Origin: Paracyclopina nana
Taxonomy: Eukaryota > Arthropoda > Copepoda > Cyclopoida > Cyclopettidae
Length of the DNA: 64,000 nucleotides
Direction of reading: 5' to 3'
Assembly: GCA_019096065.1 (NCBI GenBank)
Contig: JAGUCH010000003.1
Location: 9,610,001 to 9,674,000 of the forward strand
The translations under genes and the position numbers were made by a program. The notes under the pieces were generated by a model. It was not told the DNA's origin, made no database searches, and saw only the letters and a list, made by a program, of their open reading frames with translations. Shown here piece by piece: positions 1 to 64,000 of this stretch (position 1 is its first letter; every line of letters starts with the position of its first letter).

Positions 1-1200
1 AGCTGCAACTGACATTTTGACTGAAATTTGACTAAGTCAAGATTTTCTAGTTTTCATAGCAGTCATCTAGTAGTATAACGCGATGCGCAAGTTTTGGCAT
101 TTGCGAATTCAAAAAGTGTCATAAGTTTGACTTTGGCTCATATTAGTTTTGAGTCAAGTTGACTCAAACTTTCAGCTGCAACTGTCCTTTTGACTGAAAT
201 TTGACTAAGCCAAGAATTTCGAGTTTTCATAGCAGTCATCTAGTAGTATAACGCGATGCGCAAGTTTTGGCATTTGCGAATTCAAAAAGTGTCATAAGTT
301 TGACTTTGGCTCACATTAGTTTTGAGTCAAGTTGACTCAAACTTTCAGCTGCAACTGTCCTATTGACTGAAATTTGACTAAGTCAAGAATTTCGAGTTTT
401 CATAGCAGTCACCTAGTAGCATAACGCGATGCGCAAGTTTCGGCATTTGCGAATTCAAAAAGTGTCATAAGTTTGCCTTTGCCTCACATTTTGAGTCAAG
501 TTGACTCAAACTTTCAGCTGCAACTGACATTTTGACTGAAATTTGACTAAGTCAAGAATTTCGAGTTTTCATAGCTGTCATCTAGTAGCAAAACGCGATG
601 CGCAAGTTTTGGCATGTCCTTGTAAGAAATGGTCAAGGTTCTATCAAAGAGTGGTTAATGTTCCATTTGGAAGAGGTCAATGTCACATTAGCAAGTGGTC
701 ACTCTGTTTTGTCTTATTTAGTAACCACGTTTTCAGTCAAGACTGATTTAGTATAACGCGATGTGCAAGTTTCAGCATTTGCGAATTCAAAAAGTGTCAT
801 AAGTTTGACTTTGCCACACATTTTGAGTCAAATTGACTCAAACTTTCAGCTGCAACTGACATTTTGACTGAAATTTGACGAAGTCAAGAATTTCGATTTT
901 TCAAAGCTGTCATTTAGTAGTAAAACGCGATGCGCAAGTTTCGGCATTAGCAAATTCAAAAAGTGTCAAAAATTTGACTTTGCCTCACATTTTGAGTCAA
1001 GTTGGCTCAAACTATCAGCTGGAACTGACATTTTGACTGAAACTTGACTCAGTCAAGAATCTTGAGCCTTTATAGCAGTTATGTTGTGTCAAAACGCGAT
1101 GCGCAATTTTTGGCATTAGTGAATTCAAAAAGTTTGACTTTGCCTCACATTTTAAGTCAAGTTGACCCAAACTATCAACTGCAACTTACATTTTGACTCA
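1..1200. repeat. Satellite A, ~160-173-bp tandem repeat
   Basis: Units beginning AGCTGCAACTG start at 1, 174, 347, 516, 848 and 1017, with a diverged one near 1177, giving steps of 173, 173, 169, about 332, 169 and 160 bp. Each unit carries the core TAACGCGATGCGCAAGTTT (or AAACGCG variants) and ends in GAGTCAAGTTGACTCAAACT, which is partly palindromic. The unit starting at 516 is broken by about 135 bp of unlike sequence (about 616-750) that contains GAGTGGTTA and AAGTGGTCA, resembling the motif of the next array. Copies decay towards the right edge. The short open frame in 543-746 lies in this repeat and is not a gene. Confidence 0.93.
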
Positions 1201-4200
1201 AAATTCACAAGTCCAGTTCTTAAGAAAGCTTTTGTAAGTCTAGTCCAAACTTAAGTCATGCAAGTCTAGGCTATAAAACTTGACTTAGCTTTCAGGGATG
1301 AAGTCTCATCAAGGAGTGGTCATTTTTTCACTTCAAGCTTGGAAATCTGGCTGGCTAGGAATAAATCTAATTAAAAGTCCCATCAAGGAGTGGTCTTTTG
1401 CAAAAGTCAAGTCCAGTTCTTAGTAACTTAAGAAAGCTTAGCGAAATAAGTTTTTGTGCACTCTTACTTAAAGCAATGCTATCTAGTCCAAACTTAAGTC
1501 ATGCAAGTCTAGGCTAAAAGAACTTGACTTAGCTTTCATTGATGAAGTCTCATCAAGGAGTGGTCATTTTTTCACTTCAAGCTTGGAAATCTGGCTGGCT
1601 TGGAATAAATCTAATTAAAAGTCCCATCAAGGAGTGGTCATTTGCAAAAGTCAAGTCCGGTTCTTAGTAAATACAGAAAGCTTAGCCAAATAAGTTTTTG
1701 TGCACTCTTACTTAAAGCAATGCTGCCTAGTCCAAACTTAAGTCATGCAAGTCTAGGCTAAAAGAACTTGACTTAGCTTTCAGAGATGAAGTCTCATCAA
1801 GGAGTGGTCATTTTCTCACTTCAAGCTTGGAAATCTGGCTGGCTAGGAATAAATCTAATTAAAAGTCCCATCAAGGAGTGGTCATTTGCAAAAGTCAAGT
1901 CCGGTTCTTAGTAACTACAGAAAGCTTAGCCAAATAAGTTTTTGTGCACTCTTACTTGAAGCAATGCTGCCTAGTCCAAACTTAAGTCATGCAAGTCTAG
2001 GCTAAAAGAACTTGACTTAGCTTTCAGAGATGAAGTCTCATCAAGGAGTGGTCATTTTTTCACTTCAAGCTTGGAAATCTGGCTGGCTAGGAATAAATCT
2101 AATTAAAAGTCCCATCAAGGAGTGGTCATTTGCAAAAGTCAAGTCCGGTTCTTAGTAACTACAGAAAGCTTAGCCAAATAAGTTTTTGTGCACTCTTACT
2201 TAAAGCAATGCTGCCTAGTCCAAACTTAAGTCATGCAAGTCTAGGCTAAAAGAACTTGACTTAGCTTTCAGAGATGAAGTCTCATCAAGGAGTGGTCATT
2301 TTTTCACTTCAAGCTTGGAAATCTGGCCAGCTAGGAATAAATCTAATTAAAAGTCCCATCAAGGAGTGGTCTTTTGCAAAAGTTAAGTCCAGTTCTTAGT
2401 AACTTAAGAAAGCTTAGCGAAATAAGTTTTTGTGCACTCTTACTTAAAGCAATGCTGCCTAGTCCAAACTTAAGTCATGCAAGTCTAGGCTAAAAGAACT
2501 TGACTTAGCTTTCAGAGATGAAGTCTCATCAAGGAGTGGTCATTTTTTCACTTCAAGCTTGGAAATCTGGCTGGCTAGGAATAAATCTAATTAAAAGTCC
2601 CATCAAGGAGTGGTCATTTGCAAAAGTCAAGTCCGGTTCTTAGTAACTACAGAAAGCTTAGCCAAATAAGTTTTTGTGCACTCTTACTTAAAGCAATGCG
2701 ATCTAGTCCAAACTTAAGTCATGCAAGTCTAGGCTAAAAGAACTTGACTTAGCTTTCATTGATGAAGTCTCATCAAGGAGTGGTCATTTTTTCACTTCAA
2801 GCTTGGAAATCTGGGCAGCTAGGAATAAATCTAATTAAAAGTCCCATCAAGGAGTGGTCATTTGCAAAAATCAAGTCCAGTTTCCATTTCTTAGTAACTT
2901 AAGAAAGCTTAGATATTAATAATCTTTTGTTTCCTCTTTACTTAAAGCAATGCTGTCTAGTCCAAACTTAAGTCATGTAAGTCTAGTAAGTCAAGTAACT
3001 TAATAGCAGATAGTCAAAAATGCGTTTTTGTGCACTCTTACTAAAAGCAATGCTGTCTAGTCCAAACTTAAGTCATGCAAGTCTAGGCTAAAAGAACTTG
3101 ACTTAGCTTTCAGAGATGAAGTCTCATCAAGGAGTGGTCATTTTTTCACTTCAAGCTTGGAAATCTGGCCAGCTAGGATTAAATCTAATTAAAAGTCCCA
3201 TCAAGGAGTGGTCTTTTGCAAAAGTTAAGTCCAGTTCTTAGTAAATTAAGAAAGCTTAGCGAAATAAGTTTTTGTGCACTCTTACTTAAAGCAATGCTGC
3301 CTAGTCCAAACTTAAGTCATGCAAGTCTAGGCTAAAAGAACTTGACTTAGCTTTCAGAGATGAAGTCTCATCAAGGAGTGGTCATTTTTTCACTTCAAGC
3401 TTGGAAATCTGGCTGGCTAGGAATAAATCTAATTAAAAGTCCCATCAAGGAGTGGTCATTTGCAAAAGTCAAGTCCGGTTCTTAGTAACTACAGAAAGCT
3501 TAGCCAAATAAGTTTTTGTGCACTCTTACTTAAAGCAATGCTGCCTAGTCCAAACTTAAGTCATGCAAGTCTAGGCTAAAAGAACTTGACTTAGCTTTCA
3601 GAGATGAAGTCTCATCAAGGAGTGGTCATTTTCTCACTTCAAGCTTGGAAATCTGGCTGGCTAGGAATAAATCTAATTAAAAGTCCCATCAAGGAGTGGT
3701 CATTTGCAAAAGTCAAGTCCGGTTCTTAGTAACTACAGAAAGCTTAGCCAAATAAGTTTTTGTGCACTCTTACTTAAAGCAATGCTGCCTAGTCCAAACT
3801 TAAGTCATGCAAGTCTAGGCTAAAAGAACTTGACTTAGCTTTCAGAGATGAAGTCTCATCAAGGAGTGGTCATTTTTTCACTTCAAGCTTGGAAATATGG
3901 CCGGCTAGGAATAAATCTAATTAAAAGTCCCATCAAGGAGTGGTCATTTGCAAAAGTCAAGTCCGGTTCTTAGTAACTACAGAAAGCTTAGCCAAATAAG
4001 TTTTTGTGCACTCTTACTTAAAGCAATGCTGCCTAGTCCAAACTTAAGTCATGCAAGTCTAGGCTAAAAGAACTTGACTTAGCTTTCAGAGATGAAGTCT
4101 CATCAAGGAGTGGTCATTTTTTCACTTCAAGCTTGGAAATCTGGCCAGCTAGGATTAAATCTAATTAAAAGTCCCATCAAGGAGTGGTCTTTTGCAAAAG

Positions 4201-4936
4201 TTAAGTCCAGTTCTTAGTAACTTAAGAAAGCTTAGCGAAATAAGTTTTTGTGCACTCTTACTTAAAGCAATGCTGCCTAGTCGAAACTTAAGTCATGCAA
4301 GTCTAGGCTAAAAGAACTTGACTTAGCTTTCAGAGATGAAGTCTCATCAAGGAGTGGTCATTTTTTCACTTCAAGCTTGGAAATCTGGCTGGCTAGGAAT
4401 AAATCTAATTAAAAGTCCCATCAAGGTGTGGTCATTTGCAAAAGTCAAGTCCGGTTCTTAGTAACTACAGAAAGCTTAGCCAAATAAGTTTTTGTGCACT
4501 CTTACTTAAAGCAATGCTATCTAGTCCAAACTTAAGTCATGCAAGTCTAGGCTAAAAGAACTTGACTTAGCTTTCAGAGATGAAGTCTCATCAAGGAGTG
4601 GTCATTTTTTCACTTCAAGCTTGGAAATCTGGCCAGCTAGGAATAAATCTAATTAAAAGTCCCATCAAGGAGTGGTCATTTGCAAAAGTCAAGTCCGGTT
4701 CTTAGTAACTTAAGAAAGCTTAGCCAAATAAGTTTTTGTGCACTCTTACTTAAAGCAATGCTGCCTAGTCCAAACTTAAGTCATGCAAGTCTAGGCTAAA
4801 AGAACTTGACTTAGCTTTCAGAGATGAAGTCTCATCAAGGAGTGGTCATTTTTTCACTTCAAGCTTGGAAATCTGGCAGCTAGGAATAAATCTAATTAAA
4901 AGTCCCATCAAGGAGTGGTATTTTGCAAAAACAAGT
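1201..4936. repeat. Satellite B, 244-bp tandem repeat, 15 phased copies
   Basis: The marker AAGTCTCATCAAGGAGTGGTC occurs at 1301, 1545, 1789, 2033, 2277, 2521 and 2765, then at 3119, 3363, 3607, 3851, 4095, 4339, 4583 and 4827. The step is exactly 244 bp except for one of 354 bp between the two blocks. Within each unit a second near copy, AGTCCCATCAAGGAGTGGTC, lies about 75 bp after the first, so the unit itself probably arose from a shorter repeat. Copies differ mostly at a few diagnostic sites (GGCTGGCTAGG or GGCCAGCTAGG; GTCCGG or GTCCAG), which allows groups of units to be traced. No open frame of note runs through it. Confidence 0.97.
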
Positions 4937-5052
4937 CCAGTTTCCATTTCTTAGTAACTTAAGAAAGCTTAGATATTAATAATCTTTTGTTTCCTCTTTA
5001 CTTTAAGCAATGCTGTCTAGTCCAAACTTAAGTCATGTAAGTCTAGTAAGTC

Positions 5053-5610
5053 AAGTAACTTAATAGCAGATAGTTAAAAATGCGTTTCAATTAAGCTGTT
5101 TGCTACGTAGCGCTATAAAAGCCGCGATTTCTGTCAAGAATGATTTATAAATTCTAAGTAAAACCTAAATGATTTTTTCTTTCATAAGCTTAAATGTCTC
5201 AGCTAACTTTCAGTTAGAATAGTAGTTTCAAAAAGTAACTTAATAGCAGATAGTCAAAAATGCATTTTGAGCTTTTTGCTACGTAGCGCCATTTAAGCCG
5301 CGATTTCATTTGAGACTGAATTAAGAATTCTTACTAAGATCTAAATGACAATTTTTTTCCAAACTTAATAGTATTAGCTAAGTTTCTATTGAAACACTTT
5401 TTAAAAAAGTAGCTTAGTAGAGCATTATCATAATGCATTTTAGGGATGTTGCTACTTTGCTACGTAGCGCTACATAAGCCGCGAATTCAGTCAAGACTGA
5501 ATTAATTCCTCCTAAGATCAAATTGACTTGTATAATTTTAATCTCAATGGTCTTAGGAAACTTTAAGTTAATACAATTTATTATAAGTAACTTGAAAAGC
5601 AGGTAAATAT
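5053..5610. repeat. Satellite C, ~175-180-bp repeat, about three copies
   Basis: Units start with AAGTAACTTAATAGCAGATAG or close variants at 5053, 5233, 5408 and 5585, giving steps of 180, 175 and 177 bp. Each copy holds the conserved core GCTACGTAGCGC followed by AAGCCGCGA, and then a TCAAGA or TGAGACTGAATT segment. The start of one more unit lies near 2993-3025, where the 244-bp array resumes. Copies are much more diverged than those of the 244-bp array, so this family is older or less homogenised. Confidence 0.88.
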
Positions 5611-5660
5611 AAATGAATTTGGTGCACCTTGAGCCTTATTATTAATTATAGCTCTTAAGT

Positions 5661-5845
5661 CTTATTATGGAGTGGTCATAGCTATTCATGTCCCATTATG
5701 GAGTGGTCATAGCTATTCATGTCCCATTATGGAGTGGTCATATTGCATGTCCCATCAGTGTATAATAAGATAGGAAAAGTCAGACTGAGTCCCATCAGTG
5801 TATAATAAAACCATAAGGTCCCATCAGTGTATAATAAAAATAGAA
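5661..5845. repeat. Minisatellite with GGAGTGGTCA and CCCATCAGTG units
   Basis: Three 31-bp units containing ATTATGGAGTGGTCATAGC start at 5664, 5695 and 5726. They grade into units with CCCATCAGTGTATAATAA at 5751, 5791 and 5820 (steps of 40 and 29 bp). The GTCCCAT and GAGTGGTCA words are shared with the 244-bp satellite although the rest of the unit is not. An inverted pair, GAGTGGTCAA at about 5951 and TTGACCACTC at about 5992, follows just downstream. Confidence 0.85.
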
Positions 5846-6059
5846 GGTCTCATATTTTGATGAAACTTGTCAAAATGATAGATTTTATGGTCTAGTTTCA
5901 GAAAAAAATTACCCCAGCTCCCTCTGATCACCAGGAGCTGAGAAATCGCCGAGTGGTCAATTTGTCCATCAGTGCTACATAACGTCCTACCTTTGACCAC
6001 TCGTCCTATCAGTGCTACAGTGCGCACGAATATATGAGTGGCATTATAATTCAGAGGAA

Positions 6060-6970
6060 AATTGAACTAGCTTTATAGTTTTGAAAAGTTTCAACCAAAG
6101 TAAGAAAAACTAAAACCTTTGATTGAGATAGAAATAAAAATATTCTTAAGAAAGCTTAATCTTGGCTTAGTTTTTAGCTGAATGATTTTTCTACAACTAA
6201 AAGAAGAAAAATAATATAATAATTTATTAAGGAATGTAATGTGAAAAAGACCAATTTCACATCACTTGGTCATGTATTTCAAGGCGGGTAGTATCATTGT
6301 CACGTCATAGACAAATACTTTCCCATGGGACCTAGCTCAGATTGTGTCACAACTTTTTTCAGCTCGCGAGATTTTCCAGCACAGAGAAATTATACCATGG
6401 CTGCAATTTATTCATAGAATTTCTCCTCAGTTTTTTGGACTGGATAGCATTTATTGTGTCAAATTGCAAATTTCAAAATGGGATGCTTTTAAAAATTGTC
6501 CATATTGGGCTTTTCTTCACTTTAATGCCCTGTTCATGTATTGAGAATGCCTTAAGGTATGGAAAAAATTGTCATAAGGAATAGGGAATCTGTTGCTGAC
6601 TGCTACTCTACGAGTTCAGCTTGAGGCCGAGCAGCGTTTTTAATGGCAATTTTTGCCATTTTCTCTCATGGTTTTCAGCTTTTTCTTCAAAACAAACTAG
6701 CTTTATTAACGTTTCTTTGATAAGAGATGAAATGTAACTAGTGATTTTGCTCAAAATTGCTAAAATGCGGAGTGCTCATTTGCCCAAATTAGATTAATTT
6801 ACTTTCCAGTTGGCTTAAAGTCGATCCGATTTTTTTAGTATCAGCTGGCGCTTGTCATGAGACAATTTTTCTCCTTTCCTTGAGGTGTTTTTCGTGCATT
6901 TTCCTAGGGAGTTTGGGGCGTACATGAACAGGACAAAAAAGCTGATTAGCTAAGAACAGCCAACTTTTGA
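6060..6970. other. No gene seen, AT-rich
   Basis: AT-rich single-copy-looking sequence. Short open frames near 6342-6584 start in several frames, lack recognisable domains, and have no splice context I can defend. I see no RNA gene or transposon end here. Confidence 0.5.
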
Positions 6971-6974
6971 TTTA

Positions 6975-7172
6975 GGCCCTGTTCACCTGCACTATTACCA
7001 GCGAAATAACGGGCAATATTATGCTGATATTTCCAAATATACGCTATTTGTATAATAATTTTTCTGATTTTGACTTCGAAATCGGTCTATTGGTAAAAAT
7101 TCTCAGTTTCTCAGTGTTTTTCTCCGATATTTTGCCAAAATAACAGCCATCATAAGCAGGTGAACAGGCCCT
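6975..7172. mobile_element. MITE-like element, possibly PIF/Harbinger (Tourist-like)
   Basis: The left end reads TTTAGGCCCTGTTCACCTGC and the right end GCAGGTGAACAGGCCCTTAA, an inverted pair about 200 bp apart with no coding capacity between them. The GGCCCTGTT terminus and a possible TTA target duplication suit a PIF/Harbinger non-autonomous element, but this assignment is an inference from the ends. A second, diverged copy of the left half lies near 10,228. Confidence 0.65.
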
Positions 7173-10100
7173 TAAGGTCAAATTGACAAATTAATAGCAA
7201 TTTTGGGTTACAAAAAAAAACGTAATAGTTGATTTGTAAAAGTGGCTTTTCTTGACTGATGCATTCCATAAATTTCTTTCAACGTAGTTAAAAAAATTGT
7301 ACTTTTTTTAAAGTGACTTGCCCGGCTCATTTGAAAAAAAGGCTGCTCAATTGAGCCTTTTTCTCTGTTGAGATGTTAAGGAGTGTACCAGTGTACCATT
7401 ATACCGGTCCATACTATAAAGTATACCCCTACGCGTACTCGCTTATTGTCGTTTCCCAAACTTTTCTCATGGATTTGTCTCATAGCTTACTGCTACACTT
7501 AGAAAGCTCCATGCACACTGGGCCAATTCTCATGAAAAAAAGTGCTGATTTCGCGCTGAAGAATGAACAGCCCCTTAACATTTCATGCCTAGCATAAAAA
7601 CTCGTCGTTTTTTCTAAGGTAAATTGAGATATTGGCATTTTATGCGCCCATTGCGCCCCAGTGTGCACTATATATCTATGGGACTATATATGAGACTTTA
7701 TGAGACAACAACAACAAAGTCAAAACAACCGCTAGTTGTTGCATCTAAAAATCACAAAATAGACGTCCACGAAAAGATTTATTACGACGCCGCGGATTAC
7801 TCGAGCCAATTCATTTTAGACTCAAAAGCTTCTGTATTCAAAGTTAGTCATTCTATGTATTGCGATAAAAATATTTTGAGGCATGCTCAAATCATAAAAT
7901 AGACGCCCACATTTGCAAGGAACAATGACGGGGATTGCTCGAGCCAATGATATTATTATGGTACATATTGTTGTGGAGGCGCGAAAAGGGCTTCCTAATG
8001 GGGCAGAAACAGCCACAAATTTCGTACAGCACATGTGTCCAAATGCTTGTTGTGGCTGGAATTGCAATAAGACGGAAAAAGGCGAAAAAAAATCCCGCTG
8101 TTGTTGTAAATTGAATGTGCCACCAGGTGCACAAGATGGCTGCCGTCTTCATCCAGCGGCGAAGGCAGAAAACAATAAAACAAACAATAACAGTCAAAAA
8201 ACCTATCGTTTTACCAGTCCAGTGGAAAATCTGATTGCTTTTCCACTTGAACCACCTTACAGCTCAAGTAGAAGCGACGAGTCGAGCTTTGGCTCTGACT
8301 TAAGGCTCGCGCTAAATTTTCGGCTCGAGCTAAAGGCTTAAGTCAACAATTCGGAATAGCTCTATGGTGAGCTCTATGGAGTGGTATTGAGAATTCCGGT
8401 AATTTTGAAGCTAATTATTTTTTGAACGATAGCGTTTTTTAGCTTTTGGGCAGCAGAATTAATTCATCTCACTATTACGTAATTACAATCAGGTAGGAAA
8501 ATCCGCAATGATTTTAACAACGAAATAAGCAATCAGTTGAAGAAAAAATCTTCGTGGTAATGGAAGTGAAACACAAGCGGAGAAGCAATTTTGCTAATTG
8601 TTACTCAGAAATGGCATCGATCAAGAAGATTGCAAAAAATTGACCTTCAACAGATTTCATATGAACATATTTGCACTATCATTTTTGATTTTTGGAAAGA
8701 AATTATGGCCTGGTTCTATTGTTCTATTGACGGTATGAATAATGCACAATTCGACGCAGATGACGCGGGTTTCGGTACTTCTGAAACAGTTGACATAATT
8801 GATTGGAAGAAACGGAGAGCTCAGATCTTTCCAAAAATGTGGACACTAAGAAAAGCTATCATTTGACTAATGTAGTTTGATTTTATATACTGTAATACGA
8901 TTTCCTCGTGTTATAATTCAGTAATATCACAATTCTTTCTAAGCAATTTGGGGGATTTTATATTTATTTATTTTGAGCTGAGGTACGTAAAGTCGGCTCA
9001 TTGATTAGCTGAGCGATAATTTTTAAACGGAAAAACACGAGTGCCCCTTAATTAGCACGAATGAAGTATTAAATATCATTAAGAATGCTAAATGGCCCAG
9101 GCACCAAATTTGCGAAATAACTAAGAAAACAGATTTATTATTGGCGTTTTAGAAACATATTCTTAGTTTTACCCAAAACTAAGATATCTAGTACTTTTCT
9201 CAGGCAATACAGACAGGAAAACACTCGGCAGAATTGCTTATAGAGGGCGCAGCGATCGAGTTTTCCCCTTTATGTCATTCTCTATGATAAAGTGGTCACT
9301 AAACGCCGCCGCCGCGCTGTTAAAGGCGCGCAGTACGAGGGTCAGCGACAGTCAAAATATCCCGAATGACCGGCGCGACCGTAAACCCTAGATGATATCA
9401 GGGATGTACCACTTATTGGAAGTCTTTTACAAATTATTGAATTTACCGCACTTAGAATGCAAACTTACAATGTGCGGCGAATAAATATAAGATCGCACAT
9501 GACAATCTTGGCATCGTTAAAATATTACATCATAGCATTTAAGTGAGCATTACTCTACAGTCTGACTTACATTTCCTCTTTTTCACTTGATTTGGCTCGT
9601 ACTTGATCGAGATCTTCAGAAAAGTACCAACATTAAATTTACCAATAGCTTTCGTCGGAAAGAAAATGCTTCTTGAGTAGTTTTAACGTTGCGTTTAGAA
9701 TTGATACGACCGTAAAAACGATGAAAACAGCTGAAAAGCGTTATGAAATGGAACAAGCGACATCTATGAATGAACTAAAAAAGTATAGTGATAATTAAAA
9801 CCTCGAGACGGCCGCGAAAACATTTGTAATGCGATATTCACGCTCACGCGTAGCTGACGCAGACACACGGGTCGCGCGCGGCGCTTGGCGTCGGGCGTTA
9901 ATTGCCACCGCGCGCACGGTGAGAAAAACAGCTTCAAAGGAGAAAAATAGGAATTGCTGGGCGTTTTCCATGAATCAATGCTTTATAAATATCCTACCTG
10001 AAGATTGACACTATATTTTCGCACAAAACGTTGGGCACTGCCTTCTTGTTGCTGCACTGAAGGGACGAAACTGACTAAGTCAGCTGATCTTCAAAGCTGA

Positions 10101-10227
10101 CACATGAACTGAGTCAGTGAGTCTCATATGCATTTCAAGTGAAGGATCGAATTAAAGGTCGATCTACCTTTTACATTATGGTGCTTTTTGCACTATCAAA
10201 TCGCATTTTTTATTTTAAGTGCTATTT
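7173..10227. other. No supported gene; local duplications and CpG-rich patches
   Basis: No open frame here shows a known domain. Two features stand out. A degenerate pair of copies at about 7751-7815 and 7891-7950 shares ATCA(C/T)AAAATAGACG(T/C)CCAC and, about 40 bp later, GAGCCAAT. Two CpG-rich patches lie at about 9280-9400 and 9790-9940 in otherwise AT-rich DNA. The patches could be promoter DNA for the immunoglobulin gene that follows, whose first exons I could not find, but nothing proves this. Confidence 0.4.
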
Positions 10228-10375
10228 AAGACCCTGTTTGCCTGCGATATTTACCCGTGAAATAACGCACGATATAATGCTGACAGTTGCAAATATCATG
10301 AATTTGATAAACATGGGTTTTTTTTAAATTTTTTCTTTGGAATAGGTCTTGATGTATATTTACCCATCAATTTAT
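10228..10375. mobile_element. Degraded second copy of the 6975 MITE
   Basis: ACCCTGTTTGCCTGCGATATTTACCCGTGAAATAACGC aligns in order with the left half of the element at 6975 (CCCTGTTCACCTGCAC...CAGCGAAATAACGG). The shared AT(A)ATGCTGA and (T/G)CAAATAT words follow at the same spacing. The right terminus is not clear, so this is an older or truncated copy lying just upstream of the first immunoglobulin exon found. Confidence 0.5.
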
Positions 10376-10425
10376 TTCAGGTTCTCAAGCCTCGATTAAT
10401 CTCGGGCTCATTTTTTTACTCGCAG

Positions 10426-13400
10426 GTTGGCTGGATCAAGGCTGATACAAAGGCTATACAAGCAATAGGGAAGCATGTCATAAGCAACAATCCGAGAATC
10501 ACGGTGAGCCACGATGAAAACCGGACGAAATTCCGGCTTCACATTTCTGGAGCAACCTTGGAGGATGCAGGCCCTTACATGTGTCAGATCAACAGCATGC
10601 CGGTCAGAAAGCAGGTAAAATGCACAACCTATTTATGTATTCTGTAAGATACGATTTTTGAATTTGGAGACTTGATTTTTATTTACAAGCGCGACAAGTC
10701 GAATTGAAATGTTTTCCACAGTCAAAAAAGTATTCAAACGTATCTGGCTGCATTCAATTCCGCAAGGCTTGGTCAAAACAATAATTAGTTCCAAAGCTGC
10801 CGCAGATGGCGTTGTGAACGCCAGTAGAGTGCGCAGTAGTAGCACAATATTGGCGCACTTTTTGGCTGGAATCAAAATAAACTAAAAGTTTTTAAAGAAA
10901 AACTGCCGAGTCGCATGTGCTTGCTCTGAAAATCGCAGCTCTCTAGTCTCTCGGCCAGTACAGAGGAACTAAAAAGATTAGTGCGTACTCGCGCAGACAA
11001 GATCTTCCGAGTTTTTCCGCGAAAATTTGTGGTATTGATATGCTATGGTGTCATCATCCCATTAGCAGCCAATAACGCCACAATTCAGAGTTATTTTTCA
11101 GACTTATTGCCTTTATTTTTTAATTTGAGTTGCAAATAGATATATTTCCTTCTTAATCATGTTGGCAAATAGTCAAGAAATATTTTTGAGCAAAAATCTT
11201 GTCTATTGCTAAGTTAAACTAGCATAGTGTAAGTCAAAATCTATTTTCTGCAGTACATAAATCTTTCGTAGATGTCCGAGTCTCTTCAGCGCCCTCAAGC
11301 GGGACTTCATGGCATTTCTCAAAGCTCAATACAAGCTTTACGTAATTGGATGAATTCAACACGATGATAAATGTATCCATATTGAACAAATAATTAGAAG
11401 GGTATTCATAGAATGTATCCAGATGTATCTGTAGTGATTTAATTTATTTGCTCAAATTACAAAGAGCCAAGAAAAGTACAATTTTTGTGAAAGCAAGAAC
11501 AATGAAAGGGCTCAATTTTTTTGTGTATTTCATGTGTATTCATAAGTGTATCTATTACGAAACCGCAACAAGAAGCTTCAAAGTAGGTCAGTATTATGTG
11601 GCACCGAAAAAAGGGCCGGCCTTGAGCCTTTTATTTCGGTTTCCGCCAAATCTGGTTCACGCTCTGCTAGCGCGAGCGCGTTTGTTGCGTTTTGACGAAA
11701 AAAACTGGAATGTAAGATTTGTAATGGGTATTTATTTTTGGCTAGCTTCCATAACTTGAAAATTACATGCTTTTTTAAATAGGACCGCAGCTCAGGAAAT
11801 CGTTAATGGTGTACCACTGACAAGATTATTAATCTAATCCAATTTGGTTACGAAAAATTAGGATGTCTTGTACTATGATTGAACTTCGGATAGCTTTCCT
11901 AAGAGAGAGAGATAATACAATGCTATAACAACTGTATTTGTGCTCAAATACAGTTCCAGGCCATTAAACTTGGAAATTATCATTATTACAAAAGATGTGT
12001 CATTAATTTTGCAGACTGGCATCCTGGTTGTCATTCAGCCCTCGGATATCACCAAAATCACCGGAGATTTGAGCGTCATTGAAGGGGGCGTGGCCAGGCT
12101 AACCTGCGAGGCCGAAGGCTACCCGCCCCCAAATATTTACTGGACGCGAGAGCAACGCGGGGAAATGATTACAACTTGGATACAAGGCAGACGTATTCAG
12201 GGTATATATGTACTAGTTTGGCTGAAAAATCTGTATTTGCAATTTGCATTGACCCATATAATATCAGACAGGAAAAGAGCATTGAAAAAGGCCTCATAAA
12301 TTGTTGTAGCAGTCGTAGTAAAGCAGTAGCTTTCTTGAGAGTGGAAATCGCAATGTATTTGGCTTGACTCCAACAAAATTAATGGTATTGATCTTTATCC
12401 ATTTTTTAATTCTCACCATTAGTTAAGTTAAAAGATTTTTTACTTGAACAAAACTCAAATCTAAAAATACTGAGACTTGGCTTTCACTTTCAAAATAACT
12501 TATGTTAGATTTTCTGAGGCTTAAGAAACTATGCAGCCCTAATTATTCGATGCATTGAGTGAGATTTGATTGTAAGCTGCAATCAATCAAAGGAGTCAAG
12601 CCAAGTTGGAGTCAAGCTTAGTAGAGACAAACCAGACGAATGGAAGCTGGCATCTGCTAACATTTATCAGACATCTCAAGTGGAAGAAAGCCAGTATGGA
12701 GTAGTTTCTGTTCTTCAGATCATCCTCAATCATCTACTATTTTTTGCTCCGATTATTTTCAACGGCTGAGATTGAAAAACATTGTTCGAACATGCTTTTA
12801 AGTTCGTGCAGTTTGCGGAGATTAATTGACCAAGTCACATTTTTGGCTGGCAAAATACCCCATGGGCTTGGCAAAAAATCCCGAAGGATATGTAGTTTGT
12901 AGCTGGATATTGCTTGGTATTGGAACTTGTTGAAAGTACGCTACAACGACAAGCATACACAATACATATAGTACAGTGAAAGAGCATTATTTCTTTGCTT
13001 TTTACGAGACTTGTTGTCTTTTCGTTGTGCTATTTGTCAACGTTCCGCCCATTTATGTTCAAGCCGCGATGACATCATCATGAAGAAGAACTTGTTCCCC
13101 TCTTCATTTTAGAGCGGTCCCTCTAGAAAGGCAATAGTAAGCTAAAAATAACATTTCCTTTGGCATTTGACGCCAAGCTCATGGAATATTGTTCAAGCCA
13201 AAAAAATGACTTTGTTTACCAAACTCCGCTCACTGCCGTCACTTCAAGGCAGCAACTTACAAGAAAGAACAATTCCATTTTTGAACTTGTTGCCTTTTTA
13301 GTTGCACTCCTTCCCTTCGGAGCAAAAAAGCACTTGGGCTTTCTAGCTGGATCTGGCCTGTTTCTCTATCTAATAAAAGAAGCTGGGGCTCTCATGTCTT

Positions 13401-14887
13401 TCGCATTATTAGAGTTGAACAATGAGCTTTCATTTTATAGCTGAACTTGCGGGAAAAAGCTTGAGCTGAAAACTTCCCCAGTTTCTCCTTTTCACTTTGG
13501 TGTCAGTCATCTTAACCTAATTACTTTCCTGTCATGGTGTTGAATGGGAAAAATGCAAATGTGACAGATCCCTCCCTTATTATGCTACTTAGCCCCACCA
13601 GCTGAGCCTCGCAATTAATTCATTCCTTAACTCTTACCATTTATTCCCACAGTGGACAGAGTGGAGAACAAAACTCTGGAGCTGGCCAAAATCACAAGGT
13701 CACAAATGGGATTCTACCTTTGCATCGCTACCAATGGCTATCCACCAGCTGTGAGCAAAAAGGTTCACCTCAAAGTGAACTGTAAGTTATTTTGACAAAT
13801 AGGTGTCCAAGCACATGACATAAGAGGATTGCCTTGGATTTTTCAACCCAGAAGCATGCTTAATACAATGTTTGGGCCACAATGAAAAATATTTCTTTTT
13901 ATCTCTTAGTTGCGGAACTGGAAAATCCAATTTAGGTCCCAATTTTTTTCTTAAAAGTGAAATTGCTTCTTTTTCAGTTCGGCCTGTCATTACTGTGTCA
14001 CAGCCTCGATTGATTGCGAGGCTAATGGAAGATGTCAGCCTCGAGTGCATGTTTGAATTTCACCCTCGTGGACTAATATGGTGGGAAAGAGAGAATGGTA
14101 CAAAACGCAAAAATGCTCCACAATACAACGCAACCTCACTGTATCGCAATATCTTTCCAGGAGAAGTATTGTCTCGCAATGAAAAGTATTCTGTGGCTGA
14201 TTACATTTTGAACGAGTTCACTGTTCGATCAAGGCTGATTATCAAGAGATTTGACGTTTCTGATATTGGAGTCTACACTTGCGTGGGCAGAAATATGTTC
14301 AACAACAAAGGAGATCGGGAAGAAGCCGATATCAGCGTCGATTTCATCAAAGGTAAATTGTCCATCCAAAATACAGAACAAGTACTTTTGATTAAATCAT
14401 AATTGAAGATAGCTCACAAATATCTGCCATGAAATAGAAATTCTGTATTTGACCATGGAAACTGATGACATTTGTTCAACTGACTTCATAAAAAAGAGAA
14501 TGTATTAGAGGTTGTTGCAAAATACTTTAGAATACAGGACCTTCTAGATTAGATACTAAAATGTTATGCTTCAAGAATACTAATGCATAGTGTTCTACGT
14601 TTTCAGTAAGCAAGCCAGAAACGACAACTGAATCCAGGGAAGAATACATGGAAAGGCATCAGTACGAGTACACTGAGATTAAAGCCATTGAAGCCACCAC
14701 AAGATACTCTGATCTCTTCCACCAAATTGAGACCAATGTTGAAGACAACTTCAAGAAATCAGAGAAATCACCATCTCATCATTACTTTTTCAATGACAAC
14801 AGTGCTGCTACTGCTAACCAAATATCATCACCACAATTGCACTTTAAAATTGCTTTTATTCTACTGTTTACCTTGTTGAATGCTTGA
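10426..14887 (+). CDS. DIP/lachesin-like immunoglobulin cell-surface protein (5' end missing)
   Basis: Five exons fit by GT-AG ends and phase: 10426-10614, 12015-12201, 13653-13781, 13978-14352 and 14607-14887 (stop). The first encodes the second half of Ig domain 1 (VGWIKADTK ... YMCQINSMPVRKQ). Exons 2 and 3 encode Ig 2 (ARLTCEAEGYPPPNIYW ... GFYLCIATNGYPPA). Exon 4 encodes Ig 3 (SLECMF ... GVYTCVGRN). Exon 5 is a Ser/Thr-rich stalk ending in a hydrophobic tail (FKIAFILLFTLLNA), as expected for a GPI-attachment signal. DIP and lachesin proteins are neuronal or epithelial adhesion molecules on the outer cell surface; DIPs pair with Dpr proteins in synapse matching. The donor of exon 2 is ambiguous (12192 or 12201, both in phase). 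The signal peptide and first half of Ig 1 were not found upstream, so either the first exons lie outside the window or I missed them. DIP versus lachesin is not settled. Confidence 0.88.
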
Positions 14888-14950
14888 AACCTCCCATTAA
14901 TAACATAAGTGTATCGATTTTCCATGTTTTTGTTTTCATTATGGAAAATG

Positions 14951-14956
14951 AATAAA
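14951..14956 (+). terminator. Poly(A) signal AATAAA of the immunoglobulin gene
   Basis: AATAAA lies 64 bp after the stop codon at 14887, which suits the 3' end of this transcript. Confidence 0.6.
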
Positions 14957-15129
14957 ATGTTGCCTGGAAAAAGTTACAGTTTTTAAAGCCCAAATAATGA
15001 TTCTTCAGTGTGGGGGTGCGTTACTTCAAAAAGGAACAACTATGAGGGAGGTTCCTTTTTCAATTAACGCTCCCTACATACATAGATACACTCTCAAAAA
15101 GACACAACTTATTTTGTTGGGTATGTTAA

Positions 15130-15755
15130 GGAAACCCACATGCTTGACGGCATAGTTTTTCAAACTCTATTAGGTAGCCAGAATTAGGATGCAAGATTGA
15201 TCTAAAAGCATGCTGATGAATTACTCGATAGTTCTGCATTAGGGTCAGCCACCATTTGCTCAGCACTGAGCAACATGTATGCGGAGTTGCAGACAACAGC
15301 ACCTTGATCAACGTCTCCTCCAGTGCTATCCGCTAAGGCATACAATTCAATTCAGTTGATGAGTGTGACAGAAGACTCTCAATTTCCAATGTCATGCCAA
15401 AACCATCACTTCAAACTGTCTATAGGAGACCAGAATGATTTCCATCCATGCCATGTCTCATGGTCTGTTTTAAACACTTTCTAATTTTGCCCCACAACAA
15501 ACAAACATTCTTTCAGATGCAATTGAAATTGAAGTTGCATCCAAAGAAATCTCCCCACAAGTGAGGACAACACCCCAGTACATCAGACAGGTCACAAACA
15601 TCCTCCAAAGGCCAAATGCCATGGGCCAATCTGGTATTGACACAATGAATTAGACCTTTGAATTCCTTGCAAATTTCAATTTCTGATGTGTTATATCCCA
15701 TCCTAGCTATGGAATTTGCACTTTTGACTTGGTCTAAAATCAGCTTGCTCTTCAT
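15130..15755 (-). pseudogene. Inverted, broken partial copy of the neighbouring GTPase gene
   Basis: Read on the minus strand, this stretch matches exons 8 and 9 of the plus-strand GTPase gene (about 18,150-18,680) in the same order. Blocks shared at DNA level include GGATGTTTGTGACCTG, TCCTCACTTGTGGGGA followed by ATTTCTTTGGATGCAAC, TCAACTGAATTGAATT, and AGTGCTGAGCAA followed by TGGTGGCTGA. Translated pieces such as EDVCDL and CRQACGFP (against CYEACGFP) agree. Relative to the intact gene there are internal deletions, frame changes and in-frame stops, so it cannot encode the protein. It lies head-to-head with the functional gene, its 5' side ending about 190 bp before that gene's ATG. Most likely it is an inverted duplicate of the 3' half that has decayed. 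Confidence 0.85.
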
Positions 15756-15941
15756 TTGTGCGATCAGTCTTTATTAAATACAGCGAAAATAGTTTCAGAA
15801 GAGGTCAATGAGTAAAAAATAAAGATACTCTTGACATGTCCAGATATGTCTAGATATTTTGAAAGATTAGAAATTGCATTCAATGATTGCATGGCTATTT
15901 AAGCCTTGACTTCTTGAGGCCAGCTCAGTTAAATTCAAAAC

Positions 15942-18900
15942 ATGCATAGTGTTGTTTATTTTTGTGGGGCTGTACTTGTCTCCCTTGTGACCACTACTCA
16001 CTCATATAGCTTTTTGGATATTCCTGTTGTAAAGCTACTCAGTGTTAGGTCATTGGCTTCTCGATTCCCAGCTGCAGACTCAGAGTTCAGAACCAGCTTA
16101 GAAAATGGATATGTTGGGCCTTAGGCTTATTTTGTAATATGTTGATCCCAAAATCTGTTCATTTTAGGATGAGGACATAGAGTTGACCCAATCAGAGATA
16201 TTGAATGAATTCCCTAACAAAAAATTGACACTGCTGGCTGGAGGATGTGCAACTTATGCTATTCCTATTCTACCAGGACAAGTACAAGCCTATGTAAGGC
16301 CTGCCAAAAGGAAAGGCAATATTTATTGGGTAAGTCTTTTAGAAGTCATCAAAAATTCATTGAGTATATATGGATGATCTAGGACTTTTGCAACAAAGCA
16401 TCTTTAAGTGTTGAGGTATCTCTGCACAACAGTCTAAGTTTTAAATGCTTTGAGCCATCTCCTGATGTTGATCCTTGTTCATCAAGCAATTGCCAAGCTG
16501 ACATACATGAAATATTGGATCCCAACATTGGCGCTGAGGAGATGATCAGCGTCAACATTTGTGCAGACCCTGAATCTGCTAACAATGGGGCAATCTGGGA
16601 GATCAGCTTTAGTGCATCAAATGACTCTAACAAGTTGGAAGTTTATTTTGTTGATGAAGCCCGAACCAGAATTGGAGACATACCAGACATCCCTGAGTTC
16701 AATACACAGCTTTCTTTTGTATCCATAGTTGGTGGCCGAGGAGTTGGAAAGTCCACAGTGACATCTCTTCTCTCTGGTAACAGCACACTGTTTGAAGTAC
16801 ATGTATTTCCTATGGCACCTGCTTCAGTCTTGAATTCAAGAAATTTTTAGATTGGAAGCGCTTCAATTGGAACCACCACTACCGGGGCAGATTTGTCTGG
16901 AGTTATTCCATCCTCAGATTGGGCTTCCAATCTGCAGGTGAAATTGGGTGTACCCATCACTCCAGAGATTCCAACTTCCTATCCTATGCTCCTAATAGAC
17001 AGTGAAGGCATGGGAGTTAGAGGAGATGCATTTGATTTTATGACCACAAGTCCACCAGCCATTGTTGCAAAGGTTTTTTGGAGATTAAGCTGTAGGGAAG
17101 CTAAGCTTGATCAGTTTCTATAGGTTGTCATATGGATTGGTTCTGAAAATGTTGCCACAGCCAATATTTTGCAAGATCTCAAGGGCTACTTGGATGGTTT
17201 GGACAATATTGTCATGAATGCTACTACAAAAACATTCTGCAGCTCTCCTCTTTATGGCCATTTTGTGGTTGTCATCAATAAGATGATGGGAGCCTCTCCA
17301 GATGACCAACTCTTTCTGGAGCTGATGTCTCCAGAGCCTGGTAAATAGTGTTCAAGAACTAAAAAATCATAAGTTGCTTTGATTACCTTCCACTCTAGAC
17401 TACATTGAAGGCAGCCAGGACAGGAACCAGATTAGGCAAAAGATGAGGGAATGTTTCAATGGGATTTCTGTGCATGGACTTCCATTATTGCAAATACCAG
17501 AAGGAGAAAGTGTGGATTACATCTATTTGAATGATCGGTTCAAAACAGGTCTGGCTGCAATTGCAAGCTCTATCCTTTTGACTCTTGCCACACCTAGGTA
17601 GAGCTGAATCCTTCGCAATATCATGAGATAACTGTTATCATGTAGGGTTGTCACTGTTGCTGGCTCAGGGAAGGAATTAAGGGCAGATAATGCTGTTGCC
17701 ATCATTGCAACAATCATTGAAGAAGCCAATGCGGGCAAAATTGATCTCAATGGGTTCAATTCATTTTGGACCTATGTCCAGGAAAATCTAAAGGCAGAGA
17801 TTGGCACAGCTAATGGCATGCTGGAAATAGTTACTCCAGCCTGCAGTGCAAAGAACCTCAAATGCTCCTCTTGTGTTTGCTCTTACATCAACATAATCAT
17901 CGAAAAGACAACTGAAATGATGGACATAGTAAAAAATTATTTGGTTATCTTATGAATGTTACATTTTATACTTGAATTTTTAGGAGCTGTCATCTGCAAA
18001 GTCTCAAGCATTCTTCTTGTTCAATATTGACCTTGAGCCTTACATTTCAAGGTTTAGGAATGATGTCCTAAACCCCTGGATTTATTCCAACTCTTGCCAA
18101 ACTAAAGATGTGATCACCATGCAGGAAGTTGGAGATATCAAGTCTGGAGGAGAGGATGTTTGTGACCTGACTGCCATCAACTTGAATACACCTGGACAAC
18201 CTTTGACTTTGTCCTGTCCTGTGGTCCTCACTTGTGGGGAAATTTCTTTGGATGCAACTTCAATTTCAATTACTGCTCAAAGAATGTTTGTTGGTCCTGG
18301 GGCCAAATTGAAAAATGTGTTGCCCCATAAAGGAGACAATGGTGTGGATGGAAACCATCCTGGGGCTTCAGGGACAAATGGGCAGGCAGGGCGTGATGGT
18401 TTTGACATGACATTGGATGTAAAGAGCCTTTTGCCATACTCGTCAACTGAATTGAATTATGCCTTTGTGGGGAGCAATGGAGGAGGTGGTGGTCGAGGTG
18501 CTGAGGGCCTCTTGGACTACAACGCAATTCCACAGACATTGATCAGTGCTGAGCAAGTGGTGGCTGATCCTGGTGCAGTACAAATAGGTACTTAATTATA
18601 ATGCTTTTACACCAATCTTTCATCCTATTTCTGGCTATCTATTAGATTTTCAAAAGCTCTGCTATGAAGCTTGTGGGTTCCCTATTTTTTGTTCTGCTTG
18701 CGATGAGTACTCTTTTTATGAGCTCAAGCAAGAAACCTCTGGAGGTTGTGGTGGTCAAGGCGGAAGAGGTGGAGATGGAGGAGCAGCAGGAAAATCAGGC
18801 AGTCTGACCATCATTGGAGGCACTCAGCTAGCTGCCAAAGGAGTGCAGGAATGTTTATGTGGAGGTAGAGCTGGTGTGGGAGGAAGAACACCCCAAGGTC

Positions 18901-19207
18901 TACATGTAGACAGATTTTACAAAGGCACCAAGTAACATACATATTTTTAAACATAGTTAGAGCACACCCAAACTGATTCCAACTTGAATGCAGAATCTTG
19001 CATGAAGTTCAAGAATGCAAACGAGTGAGAGGAAAATGTTGGGTTGGCGGTGAGCACTACTATGATGTGTATGAAGGCTTTTACCGCAACATCATGGACT
19101 CGCCCTGTCCGGCAAATCCTGTGGACGGAGAATCTGGTCAACCAGGCCAGTTCTCTCCAAATACTGAAGAATGTCAACGTTTGTGCTTGAACAACTTACA
19201 CAAGTGA
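15942..19207 (+). CDS. Secreted-type GB1/RHD3-like GTPase with glycine-rich tail
   Basis: Ten exons join in phase: 15942-16112, 16168-16329, 16383-16796, 16851-17072, 17124-17340, 17399-17597, 17646-17928, 17984-18587, 18646-18931 and 18994-19207, for 923 residues. The N-terminus is a hydrophobic signal peptide (MHSVVYFCGAVLVSLVTTT). A cysteine-containing region follows, then a GTPase core: P-loop GGRGVGKST at about residue 233, a threonine-rich switch I (GTTTTGADLSG), DSEG as G3 and VVINKM as G4. This order and the DxEG motif resemble guanylate-binding-protein and atlastin GTPases. After a helical part come glycine-rich stretches (GGGGGRG, GGCGGQGGRGGDGG) and a cysteine-bearing C-terminus. 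I know no named family with this full layout. Introns are 51-58 bp for the most part. The exon 1 donor (GTTGGG) is weak, so that junction is less sure. A secreted GTPase is odd; it might act in the secretory lumen or be a lineage-specific immune or structural protein. Confidence 0.82.
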
Positions 19208-19251
19208 TGAAAAGTCCATAAGCCTGAGTTTGATTTGATGAAATTGCTTTA

Positions 19252-19257
19252 AATAAA
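19252..19257 (+). terminator. Poly(A) signal AATAAA of the GTPase gene
   Basis: AATAAA lies 45 bp after the stop codon at 19207. Confidence 0.6.
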
Positions 19258-19506
19258 AAATGCATTCTTTAAAAAACCTTTGAAAGATACCTATATACAT
19301 CTGTTTGGTTAAAAGTCTGACTTGACCAGTTTAACTCTCACTTTTAAATGATATTTACAGTAGCGGAACATTTTCAAAATAATCTCTCAACCTTTGACTA
19401 AGCATAAATTCCTTAATTTCAAGTCCTTAATTTCAAGTCCTTTCATCTACCAGTGAAAAACCTGGACTTCATGGTAAAGTTTATTCATTTTTTCATTTCC
19501 AGTATT

Positions 19507-19869
19507 TCAGTATTGATTGGAGTCATGTCTTTTCTGGGTGGTCACATCCCAGTAGGAAGGTGGTGCCTGTTCGGCAGGTTTTTCCCACTGTGGATTTGTG
19601 GGAGGCTGCCAGTGCTCCTGTTGATTTTGATATGGTGGCTGTTGGTACCAATTTTGCTGCTGTTGCTGTCCTTGATAATTGGCATTGTTCACAACAAAAA
19701 CTTGCTGCTGTTGGGTGTGATGTTGAATGTGTCTCCTAGCAAGAAGCCTTTCCCGTCTTCTTTGTCTGCCTCGCAGCCAACATATTGCAATTATCACTTT
19801 GATGACCAAAATGAGCACCACCAAAATCGCCCAAAATGCCCAATAATAATCCTCGTAAAAGTCGTCCAT
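19507..19869 (-). CDS. Small single-pass membrane protein with PPSY motif
   Basis: A single exon of 120 residues starts at MDDFYEDYYW. This is preferred over the longer frame because the 30 codons upstream look like leader sequence. Residues 11-31 (AFWAILVVLILVIKVIIAICW) form one membrane span. It is followed at once by a basic stop-transfer stretch (RGRQRRRERLLARR), a Gln/Asn-rich cytoplasmic tail, and PPSYWDV near the end. PPxY motifs bind WW domains of Nedd4-type ubiquitin ligases, so the protein is plausibly a ligase adaptor or a cargo protein in endosomal membranes; this is inferred from the motif alone. The minus-strand AATAAA at 19485-19480 is 22 bp past the stop. The gene converges with the GTPase gene. 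Confidence 0.65.
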   Translation of the reverse strand: MDDFYEDYYWAFWAILVVLILVIKVIIAICWLRGRQRRRERLLARRHIQHHTQQQQVFVVNNANYQGQQQQQNWYQQPPYQNQQEHWQPPTNPQWEKPAEQAPPSYWDVTTQKRHDSNQY

Positions 19870-19959
19870 ATTCTGCGGCCCCTTTTTCACATCAGCTGAC
19901 TGCTCAGTTTCACAGATAAGAGAGCTTTTGATAATGACGCAATTGGCCCTTTTAGTCAC

Positions 19960-21195
19960 CTTTTAAAATTGGCCTTTTTTTCTAAGGCCTTCAAAGGCTC
20001 TGACCTTGCTTAAATGGCATTTAGGTTCTTATTTGTTTTGGACTCCCCAGTGAATAATGTAGGCAGCTAATACATATAAAAGAATCTAGGTGAATGTGAC
20101 TCAGCTGCACAGTGGATAATTTTCGCGCATCTGCACATTTTTCAGTGAAAAGTGACTTTTGGCCTTATAGCATGATTTAATGTATGCTTAATATTTGCTT
20201 AATAACACGAGTGGAAATTCTACTATGCTTATGTCACTAATAAAGGGAAAATCATAGACCTAAATCAACATTGATTACATTGCTAATGGAATCTTAAATA
20301 TGTGAATAAAGCTGCAATGAACAACACCGAATAATCTGCGGGCATAATAATACATTCGGATACGTAATACAAGCATTGTAGCCTTATTGAAAAATATTTG
20401 TGACGAAAAGTGACAATTTCTCTTCTGTTGATGAAGAAATGATTGGCACTCGTCTTTGTGGAAGAAAAAATGAAGATCTTCCAGCCCAACAAAAGGCCGA
20501 AAAAAGTTGATAAGTGAGACCAAAATAGAAAGCTAACACATAAGGCAAAAAAAGGGTTTTCCATTTCAGCATTTGGGGCAAAAATGTAAAACGGAAATCC
20601 AAAAGTTTGATTCAGGACAAAAGGCAAAGTTACACGCGAGCTCTTGATAGTTCTTCAAAATAACAAAGAGTGGCTTTCATAAAATTAGAAAGCCTATTAT
20701 TCAACTAATGAACCGATCTTACAACCTAAATAGTATTTCTCAATAATATTTTTCAAATTTTATTATGTAACATTTCAATTTGTTAAAGTGCTTTGAGATG
20801 TCTTCTTGCCTTATCAATGTGCTAAAAGCTCTTTGAGAAAAACCAGGTACAAAATATACTTTTACAATCTATACAAGTTTCAATAATTTTTTTTGCGAAA
20901 TGATTTTTCATAGGCAAAACCTGGGAATTTCCAGAAGTTAGCTTGCCATAATCAAACTTACTAAAAAAATCAATATTTAAAGCTGAAATTTGAAGTTTAG
21001 AGGATTCTTAGAATGTAAAAGAGTAGTATTGTAGCATTTTCTGCGTTTCAACTGTATGAGCTTTCACATGCATGTTTAATTGTCTGCTTCTCTCTGAGAA
21101 GAACAATTTCTCTCTCAAGTCTGAGATTGCGAGCAGAAAAAAGAAGCAGTAGTGTCCCCTTGATCCTCCATTGGCAAGGTTGCACATCGAGAAAA
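19960..21195. other. No gene seen; presumed upstream region of the ammonium transporter
   Basis: AT-rich DNA with several short frames on the minus strand (20.3-20.6 kb) that overlap each other and show no domain. It separates the PPxY protein (transcribed leftward) from the transporter (rightward), so promoters for both should lie here. I see no clear TATA box at a convincing distance. Confidence 0.4.
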
Positions 21196-24100
21196 ATGGC
21201 TGAAGAAACCGATGAATTACAGCAGCTGCCAAAGGCTTTGGCCTTAAGGCTAGAGATGCTGAATGAGGAAGACACGTCAGCTTACCAATTGCTGCATATC
21301 AACACAAGTTTGCACGAGTTTGAGCTACTCAAGGCTTCGATTGCTCCGCTGATGAGCAACATTGACTCACTTTTTCTCATCATTATGGGAGCTCTGATTA
21401 TTTTGATGCAAGCTGGCTTCGGTTTCTTGGAAGCTGGCTCAGTCAGAGCCAAAAACACCACAAATATCCTCATCAAAAACTACGCAGATCTCTGCTTTGG
21501 TAATTGAACTGATTATGCACACTTCTCATTTTCTTTTCTTTCTTTCTTGAGGCAGTGTCTAAAATTTAAATTTTATCCACTGTGCAAATTAATGATTTCA
21601 GGTTCAATTGGCTTTTGGCTTTGTGGATTTGCCCTCTCTTTTGGGGAAGGAAATGCCATTATTGGTTACACCCACTTTGCAGCTTATGGATTACAATTCA
21701 AAAGCTATGCAGTTTTGTTTTTTCAGGTAATAAATCTTTTTTTTTTTTTTTTGAGGCTGTGATGCAAATGGCAGCTAAACTGTTGCACTAGGCTGGCGTT
21801 AGAGTGCAAACCAATTTAAAATTGGGAGGCTTCTTCCTTGCATACTACATCTTCTATGATGTTTAAAGAACTGCCAAAACAAATGAGTATCTGCCAATAA
21901 TTGGTTTTACATCCATTCCACCAAAGTGGGATGAATTGCCTGTAATTTTTCAATCAGAGGATATTATTGTCTAGTTTCCTATCCCTACTTCACCTATAGG
22001 TGCAATTAAAAAAAATAGCATATTTGCATTTTTAAACCTAGCAAATACTTGAATATGCTCGGTAAATAATCTTGAGTTATAAATAGACCGAAATAGTGAA
22101 CTTGGTCTGAATTCCGCCTCATCTTTCTACGATAGAGAAAACAGTTCTGTATGGCAAAATAGTACAAAATATAGACCAATTATTAAGAATATTTTGCAAG
22201 TTCAATTCAGTGTTATGAAGCATACAAAGAAACAAACATCAATTTCACCAAAACTTCATTTAAGTTAATTTCGGTTTCTGTAAGCTTCCATTTCAGTAAA
22301 GATCCGTTTCAATAACTTTCATTTCAGTAAACTTCCGTTACAGTAATGTTCCGTTTCAGTAAAGTTCAGTTTAAGAAGAGTTCAAGAAATTCCTCCGCGA
22401 CTTCGCTTTACTACGTTATAGGGTAACATACAGAGGCAACAGCTGACCGTATTTGGAACAACAGTTCATGGGGGATTTTTACTAAGTAAAGTGTTCCAAA
22501 TGAGTACAGTTGATTTTCTCAATGGGGTACCAATTACGTAGTACTGCGAAGTCGCGGAGGAATTTCTAGAACACCACGTTTAAGTAAAGTTTCAGTAAAC
22601 TTCCAATTTAGCAAACAATCATTTCATCAACCTTCCAATTCAGTGTACTTCCGTTCCAGAAAACTTGAATTTCAGTACTCTTTCACTTTGGTCAAAATCA
22701 CTTTCTGTAACAATCTCTATTTTTGCAAAAATGCAAAATGATGGCTGTTTTTGCTTCAGAGCACGTTTGCTGCAACCTGTGCCACAATTGTATCTGGAGC
22801 AATCGCTGAGCGTTGCAACTTCAATGGTTATGTCATATTCAGTACAGTTGTCACGGGTGTCACTTACCCCATCACAGCCCATTGGTGCTGGGGCCCCATG
22901 GGTTGGCTAGGTGTGAACGGATTCAAGGACTTTGCTGGCTCTGGAGCTGTGCACCTGGCAGGTGGAATCTGTGCACTTGTTGGTAACACCTCTCTATCTA
23001 ACTTTATCATTATAACATTCACTAATAAGCTTTAAATGCCTTTTAAGGAGCCATTGTGCTTGGCCCTCGCATTGATCGGTTCAAAGACAAAAATAGCATG
23101 TTCATCTCAGGACATTCCATTCCTCATGTGTCACTGGGAGGATTCATTTTGATCTTTGGTTTCATCGCATTCAACGTTGGATCTCAGGTAAAATACACTT
23201 AAATATCAGTCGAAGGAAAAGTTTGGCTTGTGGGCTTGATTTCAGCTAAGCAAACTGAAACAAACATTGAGAGATGCTGATCGAGTCTCATTGCTCTGTT
23301 GATTGTTTTTTATTTGTTTTCTTGCCAAAAAAATCATTCATTTTAGGGGACGATAAGTAAGTTGGGCGATGGTGAAATCATTGGAGCCGCAGCCTTTTCA
23401 ACCTTGCTGGCTTGTGCAACTGGAGGAGTGACAGTGCTGATGATCTGGAAGGTTCACCCATTGGGAGAGGGCAAATGGAGTCTGGGTCGAGTGATCAACG
23501 GCTGCATATCAGGAATGGTGTCCATTTGCGCAGGCTGCAGCCGTTACCTCCCTTGGGCCTCAGTTTTGGTCTCTTGTGTGGCCGGATTTATTTATGTCAC
23601 TCTCTCAGTGTTCCTTGTGAAGCTGAAGATTGATGATCCTCTGGATGCTGTGGCTGTCCATGCTGGATCAGGTAATAACTTGGTCAATTAACACACTTTC
23701 AGAATAATCTGTTATTTTTGAAAAGGGCTCTGGGGACTGATTGCTGCACCTCTGTTCAGGGCTGATGGAGTTCTGCTCACTTGGACAGAAGAGTCCCTGG
23801 GAATGCTCACTTGGAATGTCATTGGAGCCATTGTCCTCATTGCTTTCCATGGCATCACATCAGCCATCATGTTCATTACATTGGACAAGTTGGACATGTT
23901 CAGGGTTGCTCCCTCCGCAGAGTTGGCTGGGTTGGACATCATCAAGCATAATGAGCCAGCATATGGATTTGGTAATGATCTCATTGTATGCCTATTTTTT
24001 ATCACAAAGTCATTGAAAGTGATGAAAATGGTTAATGTTCGCTTTAAAGCCATATTTCTTCATAAAATTGCGTAATGAAGCGTTCATTGCAAAAAACGAT

Positions 24101-24739
24101 TTTTTTTGTAAAACAACTAATCCCAAACAATAAATAGAGCAATGATACTCGACTGTCTTCTTTCAATTTTGTTTTCAGTTCCTGAACATGAAATTAATAT
24201 TTCAAGCCAAGCTCAGCCTTCCTTGAAGATTTACGTGAATTAGCTATGACAAAAAAATTTAATTCACTTAAAATAAGAATTTACGTATTAACAGAGCCAA
24301 GAAATTGAAGTACATGGGTTTCAAAGACAAAGGAGCCAATGGTATCAAATATCTGATCACTTATTCATGGAAACTGGTAGTGAACTTGACTGAGTGCACA
24401 AATCCAATATTTAGTGTTTTGACTTGAGGTGACCCTTTGAATAATTGCTAAAAAATATCGTTTTCAGATTCCATGTGGCCCTCACTGAAGGACTTGAAGT
24501 CACCCTCATCACAGCAACATCCTGACCATCTCAGTGGTGACATAATCACTATAGAGCATCAGCAAAAAAGGCTGAAACAACAGCCCAGCTTGAAAAACAA
24601 GACCTCTCCAATGATGATGAAGGAGATGAACCATGGGATCAACCAGAGCATTTATTCTTCAACAACCAATACAGACGTGATTAGAACAAATGTGGATCCT
24701 TTAAACCCAGCTCATCTCTTGCCCAATGTGTCTACATAA
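21196..24739 (+). CDS. Amt: Ammonium transporter, AMT/MEP family
   Basis: Seven exons join in phase: 21196-21499, 21602-21726, 22760-22982, 23048-23187, 23347-23671, 23726-23971 and 24468-24739, for 544 residues. The protein would be an 11-span plasma-membrane channel that moves ammonium (NH4+, or NH3 plus a proton). Family signatures are clear: QAGFGFLEAGSVRAKN in the first span, FAATCATIVSGAIAERC, the DFAGSGAVHLAGG signature with its conserved Asp and His, and a second His in DAVAVHAGSG. The cytoplasmic end has GLDIIKHNEPAYGF, the usual start of the regulatory C-tail. Exon 7 then adds about 90 polar, Gln/Ser-rich residues unlike the conserved core. The start follows AAAA before ATG, and an N-terminal extension of about 45 residues precedes the first span. 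Intron 2 (about 1 kb) contains a MITE. Confidence 0.95.
22265..22685. repeat. Degenerate ~20-bp repeat, TTTCAGTAAACTTCCG type
   Basis: Variants of CAGTAAACTTCCGTT recur on both sides of the MITE (about 22,265-22,380 and 22,580-22,685) inside intron 2 of the transporter gene. The spacing is about 20 bp and the copies are diverged. The repeat appears to have been one array into which the MITE inserted. Confidence 0.65.
22381..22571. mobile_element. MITE-like element with ~30-bp inverted ends
   Basis: The left end at 22385 (AGAAATTCCTCCGCGACTTC) is the reverse complement of the right end finishing at 22567. Both continue into GCTTTACTACGT and GCAGTACTACGT respectively. The core of about 120 bp is non-coding. 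It lies inside an intron and within a simple repeat array. I could not define a target duplication, so the superfamily is open. Confidence 0.75.
24651..24656 (-). terminator. Probable poly(A) signal of RCC1L, inside the transporter's last exon
   Basis: TTTATT on the plus strand reads AATAAA on the minus strand, 132 bp past the RCC1L stop. It sits within coding exon 7 of the transporter, so the two transcripts would overlap tail to tail. Confidence 0.5.
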
Positions 24740-24787
24740 TATTAACATCAATAATAATAACAATATTGAATAGAGTGTTTGCTCACT

Positions 24788-26811
24788 TCACAAGTATGGC
24801 TTGCACAAGGCCAGACAGTGATCCACGCCAAGGCTCACCTTGGTCACTTCACCTCCCATATGAACTTTTAATGGGAAAAATTGGTCTTTCTCATCACCGA
24901 GGCCTAAACACCTCCCCCTATTTTTCCCCCAGGTGAACAAATCACCATTGGAGTTGATGGCTGCATTGGTGTGGAGGCCACAGAAGATTTTCTCTGTAAT
25001 CACCTCAGGGTTCCACTCATTCCTGCCAAATAGAGTTGGTGGCAAAAGCAGAGGCTTATTTGAGTTGCTCACATTGGGACCTTGGCCAAGGATGCCAAAT
25101 CCCCACACAAAAACATCATGTTGATCTATGAAAAAGAAACATAATTAAATTCAAACAGAAATAGCGTCATAAATCAATGGTAAATTTAATTTTCACAGAT
25201 TGAACTTAAAACTGAAGTGAGACCATCAAATCCAAAAAAAAAAATTAAAAAAATATAAAAGCATACAGTACCATTGAGAACCATGCATATGGAGCCACCA
25301 GCTGCTATGTCAATCACTTTGCCAACTTCACCAAGATTCAATTTCACAGGAGAATTGACTTGCTGCTCATCAGTCACCATATTGAGCTGATGGTATTCAG
25401 AATTTCCCCATCCAAATACATCACCTTTATCTGCAAACAAATAATATATTTTAATGCATTTTGGCAATATTATCCTTTACTTACCATTGAGGGCCAAGAC
25501 ACAATCTCCAGAGCAAGCCACTTTGACTATTTTTTCAAGCTCAATGTCTCCTTTGACTCTTGATGGAGTTTCTTGGTTGTCATAGTGACCGAGTCCAGTT
25601 TGACCATCAGCACTCCACCCACAGGAAAACACTTGTCCTTGCTTGGACACAAACATTGTATGGTTGAGCCCACACTCAATGTCAGTTATCCAGTCTTCAT
25701 TGCTTTCAATGGGTATTTTGACTTGATGAATCAGCCTGGATTTGAAGTAATCCTCATCATCAATGACAGGTCTTCCACACTGGCCAAAAGCATTGCTGCC
25801 AAGTGAGAAAATTTGGCCAGCATCTGACAAAAGTATGGTATGACTTTGCCCACATTCCACCCTGGAAATTTTGCCACCCTCAGACAAGCAGGGAATTTTG
25901 CATGGCACAGGAACGATCAAGGTTTGCAAAGGTTTTCCTGCAACTTGCTCATGGTAGCCAAACTGGCCTTGATTGTTGAGGCCAGTGCCATAAAAGTGGG
26001 CATCATCTTTGTACTTGCAAGCAAAAACAGAGTAGCCATATCCACAAGCCACATCTTTGACAGTTGTACGCTCCAAAGTTGACACTCTCATTGGCCTGTG
26101 CATAGTTTGCAGAGCTTTTTGCTTCGGCTTGGGAGGAATTAAAAGTTCACGGTTTCCCAAGGCTCCATAGCAAGCATTTCCCCAAGCAAAGACACGTGAC
26201 ACTGGATTCCTGTTGGTCCCCTTTCAATTTCGAATATAGCGAGTTATTATGCCAATTTTTCACGCTTGCTAACAAAAGCTTCAAGTTCTACAAGAAACTG
26301 AGTTTGACTTTGAATAACTCACATAATTTAGCTCATTTTGACAAATAAAGAGCTCGACTTGACTCAAGTGAGATCAATTTGAATAAAATTAGATCATTTT
26401 TAATAAAATTAGATCAATTTGAATAAGATTAGATCAATTTGAATAAGATTAGATCAATTTGAATAGAATTAGATAAAATTGAATAAAATTAGATCAATTT
26501 GACTCGATCAAAAGCTCGAGAAAATTGCCTTTACATTCACCTAAATTAACTCAACTTGACCTAAAAGATCTATTTGACGCTATTTTGATGCGTGTCAAAA
26601 TTGGCAAAATAATCCACTGTGCCTTGTAGTATTGGTAAGTGGGCAAATCTTCATCTTGATCAGGGAGAAGTTTGCTCAATCTTCGATTTTCTTTCAATTT
26701 CCGCTCCTTCATCTCTTTTAGCTGCTTTTTGCTCAGCAGCGAGGACACGAACCTCACTTGACTTAATTTGAGCTCATGACTGAGCCTGGACCATGTTAAA
26801 GAAGCCAACAT
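24788..26811 (-). CDS. RCC1L: RCC1-like protein, mitochondrial (RCC1L/WBSCR16)
   Basis: Four minus-strand exons join in phase: 26811-26618, 26209-25485, 25430-25272 and 25125-24788, for 471 residues, close to the vertebrate length. The N-terminus (MLASLTWSRLSHELKLSQVR) is an Arg/Ser-rich amphipathic mitochondrial presequence. The body is a seven-bladed RCC1 propeller with repeated xVFxWG and CGxxH motifs: RVFAWGNACYGALG, CGQSHTILL, VFSCGWSADGQTGLGHY, VFGWGNSEYHQL, VFVWGFGILGQGPN and LFTWGKNRGRCLG. The GWSADGQTGLGHY stretch and the NPEVITEKIFCGL stretch match the RCC1L subfamily and not nuclear RCC1. RCC1L acts at the inner mitochondrial membrane in mitoribosome assembly and has been linked to OPA1 exchange activity. 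An acceptor upstream of the start (near 26,835) suggests a 5'-UTR intron. The stop is 48 bp from that of the convergent transporter gene. Confidence 0.93.
26371..26500. repeat. 21-bp minisatellite in RCC1L intron 1
   Basis: About six units of AGATCAATTTGAATAAAATT, with variants at a few positions, lie in the intron between RCC1L exons 1 and 2. They are non-coding in the gene model. Confidence 0.85.
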
Positions 26812-27961
26812 ACTTCTGCTACAGTAAATTTCGCCTGAAATAAAACAAAGAAGATTTCTCGTCAAATGAGCAGACGTCAAATGACGGATCATAACAAACA
26901 TATATTTTTGCGTCAAATCGACTCGGGTGAAAATGTCAACAAGAGAAGTGGAATTTCCGTCAAAATACAAGAAAACAAAAACAGATTCATTAAATATTTC
27001 GCCAAATTGCACGAGTTACTTTGGCATTCCGGATTGTCAACACTCAATGGAATAACGCCGCTAATTTTGGCCCTTTGGACTGGAATTTTTTAGCGAGAAT
27101 CGAGGCTGAAGAGCTGGTTAAATCGGGAATTACCTATGGATTTCGGGTGAGTGCTGTGTTAAAAGAATCGGGCCCAAAGTTGCCTTTTCATCCCGGGCAC
27201 GTTTGTTTTGTTTTCCTTTCGGCCATTTTCTTTGCTGTGATTGGTGGGCTCCTCCTCGGAGATGCGCCAATCGGAAAGCGAGTTTGGGCCGGCGTCTTTC
27301 CGCGGATTAATGGCCGATTTGGCAGGTTCATAACTGCCTTTTCACACAGGCTTACCACGCCAGAGTTACCAGCTGTAGATTTCCTTCCCAAAACATCAAA
27401 ACTTGCCTAGATAAACATAATTGTACGTAATAATGGTCACTTTTTCTTTCTTTTAAAACTTCTTCAAAGAATTTCATTTTTTGAAAAAAAGACTACGTTT
27501 GCTTTTTTCGGCAAGGGCAAAGTTTAAAATGAAAAATTAAAGCGTGGCGTTTTTGGCCCGTTTTTGGCTTTTTGAGCTGGCAACACGCTGGTAGCTTTAT
27601 GGATCACTCGTGAGCAGCAGACAACTAGGGCAACGCCAGTCGCCACTGTATGCAGACAGCAGCAGCAGCTTAGGAACTGAGGCAAAAAATCATAAAGTGA
27701 AGTGAACTCTCCTGCAAAGAAGGCAAATTTTGAGCCTTCTCAGTGAATTTCCACCCCTTGCTGCTGCAGTCTGTGACAAAATTCCACCTCCACAAGCACT
27801 GACTTTTGCCCCCCAGAGAAAGTTGCTTCCACCAAAATATCAAAGTGCTACATTTAATCCTGATATTGATCAATATCACCCACCCCAATTTTTGCATTAT
27901 TGGGTGGCTCTCAAATTGAAGCAGGTCTTGCATTAGGCCAAAAATTCACACTAACTTAAAC
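26812..27961. promoter_or_regulatory. Divergent upstream region of RCC1L and Enabled
   Basis: RCC1L is transcribed leftward and Enabled rightward from this 1.15-kb interval. An open frame spanning 27021-27410 has no ATG and no domain and is not called. The right part (about 27,590-27,960) is richer in GC with CAG-type words and probably holds the Enabled 5' UTR. I could not place a TATA box or start site with confidence. Confidence 0.5.
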
Positions 27962-33409
<5,448 letters not shown>

Positions 33410-34248
33410 AAAAAAACATGATGAAGTTTTGAAAGGCAGCAACATAATACTGTGCAGATCATGCCGATTTGACGGACAAAAATCCAGAAAATAATTCTTC
33501 CTACTACCGCGATAAATTAAGGCTCCTCCCCCCACCAACCACCAAAAAAAATTGGAGACTGAACATACAATCAGCTAAACAGAAAGTGAAATTCGGTCAT
33601 TCGTTTCTTCCTCCTTTAGAAAATGATTTTTTGTACTGCTTTACTAAAAAGACATGGCACAAAACTACTCTAGACTTTGAGATTGCATTTCACCATCAAC
33701 CTATCTGAAAAATCATGGAGAAATTCCTCTTTTTTACTAACGCTAAAAATTGGCCAGGAAATCATCATCAGGCTTTTTTGTACCAAACTCCAACTAGAAT
33801 TTAAGACGAATTGATGCATACTGTTACTCTACTCAATAATTGTAAAAAGAAGCCTAATTTCAAACTACTAGTGTTTGCCTACAAAACTAAAATTAACTCC
33901 CCGAATGATTGATGATAACGAAATTCTTGTTTTTCCTTTTTCTAGTCAAAAAAAAAGTTGCATGAAGAACTAGTGCTAGTTTATACGCTGAAATGAATGA
34001 AAACCTGAATGAATGATAGAATATTAATTTTTATTACCATAATTAATAGTTAGTAGGGCAGCCAATAAGTAAAAATAAGATCTCTCGTTCTCTCTCACTT
34101 TCCCCGACGAAATGTAAAAAGACGACAATTTTACTTTATGAAAAATACTGTAAAAAATTAAGTCTAGGTCCTGTCCTCCCCCCAAATGAAAAAAATCGAA
34201 TAATTTACATCGTATTGACATGTTTTTTCTGTTTAGTTCTCTCATGAA

Positions 34249-34254
34249 AATAAA
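34249..34254 (+). terminator. Possible poly(A) signal of Enabled
   Basis: AATAAA lies about 840 bp after the Enabled stop. No earlier plus-strand AATAAA stood out, so a long 3' UTR is implied; this is tentative. Confidence 0.4.
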
Positions 34255-34269
34255 GACACTGATTTTCTT

Positions 34270-37090
34270 AACGTGAATGAAAACAGGATTTTTTTCGATG
34301 CGCGTCCAAAATACGAGAAAGTCCAGTGTGCGCTGCTAAAAAGTGTGTTTTGAGTTCAGCTGTGGAGAAGAAAAAGATATTGGTGCCAAAGGGATCCGCA
34401 TTTGAAATCGATATGCAAAGGCTTACATAAATCATGCCATTTTCACACCACGACAGTTGGCATGCATTGATCTCTGGTCGGGAATAGAAAAAAAGAGCCG
34501 TCACAATAATTCACTTTTTGCTTGGCTGTGCCAATGTTTATTTGTGTGCATTCCTGTTGGGATTTCCTTGGAGCAAAAAAGAGTGCAATTCTTGCAAAAT
34601 ATTGGCTAGAATGCTGATCAGGTTGCCATTATTCCGCGGATAAAAAAAATATTTTTTTTTCTAACAAACACAAAAAAATTTTCACTGTGTATATTATTCT
34701 CCCATTTTTGGCAGCCATTAAAAATCATCAAAAATAAGTGATGGAGTGACTGAAAAACTGCTTAAATCAAGGATGAAAGCTGCTTTCAATTTTTTGCCAA
34801 ATTCTATGTAAAAATCGACATTTTTGCTGGTCGGGATATTTTTGCTCATCAATGCAACAAATTCCAATTCTGTGCACGAATTGAAGATTTGGCCTGAAAA
34901 AAGTCTAATCGTGATCGATCAGAGATATGCAATTCGGCAAAAAAACCTACTTACTCGGCCTTTTGCCGGAAAAGCATCCATTCAAAATTGAAGTGAGGAA
35001 AAGGGTGAGGATCTGTATTGAAAAATGTAATTGATGGAAAAAAGTGGAACATGAGGAATTCCGAAAAGGGTTGTAAAAATGTGGATTCGGCCTTTTTTTA
35101 CCCTTGTAGAAAAAAAGAATCAGCGGATTTTTGACAGAAAAATCTTCTATTTTCTGCTGCTTAGAATCAATGAATTAGTACATATAGAATCAGCTGAAAA
35201 CTGCATCAAACTTTCTCTTATATTATATGAGACTTTCAGTAATCCCCTTTATACTTGAAGGAAAACTTGCAGCAGGGAAATGCTGATACTCAATTTTTAT
35301 AAGCCAATGCAGTATATAAAGGGCCCAATCCTTAGAAAAGGAAGGAAGAAAAATCCACTCAAAGGCTCTGCTATCTTCTGGTATAACTTTGTGGCAACTT
35401 GAATCCACCTAGTTAGCTGGGGAAAAAATTGGAAACAAGCCCTGGTTTATAAGGAATAAAGGTCAATAGGGTTGTTGCAGTCCCCAAGTTTCTTCTCAGG
35501 CATTTCCTTTGACGACTCCCAAGGGACCAAGGTTTGTCCCCTCCAATTTCTGAAAGTAAAGGCAGAAATTACTCACCACCAACCTTTACAACATGAGTTA
35601 CCTGCAGCGAAAATGCACTGCAAAATTATACACGTTTTAACTAATTAAAAGACTCTTATAAATGTTTTCTTCTTGGAATAAAACTGATCATTTAGTTTGA
35701 ATGATACAAGACCCAATCTTGAAAACGTAAGCATTTCATACTTTGACTTTTTCCAAAATCTAATGAGAAAAAGCTGTATTTTAGCTTTCTGCACCAGAGC
35801 TCTAAATAGGAGAAAGTATTCAATACAAAGAGGCAGAAAAAAGGGTCATTAAAAACCAAGTTTTTGTGGCACTAATTTGCTCTTGTGAAATCTGCATCTA
35901 GAGTTGAATTTTACTTTAACACAATGGCTCTTGAAAAGAAGCTGCAACTTTTGCTTTTATTCCCCTTTTTATTTGTAGAAGCACAAATACATTCAAAAAA
36001 TGTGCCTTAATTATTGTTATGTTTGAATGGGTTACAGAATCTTGTGGAAGAACCTGATATGGTGGCCACAAATGTGGCATGAAAGGGAAGAGAGTGCAAG
36101 GGTGGAAGATAAACATTGAAAGAAGCAGAAAAAGGGGAGGGAAAAGCAAAGGGTCAATTGAATTCCCCTTTTCTGCGTCACCTAAATATCGAGTGCAACT
36201 GCAAGGGTGATGCATAATCATTAGCACAAAGTGCTGTCCTATTTCAGTTTCTATGCCCTGATCATCTGGCAATTTGCAGAAAATGTCTACGGTTTCCCTA
36301 AACGTCCAATTTCACTGCAAATTCGAAAGAATACAGTCTCAATATCCTTGGACTTGAATACATGAATACATCAAAAAATTTATCCGTTTTCGATAGTAAA
36401 AATATTGCCAAATAGTCTCGAGTTTTCAGAATTACACGCAGATGATTGAGACAAAACGAAAGCATGAAAGTTTTTGGACATCAATTAGCAGATCCATGTA
36501 TGCAGCCGCTATATTTTTCCAATTTTGTGTCAAAGGGCCAACTTTTGACTTTTGATGCATTCTGCAGCATTTAATATGTCTGTAATTGAGCCAATGCAAA
36601 AGGGTTGTTGCAATACTTTTGACCACTTTCTGGTCAAAAGTAGACTTCAAAGGTGTAAGTCATTTAATTGCCAACTTTTAATGGCCCATTTATGGCAATT
36701 ACATTAGATTTCTTGTTCTCTGCGCACTTTTTTGCTCAAATGCCAAATGTGAATGCACAAACGCTATTGAGCCATTTTCGCGAAAAATGCATTTTTCGAG
36801 CCTCTGCTTTTTTCTCAGTGTCCGCGCTCCTTTTCTCGCTATTCATTGCTCTAATCTCCGTTCAAAACAAATTATCTCAGTTGCAGAGTTACCTGTACTG
36901 GTTGATTTCAAAACATCGTCAATTTGGCTTTAATCAAGATTATTAGCGCGTTTTGTCGGTTTTTTATCGAGTAGCGATGTTTGTTTTGGTTTTCAGTTTT
37001 CGCCAACGGAATTTCGCATTTTCTTGCGAGTTCAAAGTAAAATTAAATATTCTTGTCTCGTTATACCAAATAATTTTCTCTCTTTTTTTC
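34270..37090. other. No gene seen
   Basis: AT-rich intergenic-looking DNA. The longest minus-strand frame (35,916-36,272) is low-complexity hydrophobic sequence with no domain, and other frames are shorter. No RNA gene, transposon end or tandem array was recognised. Confidence 0.45.
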
Positions 37091-37144
37091 CAGAGCTTCT
37101 TGGCTTGCTAATTACCCTAATAGAAAACATGGGACGTGCAAAAA

Positions 37145-38042
37145 ATGCCTAAAATTCAGCCGAAAAAGAACTGCCTAAAGGAAAATCGAGGTAAGTTCCT
37201 TTTGATATCTAAAAAATAACAAGGATTTCCACTTTACCTTTTGATCTTATGTCTAGATTTGCGCCTTATGTAATATCTTATAAAAAACCTTTTTTCGTAA
37301 CTTGGATAATTTCAGAGGAAATGTACAACTTTTAGGCAATTCTTGAAACCTGGAATCGATGTTGGAAAAGAACCTTTGTTCAACTTGCGCAACAAATCCA
37401 GCTTTTTTTTGGCCTGATGTCTCACCAATTCCAGTCACGTTTTACAAGTCTTGAATTTTCACAACTCTTGCCATAACCAAATCGATGTTCCACTTACTTT
37501 ATTACTTCACATGTTCCACTCTGAGGCTTAGAAAATCATTTCAAAAAGTCCTCCTTGTGAAAACATGATATTTTTACTTAATTCCACGTTTTTATTACAT
37601 GTTGTAGCTATTTCAAGCCACTTTTCAAACTTGTATAAAAAATCTTGTTTTTCAGAGCTTTCACTATTAATATTTACCAAAACGAAAAAAATTATTTTCA
37701 GATTTCTCAGCAAAGGGCCTAGAGCAACCTGAGACGAAAGTATGTCGGTAATTGGGTGCAAACTGTGTAATTAGCCGCTTTACATGCAAAAAAGTCCTGG
37801 TGACGTCGCCGTTGTTGCAGTCGCCGTCGAAGTCCGACGAAGAGAAAGCAGCTTTAACTTTGACGGTCGCGAGCAAAAGGAGCTCCCGCCACTTTTATTC
37901 AGTCAAGATTTGTTGCTCGACCTCAACGCAGCTTTGGTGGCCACCGAAAAATTATTTGCCCGGATTGCCTGCATTTCCCGTGATTTAGTGTTTTACTGTG
38001 ACCCCCCAAGCCAACAGCAAATCATTCAACCACCAAACAAAG
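37145..38042 (+). CDS. Possible 5' exons of an unidentified gene
   Basis: Three pieces are bounded by good splice signals. One exon has an acceptor near 37,094 and a GAG|GTAAGT donor at 37,190, and includes ATG at 37,145 (MPKIQPKKNCLKENR). A second runs from about 37,702 to 37,740 (DFSAKGLEQPETK). A third ends at a strong donor after 38,042. In the third piece one frame from ATG 37,784 is open for 86 codons (LDLNAALVATEKLFARIACI); another frame, from an internal acceptor at 37,820, continues the second piece but stops at about 37,988. I cannot choose between them and do not recognise the product. The plus-strand donor with no following exon before the Polinton suggests that the element sits in an intron of this gene. 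Confidence 0.35.
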
Positions 38043-39670
38043 GTAAGCCCGACTTTTTATCACTTTTGGAGCTTCCCTTCTTCAGCCTAAAAGTGGCATA
38101 AAAAGCCACTTTTAATGGGTGGAAGTACTTAAAAAAGTCATGCCTTTTTATCTACTACATTGTCTAGCATGGCTATGAAATTGGTTTTTATGGTCATTTA
38201 ACTTTAATGTAGAATGCTGTTTCCAGCATCTTCTTAGTGTGTGTATATATAGCTTAGAGAGGTTTTTTGTGGCCATAAGCTGTGGCCACGACCAAAATTA
38301 GGTACTCTTTTTTTTCAACCACCAGAGAAAATTAAATTTTCTGTTCAAGCAGAAAATGCCTTTCTAGTTCTTGCTGCTGCTGCTGCTGTTGTTGTTAATC
38401 CGGCTAAAATGTTGTTTTTGGCAAATTAGGCCTGTTTTTATGGGAGCCTTGTTGTAGAATTGCCAAGGCCTCATCATGTTTGCCCATGGAACTCTTACTT
38501 CAGTCCCTTGACTGCTCTGGCCCCTTTGGGACTCTTTCTTCTTATACACACAGTCAGCTGTTGTGAGTAAACCTCTTTTTATCAAATTAGTGAAATAAGC
38601 AAATTAAATATTCCACTCCTTCGTCACTCGTGTTTCTTCCCACCTAATGGGAAATGAGCCAAGTTTCCTCCAAGGGTTTCACTCTCACAAACATCAAAAA
38701 ATCATAAAGGTCTTGCAACTGTGTCAGCGGAAATCAGCCAAAAGGTCAAAACATAGAGCCATTTCACCAAAGAACCGACAAAGTCTGAAAATAGCCCCAA
38801 GAGTGGGTGATTTTCATTTAAAACAAGCTTTTAAGGCAACCAAGCTACAATTATGCCAGATTTTTATTAGCTGGCCAGTTTTTAAATTCATTCGGGGCAA
38901 ATTTGGGATGGTGCGAAAGAACGCTAAGTGTCAGCTCTTTGTCATGGTAGGCTTTAGTTTTTTTTCAGAAATTTGCACTCAGGGTAGTAGTGGCAGGGTA
39001 ATAGTATGGCTTCTGTCTGAAATGATCATTTGAAATGTGGCCATAAGAGCCACAAAAGGCTCATTTTACGCGACGTTTACGACCTCCTTGCTGGCAAGTC
39101 GAAATTGCCTAAGTAATGCCATGAACGAAAGGTTTGTAAAAAATCCCACTCCATAATAAAGGACCCCTTTTATCATGGAGCTAGCGAGGCTGTAAAAACT
39201 TTGCCCATTACAACTTTTCCCCCTTTTTCGGATTTCCAATTGACCGAATCGATGCCAGGAGACCGATTGGAACCTGCACTCATCACCAATGTCTCACAGT
39301 TTTTCCTCTATTACACCTAGACATGATATGAGCTTTTATATTGTCTTTTCTGTATCTTCCTATAATGTGTTGAGAGTACTGTATTTCTGTATTCAGTTTG
39401 CAATACTTTTTTGCCATGTTTTAGGTTCTCCTGTAAGATACATTTTTTGGGCAAAGTTACCCAATCAAATCAGCAGACCAAGTAATGAGACTCTATTGTC
39501 TTCCTTCACTTTTGTTTTCAGCCTCCCAAACTGAAATTGAGCAATAAGCTTACCGTTTGCTTTGCGTCAGTATTTCAAATACATTCAGCAGATGAAGAGG
39601 GCATACGAAAAGGGCCTGAACATAGCAATAAATGACAACTTTTTTGCAAGTTATTGTTACAAAGTGATGA
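38043..39670. other. No gene seen; perhaps intron
   Basis: The frame from ATG 38,647 (128 codons) is the longest, but it is rich in Lys, Gln and Phe with no domain, and is not supported. The stretch ends at the Polinton target site. It may be intronic to the exons at 37.1-38.0 kb. Confidence 0.4.
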
Positions 39671-39676
39671 GAGACA
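39671..39676. repeat. Target-site duplication GAGACA, left (partner 60773-60778)
   Basis: GAGACA directly precedes the first base of the left inverted repeat and directly follows the last base of the right one. Six base pairs is the usual Polinton duplication length, and the perfect match supports a single recent insertion. Confidence 0.92.
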
Positions 39677-39886
39677 TGTTGTTGGGGTTTGGCCCCCTTG
39701 AGCCTGTCGTTTGACTCGTGGTACTCGACGTGAATGGGCTTGTAGATGGGCTTGTAGATGGGCTTGTAAAACTGTTCCTACCTGAGGTCGTGAAAACGTT
39801 CCTACCTGGCGTCGTGAAACCAATCGTGAAACCAATCGTGAAACCAATCGTGAAACCAATCCTACCTGGCTTCGTGAAAACGTTCC
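39677..39886. repeat. Left terminal inverted repeat of the Polinton
   Basis: Starts TGTTGTTGGGGTTTGG. It matches the reverse complement of 60,563-60,772 over 210 bp with about two differences. It contains three tandem GGGCTTGTAGAT units, then CCTACCTG(A/G) blocks with TCGTGAAAACGTTCC, then four CGTGAAACCAAT units. All are 12 bp or multiples near 22 bp, so the terminus is itself a small repeat array. Confidence 0.95.
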
Positions 39887-40204
39887 TACCTGATGTCGTC
39901 AAATCATTCCCAACTTTGCCATGAAAACGTTTCAGTCTCTCATTGTAAAACTGCTCATGATGGCAACATGTTGTTGAAGCTCTCCATAAATCATACTTGG
40001 AGAGTTGTATAATTGGCGAGTAGCAAAAATGTAAACAAAAATATAGGTCGTGACTAAAAGCGCTTGATATGCATTATTAGCAGCCATAATTCATGAAGAG
40101 TAGCAAAATGCTGAGACAGACATGCATCAATTTTTATGCATAATGCACAGTTGGCAGTCAATAATTGTTGGTCAGTGGAGGAGTGAAGAAGCTTCAGTAG
40201 CAAA

Positions 40205-41011
40205 ATGAAATTTCTTTTGTTGGTCTCACTTGTCTTTTTGGCTGGGAATGATCGCTCATCTCATGGACTTGAAGATCAAAAGTGCAACATGTGCTTGAAT
40301 AAGGCTTTCACCTGTTTGGACGGCAACAATTGCTTTGGCGAGATGATGGTGTTGCAAAATGAATTCGGCATCAGCTATGAAAAATTGAGCGACCAGGCAA
40401 TTCGAGGTGATGAGAAAAGCCCTCCGTTTACCCCGCATGTTCAGCACCAGAAAGAGGAGAAACTGCGGGAGTGCACAAGTGATTTGAAAAAAATTCAAAT
40501 AAAGGTGGAAAATATGGATAAAGTTTTGACTGATGAGAGGAAAACCACCATTAATTTGGCCAACGAGTTCTCAACATGTCAGCAGCAATTGAAGAAAGTG
40601 GAAAAGCTCCTGGAAGAGGCGAACTATTTTGCCAACATGACGCATCAATTGTCGCATTTGTCCCTGAATGCGCATCATATGATTTCAAATGCGAGCAAAA
40701 AAGCATCCAATACCATACCGACGCTTGAAAACCTTGATCAGCACAATGGGAGCAGCTCAACCACTGAGCCCACACCATTGAACATGTCTGAGACGAAATT
40801 AATGGCCCTCATCGTAGCACTAACAACAACATGTGGATTATCGCTCTGCTGCCACAGCATTCAGCTGCTCATGTGGGTGCGCGCAAAGCAGCATGGACGT
40901 GAAAAAGCAGAGAAAAAGAAGTCCCCAGTCCCAACTGAAAATGCTGCTTCTGGCGAGGAAGGAGAGTCTGGCAAGAATGATGAGACGAGGTCAAATGAAA
41001 CCAATGTTTAA
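40205..41011 (+). CDS. Polinton membrane glycoprotein, type I (unassigned)
   Basis: 268 residues: signal peptide (MKFLLLVSLVFLAG), a short cysteine cluster (CNMCLNKAFTC, then NNCFG), a long charged helical stretch likely to be coiled coil (about residues 85-150), several N-glycosylation sequons (NMT, NAS, NGS, NMS), one membrane span near residues 200-225, and a Lys/Glu-rich tail. The layout resembles a surface or fusion-type spike, but no family is recognised. It is the first gene inside the left inverted repeat. Confidence 0.7.
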   Translation: MKFLLLVSLVFLAGNDRSSHGLEDQKCNMCLNKAFTCLDGNNCFGEMMVLQNEFGISYEKLSDQAIRGDEKSPPFTPHVQHQKEEKLRECTSDLKKIQIKVENMDKVLTDERKTTINLANEFSTCQQQLKKVEKLLEEANYFANMTHQLSHLSLNAHHMISNASKKASNTIPTLENLDQHNGSSSTTEPTPLNMSETKLMALIVALTTTCGLSLCCHSIQLLMWVRAKQHGREKAEKKKSPVPTENAASGEEGESGKNDETRSNETNV

Positions 41012-41104
41012 TAGCTGATAACTTTTTCTCATGCACACAATTGAACATGGTTTATTTATGTATGTTAACTTGTGTAAAACGGTGAGAAAATGCAGTCTAG
41101 TTTC

Positions 41105-41536
41105 TTAAAATTTCTTGGCTCTAGATGAATTAGCAGTTTGCTGCTTAGGAGTGTCACTTGTCATTTTTGATTGTGCCATAAGGTTTGGTGAGCTGTTGCT
41201 AGTATATTGCGCTCCGGGCCCCATAAAATTATGTTGGAAAGTTGAGTAGGGAAATTCATCTCCCGCTCCCACCGTATTGGTCTGTTCCGGTTGCATGGCC
41301 AAAACTGCTTTCATGGTCGCAATGATGTGGTACATTGCTACTTGGCAATAGGTCAGCAACTCTTGTTTGGAAAATTGTGTACTATGAGGGTGAGTATCCA
41401 TGAGGTGTTTACCCTTCCTCAGTTGAAAGTGAACTGAAGGATCACACAGCCAAATCTGAGGCCAAAATTGCATCATTGTATAACCATTGCTTCTCAGGAA
41501 TGCAAAACAAGCCAGAGCAATAACCGTCACACACAT
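41105..41536 (-). CDS. Polinton protein of unknown function
   Basis: About 143 residues on the minus strand, starting MCVTVIALACFAFLRSNGY. The N-terminus is hydrophobic and could be a signal or anchor; the C-terminus is Ser/Thr/Gln/Lys-rich. Its start is about 10 bp from that of the plus-strand small membrane protein that follows, so both may share a divergent promoter. No family recognised. Confidence 0.5.
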   Translation of the reverse strand: MCVTVIALACFAFLRSNGYTMMQFWPQIWLCDPSVHFQLRKGKHLMDTHPHSTQFSKQELLTYCQVAMYHIIATMKAVLAMQPEQTNTVGAGDEFPYSTFQHNFMGPGAQYTSNSSPNLMAQSKMTSDTPKQQTANSSRAKKF

Positions 41537-41545
41537 TGACAAAGC

Positions 41546-41755
41546 ATGGCTCTTGAAAATAACTCACATTCCACACGTCAACCCTACGGGAATCGAAGCT
41601 GCCAGTTGATTGAAAAAAAATTCAAATTGATCATCATCATTTGCACTGCCTTTCTGACTTTTCTCAACGTGTTAAAATTAGCACTTTCAAAAATTGAAGC
41701 TAATCTTCTCAATGAGCTAATATTGAATTTTACACACAGAAATGAAGATCAATAA
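41546..41755 (+). CDS. Polinton small single-pass membrane protein
   Basis: 69 residues with one hydrophobic segment in the middle (LIIIICTAFLTFLNVLKLAL) after a basic KKFK. Two N-glycosylation sequons near the start (NNS, NRS) and one near the end (NFT) are visible. Possibly a virion membrane or assembly protein; this is inferred only from its topology and place next to the other two short genes. Confidence 0.5.
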   Translation: MALENNSHSTRQPYGNRSCQLIEKKFKLIIIICTAFLTFLNVLKLALSKIEANLLNELILNFTHRNEDQ

Positions 41756-41842
41756 ACCAATTTTTTATTCATGCATTCTAATCAATCACACCAATTTTGT
41801 AAAGTACTGTATACATTATTTGCCAAAGTAGCCTGAAGACCA

Positions 41843-42882
41843 CTAATCTTGCTGCTCTGCAGTGGCTTTTTCAATTGCATGCAATGCTTCCAGCATGACT
41901 GGCAACATGCTCAAGGCAAATGAATACTGAAAAACACTACCATTGGCTAGCCTGCGGCAAAGGGACACTGCCACATATTTGTACGGGTCAATCCGTCCTC
42001 TTGAGCTGACACTAATCTCAGAAAGTGCAATGTATTGATTGTCGCTCACTGGAATCTTAAAAGGAGCAAAATCCTTACATTTACCCTGAGAGCGTTTGGC
42101 TAAATTCAACAGTGTGGGCATAGAATCCAAAAGGATACCAGTCGTAGTGGACACCTCTGATGATGATTCTTGTTGCTGTTCATCCGATTTTTGCTGCATG
42201 ACAGCTAAAGGAGGCTTGGTGGAAGAGTCCATGTTGGATTGCTTTTTCTGCTCAATGCGACGCTTTTTTTCAGCTTGGCGGATGATCTTCATGGATGTCG
42301 GTTTTTCTTGCTGCATCACCTCAGTGCGAGCAGGGGTGGTAGTTACCAACCGCGTGCTATATGCTGGCGACGCAGCATGTAGTTCAGTGCTCTTGTTAAT
42401 CGATGGCCCATAGGTTTTCGCCGACCTTTGCGTCCTCTTCGAACCCTCTTGCTTTGCAGTGGCTTGTTGCCCAATGGCAGCCTCCTTGGTCGTCTCACTC
42501 TTTTTCCCTGCTTTTTCTTCTTTGTTGGCATGATTCAAATGATCATCATCCTCCTCGTCACCACCATCAGAGAAAATGAGATGCTTGCGTGAACGAGCTT
42601 TGCCTGCAACAATGGGATGCCATGATGCATCAGCTTAGGTGAACTAAAGTGGCTTTTACCTTTAAAAATGGGTGATGGAGTGTCCACCAAGGCAGTCTCA
42701 TTTTGTAGTAGCAATGGTGGAGAGCCATCATCCTCATCATCACTGGAAGTGTCCTCCTCAGTCTTTGATGCATTGCCATCATTGGCCTCATCATCGCTGA
42801 ATAAAGCCTGGGAGGCATCCTCACTCACTTGAGTGAGAGGATAGTCTTTGAATGGAGGGTGGCTTGTGGACTTCTTGCTCAT
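41843..42882 (-). CDS. Polinton acidic/Lys-rich protein with possible PC4-like C-terminus
   Basis: Two minus-strand coding segments separated by a short intron-like gap near 42.6 kb. The N-terminal part starts MSKKSTSHPPFKDYPLTQ and is rich in Asp, Glu and Ser; the middle is Lys/Gln/Thr-rich. The last about 65 residues are compact: FKIPVSDNQYIALSEI, YVAVSLCRR, then FALSMLPVMLEALHAIEKA. The strand-strand-strand-helix order and the SL...hydrophobic-helix end recall the ssDNA-binding PC4 coactivator fold, but the likeness is weak and needs a profile search. A TATA box (TATAAAA, minus strand, 42,948-42,942) lies 60 bp before the start. Confidence 0.5.
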
Positions 42883-42941
42883 GTTGTTGCTCTTCAGAGA
42901 CTGTGCGACCAAATGTGACCAGCAGCCACCGTGCTACATTC

Positions 42942-42948
42942 TTTTATA
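42942..42948 (-). promoter_or_regulatory. TATA box of the PC4-like Polinton gene
   Basis: TATAAAA on the minus strand sits 60 bp upstream of the ATG at 42,882, a normal Pol II distance allowing about 30 bp to the start site. Confidence 0.55.
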
Positions 42949-43129
42949 GCAGTGGCTTACAACGAACTTTTTTTGTGTGTGTGTCCGCATTCCTTTGAAC
43001 AGTGGTGAAACAGATGGTAAAAATAAACATGCAAGCTTCAACGTCAGTGATAGAACAAGGCTAAAACCAACCTGATTGTGAATCAAGAGTATCCATGCAG
43101 CTCAAGGAGGGGGAGGAGGAGAGAAAAGC

Positions 43130-44041
43130 ATGCCCAAAATAGTTCAGTGTTTTTCTTGTGGTAGCAAATTTAATGCATTTGCTAGCTACAGAGATCACAA
43201 GTCAACGTGTCAAGCCCAGCAGCAGCAGCAACAGCAACAAGAAAATGCTGCTGCTGCAAGTGGTAGATCACAGGCAGTGCAAATCTGCAATCTATGTAGT
43301 GCTACCTTTGAGCAAAAATCACAATTGCACATTCATATTAGCAATGTTCATAAAAATCAAGCAGGAAAGTGGCTTTGCCACAAATGTCCTGCTATTTTTT
43401 CTCGTTTATTTGGTCTGAGAACTCATTTGAAAAAACAGCATGGAGGGATGAGACAGGCCTTTTATTGCCCATTATGCCCATCACTTTACATTCCAGACTA
43501 TGAAATATTGGAAGGTCACCTATCATCTGTGCATGGCACAGTCAAAGAGGAGGCAATATTTTCACTGTGTGACTCAACCTTAAAAAACACCCAGGAATGT
43601 TTCAGTGCTAATCTAAAAGCTTTAAAAATTGAAACATTTGCTCAACTCACCATGTCAACAAAATTCATGCATGCTCTCAGCAAGATAATTCAAAATAATG
43701 TATAACATGTATGATAGCTTAGCATTGCTCCATATTGAACCAACTTTTTTTAGGTGTTACTGAAAACAAGGATCAAAATGGCTCTTATTGTTGTTGGTAA
43801 ATTCATTAAACTTTCGGCTGACATGCTGGTTGAAGAAACACAATTTGTGCCATTACGCTCTCAATCCATTGAGTTGAATCCAGAACGTGTGAAATATGTC
43901 AAACGCATCATTACTGACTTGGTTGGCCAATGTGAACTCCGATCACGTGAGCTCTGTTTAAGTGGAAGCAATTGGACTGAAGATGGGCTCATTTCCATGC
44001 AAGTTGAATTTTCCAAATGTAGAGAGTTAGCTTGTTTATAA
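43130..44041 (+). CDS. Polinton C2H2 zinc-finger protein
   Basis: Two coding segments. The first (43,130 to about 43,705) begins with CFSCGSKFNAFASYRDHKSTC, has a poly-Gln run, then C2H2 fingers CNLCSATFEQKSQLHIHISN, CHKCPAIFSRLFGLRTHLKK and CPLCPSLYIPDYEILEGHLS. The second (to 44,041) encodes a mostly helical C-terminal domain with no recognised fold. It could bind DNA of the element or the host. It points away from the PC4-like gene across about 250 bp, a divergent pair. Confidence 0.75.
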
Positions 44042-44199
44042 ATGTTGAGCATGTCCCCCACAACTTTATCTGATCATTTTGCTTCATTTGTCATAATCTG
44101 GGCTTTGCATGTTTAAAAAAGGGCCTTTGTTGAGCAATGAAACTTTTTCCTGAAATTCCTCATGTCTAGCCAGCACTAGACTAGGCCCACAAAAAGTAA

Positions 44200-45260
44200 G
44201 TAGGTGTCCAAAGGTTGTCTAGTTGTCCGTTCGATCATTTGCATAGCATCAGAGCTCATCAGAACTGATCTGACCATTCAGGCAAAGTGTCCTTTGCTTT
44301 AGATGTCCTTGCAAAGGCCATATGGGTTTGTTAAAGGCCAAAAAGGCCAGAAAAACACAGGATTCAAAGTAGAAAAAATAGTTTGATCCTTTCAGCCAGC
44401 TGCATTTACTATGCGTTAGAGCTCATCAGCACTGGCCTTGATAAAAGCCCCTGAAAAACATTGGCAAAGCCTCCCTTGTCTTGGCTGCCATTGCAAAGGC
44501 CATATGGACTTGTTAAAGGCCAAAAAGGCCAGAAAAACACAGGATTCAAAGTAGAAAAAATAGTTTGATCCTTTCAGCCAGCTGCATTTACTATGCGTTA
44601 GAGCTCATCAGCACTGGCCTTGATTAAAGCCCCTGATAAACATTGGCAAAGCCTCCCTTGTCTTGGCTGCCATTGCAAAGGCCATATGGACTTGTAAAAG
44701 GCCAAAAAGGCCAGAAAAACACAGGATTCAAAGTAGAAAAAATAGTTTGATCCTTTCAGCCAGCTGCATTTACTATGCGTTAGAGCTCATCAGCACTGGC
44801 CAGGATGAAGGCCCCTGAAAAACATTGGCAAAGCCTCCCTTGTCTTGGCTGCCATTGCAAAGGCCATATGGACTTGTTAAAGGCCAAAAAGGCCAGAAAA
44901 ACACAGGATTCAAAGTAGAAAAAATAGTTTGATCCTTTCAGTCAGCTGCATTTACTATGCTTTAGAGCTCATCAGCACTGACCTTGATTAAAGCCCCTGA
45001 AAAACATTGGCAAAGCCTCCCTTGTCTTGGCTGCCATTGCAAAGGTCATATGGGCTTGTTAAAGGCCAAAACAGCCAGAAAAGAGTAAGCTGTAAAGAAG
45101 AAAAAATAGTTTGATCCTTTCAGCCAGCTGCATTTACATAAGAGCTAATCAGCACTGGCCAGGATGAAGGCCCCTGAAACACATTTGGCTGCAAAGGCCA
45201 GATGGTCTTGGTGAAGGCCAAAAATACCATAAAATTAAAAGCTGTAAATAAGAAACAATA
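44200..45260. repeat. 182-bp tandem repeat inside the Polinton
   Basis: GTAGAAAAAATAGTTTGATCC occurs at 44,369, 44,551, 44,733 and 44,915, exactly 182 bp apart, with diverged units before and after (about 45,095 and 45,240). Each unit has CCAGCTGCATTTACTATGC and several near-palindromic AAAGGCCAAAAAGGCC blocks. It is non-coding and sits between the zinc-finger gene and a TATA-led gene, so a regulatory or replication role is possible. Confidence 0.92.
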
Positions 45261-45349
45261 GGCTGATCAACCCTGTGGATGTCCACCCTCCGCTCCTCTC
45301 CGCTCCGCTTGCTTGCCTGCTTGTTCCTCTGCTGCTGTAAGCAACCCAG

Positions 45350-45357
45350 TATATAAG
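45350..45357 (+). promoter_or_regulatory. TATA box of the gene at 45,456
   Basis: TATATAAG lies 106 bp before the ATG at 45,456. A CT-rich stretch (CTCCGCTCCTCTCCGCTCCG) precedes it by about 50 bp. Confidence 0.6.
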
Positions 45358-45455
45358 GATGCTTGTGTCCATCCCTCAACAGTGCAGTTTGGTACAATTT
45401 GGTCCCAACTTCACATCTAGCACCTGTCTCAGCTACTCCAACCAACCAACCTAGG

Positions 45456-46977
45456 ATGTCAACTGATTCTGCTGCTGTCGAGGGTATCAAGAACCACATT
45501 TTACGAAAAATAGGAAGAGTCATGGACAACAGTCCCTCTGATTCCTTCGAGTTTAAAATGGTAAACATGACTGGCAGTGACCACCAAGGTACCCTGGAGG
45601 AAATCATCGCGGAGGCCCAGAGGGCATCGGGAGAGGAGGGGGAGGCGATACAACTTTTCCACTTTATTGATGGTAAACAACTTTTTCAGCAGTTGACAAT
45701 CTCATACTTGTGTCTCTTCTAGGTGTCTATTATGACAAGGATGGCATTGAGGTCAACCTCAGTGACCTGGATGATGAGGATGACCGTGAGATGATGTGCG
45801 TGGTACAGCACAACATATGCCCCCTGCATCCCAAAGGAGCGCCCGGATCACGCTGAAATGCCTGCCGCCGCTGCTGCTGCTGCTGCTGCTCATCCCAAGA
45901 AGGGCAACCCAGGGATCAACACAGGAGCCAACCCAGCGACCAAGCAACGGATCAACCCAGGGGCTGCCAATCCCCGGATCAGCCAGGGGGGCAACCAAGG
46001 AGCCAAGCAAGGGGACAACCAGGAGGAGGAGGAGCCCATGTGGATCCTGTCTTTGCAGCTGGATACACTCCACTTGGACACGCTCCGGAAGGCCAGATTG
46101 CTCTACCACTGGCAACGTGGTAGCTCTCCAGATCAAGCAAAAAAAGGAACCCTATTGGCAGGCATGCTGGGTGAGGAAATGCCCATGAGGCAATTGGGCG
46201 GCCTGCATGGAGGTGGACATGCCTCTGCAACATTGAGCCCCACAGTGGCTCACCGCATCGTTGGTGCCATTGGGTCCAAGGGGGAGGAAAGATTCAAGCA
46301 GTTGGCCCTGGCAAATGTGTTCTCAAAGGATGCCATTGACGACTATAGGTGCCATGCCTACTCCCACCAACTACGTTCCAAGGAGGTGACTCCAGCAGAT
46401 CCTGTCGCCGACTTGGATGCGTGGAGGCTTTGTGGCATCATTGAAGTAAGCACAACAAATGCAATAAGCTACTGCATGTTATGGTTTGTTTGTTCTTTCA
46501 GGTCGTTTACTTCAATGCACCCATCACCGCTGTCAAACTCGTCACTGGGATAAAAAAAGTGGTCAAGACCCTATTTAAATATGGGGTGATTACAAGGATG
46601 CAGCTGGAAGCTCGCAAGTGCATGGCATCTCTTTTGAGGTAATGAGTAGCAGGAGTTATCACCTCATGGCCAGCATTGATGTTTATTTTATTTACAGGGA
46701 GTTTTACATTGCCACTGGCTTTGATGTCCCCGTTGCCATTGCAAAGCCGGAGGATCCTCTGCTATTTTTGGAGTATCTAGCAGACGAGAAACTGGAAAAT
46801 GGAGAGCATAGCCCATGCAAACACTGTGGAAACAACGATGCCTGCGGTGACAAGAGCGCCCAAGACTTTCTACATATGCTGGAAGAAGCTGCCAAAAATA
46901 TGAAGAGGAACAAGGCCGCAACTGCAGCAGAGCAATGTGGTGACAAGAAGAAGAAGAAGAAGAGCAAGTCCAACTGA
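45456..46977 (+). CDS. Polinton protein of unknown function, multi-segment
   Basis: Plus-strand coding segments with intron-like gaps between them. The first starts MSTDSAAVEGIKNHILRKIG. A middle part has poly-Ala and Asn/Gly/Gln-rich near-repeats (NPGINTGANPATKQ, NPGAANPRISQGG), followed by ordered sequence (SPTVAHRIVGAIGSKGEERF). The last part has HSPCKHCGNNDACG, a possible metal site, and a Lys-rich tail (KKKKKKSKSN). The parts may belong to one or more genes; I cannot tell. The basic tail and low-complexity spacer would suit a nucleic-acid-binding or core protein, but no family is recognised. Confidence 0.5.
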
Positions 46978-47303
46978 GACCCTTTCATCACAACCATGTT
47001 CTCTTCCAAAATTCAAAATTACTGGTAGTTTTCACACTTTTCACGCTGCTTCATCCCCTTTTTGATTGGTAAACCGGCATTTGAAATACACATATGATTG
47101 GCTTCCCTAGTTTTGTGTCGTCGTTGTCGCCGTTTGTTGCACATCATGGTGAAATACACTCTTGTGGCAGCATGCACACAGTACACACTCAATTGTCGCG
47201 GTGAACAGAATGGATTGCTCCAAAAATTGACCCAAAGAGCCAAATTGTTGCCAAAATCTGGTCACTCCTTACTTCAGGTTGCACAACAACAACAACAACA
47301 GCC

Positions 47304-50300
47304 ATGAGGTTTGACACCTGTGTCCCTCGCAGTCAACATCTTCATTTGCTGCCACTTGAGTCCAGTGTAAAATCATTCCACTATGCTGTAGCCATCAGCC
47401 TATTTCATGCGTGTCTCCAAAATGACGGTGACGGTGGTGGTGGCATTTTGGCCGAATTGGACGCTATTCTCGCCCAACATTTCATTTTGGAGCCTCATGG
47501 AGATGAAGCAGCAAGCAGCACCAGCAGCACTGACGAAGATTGGCTCCACAAGTTGAACATTGAAACCAGTGCATTGACCAATGACGAGCTCAAATTTGTA
47601 TTGGATAATGCGCCCAAGCTGGACTTTTGCGTCAACTTATTGGGCATTTGGCGAAAAAAAATATATCCCATTGCCTTGGGGATTGGTGAAGCATCATCAG
47701 TGAAAGCAAGGCGAACGCACGTTGTCAACATCTTTAAAATTACGCTTCACAGGGAAGACATGCCAGCATGCCAACAAGAGCACATGCTTGATGCTCACTG
47801 GCTTGACTTGATGCAAAACCAACTGTCCAATATCAATAAAACTGAGCTGGAAGCGCTCACTTTCCAACGCTTGAAGGAATCACAGCATGAAAGAGACGAC
47901 CGACTTGCAGTACGCCAACGATTTGGACGTGAACTGTCCTACAAGAGCAAAGATGATGCTACATTGATGCATATTTTGAACCAACGCGAACATGAAGTCC
48001 TTGGTGTGGAAGAGTACTATTTTGCCATCAAAAACATTAGTGGCTTTCTTAGGCAAAGTTACACCATTGAATCCGAGACAGTGGGGGCACGGTCCAAAGT
48101 GTATTGGCGAAAAGCTTCTTTTTGCATCAGGTACAACTACTCACAGATGTGCTGCCTGATTGTTCACTCTCTGCTTCTTCTAGATGCTGTGGACCCTTCT
48201 ACAGCCCTACCAAGTTGGTTGAGCATGCCAAGTTTTGCCTTGCTCGACCAGTCCCCATGCGTGAATCCATGCCCAATGACTTAACGCCACCTCAATGGCA
48301 CCAATCATTCAAAAAGCACCAGGCCAAAGAACGGGCAGAAGTTGTGGTCTATGCTGATTTTGAAAGCCTTCTGTCCAAGCCTGAAGCTGCATGTCAAATG
48401 TGCCAATCATCAGCTGAAAATGCCAGGACACGATGCAAGTGCCATGCGTCCATAGAGAGTGGAAGGGCTGCCTCCATGCAAGTGCTGAATGTTCACATCC
48501 CTATGGCTTTTGGCTATGTGGCAGTGGATAGCCGAGGTGTGCTTGTGCGTGAGCATTTGCAAATGTTGCCTGATGATGAAACCTGCAAAAAAGAGGGAAA
48601 GAAAATGTTTATCCAACATTTTCTCGACATGGAACCTTTCTTTCGTGCTTTGCTTGATAAGGATGTGGCTGCTCGACCCACTGAGGCTGATTTGGATCGG
48701 TTTTTTGCCACAAAGCACTGTGTCATTTGTGAGCAACCCTTTGATTTCAATTGCGACTATTATGGTGCAATGTACACAAGAGGACTTGGGCAACGAGGGC
48801 TCCTAGGCCAACGCATTGTGTGCAGGCAACGACCAGAGGAAGGGGGAGAACAAATTGTCCACCATCACCACCACATCAAAGGCATCTGGCTTGGACCAGC
48901 CCACTTTGTAAGTCCACATTGCCAAAGCCTCACTACTCTCATCATCATCACCATTGTTTTCAATGCAGGTTTGCAATGTCGAGATTGCCAAACACAAAAA
49001 AGTGCACATTTTTATGCATAATTTTTCCGGCTATGACTCTGGCCTACTGCTTGATGCCTTGGATGATCCTCGCATAAAACACATGTCAGCTATCGCTGGC
49101 AACACAAATCGACTCAAATCTCTATCATTCAACATTTTCCAAATTTGTAAGACAAATGATGAACACTGTTCTTCACTGATCTGATGTGTTTCTTTCAGCG
49201 GACTCGTTGAATCATTTACCAGCCTCATTAGCAGCCCTGGTGGATAACTTGAAGCAAAGTCACCATCATTTTCCAATTTTACGCCAAAGCAGTTTGGTCA
49301 AAAATGACCAGGGTGACGTGGATGAAGAAAGGCTTCATGCATCACAACAGAAATCCTTTTATCCCTATGAAGCAGCTTCATCGATTGCATGGCTCAAATC
49401 CCAAAAAGTGCTGCCACCAGCAGCTGCTTTTGCTTCAATGCTCACAGCATCAGCAGGACTTTCAGGTTCTGAGCATGCATTTGCTCGAAAGGTATTTGGT
49501 CTGTTTGGTTGTCAAGATATGTACGACTACTGTGCCATTTATCTCTGGCTTGATTGTCTTCTTTTGGCCGAAGTATTTGAAGCCTACCTTGAAAAAATGC
49601 ATGGATTGTTTGGACTCTATCCAAATTATTATTTGAGTAAGTCAAACTCCCTGTTTGTGCATGTTGATCAACACAACCTTTTTAGGCATTCCAGCCTATA
49701 CCTTTGATGCCTTCCTCTACGCTGAAAAAATCCAATTGCCTTTTATTCAAGACCGCACCATCTACAGAGCTTTTGAGGAGACGGTAAGGCAGTACAGACT
49801 ACATTGAGCAGCATGTTGGAGATGTCATTTTTTAGGTGCGTGGTGGCCTCTGCTTTGTCAATAAACGGTTAGCTATTGCTGAAAGCCCTTCAGACCATGA
49901 CCCTCACTGGACCACCGGTCTCTTTGATGCAAATTCACTTTATTCTGTGGGTGGGTAGCAAGCAAGACAAGCACACAAGTTATGCGCAGCTATCACTTCA
50001 ATTCTAGGGATGGTCCAAAAACTACCTTTCAGCAACTTTCAATGGCTGACAGACAAAGAGATCCAATCCTTTGACAGCACTGGCCAAAGTTGGAATCTTG
50101 ATGGTGAACTAGGCTACTTGATGAATGTTGATCTCGCCTATCCAGCCCACTTACACCGTGCCCACAATGATTTTCCACTGGGTAGAAAGGACAATTTTTA
50201 ATGCTAATGCTTCTTCTTGAGCACATCTATTTTCAGCTCCGACGCAAATGATTGTGCCCTATGAAATGTTGTCTGAGCACACCAAAAAACTCATGGCTAA

Positions 50301-51530
50301 ACTTGGTCGTACACCCTCAAGCATTTCCAATCGCAAGCTTGTAGCTACTTTATTGCCAAAAAAAGGCTACAGTGTGCACTGGAAAACACTTCACTTGTAT
50401 CTTCAGCTTGGACTTGTCATTACAAAAATCCATTCCATTCTCCAATTTAAACAAAAAGCCTTCATGCGGAAATATGTCAACATGTGTATTGAGGCCCGAG
50501 GCAAGAGTAAAAGTTCGTTTGACAAAAAGCTTTTCAAGAGTGCTCAAGTGTCGCTTTTTGGCAAAACCATTGAAAATATCAGAAAGCGCATCTCATTAAA
50601 AATTGTGAGAAAGCCTTCCTTGTTGGAGAAGCATGTTGGTGCCAAAACTTACATGCTTACGCGAGCCATTTCAGACAACATTGCGCTTGTGTTTCACAGA
50701 CAGGACCACATTGTTTTGAATAAATTCCCGCACATAGGTAGGTAGCGTATGACTGTTCAGCCAACCACAAATTCACCTTTCATCTTCCAGGAGCCACCAT
50801 TTTGGACTTGGCAAAAGCATTCATGTACAAAGCCCACTATGAGTTGTTCATGCCTGTGTTAGGTCCCTCTGCCAGTCTTTGCTTTGGTGATACAGATAGT
50901 CTGGCTTATCATTACTTGAGTCGTGGAGGCAATCAAGCCGTTCTCACAGCATTAAAGTCACACTTTGACTTTAGTAATCTTCCACCTCATCATGCCTTGT
51001 TCAGCCTCCAACACGAGAATGCCATTTTCAAATTCAAAGATGAATCTGGAATGAAGTTTCAATTGGCTTCCATTGTGGCCTTAGCACCAAAAGTGTATTC
51101 CATCAAATCCGTACCGATTGGAGAGAATGAGGATGGTGTGCGCATCGAACACAAGTGCAAAGGCGTGTCAAAAGTATATGTCAAAAAAGAGTTGACACAT
51201 GAGCATTATTTGGAAGCCCTTTTACAGGAAAAGCAAATTTATGCCTCATTTGCACAAATACGCAGAACAGGCCTTACCAAGCTGGAAACTGTACAGACTA
51301 GAAAATCGGCCTTGACTAGCTTGTGCCTGAAACGCTACTATTACAAGTGTGCCATTCACTCAGCGGCCTTTGGAAGTGTGCTCATTGACCAGCTTGAGGG
51401 CAAGTGCTTTCAGTGCCTCGAAGAAAAAGAATTTGAGCTGTGGCGCAGGCGTCAGACAGGGAAACGCAAGTTCAGCAATGATGACGACGGCTGTTTACCT
51501 CCCAGTCCAAAGCAGCAAAGGCTAGCATAA
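47304..51530 (+). CDS. POLB: Polinton protein-primed DNA polymerase B
   Basis: Coding blocks from ATG 47,304 to the stop at 51,530, with short gaps that have intron-like ends. Family-B exonuclease motifs come in order: VVYADFESLL (Exo I, about 48.35 kb), HNFSGYDSGLLL (Exo II, about 49.03 kb), and YLWLDCLLLAEVF (Exo III region, about 49.54 kb). Polymerase motifs follow: MNVDLAYPAHLH (motif A, about 50.12 kb), a lysine-bearing motif B region near 50.4 kb, and CFGDTDSLAYHY (motif C with the DTD pair, about 50.89 kb). Protein-primed enzymes of this type copy linear DNA from terminal proteins. Its 3' end overlaps that of the minus-strand protease gene by 9 bp. Confidence 0.93.
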
Positions 51531-52100
51531 CATATATTTACATTTTTGTTCGAGTATGTACTTGCAAATAAATCTGACCACTCGATCATCATTTTTCAAC
51601 AAAGATGCTTCATTGCCTTGTGTTAATTTCAACCGTTCATAGAAACGCCGTGGTTCCATGCTTGAGCAAGGGTCTTGGCTTAAAATGAAGGCTAGTGCGA
51701 AAAAGCCACAAAAGTCTGAGAAGTTGCTTTGGATTTTTGCATGCAGCTTGACCACTTGCAAATGGCTCCCTCCAGGGTGCTCCAAAAGGATGCATTGGCA
51801 TGTTTGAATAAACTTTGTTATATTGGGATCGGAAAAGCCGAGTGATAATGAGTCAAATATATACAGGGTGGTTTGCAATGTGCCACGACCATGGTGAAGT
51901 AGCAAGGCAACAAAGTGTGTGCCAGCAAAGCGACTTGGACTGAGATTCACAATGCAACTCTTGCCTTCAAGGCGGTCCAATCCAAGCATGCGGTGAGCCA
52001 TGCCATCTAGTTCGTCGCAAGCAAACACCCCTAAAAATGTACAGCAAAGGCGTGATCCCAGTGCATCCAGGTAAACATTGCTCAACCCCTCTTCTTTCAT
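51522..52100 (-). CDS. PRO: Polinton adenovirus-type cysteine protease
   Basis: 192 residues in one exon. Catalytic order matches the adenain/Ulp1-like fold: His in RFAGTHFVALLLHH, an acidic partner in LYIFDSLSLGF, and Cys in SDFCGFFALAFIL. Such enzymes mature capsid proteins. It follows the capsid gene on the same strand with 6 bp between stop and start, the usual Polinton neighbourhood. Confidence 0.88.
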   Translation of the reverse strand: MKEEGLSNVYLDALGSRLCCTFLGVFACDELDGMAHRMLGLDRLEGKSCIVNLSPSRFAGTHFVALLLHHGRGTLQTTLYIFDSLSLGFSDPNITKFIQTCQCILLEHPGGSHLQVVKLHAKIQSNFSDFCGFFALAFILSQDPCSSMEPRRFYERLKLTQGNEASLLKNDDRVVRFICKYILEQKCKYMLC

Positions 52101-52106
52101 CCTGTC

Positions 52107-53707
52107 CTAAAAGTCCAGCATCACTTGTCGGTCACTGTTAATTGAGAGCATGCGATGGGTGGAGGTGTAAAAAACAATTTGGAGCGGTTCACTCGGAGGC
52201 TCTTTAAAAGTGATTTCCACGCCAATGTTGCCTAAAATGAACAAACATTCAGTCAGCATGGCCATTAGGCCACTCTGCACTTTTCTTGATGTTGTGTTTA
52301 CCTTTAGCATCCAGTCCCAAATGTGAATGGTACCCAGAACAACTACAAAACGTCCGATCGAGGCTAAAAATTGTGTACATGTGCTTATATTCTTCTTTAG
52401 TGATACCAATGGTAGGACTATGTGTGATACTCAGGTCCGTCAACAAACTGATGTACTCCCGGTTGAAGTCGTCTTTATCAAATTTTGGCTCATACCTTGT
52501 TGCGGGATAAGGTGTACCTTAGAGAGAGGGGAGATAGGCAGACAGTCACAAGATGATGATATGCAGCTTACCATTCACTTTGAATTGCAAGCTGGCAATA
52601 TTCCAATTTTTAAACACAAAGGAATTCACGCTCATCTTGCCAGATACAGCAGAATTAGGAACAAGTGCCAGCAAGCAAAGGTGGGGTAAAATACCATTGT
52701 GTAGGCTTGGAATAAAAACTTGAGTCAAATTGGCTGGAATAGCATGAAATGTCACATTGCCGTTTATGTAGGGGTACAGCGCTGGAGTTCTCAGCAAGGC
52801 TGCAGTTTGTGCATCCAGCAATTGATTTACAACTTTGTGAGACCGCATGGCTAATTTTAAGTTAACCAGATCAATTTTTAACTTGTCCTTCAATGCATCT
52901 TTTCCAATTAAGCAAAATGTGTCGGGAGAACGTGTCAGCTCAATCCTTATGTTGACTTCAGAAATTAACATTCTTGACATGTTGAGGACATCCACAAATA
53001 GTGGCATGCTAAAATTAATTTCACCATCATTTTTAAGAAAGAGCTCTCTTCGGCTGTTGAAGCCAGAAGGTTCAGTTGTTTTCTCTGTCGTTTCACAGTT
53101 GCTTGGCAGGTCTGGTTGCCAAAGCATCGATTGCATTCCACATGCTTTAGCCGAAGGGCCGTAACTGAATAGACTTTCAAAAAAGGCTTTATAGGGGTAT
53201 CCGCCCACAGGCATGTTTGTTAATTCTGTACCATTAAAGCTGACTGCCACTCGGCTAAATAATGCCTGAGGCAGCAAATTGACAAAGCTAAAATCTGTTG
53301 TTGCTTGGGGTGCACCTAAATGAGTCATCAATGCGCATGTGGTTACATGAAAAATGTCTTATGTTTGTTTTACCTTCCGTGCCATCATCATTGATTTCTA
53401 TAATTTTTAACTTTCCATAGAGTCTAGTTTGTTGCAAGTCAAAGAAATCATAGCTCAGACCAGACACATTAAACACAACATTGCCATGGTTTGACAATGC
53501 ATTAAAAGGCTGGTAAAATAGGTCTTCACCTCCAAGTAAAACAGAATCACGTTGAGGCTGAGCAAATAGATTGTATCTTGATTGACCTTGCTCATAGATA
53601 GAAGTAACAATTTCACCCAATCCTGGATGGTCGGTATTATAGCCGGACATGTCTGTCTGTTGGCTACTCAAATGTTGCTCAAGCCATGTGCTTAAGTCAT
53701 CATTCAA
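52107..53707 (-). CDS. MCP: Polinton major capsid protein (double jelly roll)
   Basis: Minus-strand coding segments with short intron-like gaps. Recognisable Polinton capsid features include LQQTRLYGKLKIIEIND near the start, VNLLPQALFSRVAVSFNGTE, and YPYKAFFESLFSYG, the hallmark stretch after the first strands. The latter part has FIPSLHNGILPHLCLLALVP and ends in IVFYTSTHRMLSINSDR. Together with the protease and packaging ATPase it implies virion-forming ability in the lineage. The coding start faces the TBP-like gene across a very short divergent interval. Confidence 0.88.
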
Positions 53708-53709
53708 CC

Positions 53710-54345
53710 ATGTTTGTTCGCGCAGTCAACACGTGCTTTTGTGGACAGTTTTTAGACATTTGCAATATCAAAGGCTCTGTGAAAATAAGTGGAAAAGTGG
53801 ACCTTGATAGCCTTCAAACATTGTGCAACGAGCAGCTTCACATAAAAAATCGAAGATTTCATAACTTTGTTGTGCTTTATTTCTACCCAACCAGCCTAAG
53901 ACTCATTGTGTTTCAATGTCGTAGAGGTCAAACTATGTTTCATGTCAATTGTACAGGCATGAAATCAGTGTCTGACATCATGTCATGCTTGGAAAAAATT
54001 AAAATAATTTTTTCATGCAGTCAGAGTGACATGACTTTCCGAAAGGACAATATTACATGTAAAAGCTCCATTTTGCTCCATTACATGGCACAACATTTAC
54101 CTCCAGATTACAAGATTAATTTGCTACAGCTCAAAGACGCTGTGCTGGACCTGTACAAGGACACCATTGAACAGGCTCGTTTTCAACCTGAGGTCTACTC
54201 AGCCCTGATTGTGCGAGGCTTTGGTGCCTCAACACTGATCTATGAAAATGGCTCCATGCTCATTTGTGGGGCAAAACATTACCACCAGTTGCATCAGGCC
54301 TCTCTTGCCATTTACACAGCATTATGTCGGATTGCCAACACTTGA
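53710..54345 (+). CDS. Polinton TATA-binding-protein-like protein
   Basis: 211 residues in one exon. Two half-repeats in the order of the TBP saddle are visible. Repeat 1 runs from about residue 14 (ICNIKGSVKISGKVDLDSLQ) through FHNFVVLYFYPTSLRLIVFQ. Repeat 2 has ARFQPEVYSALIVRGFGAS, then TLIYENGSMLICGAKHYHQL and a closing helix. The second repeat is close to eukaryotic TBP (F-P-E-x-F/Y-x-A-L-I-x-R ... L-I-F/Y-x-x-G-x-M/V-x-x-x-G-A-K), including the strand-turn-strand with GAK. The first is more diverged. Family knowledge: TBP bends TATA DNA and recruits TFIIB. It overlaps the next gene by 22 bp, and that gene looks like TFIIB, which strengthens the call. Confidence 0.72.
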   Translation: MFVRAVNTCFCGQFLDICNIKGSVKISGKVDLDSLQTLCNEQLHIKNRRFHNFVVLYFYPTSLRLIVFQCRRGQTMFHVNCTGMKSVSDIMSCLEKIKIIFSCSQSDMTFRKDNITCKSSILLHYMAQHLPPDYKINLLQLKDAVLDLYKDTIEQARFQPEVYSALIVRGFGASTLIYENGSMLICGAKHYHQLHQASLAIYTALCRIANT

Positions 54346-55067
54346 ATCAAGCAGATGATCATCAATCTGGGGATGTTATCTGCCTCTCGTGTGGACTTGT
54401 GATGGCAGAACGTGTTGCATTTGCTGCACCTCAGACAAGCTCAGACAATAGCCGTCCACCTTCAAGCAAAAGTGGTCACGTCTCACCAGCCAAGCATGAC
54501 CCAGCATGCAGCGGGGGCAAAGGCCATGATGCTCTTTTGGACACATTGCTGAATGTGTGTTCAAATGTAAATTTACCCCTACCATTTGCAAGTAAGGCTC
54601 ATCATTTGTATCAAACATTAGGACAAAAAATCAAGTTGCCAAAGCTCTTGGTGCATAAAAAAGCAATCCTATTTGCTGCCTTGTACGAGGTGCTGCAGGA
54701 TGAGCAATGTCCCCTCACATTTCGAGAGATCACAAGCTTGGACAATGACCTCAAGGCATCACTCATTTCCACCGCTCACATCAAGTACTTTAAACAACAC
54801 ACGCACACAAAGCCTGTGCAGCTTGTGGACCGTTTTTGCGCTAAACTCAACATGACAAAGGTTCAAGCATGTCAAGTAAGGAGGTTCATCCAATCCTCTA
54901 GCCTCAACCAATATTGCAATCTCAACCCTGCCACCATTGTTGCTGGTTTTATAAAGATGTTCAGTGATGGTGAAAACCTTCAACTCAATGTGAATGATAT
55001 TTGCACTATTGCTGGCATCAAAAAGCATACCTTGGTTCGCTTCTTGAAACGCTATCACATGAACTAA
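54324..55067 (+). CDS. Polinton TFIIB-like transcription factor
   Basis: 247 residues in one exon. The N-terminus is a TFIIB-type zinc ribbon: C and H in SDCQHLNQADDHQSG, then GDVICLSCGLVMAERV with the C-x-x-C-G-L-V hallmark. After a polar linker (about residues 45-70) come helical segments consistent with two cyclin folds. The second ends NPATIVAGFIKMFSDGE, DICTIAGIKKHTLVRFLKRY, very like the SPA-x-I-A-A ... E-I-x-x-V/A-x-G-V-x-x-x-T-I-R-x-x-Y-K signature of TFIIB and archaeal TFB. It is shorter than cellular TFIIB (about 310 residues). Its role would be to bridge the TBP-like protein and host RNA polymerase II at the element's promoters; this is inferred from the pairing. No RNA polymerase gene is seen in the element. 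Confidence 0.78.
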   Translation: MSDCQHLNQADDHQSGDVICLSCGLVMAERVAFAAPQTSSDNSRPPSSKSGHVSPAKHDPACSGGKGHDALLDTLLNVCSNVNLPLPFASKAHHLYQTLGQKIKLPKLLVHKKAILFAALYEVLQDEQCPLTFREITSLDNDLKASLISTAHIKYFKQHTHTKPVQLVDRFCAKLNMTKVQACQVRRFIQSSSLNQYCNLNPATIVAGFIKMFSDGENLQLNVNDICTIAGIKKHTLVRFLKRYHMN

Positions 55068-55096
55068 CTGAGCCGGAGGAAGTGTCAAGTGTCATC

Positions 55097-55582
55097 ATGC
55101 CAATTGGTGGAAGCATTGGGAGTGAAGTCACACCTGGACTAGGTGGACTGCTGAAATTTCATCAAGGATCACATCTGCAGAGCGGATCGGGGCTTGGCTC
55201 CCTTTTTTCTTCTCTCTTTGCAAAAATATTACCGTTTGCTGCTAAAGCAGGCAAAGCAGCTCTTTCGGGCGTAAAGCAACTAAGCCAATCCGAATTGGGA
55301 AAAAATCTGAAGGCAACAGCTTTGAGTGCAACAACAGATGCCATCGCAGATTTAGTGCAAGGACAAGATCCAAGTGAAGGCTTGAAGTCGAAACTTGACG
55401 ATGCAAAGCAGGAAATTGCTTCAAGCCTGAGAAATATTTCTGAAAAAAATATAGCTGCTGTGAACAAGCGAAAAGCCGCTACAGCTGCAGCTACAGCGAG
55501 CAGAAAGAAGAAGAAAAAGAGGCAACAGCAGCCAGCGGAAGAGCTGATCAATCAGCCCTACGATTTATTTGATGGCAACTAA
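55097..55582 (+). CDS. Polinton PX-like minor virion/core protein
   Basis: 161 residues from MPIGGSIGSEVTPG. A Gly/Ser and hydrophobic segment (GSGLGSLFSSLFAKILPFAA), then KAGKAALSGVKQ and a DAIADLVQG stretch, match the pattern of the Polinton protein likened to adenovirus core or cement peptides. The tail is very basic (ASRKKKKKRQQQ). Likely packaged with DNA or membrane-active during entry in relatives. It overlaps the integrase start by about 10 bp. Confidence 0.7.
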   Translation: MPIGGSIGSEVTPGLGGLLKFHQGSHLQSGSGLGSLFSSLFAKILPFAAKAGKAALSGVKQLSQSELGKNLKATALSATTDAIADLVQGQDPSEGLKSKLDDAKQEIASSLRNISEKNIAAVNKRKAATAAATASRKKKKKRQQQPAEELINQPYDLFDGN

Positions 55583-56726
55583 TTGGACAAGGGCAGAGGC
55601 AGCCAAAGCCTTGGCCAAACATTACACTCAGATTGGACATCCTATTGCTTTTGCAGGTCCACAAACCCTACACGACTATTTCAAGGGTGCTCTCACCTAC
55701 ACTGACATTAAGCAATTTTTGTCCACACAAGATGTGTACACAGCTTACAGGCTCAACCATCCTAAGGCAGGCAAGCAAAATGTGATCTTTTCATACAAGA
55801 AACGTCAGCTGATTGAAGTGGATCTGCTTGATGTCTCTCGATACGCCAAGGAAAACGATGGTGTTCGCTTCCTCTTGTGTGCAATTGATGCTTTCACGCG
55901 CTATGTGTGGATAGGGTTGCTGAAAACAAAGACTTGTGCTGAAGTGACATCTGTATTTAGAAATATGCTTGATCGGGAGATAACACCGCCCAATGTGCGA
56001 GCACTTTGCTCTGATTTGGGGAAAGAATGGACAGGAAAGCCAATGCTGGCTTTGTTGAAGGAGCGATCCATTCAGCTGAGGCACTCATATGTATTAGGTC
56101 ACTGTGCAAAAATTGAACGTGTGCAAGCATCCATCAAAAGGTTAATGTTGGCATTTATGGACGAACACCGAACAGAGCGATATATTGACCACCTTGACCA
56201 AATACTGCAAACTTATCGCACAAGGAAACACCGTATCATACAAATGAGCCCAGCTCAGGCTGAACTGCCACAAAATCACATGCTCCTGAAGCAAATCTTT
56301 GAAAAAAACTATGCCTGTTTGAAGCGTGAAAAGCCAGCCTTTCAAATTGGACAAATTGTTCGCGTAACAAAACTTGATACATTATTCAATCGTGCCTATG
56401 ACTTGCAAACCAATAATGAACCCTATGTTATTTATCGTGTACGGACTGTGCACAAAATTCCTACCTATGACTTGAAAGTTTTAAAAACTGGAGAAATTGT
56501 ACAAGGTTCATTTTCAAAGCATCAATTGGTTGCTGTCGATCCCAGCATGAAATTTAGCATTGGTGATGTACTAAGGAAGAGAGGTGGAAAAAGTCTTATC
56601 ACTTACCATAATCTACCCTCTACCTATCAAACGTGGCTGCCAAGCAATGTTGTCAATCAAGTGCTGACTCAGGGCAATATCCCACAATTTCAACCACTTG
56701 CTGCGTATGTTAATAAACTAAAATAA
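55572..56726 (+). CDS. INT: Polinton integrase (RVE family)
   Basis: 384 residues from MATNWTRAEAAKAL. The DDE core is visible: first Asp in LIEVDLLDVSRY, second in VRALCSDLGKEW, and Glu in CAKIERVQASIKR, with retroviral-integrase spacing. A C-terminal SH3/chromo-like part follows (FQIGQIVRVTKLD, then PTYDLKVLKTGEIVQGSF). It would insert the element and make the 6-bp duplication seen at its ends. The stop is 4 bp before the next gene. Confidence 0.93.
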   Translation: MATNWTRAEAAKALAKHYTQIGHPIAFAGPQTLHDYFKGALTYTDIKQFLSTQDVYTAYRLNHPKAGKQNVIFSYKKRQLIEVDLLDVSRYAKENDGVRFLLCAIDAFTRYVWIGLLKTKTCAEVTSVFRNMLDREITPPNVRALCSDLGKEWTGKPMLALLKERSIQLRHSYVLGHCAKIERVQASIKRLMLAFMDEHRTERYIDHLDQILQTYRTRKHRIIQMSPAQAELPQNHMLLKQIFEKNYACLKREKPAFQIGQIVRVTKLDTLFNRAYDLQTNNEPYVIYRVRTVHKIPTYDLKVLKTGEIVQGSFSKHQLVAVDPSMKFSIGDVLRKRGGKSLITYHNLPSTYQTWLPSNVVNQVLTQGNIPQFQPLAAYVNKLK

Positions 56727-56730
56727 TACA

Positions 56731-58452
56731 ATGACTAGCTATTTTTTTTTGGCTTCAAATGGATCAACTGACATCTATCCTAACAACACACTTAGCCATT
56801 TTACAAATGCTCTCAGTGCACCCATGGCAAAATCCAACCGCATTTGCGAAGTGGCAGTGGAAGAATGCTTTGTTGATGCTCAGTTTCTGACACAAGGGAT
56901 TATGGCTTCAAACCATGAACATCCCGTCATTGTGCTCACCAAAAACTGTGACAGCACTAGCGAGGAATCCCTCATCATTGACATGGAGCAAAGTGTTGAC
57001 ATTGTCTCGAGGATTTTCCTACCGCACAAAAGCTACACATTGCGAAAGTTGGCAGACATCATCAACTCAGATGTGAAGAGTGCTGCGACAACAGTACAGA
57101 CTGATGAAAAGCCCTACATAGCCTATGCAGACCCTACCACGTTAGTGACTTATTTTGGTTGCTTTGCAAGCGAAAAATCAATGATGAAAAAGTTTAAGTG
57201 TGACAAAGAGCCTGACAAGCCCATCTGTATGCTTATTTACGAAGAACTAGCCAACATTCTATCAGATGGGACATTTCAACCGCGAGAGCGCATGTTGCAA
57301 CATGGTCTTGTCTACAGCGTGTATGATGCCAACCATGAGGGAGTTTATTTCAAATGCAAAAAAGGTGCACAGCTCAAACCTCAAATCCCTAAGCAAATTT
57401 TTTTATCTGCTTCATTCGTAAAAAAGCACCAAATTGACAGTCGGACGTGCAACTATGTGGCTTCGTTCAATATTGAGCGACAAAGCAACAACGGATTTTA
57501 CCTTGAGCTCAAAAATCCAATCTATTTCCAACTGTGTGAAAATCAGCCAAGAACTAACCTAACATTGCGACTTCTTGATGAAAACTACGCACAACTCAAG
57601 TTGCAACCAGGAAGAGCTACAATTGTCAAATTTAGCCTACGAAAATCGACACTTCAAACAATGTCTAATTTTTTTATTCGATGCACCTCCAAGCCAACTG
57701 ACAATTATAGGAAAAATAACCCAGGCAGCTTCACCTCTAGCCTAGCTGTTCCCCTCAACTTTTATGGCCACCATTGGTATGTGGCTCTTGCATCATGCTC
57801 TCTTCCTGCCAAATTTGAACTGCCCTTCTCCAACCGTGAAAGGAGTCTCTACTTCAAATTTTGGTCTGCTGAAGATGCTTCAGAGATTACATCTTTTACC
57901 CTCATGATGCCAAAAAATGTCAACCAATTGCAGGACATTGTGCAGTTTTTCAACAGCCAATTCAAGGCAGTGCGCACAAAGGCGAGCATTGACCCGCAAA
58001 GTGGTGGACTCTGCTTGACATCAGAACTGAACATGCGCATTGTGTTGCCAACAAAGTTGTATACATTTTTAGGGGGCAAATCCTCAAGTGCTGCAAGAAA
58101 ACCCGTCATGTCCATAGAAAGGCTAGCTAACAAGCCATTCAGCTTCAATTTTTTGCCCAAATTCAATCATTATATCCCAAATTCTATTTTCTTGTATGCC
58201 GATTTTATAACCGATACAATTGTATCCAACAATGAGCTGAAATTGCTCAAAGTATTGCCAGTGAAAACAATCACTGAGGAGGGCACCAATGTCAATATTG
58301 AGTTTGAAAAACTTGAATATCACAAAGTGAATGTGGCAGCAGCTTCCACCTTGCATTTTGACCTTCGCACACACAGCGGAGAAAAAGTAGCATTTAATAA
58401 TGACAATGACTTTGTTTTGCTCAATCTTGTATTTACGCAACACGTACAATAA
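56731..58452 (+). CDS. Polinton PW-like structural protein with two related domains
   Basis: 573 residues in one exon. It opens with FFLASNGSTDIYPNNTLSHF, and a related motif recurs near residue 313 (FFIRCTSKPTDNYRKNNPGS, then FTSSLAVPL). Both are followed by a V/W-V-A-L/V-E/A strand, so the protein seems to hold two copies of one domain. This kind of opening is known from large Polinton and adintovirus structural proteins of uncertain place in the virion. It converges with the minus-strand gene that follows (10 bp apart). Confidence 0.68.
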   Translation: MTSYFFLASNGSTDIYPNNTLSHFTNALSAPMAKSNRICEVAVEECFVDAQFLTQGIMASNHEHPVIVLTKNCDSTSEESLIIDMEQSVDIVSRIFLPHKSYTLRKLADIINSDVKSAATTVQTDEKPYIAYADPTTLVTYFGCFASEKSMMKKFKCDKEPDKPICMLIYEELANILSDGTFQPRERMLQHGLVYSVYDANHEGVYFKCKKGAQLKPQIPKQIFLSASFVKKHQIDSRTCNYVASFNIERQSNNGFYLELKNPIYFQLCENQPRTNLTLRLLDENYAQLKLQPGRATIVKFSLRKSTLQTMSNFFIRCTSKPTDNYRKNNPGSFTSSLAVPLNFYGHHWYVALASCSLPAKFELPFSNRERSLYFKFWSAEDASEITSFTLMMPKNVNQLQDIVQFFNSQFKAVRTKASIDPQSGGLCLTSELNMRIVLPTKLYTFLGGKSSSAARKPVMSIERLANKPFSFNFLPKFNHYIPNSIFLYADFITDTIVSNNELKLLKVLPVKTITEEGTNVNIEFEKLEYHKVNVAAASTLHFDLRTHSGEKVAFNNDNDFVLLNLVFTQHVQ

Positions 58453-58462
58453 AAAATTAGCA

Positions 58463-59140
58463 TTAAAATTTCCACTTGCAAAATGATTTAGTTTTACTAC
58501 AACCTTTACCATACTGGACAGGAACTTGCTTTGCTTTTCTTGGCCGTGGTGTATATTCCACAGCATCAGCGGGAGGCACAAACTTGCGTTTTGATCCTCT
58601 TGTTTTCACAGGGGGTGGTGATGGAGGCATTGGGCGTGGTACTACTCTTGGGGCGGGTTCTTGGATCTTGTCTGTCTGTGTGCCAAATGTAGCAATTTTA
58701 GGTCTGCTGTGGTAGGCATCAATGTGGCTCTCTACACTTTCTGGTCCGCTGAAAAGCCCATCGCAAATTGGGCAGGCCACGAGCCCCTCTTCATCATCAA
58801 CCTGTGTACCGGCATCTGTTGTTGTTGTTGTTGTTGCTGCTGCTCCTTCTGTTCGATCCATGTCAGCTTGGTCAATGGGCTCCCCAGTAATACTGTCTTG
58901 TTCGAGGGGAATCAGAGCCGGTGAGTCTGAGGCTTCCTCTGGTGCAGGCGGCATTCTTGGTGGATCTGAGTTGTTCCTACCTATGGCTTGATGATGTTGG
59001 TTGGCAGTGCCTTGCTGGTTCATGTGAGAAACGTCTTGGTTGTCGGCAGCATCAATGCACTGCAATAATTTATCATAGAGCTTGCTAGGCACAAGGTACA
59101 ATGTGGAGAAACTGCCTTTAAATGACTTTTGTCTAGGCAT
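58463..59140 (-). CDS. Polinton protein with one zinc finger
   Basis: 225 residues. The N-terminus has FSTLYLVPSKLYDKLLQCID. A long Pro/Ser/Thr/Gln-rich linker follows, then CPICDGLFSGPESVESHIDA (C2H2/UBZ-like) and a Pro/Arg/Lys-rich tail (VVPRPMPPSPPPVKTRGSKR). The finger could bind DNA or ubiquitin. The role is not known. Confidence 0.6.
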   Translation of the reverse strand: MPRQKSFKGSFSTLYLVPSKLYDKLLQCIDAADNQDVSHMNQQGTANQHHQAIGRNNSDPPRMPPAPEEASDSPALIPLEQDSITGEPIDQADMDRTEGAAATTTTTTDAGTQVDDEEGLVACPICDGLFSGPESVESHIDAYHSRPKIATFGTQTDKIQEPAPRVVPRPMPPSPPPVKTRGSKRKFVPPADAVEYTPRPRKAKQVPVQYGKGCSKTKSFCKWKF

Positions 59141-59149
59141 GGGTGGTGC

Positions 59150-59527
59150 TTATTTGGCCACTCGGTTAGCAATTAAACTAGTGATTGCGGGTACAAGTGC
59201 AGATAAAATCAAACCAATGCCTTGACCACTTTGCTTCTTAGCACGTCGTCGTCTCAATTCAACAGGCTTGGAACGATCAGCAATGAACCTTAGGTCAGTT
59301 GATGACTCACATAGCTGTTTTCTAAGCTTCTCTTTTGTTGCTTTTGAAAGGCCCAAATCAGAGTGTATGGCGTTATAGATGAAGGTACCCAAGTCATTGA
59401 TCGATTGCGGATTAAGTCTTGCCAAAAGGTCTTTCCGTTCTTCATTGGTTAATTTTTTCAGTGTATTCAAAAATAAAAGTTTGCACTTTTTCTCTGTCAT
59501 TTGCTTGAGTGGAGGCTTCTTGCTCAT
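59150..59527 (-). CDS. Polinton small basic protein with GxG hydrophobic end
   Basis: 125 residues starting MSKKPPLKQMTEKKCKLLF. The first two thirds are helical and charged (NEERKDLLARLNPQSINDLG), a pattern shared by small proteins of many Polintons and adintoviruses. The end is RRRRAKKQSGQGIGLILSAL followed by a hydrophobic run. Possibly a DNA- or membrane-associated virion component; inferred. Confidence 0.58.
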   Translation of the reverse strand: MSKKPPLKQMTEKKCKLLFLNTLKKLTNEERKDLLARLNPQSINDLGTFIYNAIHSDLGLSKATKEKLRKQLCESSTDLRFIADRSKPVELRRRRAKKQSGQGIGLILSALVPAITSLIANRVAK

Positions 59528-59574
59528 GGTGGCGGAAGAGAGACAATGTGAAGGTCCATTGAGGATTGCTTAGT

Positions 59575-60447
59575 TCAGCTATTTTTGACAAAGCAAATGG
59601 GTACCCCTATAGAAAGTACAAAATAAAGAATGAAACCACACTCACATCCATGCAAACTACCTTCATGAGAAAAGATTCTGCTGCGCAAACGAACCACATC
59701 ACTTTGAGAGGCATGCATGTCAAGAATCAAATAGGAATAAGGTGTTCTTGTTGCTGCAAGATAACTATTGACAATAAAGGATGATTGGTAAGGAGCAATT
59801 TGAGAGCTCAATGTAGAAATCTGCCGTTGCGAACGCACAGATTTCATTAAAATCAAGTAAGTTGCATTCAAGCTGATTGTTCGCAAATGGGGTCCTTCAC
59901 CAAATAATACTTGAGATGCAACCAGTGTGCTAGCATTCAAATGACGTGAGCCTAAATAATATGTGTTGATTAACCAAAAAGAGAGCATCATTGAATACTT
60001 ACCAACTGTGTAAAGTTGGTGGAGCTCGCTAAAGCTCTGCAATGAATCATCAAATATTGCAAAGCATCCTTCTTTCTTGTAGCTTGCCAAAATTTCGCGA
60101 ATTTCATCATAGGGTGGAATGCCTTCAATGAGTAGCGTGATCAGTCCATTTTTTAAAAGTGTTTGATAGATTGGCTGATATTCTTGATAGAATAGCAGCT
60201 TGACTGGTGGGTTTGGGTAAATTAGTTTGTCCGATTCCATCAAAAGATTTTGTATAAATGTGGTTTTTCCAGAACCTAAATGAATAATGCATCATGAACA
60301 ACATAAAAAAAAGAGTCTTCCTTCTTGCCATTACCAGCTGGACCACACACCAAATACGTTGCAGGATGCTAAATAAACATGATGATTATTTTGGATTTTT
60401 TATGCAATTCAATGTTTGTTTACCTTAAATTGAATGTCAAAAGGCAT
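59575..60447 (-). CDS. ATP: Polinton packaging ATPase (FtsK/HerA, A32-like)
   Basis: Minus-strand coding segments beginning near 60,447 (MPFDIQFK) with short intron-like gaps. A Walker A of the GxGKTTF type is at about 60,260-60,280, followed by NPPVKLLFYQEYQPIYQTL. Walker B lies in EGCFAIFDDSLQSF, and the downstream STLVASQVLF and NATYLILMKS strands are typical of DNA-packaging ATPases of this group. It is the last gene before the right inverted repeat. Confidence 0.85.
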
Positions 60448-60562
60448 TTTTCTAAACCTACTACTTTTATGCCTCCACCTTCTTTTAGTTCATGTGATTG
60501 CTTACTACTTCAGCTCATTCTTATCACGCAACCTTTGATGAGCCATTTTACAGCACGAGTTG

Positions 60563-60772
60563 GGAACGTTTTCACGATGCCAGGTAGGATTGGTTTCACG
60601 ATTGGTTTCACGATTGGTTTCACGATTGGTTTCACGACGCCAGGTAGGAACGTTTTCACGACCTCAGGTAGGAACACTTTTACAAGCCCATCTACAAGCC
60701 CATCTACAAGCCCATTCACGTCGAGTACCACGAGTCAAACGACAGGCTCAAGGGGGCCAAACCCCAACAACA
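60563..60772. repeat. Right terminal inverted repeat of the Polinton
   Basis: Reverse complement of 39,677-39,886 with about two differences in 210 bp. Ends CCCCAACAACA followed by the GAGACA duplication at 60,773-60,778. It carries the same internal 12-bp tandem units in the opposite order. Confidence 0.95.
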
Positions 60773-60778
60773 GAGACA

Positions 60779-63700
60779 TTAATGGGCCTACAACAGGATG
60801 GAAAGGAAACTTTTTTGTCCTCACTCCTTTCTTATTACATTTTTCTTCTTGCTGAGTGATCATCATCTTCATGTGCTTGACAACAATGAAATGATCCATT
60901 TTTTGCCCAAATTCACGACACCACTAGCCAATGCAGTGTGTGCTGTAGTAGCCCTCAGAGGAAGCTAGTCAATTTCCGACTTCTTTTTGCCCTTAGACAG
61001 CTCCCATCTTCAAAGAGAAAGTGTTCACTTACTACTGCTACTATCTTAGGATTAGGAAAATGTCCTGGTCCGTTTTGGGCTGAAAGGAGGGACTTTTTGC
61101 ACCAGTTTTACACCTAAAAAGCCTTAAAAAGGAGAGGTGAACAAAAGATCAATCAATAATAGAACTCGATTCGGCAGACTTAGCCAAAAGTCTGGAAATA
61201 TGAAAAAAACTTGAGTTGCCTTGGGCTGAAACTTCAAAGCTTGAGTTTTGCTGTGTGCATATTTTGTTGGTATATATAGTAGCTTTAGCATAACAGGACA
61301 TATCACATTTTTACTACCTTTCACCCTGAGGTGTTTCAATTTGCACTTCATATGTAAGATGCTGTATTTTGGCCTCTGCATTACATAAGAGTTACGTATT
61401 CCACATTCAATGTAGAAATACAATTTGGATACAATTTGGATACAATTCTTTGATGCAGTCATGCTTTCAAGTTAAATCACTCTTTAATGAGACTGGTTTG
61501 TCGGCATCCTATTTTGCTTACAGTACCGATGTAGAGAAATACATTTATCTTAAATATGCATTTATTATGCTCAGGAAGGGAAAGCTTTCCCACGGGCCAT
61601 TAAAGGAGGCAAAACTTGTTTAAATTGGTATCTTCCTCTCTGCTCCTTCAGTTACTTCTATATATACTATAGCTATGTAGGTCAGCACGCGTTGTGGTTT
61701 TGTGGGGAAGAGCGCGTTATCTCAAAAGAGATCTTGCCAAGGGTAGTTTGGTGGTTTCCAGCTTGCACACTTAATGACCCAAAACAACAGCCATAACCTA
61801 ACTATGGAAACTGTATAGCATTTTTATCAAAGTCCTCGAAAAAGCTGAAAGCAGCGCCATCTATCGTTAGACTGGCTTTCCAAAGAATTAAACTAAAGCA
61901 GTGTTAACATGTTTCATGCAATTTTAGCTGAGGAAACTGAAAGTGCAATTGCATGTAGACAATTGAGGTTAAAAAAGATGCTTGATTTGAATAATTTTTC
62001 AAAAAATACATAAATGCTTGTTATATAATGGAAAAAAATTGTGAAATAGTACCTAAAATTGCTGAAAGGTTTTTTTCCTCATACAGTTATTTCAAAAAGC
62101 AAAATGCCTGAAGCTGCACTGTATTTTTCCTGCACATAAAATGTACTCGTACAGTATTTCTAAGGCCTGAATAATCCTATTGAGAATCAGCTTCGATGCA
62201 ATCATGCAAATGTACATTTATGGCTCTTGGGCATAAAATGGTTGGGTTTGCTATTGCAATGAAGTCTTCTCCTTTTTTTCATTTCACCAAATTGAGTCTA
62301 TGGAAGTGGAGAAAGTAGGGAGCATTTTTCATATCAGATGCCCACAATTTTTCCATTTCTTCTGACCATTTTCCTCTTGTTTTGTTGAGTGAAGGTGAGA
62401 GAGAGCAGCAGCAAAAAAAGGTAGGCAAATTTTAGCCCCAATTAGCTGGAGTTTACAAATTAAATTACTAGCCTGTTTTGACCTGCTCAGTCACCCCAAA
62501 AATGCCAAGAGTTCAAAGGCAGCTTTGACATAGATTGAAATCACATTTCTTCAAATTCTTCTGGGGTGAAATTCTATTTTTGACAACTTTACATGAAATG
62601 TTTTTGTAAATCCTGATTTCTGAAAAAATGGTCTGAACTGTGCTAAAATAGCTTTAATTGATAATGAGGTGTTTTAAAGAGTTTTACTCTCTCAATTTCC
62701 AAAATCTGAAGTTTTGAGCTTTCCCCTTTGGACATATTAATCATAATTCTGCAAGGTGAGGGAAATGGAAGGAATCACCAAGTCCGGATATTTTCACTCT
62801 GTGTAAATACAGTGAAATTGATTTAACTCCAGAGAAATTCCGAGGCAATCTTGTAGATAATGCGAAGTGTCCGTCGACTTTCCGAGCTCGAGTTATCTCT
62901 CGATGTGTGACTCGAATTCTGCAGCTTTATGTAGTAGTAGAGCTAGGAGCTCTTCTTTTTCACCACTCTGGGTGATTTAATGCCCAGAAAAAAGTGTCAA
63001 TTTTTCATGCCCTCTCTAAACTATTCTAATGACATCATTAGCATCAGGCCTAACTAATCTGGCCATCATCTGCTATTAAACGCCTTGACGATGTATTCAA
63101 TGTAATCCAATACATTTTTCACCCCGAAAATGTATTCATACTAAATCGCGTGGTAAAGAGACAAACGTCTTTCTTATTCGTTTTCAGTTTTCTGAAGGAA
63201 AATTGAATTTTTAATGCATAAATATGTATTTTAAAAAAATCCATTTTGGGGTAAAATTGAAAAATTTCCATGAAAGCTTACATTCTTAATACAGCTTTAC
63301 CCACTGTGGTCTTGATACAATCTCAAGCCCATTTCGCGAGGTAGACTACCCCAGAAATTCTCGGTTTTTTATTGAAATTGTGGAATACTTTTTGGGCCTG
63401 TCAAAGCTCAAGGAAAGATAGGCAAGTGAATCATTGAAAAGCCTGGATTTTATTCCATTTTGACGGCATTCCACACTAAGCAATTTTTTCATTGCTTTTC
63501 AGCTGGCAAAACTGAAATTAGGTAAGGCAAGAAAACGTTGCAATTAGTGTCGATGCTTTCGTTTTGCGACATTAATCCAAAGTGCCTAATATTGCTCTGA
63601 AAAGCTTATTAGGTGGATGAATCACTTCAAAAGCAGAACTAAAATCGTTAGACGTGGAATACCTCACATTTTTGAGTGCATTAGGCCTCGGGTGAACAAT

Positions 63701-64000
63701 TTTGCTACCTCATGTAACAGATCCAATACTAGAAAGTTGTCAGTTGTCAGAAGAAGAGAAGTATGTAGATTTTATTACCAAGCCAATTTCGAATGCATGC
63801 ATGTGAAAAAAAAGATATCTATCTCAATCAAGAGTTGAAAAGGGATGAAAAATGCTGGCTTTTTGAGGGCATATTCATCTGCTGATTGTTAATTTTCATG
63901 ACATCCCATTTTGACGACATTTCATGCTATCTATTAAATGCCTTATTCAAACTGTGAAGCTAAAGGACAATTTAATTGATTGTCACTTTTTTTACAATGT
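60779..64000. other. No gene seen; possibly intron
   Basis: AT-rich DNA without a domain-bearing frame. Short frames at 61,369-61,623 and 63,617-63,838 show no recognisable similarity and no convincing splice context. A short duplicated ATACAATTTGG word lies near 61,430. If the exons at 37.1-38.0 kb are real, this may be the far side of the same intron. Confidence 0.4.

What the first reader, a model, noticed from the sequence alone, without database searches (positions are those of the whole stretch)
53710..55067. A Polinton carrying adjacent TBP-like and TFIIB-like genes
Two overlapping plus-strand genes sit in the middle of a complete-looking Polinton. One has the GAK-containing second TBP repeat; the other has a TFIIB zinc ribbon (GDVICLSCGLVM) and a TFIIB/TFB-like final cyclin repeat. 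They would form a matched promoter-recognition pair. Large nucleocytoplasmic DNA viruses are known to carry such factors, but I do not recall the pair as part of the Polinton set. Because the element has no RNA polymerase gene, the pair would need to recruit host Pol II, perhaps biasing it towards the element's own TATA-bearing promoters. This is the strongest candidate for an undescribed system in the window.
Basis: partly seen in the sequence, partly recalled or inferred. Interest (0 to 1): 0.92.

Follow-up and report, generated by a model that had tools for sequence, protein, structure and literature searches.

The report
Virus-like transposon with own TBP-TFIIB pair
A virus-like mobile element in what looks like an animal genome carries its own versions of the two proteins (TBP and TFIIB) that cells use to start transcription, probably so that it can steer the host's RNA polymerase to its own genes.

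Summary
Window 39677-60772 is a Polinton with terminal inverted repeats and a 6-bp target duplication. It carries a TBP-like ORF (53710-54345) overlapping a TFIIB-like ORF (54324-55067). Pfam TBP matches at 8.6e-11. Alone, the TFIIB ORF scores below Pfam's cut-offs, but a five-row family profile hits human TFIIB at 2.1e-24; the six-row TBP profile hits solved TBPs at 3.2e-15.

The pair is not a one-off. In the host's 92-Mb genome a capsid-gene (MCP) search finds 14 places; all 14, in four divergent families, have TBP-like and TFIIB-like sequence beside them: MCP one way, TBP-TFIIB-integrase the other. Both frames are open in 10 of 14. dN/dS in one family is 0.11-0.18. One derivative read lacks about 3.8 kb spanning ATPase, MCP, TBP and most of TFIIB, yet keeps integrase.

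Best explanation: a viral promoter-recognition pair recruiting host RNA polymerase II, probably for virion genes. Homology, linkage and past purifying selection are shown; the mechanism is inferred. TATA boxes are not enriched upstream of element ORFs, and the TBP model was too poor to show a fold. I found no report of such a pair in Polintons, but a key nematode-Polinton paper was not held.

The parts
39677..60772 (.). Polinton element carrying the pair (21,096 bp)
   Evidence: TIRs, TSD and Polinton genes
39677..39886 (+). left terminal inverted repeat
   Evidence: 208 of 210 nt match the reverse complement of 60563-60772
60563..60772 (-). right terminal inverted repeat
39671..39676 (.). target-site duplication GAGACA, left
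60773..60778 (.). target-site duplication GAGACA, right
53710..54345 (+). TBP-like gene (211 aa), two TBP repeats by alignment
   Evidence: Pfam TBP 8.6e-11; family profile 3.2e-15 to solved TBPs; 164 aligned columns to host TBP/TLF, probability 96.5
54324..55067 (+). TFIIB-like gene (247 aa): zinc-ribbon motif C-x-H...C-x2-C and two cyclin-type repeats
52546..53650 (-). major capsid protein gene, divergent from the TBP-like gene (59 nt apart); two frames, apparently separated by a GT-AG intron (about 53316-53373)
   Evidence: genome search with a relative's MCP matches 52564-53304; intron read by eye; spacing
55572..56726 (+). integrase (rve core)
   Evidence: Pfam rve 1.4e-4, under cut-off; about 33% identical to an integrase of a relative that matches rve at 3.6e-11
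51522..52100 (-). adenovirus-type protease
   Evidence: Pfam Peptidase_C5 2.6e-5, above cut-off
48071..51530 (+). PolB region: several frames homologous to the 1087-aa PolB of a relative
   Evidence: tblastn of window frames to L062 and L063; that relative's PolB matches DNA_pol_B_2 at 1.3e-21. The Pfam search itself does not hit the window
59575..60291 (-). packaging ATPase frame (match 59659-60273; the N-terminal 19 residues of the relative are not matched here)
   Evidence: 46% identical to a relative's ATPase
55097..55582 (+). 161-aa ORF between TFIIB-like and integrase genes in family A; function unknown

Best explanation
The two genes encode a virus-type promoter-recognition pair. The TBP-like protein bends the element's promoter DNA, the TFIIB-like protein binds it through its cyclin repeats and docks host RNA polymerase II through its zinc ribbon, and the complex fires the element's virion genes (MCP, ATPase and others) when the element runs its viral programme. 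Shown: homology, pairing, overlap or near-overlap of the two genes, linkage to the capsid module, past purifying selection, and joint loss of ATPase, MCP, TBP and most of TFIIB in one deleted derivative. Inferred: DNA bending, partner binding, Pol II recruitment, late-gene specificity, and that particles are made at all.
For: Family profiles hit TBP (3.2e-15) and TFIIB (2.1e-24). Residues that insert into the TATA minor groove in cellular TBP (roles recalled) align: four aromatic columns are F or Y in 24 of 24 cells; the Asn of repeat 1 is kept in 6 of 6 rows and that of repeat 2 in 5 of 6; the Glu of the TFIIB-contacting stirrup in 5 of 6 (read by eye). All five TFIIB-like rows hold a ribbon-type motif C-x-[CH]...C-x2-C. 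14 of 14 MCP places found have TBP-like and TFIIB-like sequence next to them (for C9:0.83M the TFIIB-like part rests on a zinc-ribbon hit at E 0.02 and on reading its broken frames). The block MCP<- ->TBP-TFIIB is the same in four families and integrase follows in the same direction. dN/dS in family C: TBP 0.11-0.18, TFIIB 0.15-0.17; family A TBP pS 0.75, pN 0.16. In the one twin-integrase region that I read, two pieces 99.2-99.6% identical to family B elements are joined so that about 3.8 kb is missing, which in the C2:2.20M element spans ATPase, MCP, TBP and most of TFIIB (with 18, 72, 74). The family A MCP has a GT-AG intron at the same place in two copies, by eye, which fits nuclear Pol II transcription. 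Precedent: herpesvirus ORF24, a viral TBP mimic that recruits host Pol II for late genes (passages read, PMC13345323).
Against: No TATA enrichment upstream of element ORFs and no convincing shared 7-mer. The TBP model is too poor to show a saddle. In family B only about 10 residues separate ribbon and core, too few for a normal B-reader and linker (boundaries by eye). No expression or binding data. Integrase-bearing derivatives without the pair have multiplied, so it is not needed in cis for transposition. Late timing rests only on linkage, and neighbouring genes can go in one deletion for no functional reason.
Confidence: 0.6

Rival explanations
1. Host shut-off or decoy: the pair does not fire element promoters but competes with host TBP/TFIIB, blocking host pre-initiation complexes.
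For: Family B TFIIB-like proteins have almost no room for a B-reader and linker, so they might bind without allowing initiation. No element TATA signal.
Against: DNA-contact aromatics and Asn are kept in both repeats, and both partners are found together in 14 of 14 loci; a decoy would need only one of them.
Confidence: 0.15
2. Integration targeting: the pair guides the adjacent integrase to a class of host promoters, as TFIIIB guides Ty3 (recalled; a Ty3-TFIIIB structure, 7q5b, is among the hits).
For: TBP-TFIIB lie upstream of integrase in the same direction.
Against: Derivatives with integrase and without detected TBP have spread (help in trans not excluded). No tRNA gene in the window or in 12 fetched 10-kb pieces (ARAGORN with bacterial code).
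Confidence: 0.08
3. Recent captures of host TBP and TFIIB genes without an element function.
For: TBP and TFIIB are universal host genes; host TFIIB has a partial second copy (L044).
Against: Element TBPs group apart from host TBP and TLF at 100/100 (only two host rows); families A and B are 21-26% identical to each other yet share gene order; dN/dS 0.11-0.18 in family C.
Confidence: 0.04
4. The folds are kept for another DNA-related role, such as packaging or end recognition, with no transcription function.
For: Linkage with MCP and ATPase at 14 of 14 loci.
Against: A zinc ribbon plus paired TBP and two cyclin repeats is specific to transcription initiation in all systems I know (recalled).
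Confidence: 0.08

Closest known systems
Herpesvirus vPIC TBP mimic (KSHV ORF24 and homologues)
   Same: Viral TBP-like protein in a DNA virus that uses host Pol II, recruiting it to late promoters (passages read, PMC13345323).
   Different: ORF24 carries its own Pol II-binding domain and works with five other viral factors; no viral TFIIB is named in the passages read. Here the partner is a clear TFIIB. Sequences were not compared.
Poxvirus VITF-3 TBP/TFIIB pair
   Same: A virus-encoded TBP/TFIIB pair (abstract and passages read, PMC12917281).
   Different: VITF-3 works with a viral RNA polymerase; none was seen among the ORFs scanned here. Sequences were not compared.
NCLDV TBP and TFIIB
   Same: Giant viruses carry such genes: TBP and TFIIB in megavirus (passages, PMC11464507), a TBP homologue in ASFV (passage, PMC10881513), TFIIB as an NCLDV marker gene (passage, PMC12638062).
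   Different: The same passages name viral RNA polymerase subunits; the genomes are far larger (recalled). Whether TBP and TFIIB are adjacent there was not examined.
Polintons/Mavericks of animals (including nematodes)
   Same: TIRs, 6-bp TSD, integrase, PolB, protease, ATPase, MCP.
   Different: TBP and TFIIB are not in the core set as I recall it, and no paper found links them.
Mirusvirus-like elements of Cymbomonas
   Same: Mobile elements of viral origin sporadically carrying TATA-binding proteins (passage, PMC10675990).
   Different: [quoted passage not shown] the word TFIIB does not occur in the main text.

Membership tests
TBP family | profile match to TBP, both repeats alignable | tested here: met
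   Pfam above cut-off in 5 of 6 rows (family C 15.1 bits, below); PDB profile search 3.2e-15; 164 aligned columns to host TBP/TLF. Most single matches are strongest in the second repeat
TBP family | minor-groove Asn pair and four intercalating aromatics | tested here: met
   24 of 24 aromatic cells; Asn 6/6 and 5/6 (roles recalled)
TBP family | saddle fold | tested here: inconclusive
   single-sequence model pLDDT 42, no TBP among Foldseek rows shown
TBP family | binds and bends promoter DNA | not testable with these tools
   needs biochemistry
TFIIB family | N-terminal zinc ribbon | tested here: met
   motif C-x-[CH]...C-x2-C in 5 of 5 rows; first knuckle one residue shorter than the usual C-x2-[CH] (recalled). 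Pfam detects the ribbon in A and D only, below its cut-off
TFIIB family | two cyclin-type repeats | tested here: met
   profile 2.1e-24 spanning both; ten helices and TFIIB as top Foldseek hit from a low-confidence model. Pfam TFIIB repeat passes its cut-off in 1 of 5 rows
TFIIB family | B-reader and B-linker between ribbon and core | tested here: inconclusive
   about 40 residues in A, about 10 in B, by eye
Polinton/Maverick | TIRs and 6-bp TSD | tested here: met
   (window element only)
Polinton/Maverick | integrase, PolB, ATPase, protease, MCP | tested here: met
   window element; relative C3:5.88M. Window PolB and MCP are spread over several frames
Viral RNA polymerase system (NCLDV type) | own RNA polymerase subunits | tested here: not met
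   none among 15 window and 17 relative ORFs scanned with Pfam; some small ORFs not scanned
Herpesvirus vPIC | TBP mimic with its own Pol II-binding domain and five partner factors | not tested
   ORF24 was not compared; the window TBP-like protein has only 211 residues

The most novel reading that the evidence does not exclude
These Polintons carry a minimal, old, orthogonal promoter-recognition module: their own TBP and TFIIB replace the host's at element promoters of a sequence unlike TATA and switch host Pol II to virion genes. It was acquired before the four families split and is kept by the elements that still carry capsid genes.
Probability: 0.35. Interest if true: 0.87.

Novelty: new variant of a known kind. 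Interest (0 to 1): 0.75.

Why it matters
The viral TBP/TFIIB pairs that I found described belong to viruses with their own RNA polymerase. A pair in a 21-kb element with no polymerase found would be a simple natural system for asking how promoter choice can be rewired with two proteins. It would also suggest that capsid-bearing Polintons have a regulated, virus-like gene-expression programme, which bears on whether they still behave as viruses.

Tried and rejected
Relatives outside this genome: protein searches with each single protein and with the TBP alignment and IMG/VR scans gave nothing. These tools need shared exact words; they did not return cellular TBP or TFIIB either, so the absence shows little. 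Spread beyond this genome is unknown. Genome contigs (prokaryotes) was not scanned.

TATA and 7-mer enrichment upstream of 18 window and 17 relative-element ORFs: none convincing; single 7-mers seen three to five times were not tested further. One relative has TTATAAAAG between MCP and TBP; the window does not.

Structure: both jobs were single-sequence and low in confidence. I did not submit alignments with genome loci because the tool's stated list does not include loci from the genome search.

Host capture and chance similarity were considered and disfavoured (see rivals). Host species was not determined; TBP plus a TBP-like factor and other genes point to an animal (markers recalled).

Literature: ten searches. 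Jeong et al. 2023 on nematode Polintons is not held; no adintovirus paper was read.

Rows left out of alignments or ratios: copies with broken frames (C1:1.07M TFIIB, C2:14.45M, C2:2.00M, C9:0.83M) and near-identical duplicates. Six TBP rows and five TFIIB rows stand for 14 loci.

Full report
Observation. The window is G000:C3:9610001-9674000 of a 92-Mb genome in ten contigs. Its 39677-60772 stretch is a Polinton: inverted repeats matching at 208 of 210 nt, the 6-bp duplication GAGACA on both sides, an adenovirus-type protease, and integrase, MCP, ATPase and PolB frames homologous to those of a relative in the same genome, C3:5.88M, whose frames are open. A copy on C1 is 99.5% identical over the 16.3 kb compared, so the family moved recently.

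Identity. The first ORF matches Pfam TBP at 8.6e-11. The second matches the TFIIB zinc ribbon (1.5e-4) and repeat (2.1e-4), both below the curated cut-offs, and human TFIIB at 1.3e-7. Relatives found in the host genome settle the matter. A profile of six TBP-like rows hits 35 distinct TBP-containing sequences in the PDB, best 3.2e-15, and aligns with the host TBP/TLF pair over 164 columns, probability 96.5. A profile of five TFIIB-like rows hits human TFIIB at 2.1e-24, archaeal TFB at 1.3e-10, yeast TFIIB at 7.3e-7 and yeast Brf1 at 0.0021 (4.3e-5 in a Brf1-TBP fusion chain), so it is nearest to the Pol II factor. Taken one by one, 5 of 6 TBP-like rows pass Pfam's TBP cut-off (family C does not), while only 1 of 5 TFIIB-like rows passes the TFIIB-repeat cut-off.

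Residues. In an alignment with host TBP and TLF, the four aromatics that cellular TBP inserts into DNA (roles recalled) are F or Y in all 24 cells of the six element rows. The minor-groove Asn is kept in 6 of 6 rows in repeat 1 and 5 of 6 in repeat 2 (Ser in family D). The Glu of the stirrup that TFIIB contacts is kept in 5 of 6 (Gln in D). All five TFIIB-like rows have a ribbon-type motif C-x-[CH]...C-x2-C, one residue shorter at the first knuckle than the usual C-x2-[CH] (the usual spacing is recalled). In the family C row the pattern matched first at residues 15-34, and a second such motif follows further on.

Structure. Single-sequence AlphaFold models are weak: TBP mean pLDDT 42, TFIIB 47. 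The TFIIB model has ten helices, as two cyclin folds would, and its best Foldseek hits are initiation complexes at the TFIIB chain and TFIIB itself (best E 6.5e-5). The TBP model has strand-helix patterns compatible with two repeats but finds no TBP among the 50 rows shown. The fold of the TBP-like protein is therefore not shown.

Spread and linkage. Genome searches find the pair in four sequence families: A (window; C1:16.40M; C1:1.07M; C2:14.45M; C2:2.00M), B (C3:5.88M; C2:2.20M; C7:6.96M; C1:14.73M), C (C9:3.98M; C8:1.92M; C2:6.46M), D (C9:0.81M; C9:0.83M). Both frames are open in 10 of the 14 (2 A, 4 B, 3 C, 1 D). An MCP search with a family B query finds 14 places, and each is one of these 14 loci. 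Capsid genes too divergent for that query would be missed. For C9:0.83M the TFIIB-like part rests on a zinc-ribbon hit at E 0.02 and on reading its broken frames. The order MCP<- ->TBP-TFIIB is the same in all four families, with integrase downstream in the same direction; in family A a 161-aa ORF lies between TFIIB and integrase. An ATPase hit lies at each of the 14 loci. The Pfam PolB search hits 5 of the 14 (four B, one D); family A PolB frames were seen by tblastn, and family C PolB was not examined.

Places without the pair. The integrase search also hits eight places outside the 14 loci: inverted twins on C9 (2.26M/2.28M), C7 (4.63M/4.65M) and C3 (1.72M/1.74M), and fragments C3:9.03M and C6:6.42M. 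The ATPase search hits three places outside the 14 (C4:6.12M, C9:0.85M, C9:0.92M). The DNA_pol_B_2 search hits, besides two twin regions, seven places with no MCP or pair: four with a 457-aa frame (C4:2.80M, C3:4.11M, C9:1.67M, C3:9.95M) and C9:6.27M, C2:15.98M, C1:16.56M; they may be other element types. I read one twin region (C7:4.63M). There 1.6 kb, 99.6% identical to the C2:2.20M element beyond its ATPase (with two IAP-like frames), runs directly into the 3' third of a family B TFIIB-like gene and on into integrase, in the same order as in the C2:2.20M element but with about 3.8 kb missing. By the coordinates the missing stretch holds ATPase, MCP, TBP and most of TFIIB. For the other two twin regions I know only that no MCP, ATPase, TBP or TFIIB hit lies there. 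Being neighbours, these genes could have gone in one deletion for no functional reason; but elements that lost the capsid block and the pair still multiplied.

Selection. Between family C copies, dN/dS is 0.17-0.18 for TBP (0.11 without the overlap) and 0.17 for TFIIB (0.15 without). The A and A2 TBPs differ at 75% of synonymous but 16% of nonsynonymous sites; B1 and B2 show 84% against 34% for TBP and 84% against 37% for TFIIB, with synonymous change saturated. Both genes were under purifying selection while the elements were active.

Origin. On small trees the element TBPs stand apart from host TBP and TLF at 100/100, and the element TFIIBs together at 86/94, below the star threshold. With only two or three cellular rows this suggests, but does not test, a single old acquisition. 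No homologue was returned from 5.8 billion proteins or IMG/VR, but those tools need shared exact words and did not return cellular TBPs either, so this says little about distribution.

Mechanism. No RNA polymerase subunit was seen among 15 window and 17 relative ORFs scanned with Pfam. The family A MCP is interrupted by a short GT-AG intron at the same place in two copies, read by eye, which fits nuclear Pol II transcription. The simplest reading is that the pair forms a promoter complex on element DNA and recruits host Pol II, with the divergent MCP/TBP promoter (59 nt in A, 45 nt in B1) as a likely target. The herpesvirus TBP mimic ORF24 shows that a virus using host Pol II can do this (passages of PMC13345323); poxvirus VITF-3 shows a viral TBP/TFIIB pair, but with a viral polymerase (abstract and passages of PMC12917281). 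Against it: no TATA or other motif is convincingly enriched upstream of element ORFs, and the ribbon-to-core linker in family B is very short. DNA binding, partner binding, Pol II contact and late timing are inferred.

Novelty. Searches combining Polinton, Maverick, adintovirus or virophage with TBP, TFIIB or related words found no report of the pair in a Polinton (mostly listings, with passages of four of the papers read). The nearest lead was sporadic TBPs in mirusvirus-like elements of a green alga (passage of PMC10675990). The 2024 survey of double-jelly-roll viruses has no hit for TATA, TBP, TFIIB or transcription in its main text (PMC11071308). The paper most likely to hold prior art, on nematode Polintons, is not in the library. 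I rate this a new variant of a known kind.

Noticed in passing
L062:8126-8665 (-); L065:712-1272 and 3-509 (+): A family B element carries a BIR-RING inhibitor-of-apoptosis gene (L062: BIR 1.1e-20, RING 1e-13); two more such frames were read by eye in the deletion derivative.
   Followed up: partly
G000 C9:2262711/2279143, C7:4631859/4648280, C3:1719024/1735964: Three pairs of inverted integrase genes about 16.4-16.9 kb apart, with Pfam PolB hits between them in two of the three (C9, C7) and no MCP hit: amplified internally deleted, possibly palindromic Polinton derivatives; one was read.
   Followed up: partly
G000 C4:2804198, C3:4110827, C9:1672144, C3:9949828: Four places with DNA_pol_B_2 hits in 457-aa frames and no Polinton integrase or MCP hit nearby; possibly another PolB-bearing element.
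   Followed up: no
L062:6881-7126: The divergent intergenic region between PolB and a 312-aa ORF of C3:5.88M has four AGGTCA/TGACCT hexamers in 246 bp (12 in the 20 kb); resembles nuclear-receptor half-sites (recalled); not tested against chance.
   Followed up: no
window 44281-45126: A tandem repeat with 182-nt spacing (four copies reported) inside the Polinton.
   Followed up: no
window 1200-5025: A 244-nt satellite array near the window's left end, and shorter-period repeats (about 170 nt) from position 1.
   Followed up: no
L044 (G000 C2:6582640-6582837): A partial second copy of the host TFIIB gene, with the same repeat sequence as the main gene over the part read.
   Followed up: no
window 48071-51530 and 52546-53650; L062:3617-6880; L061:8068-9372: Family A PolB and MCP are split over several frames (MCP apparently by a GT-AG intron), while PolB and MCP of the family B element read are single open frames.
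   Followed up: partly
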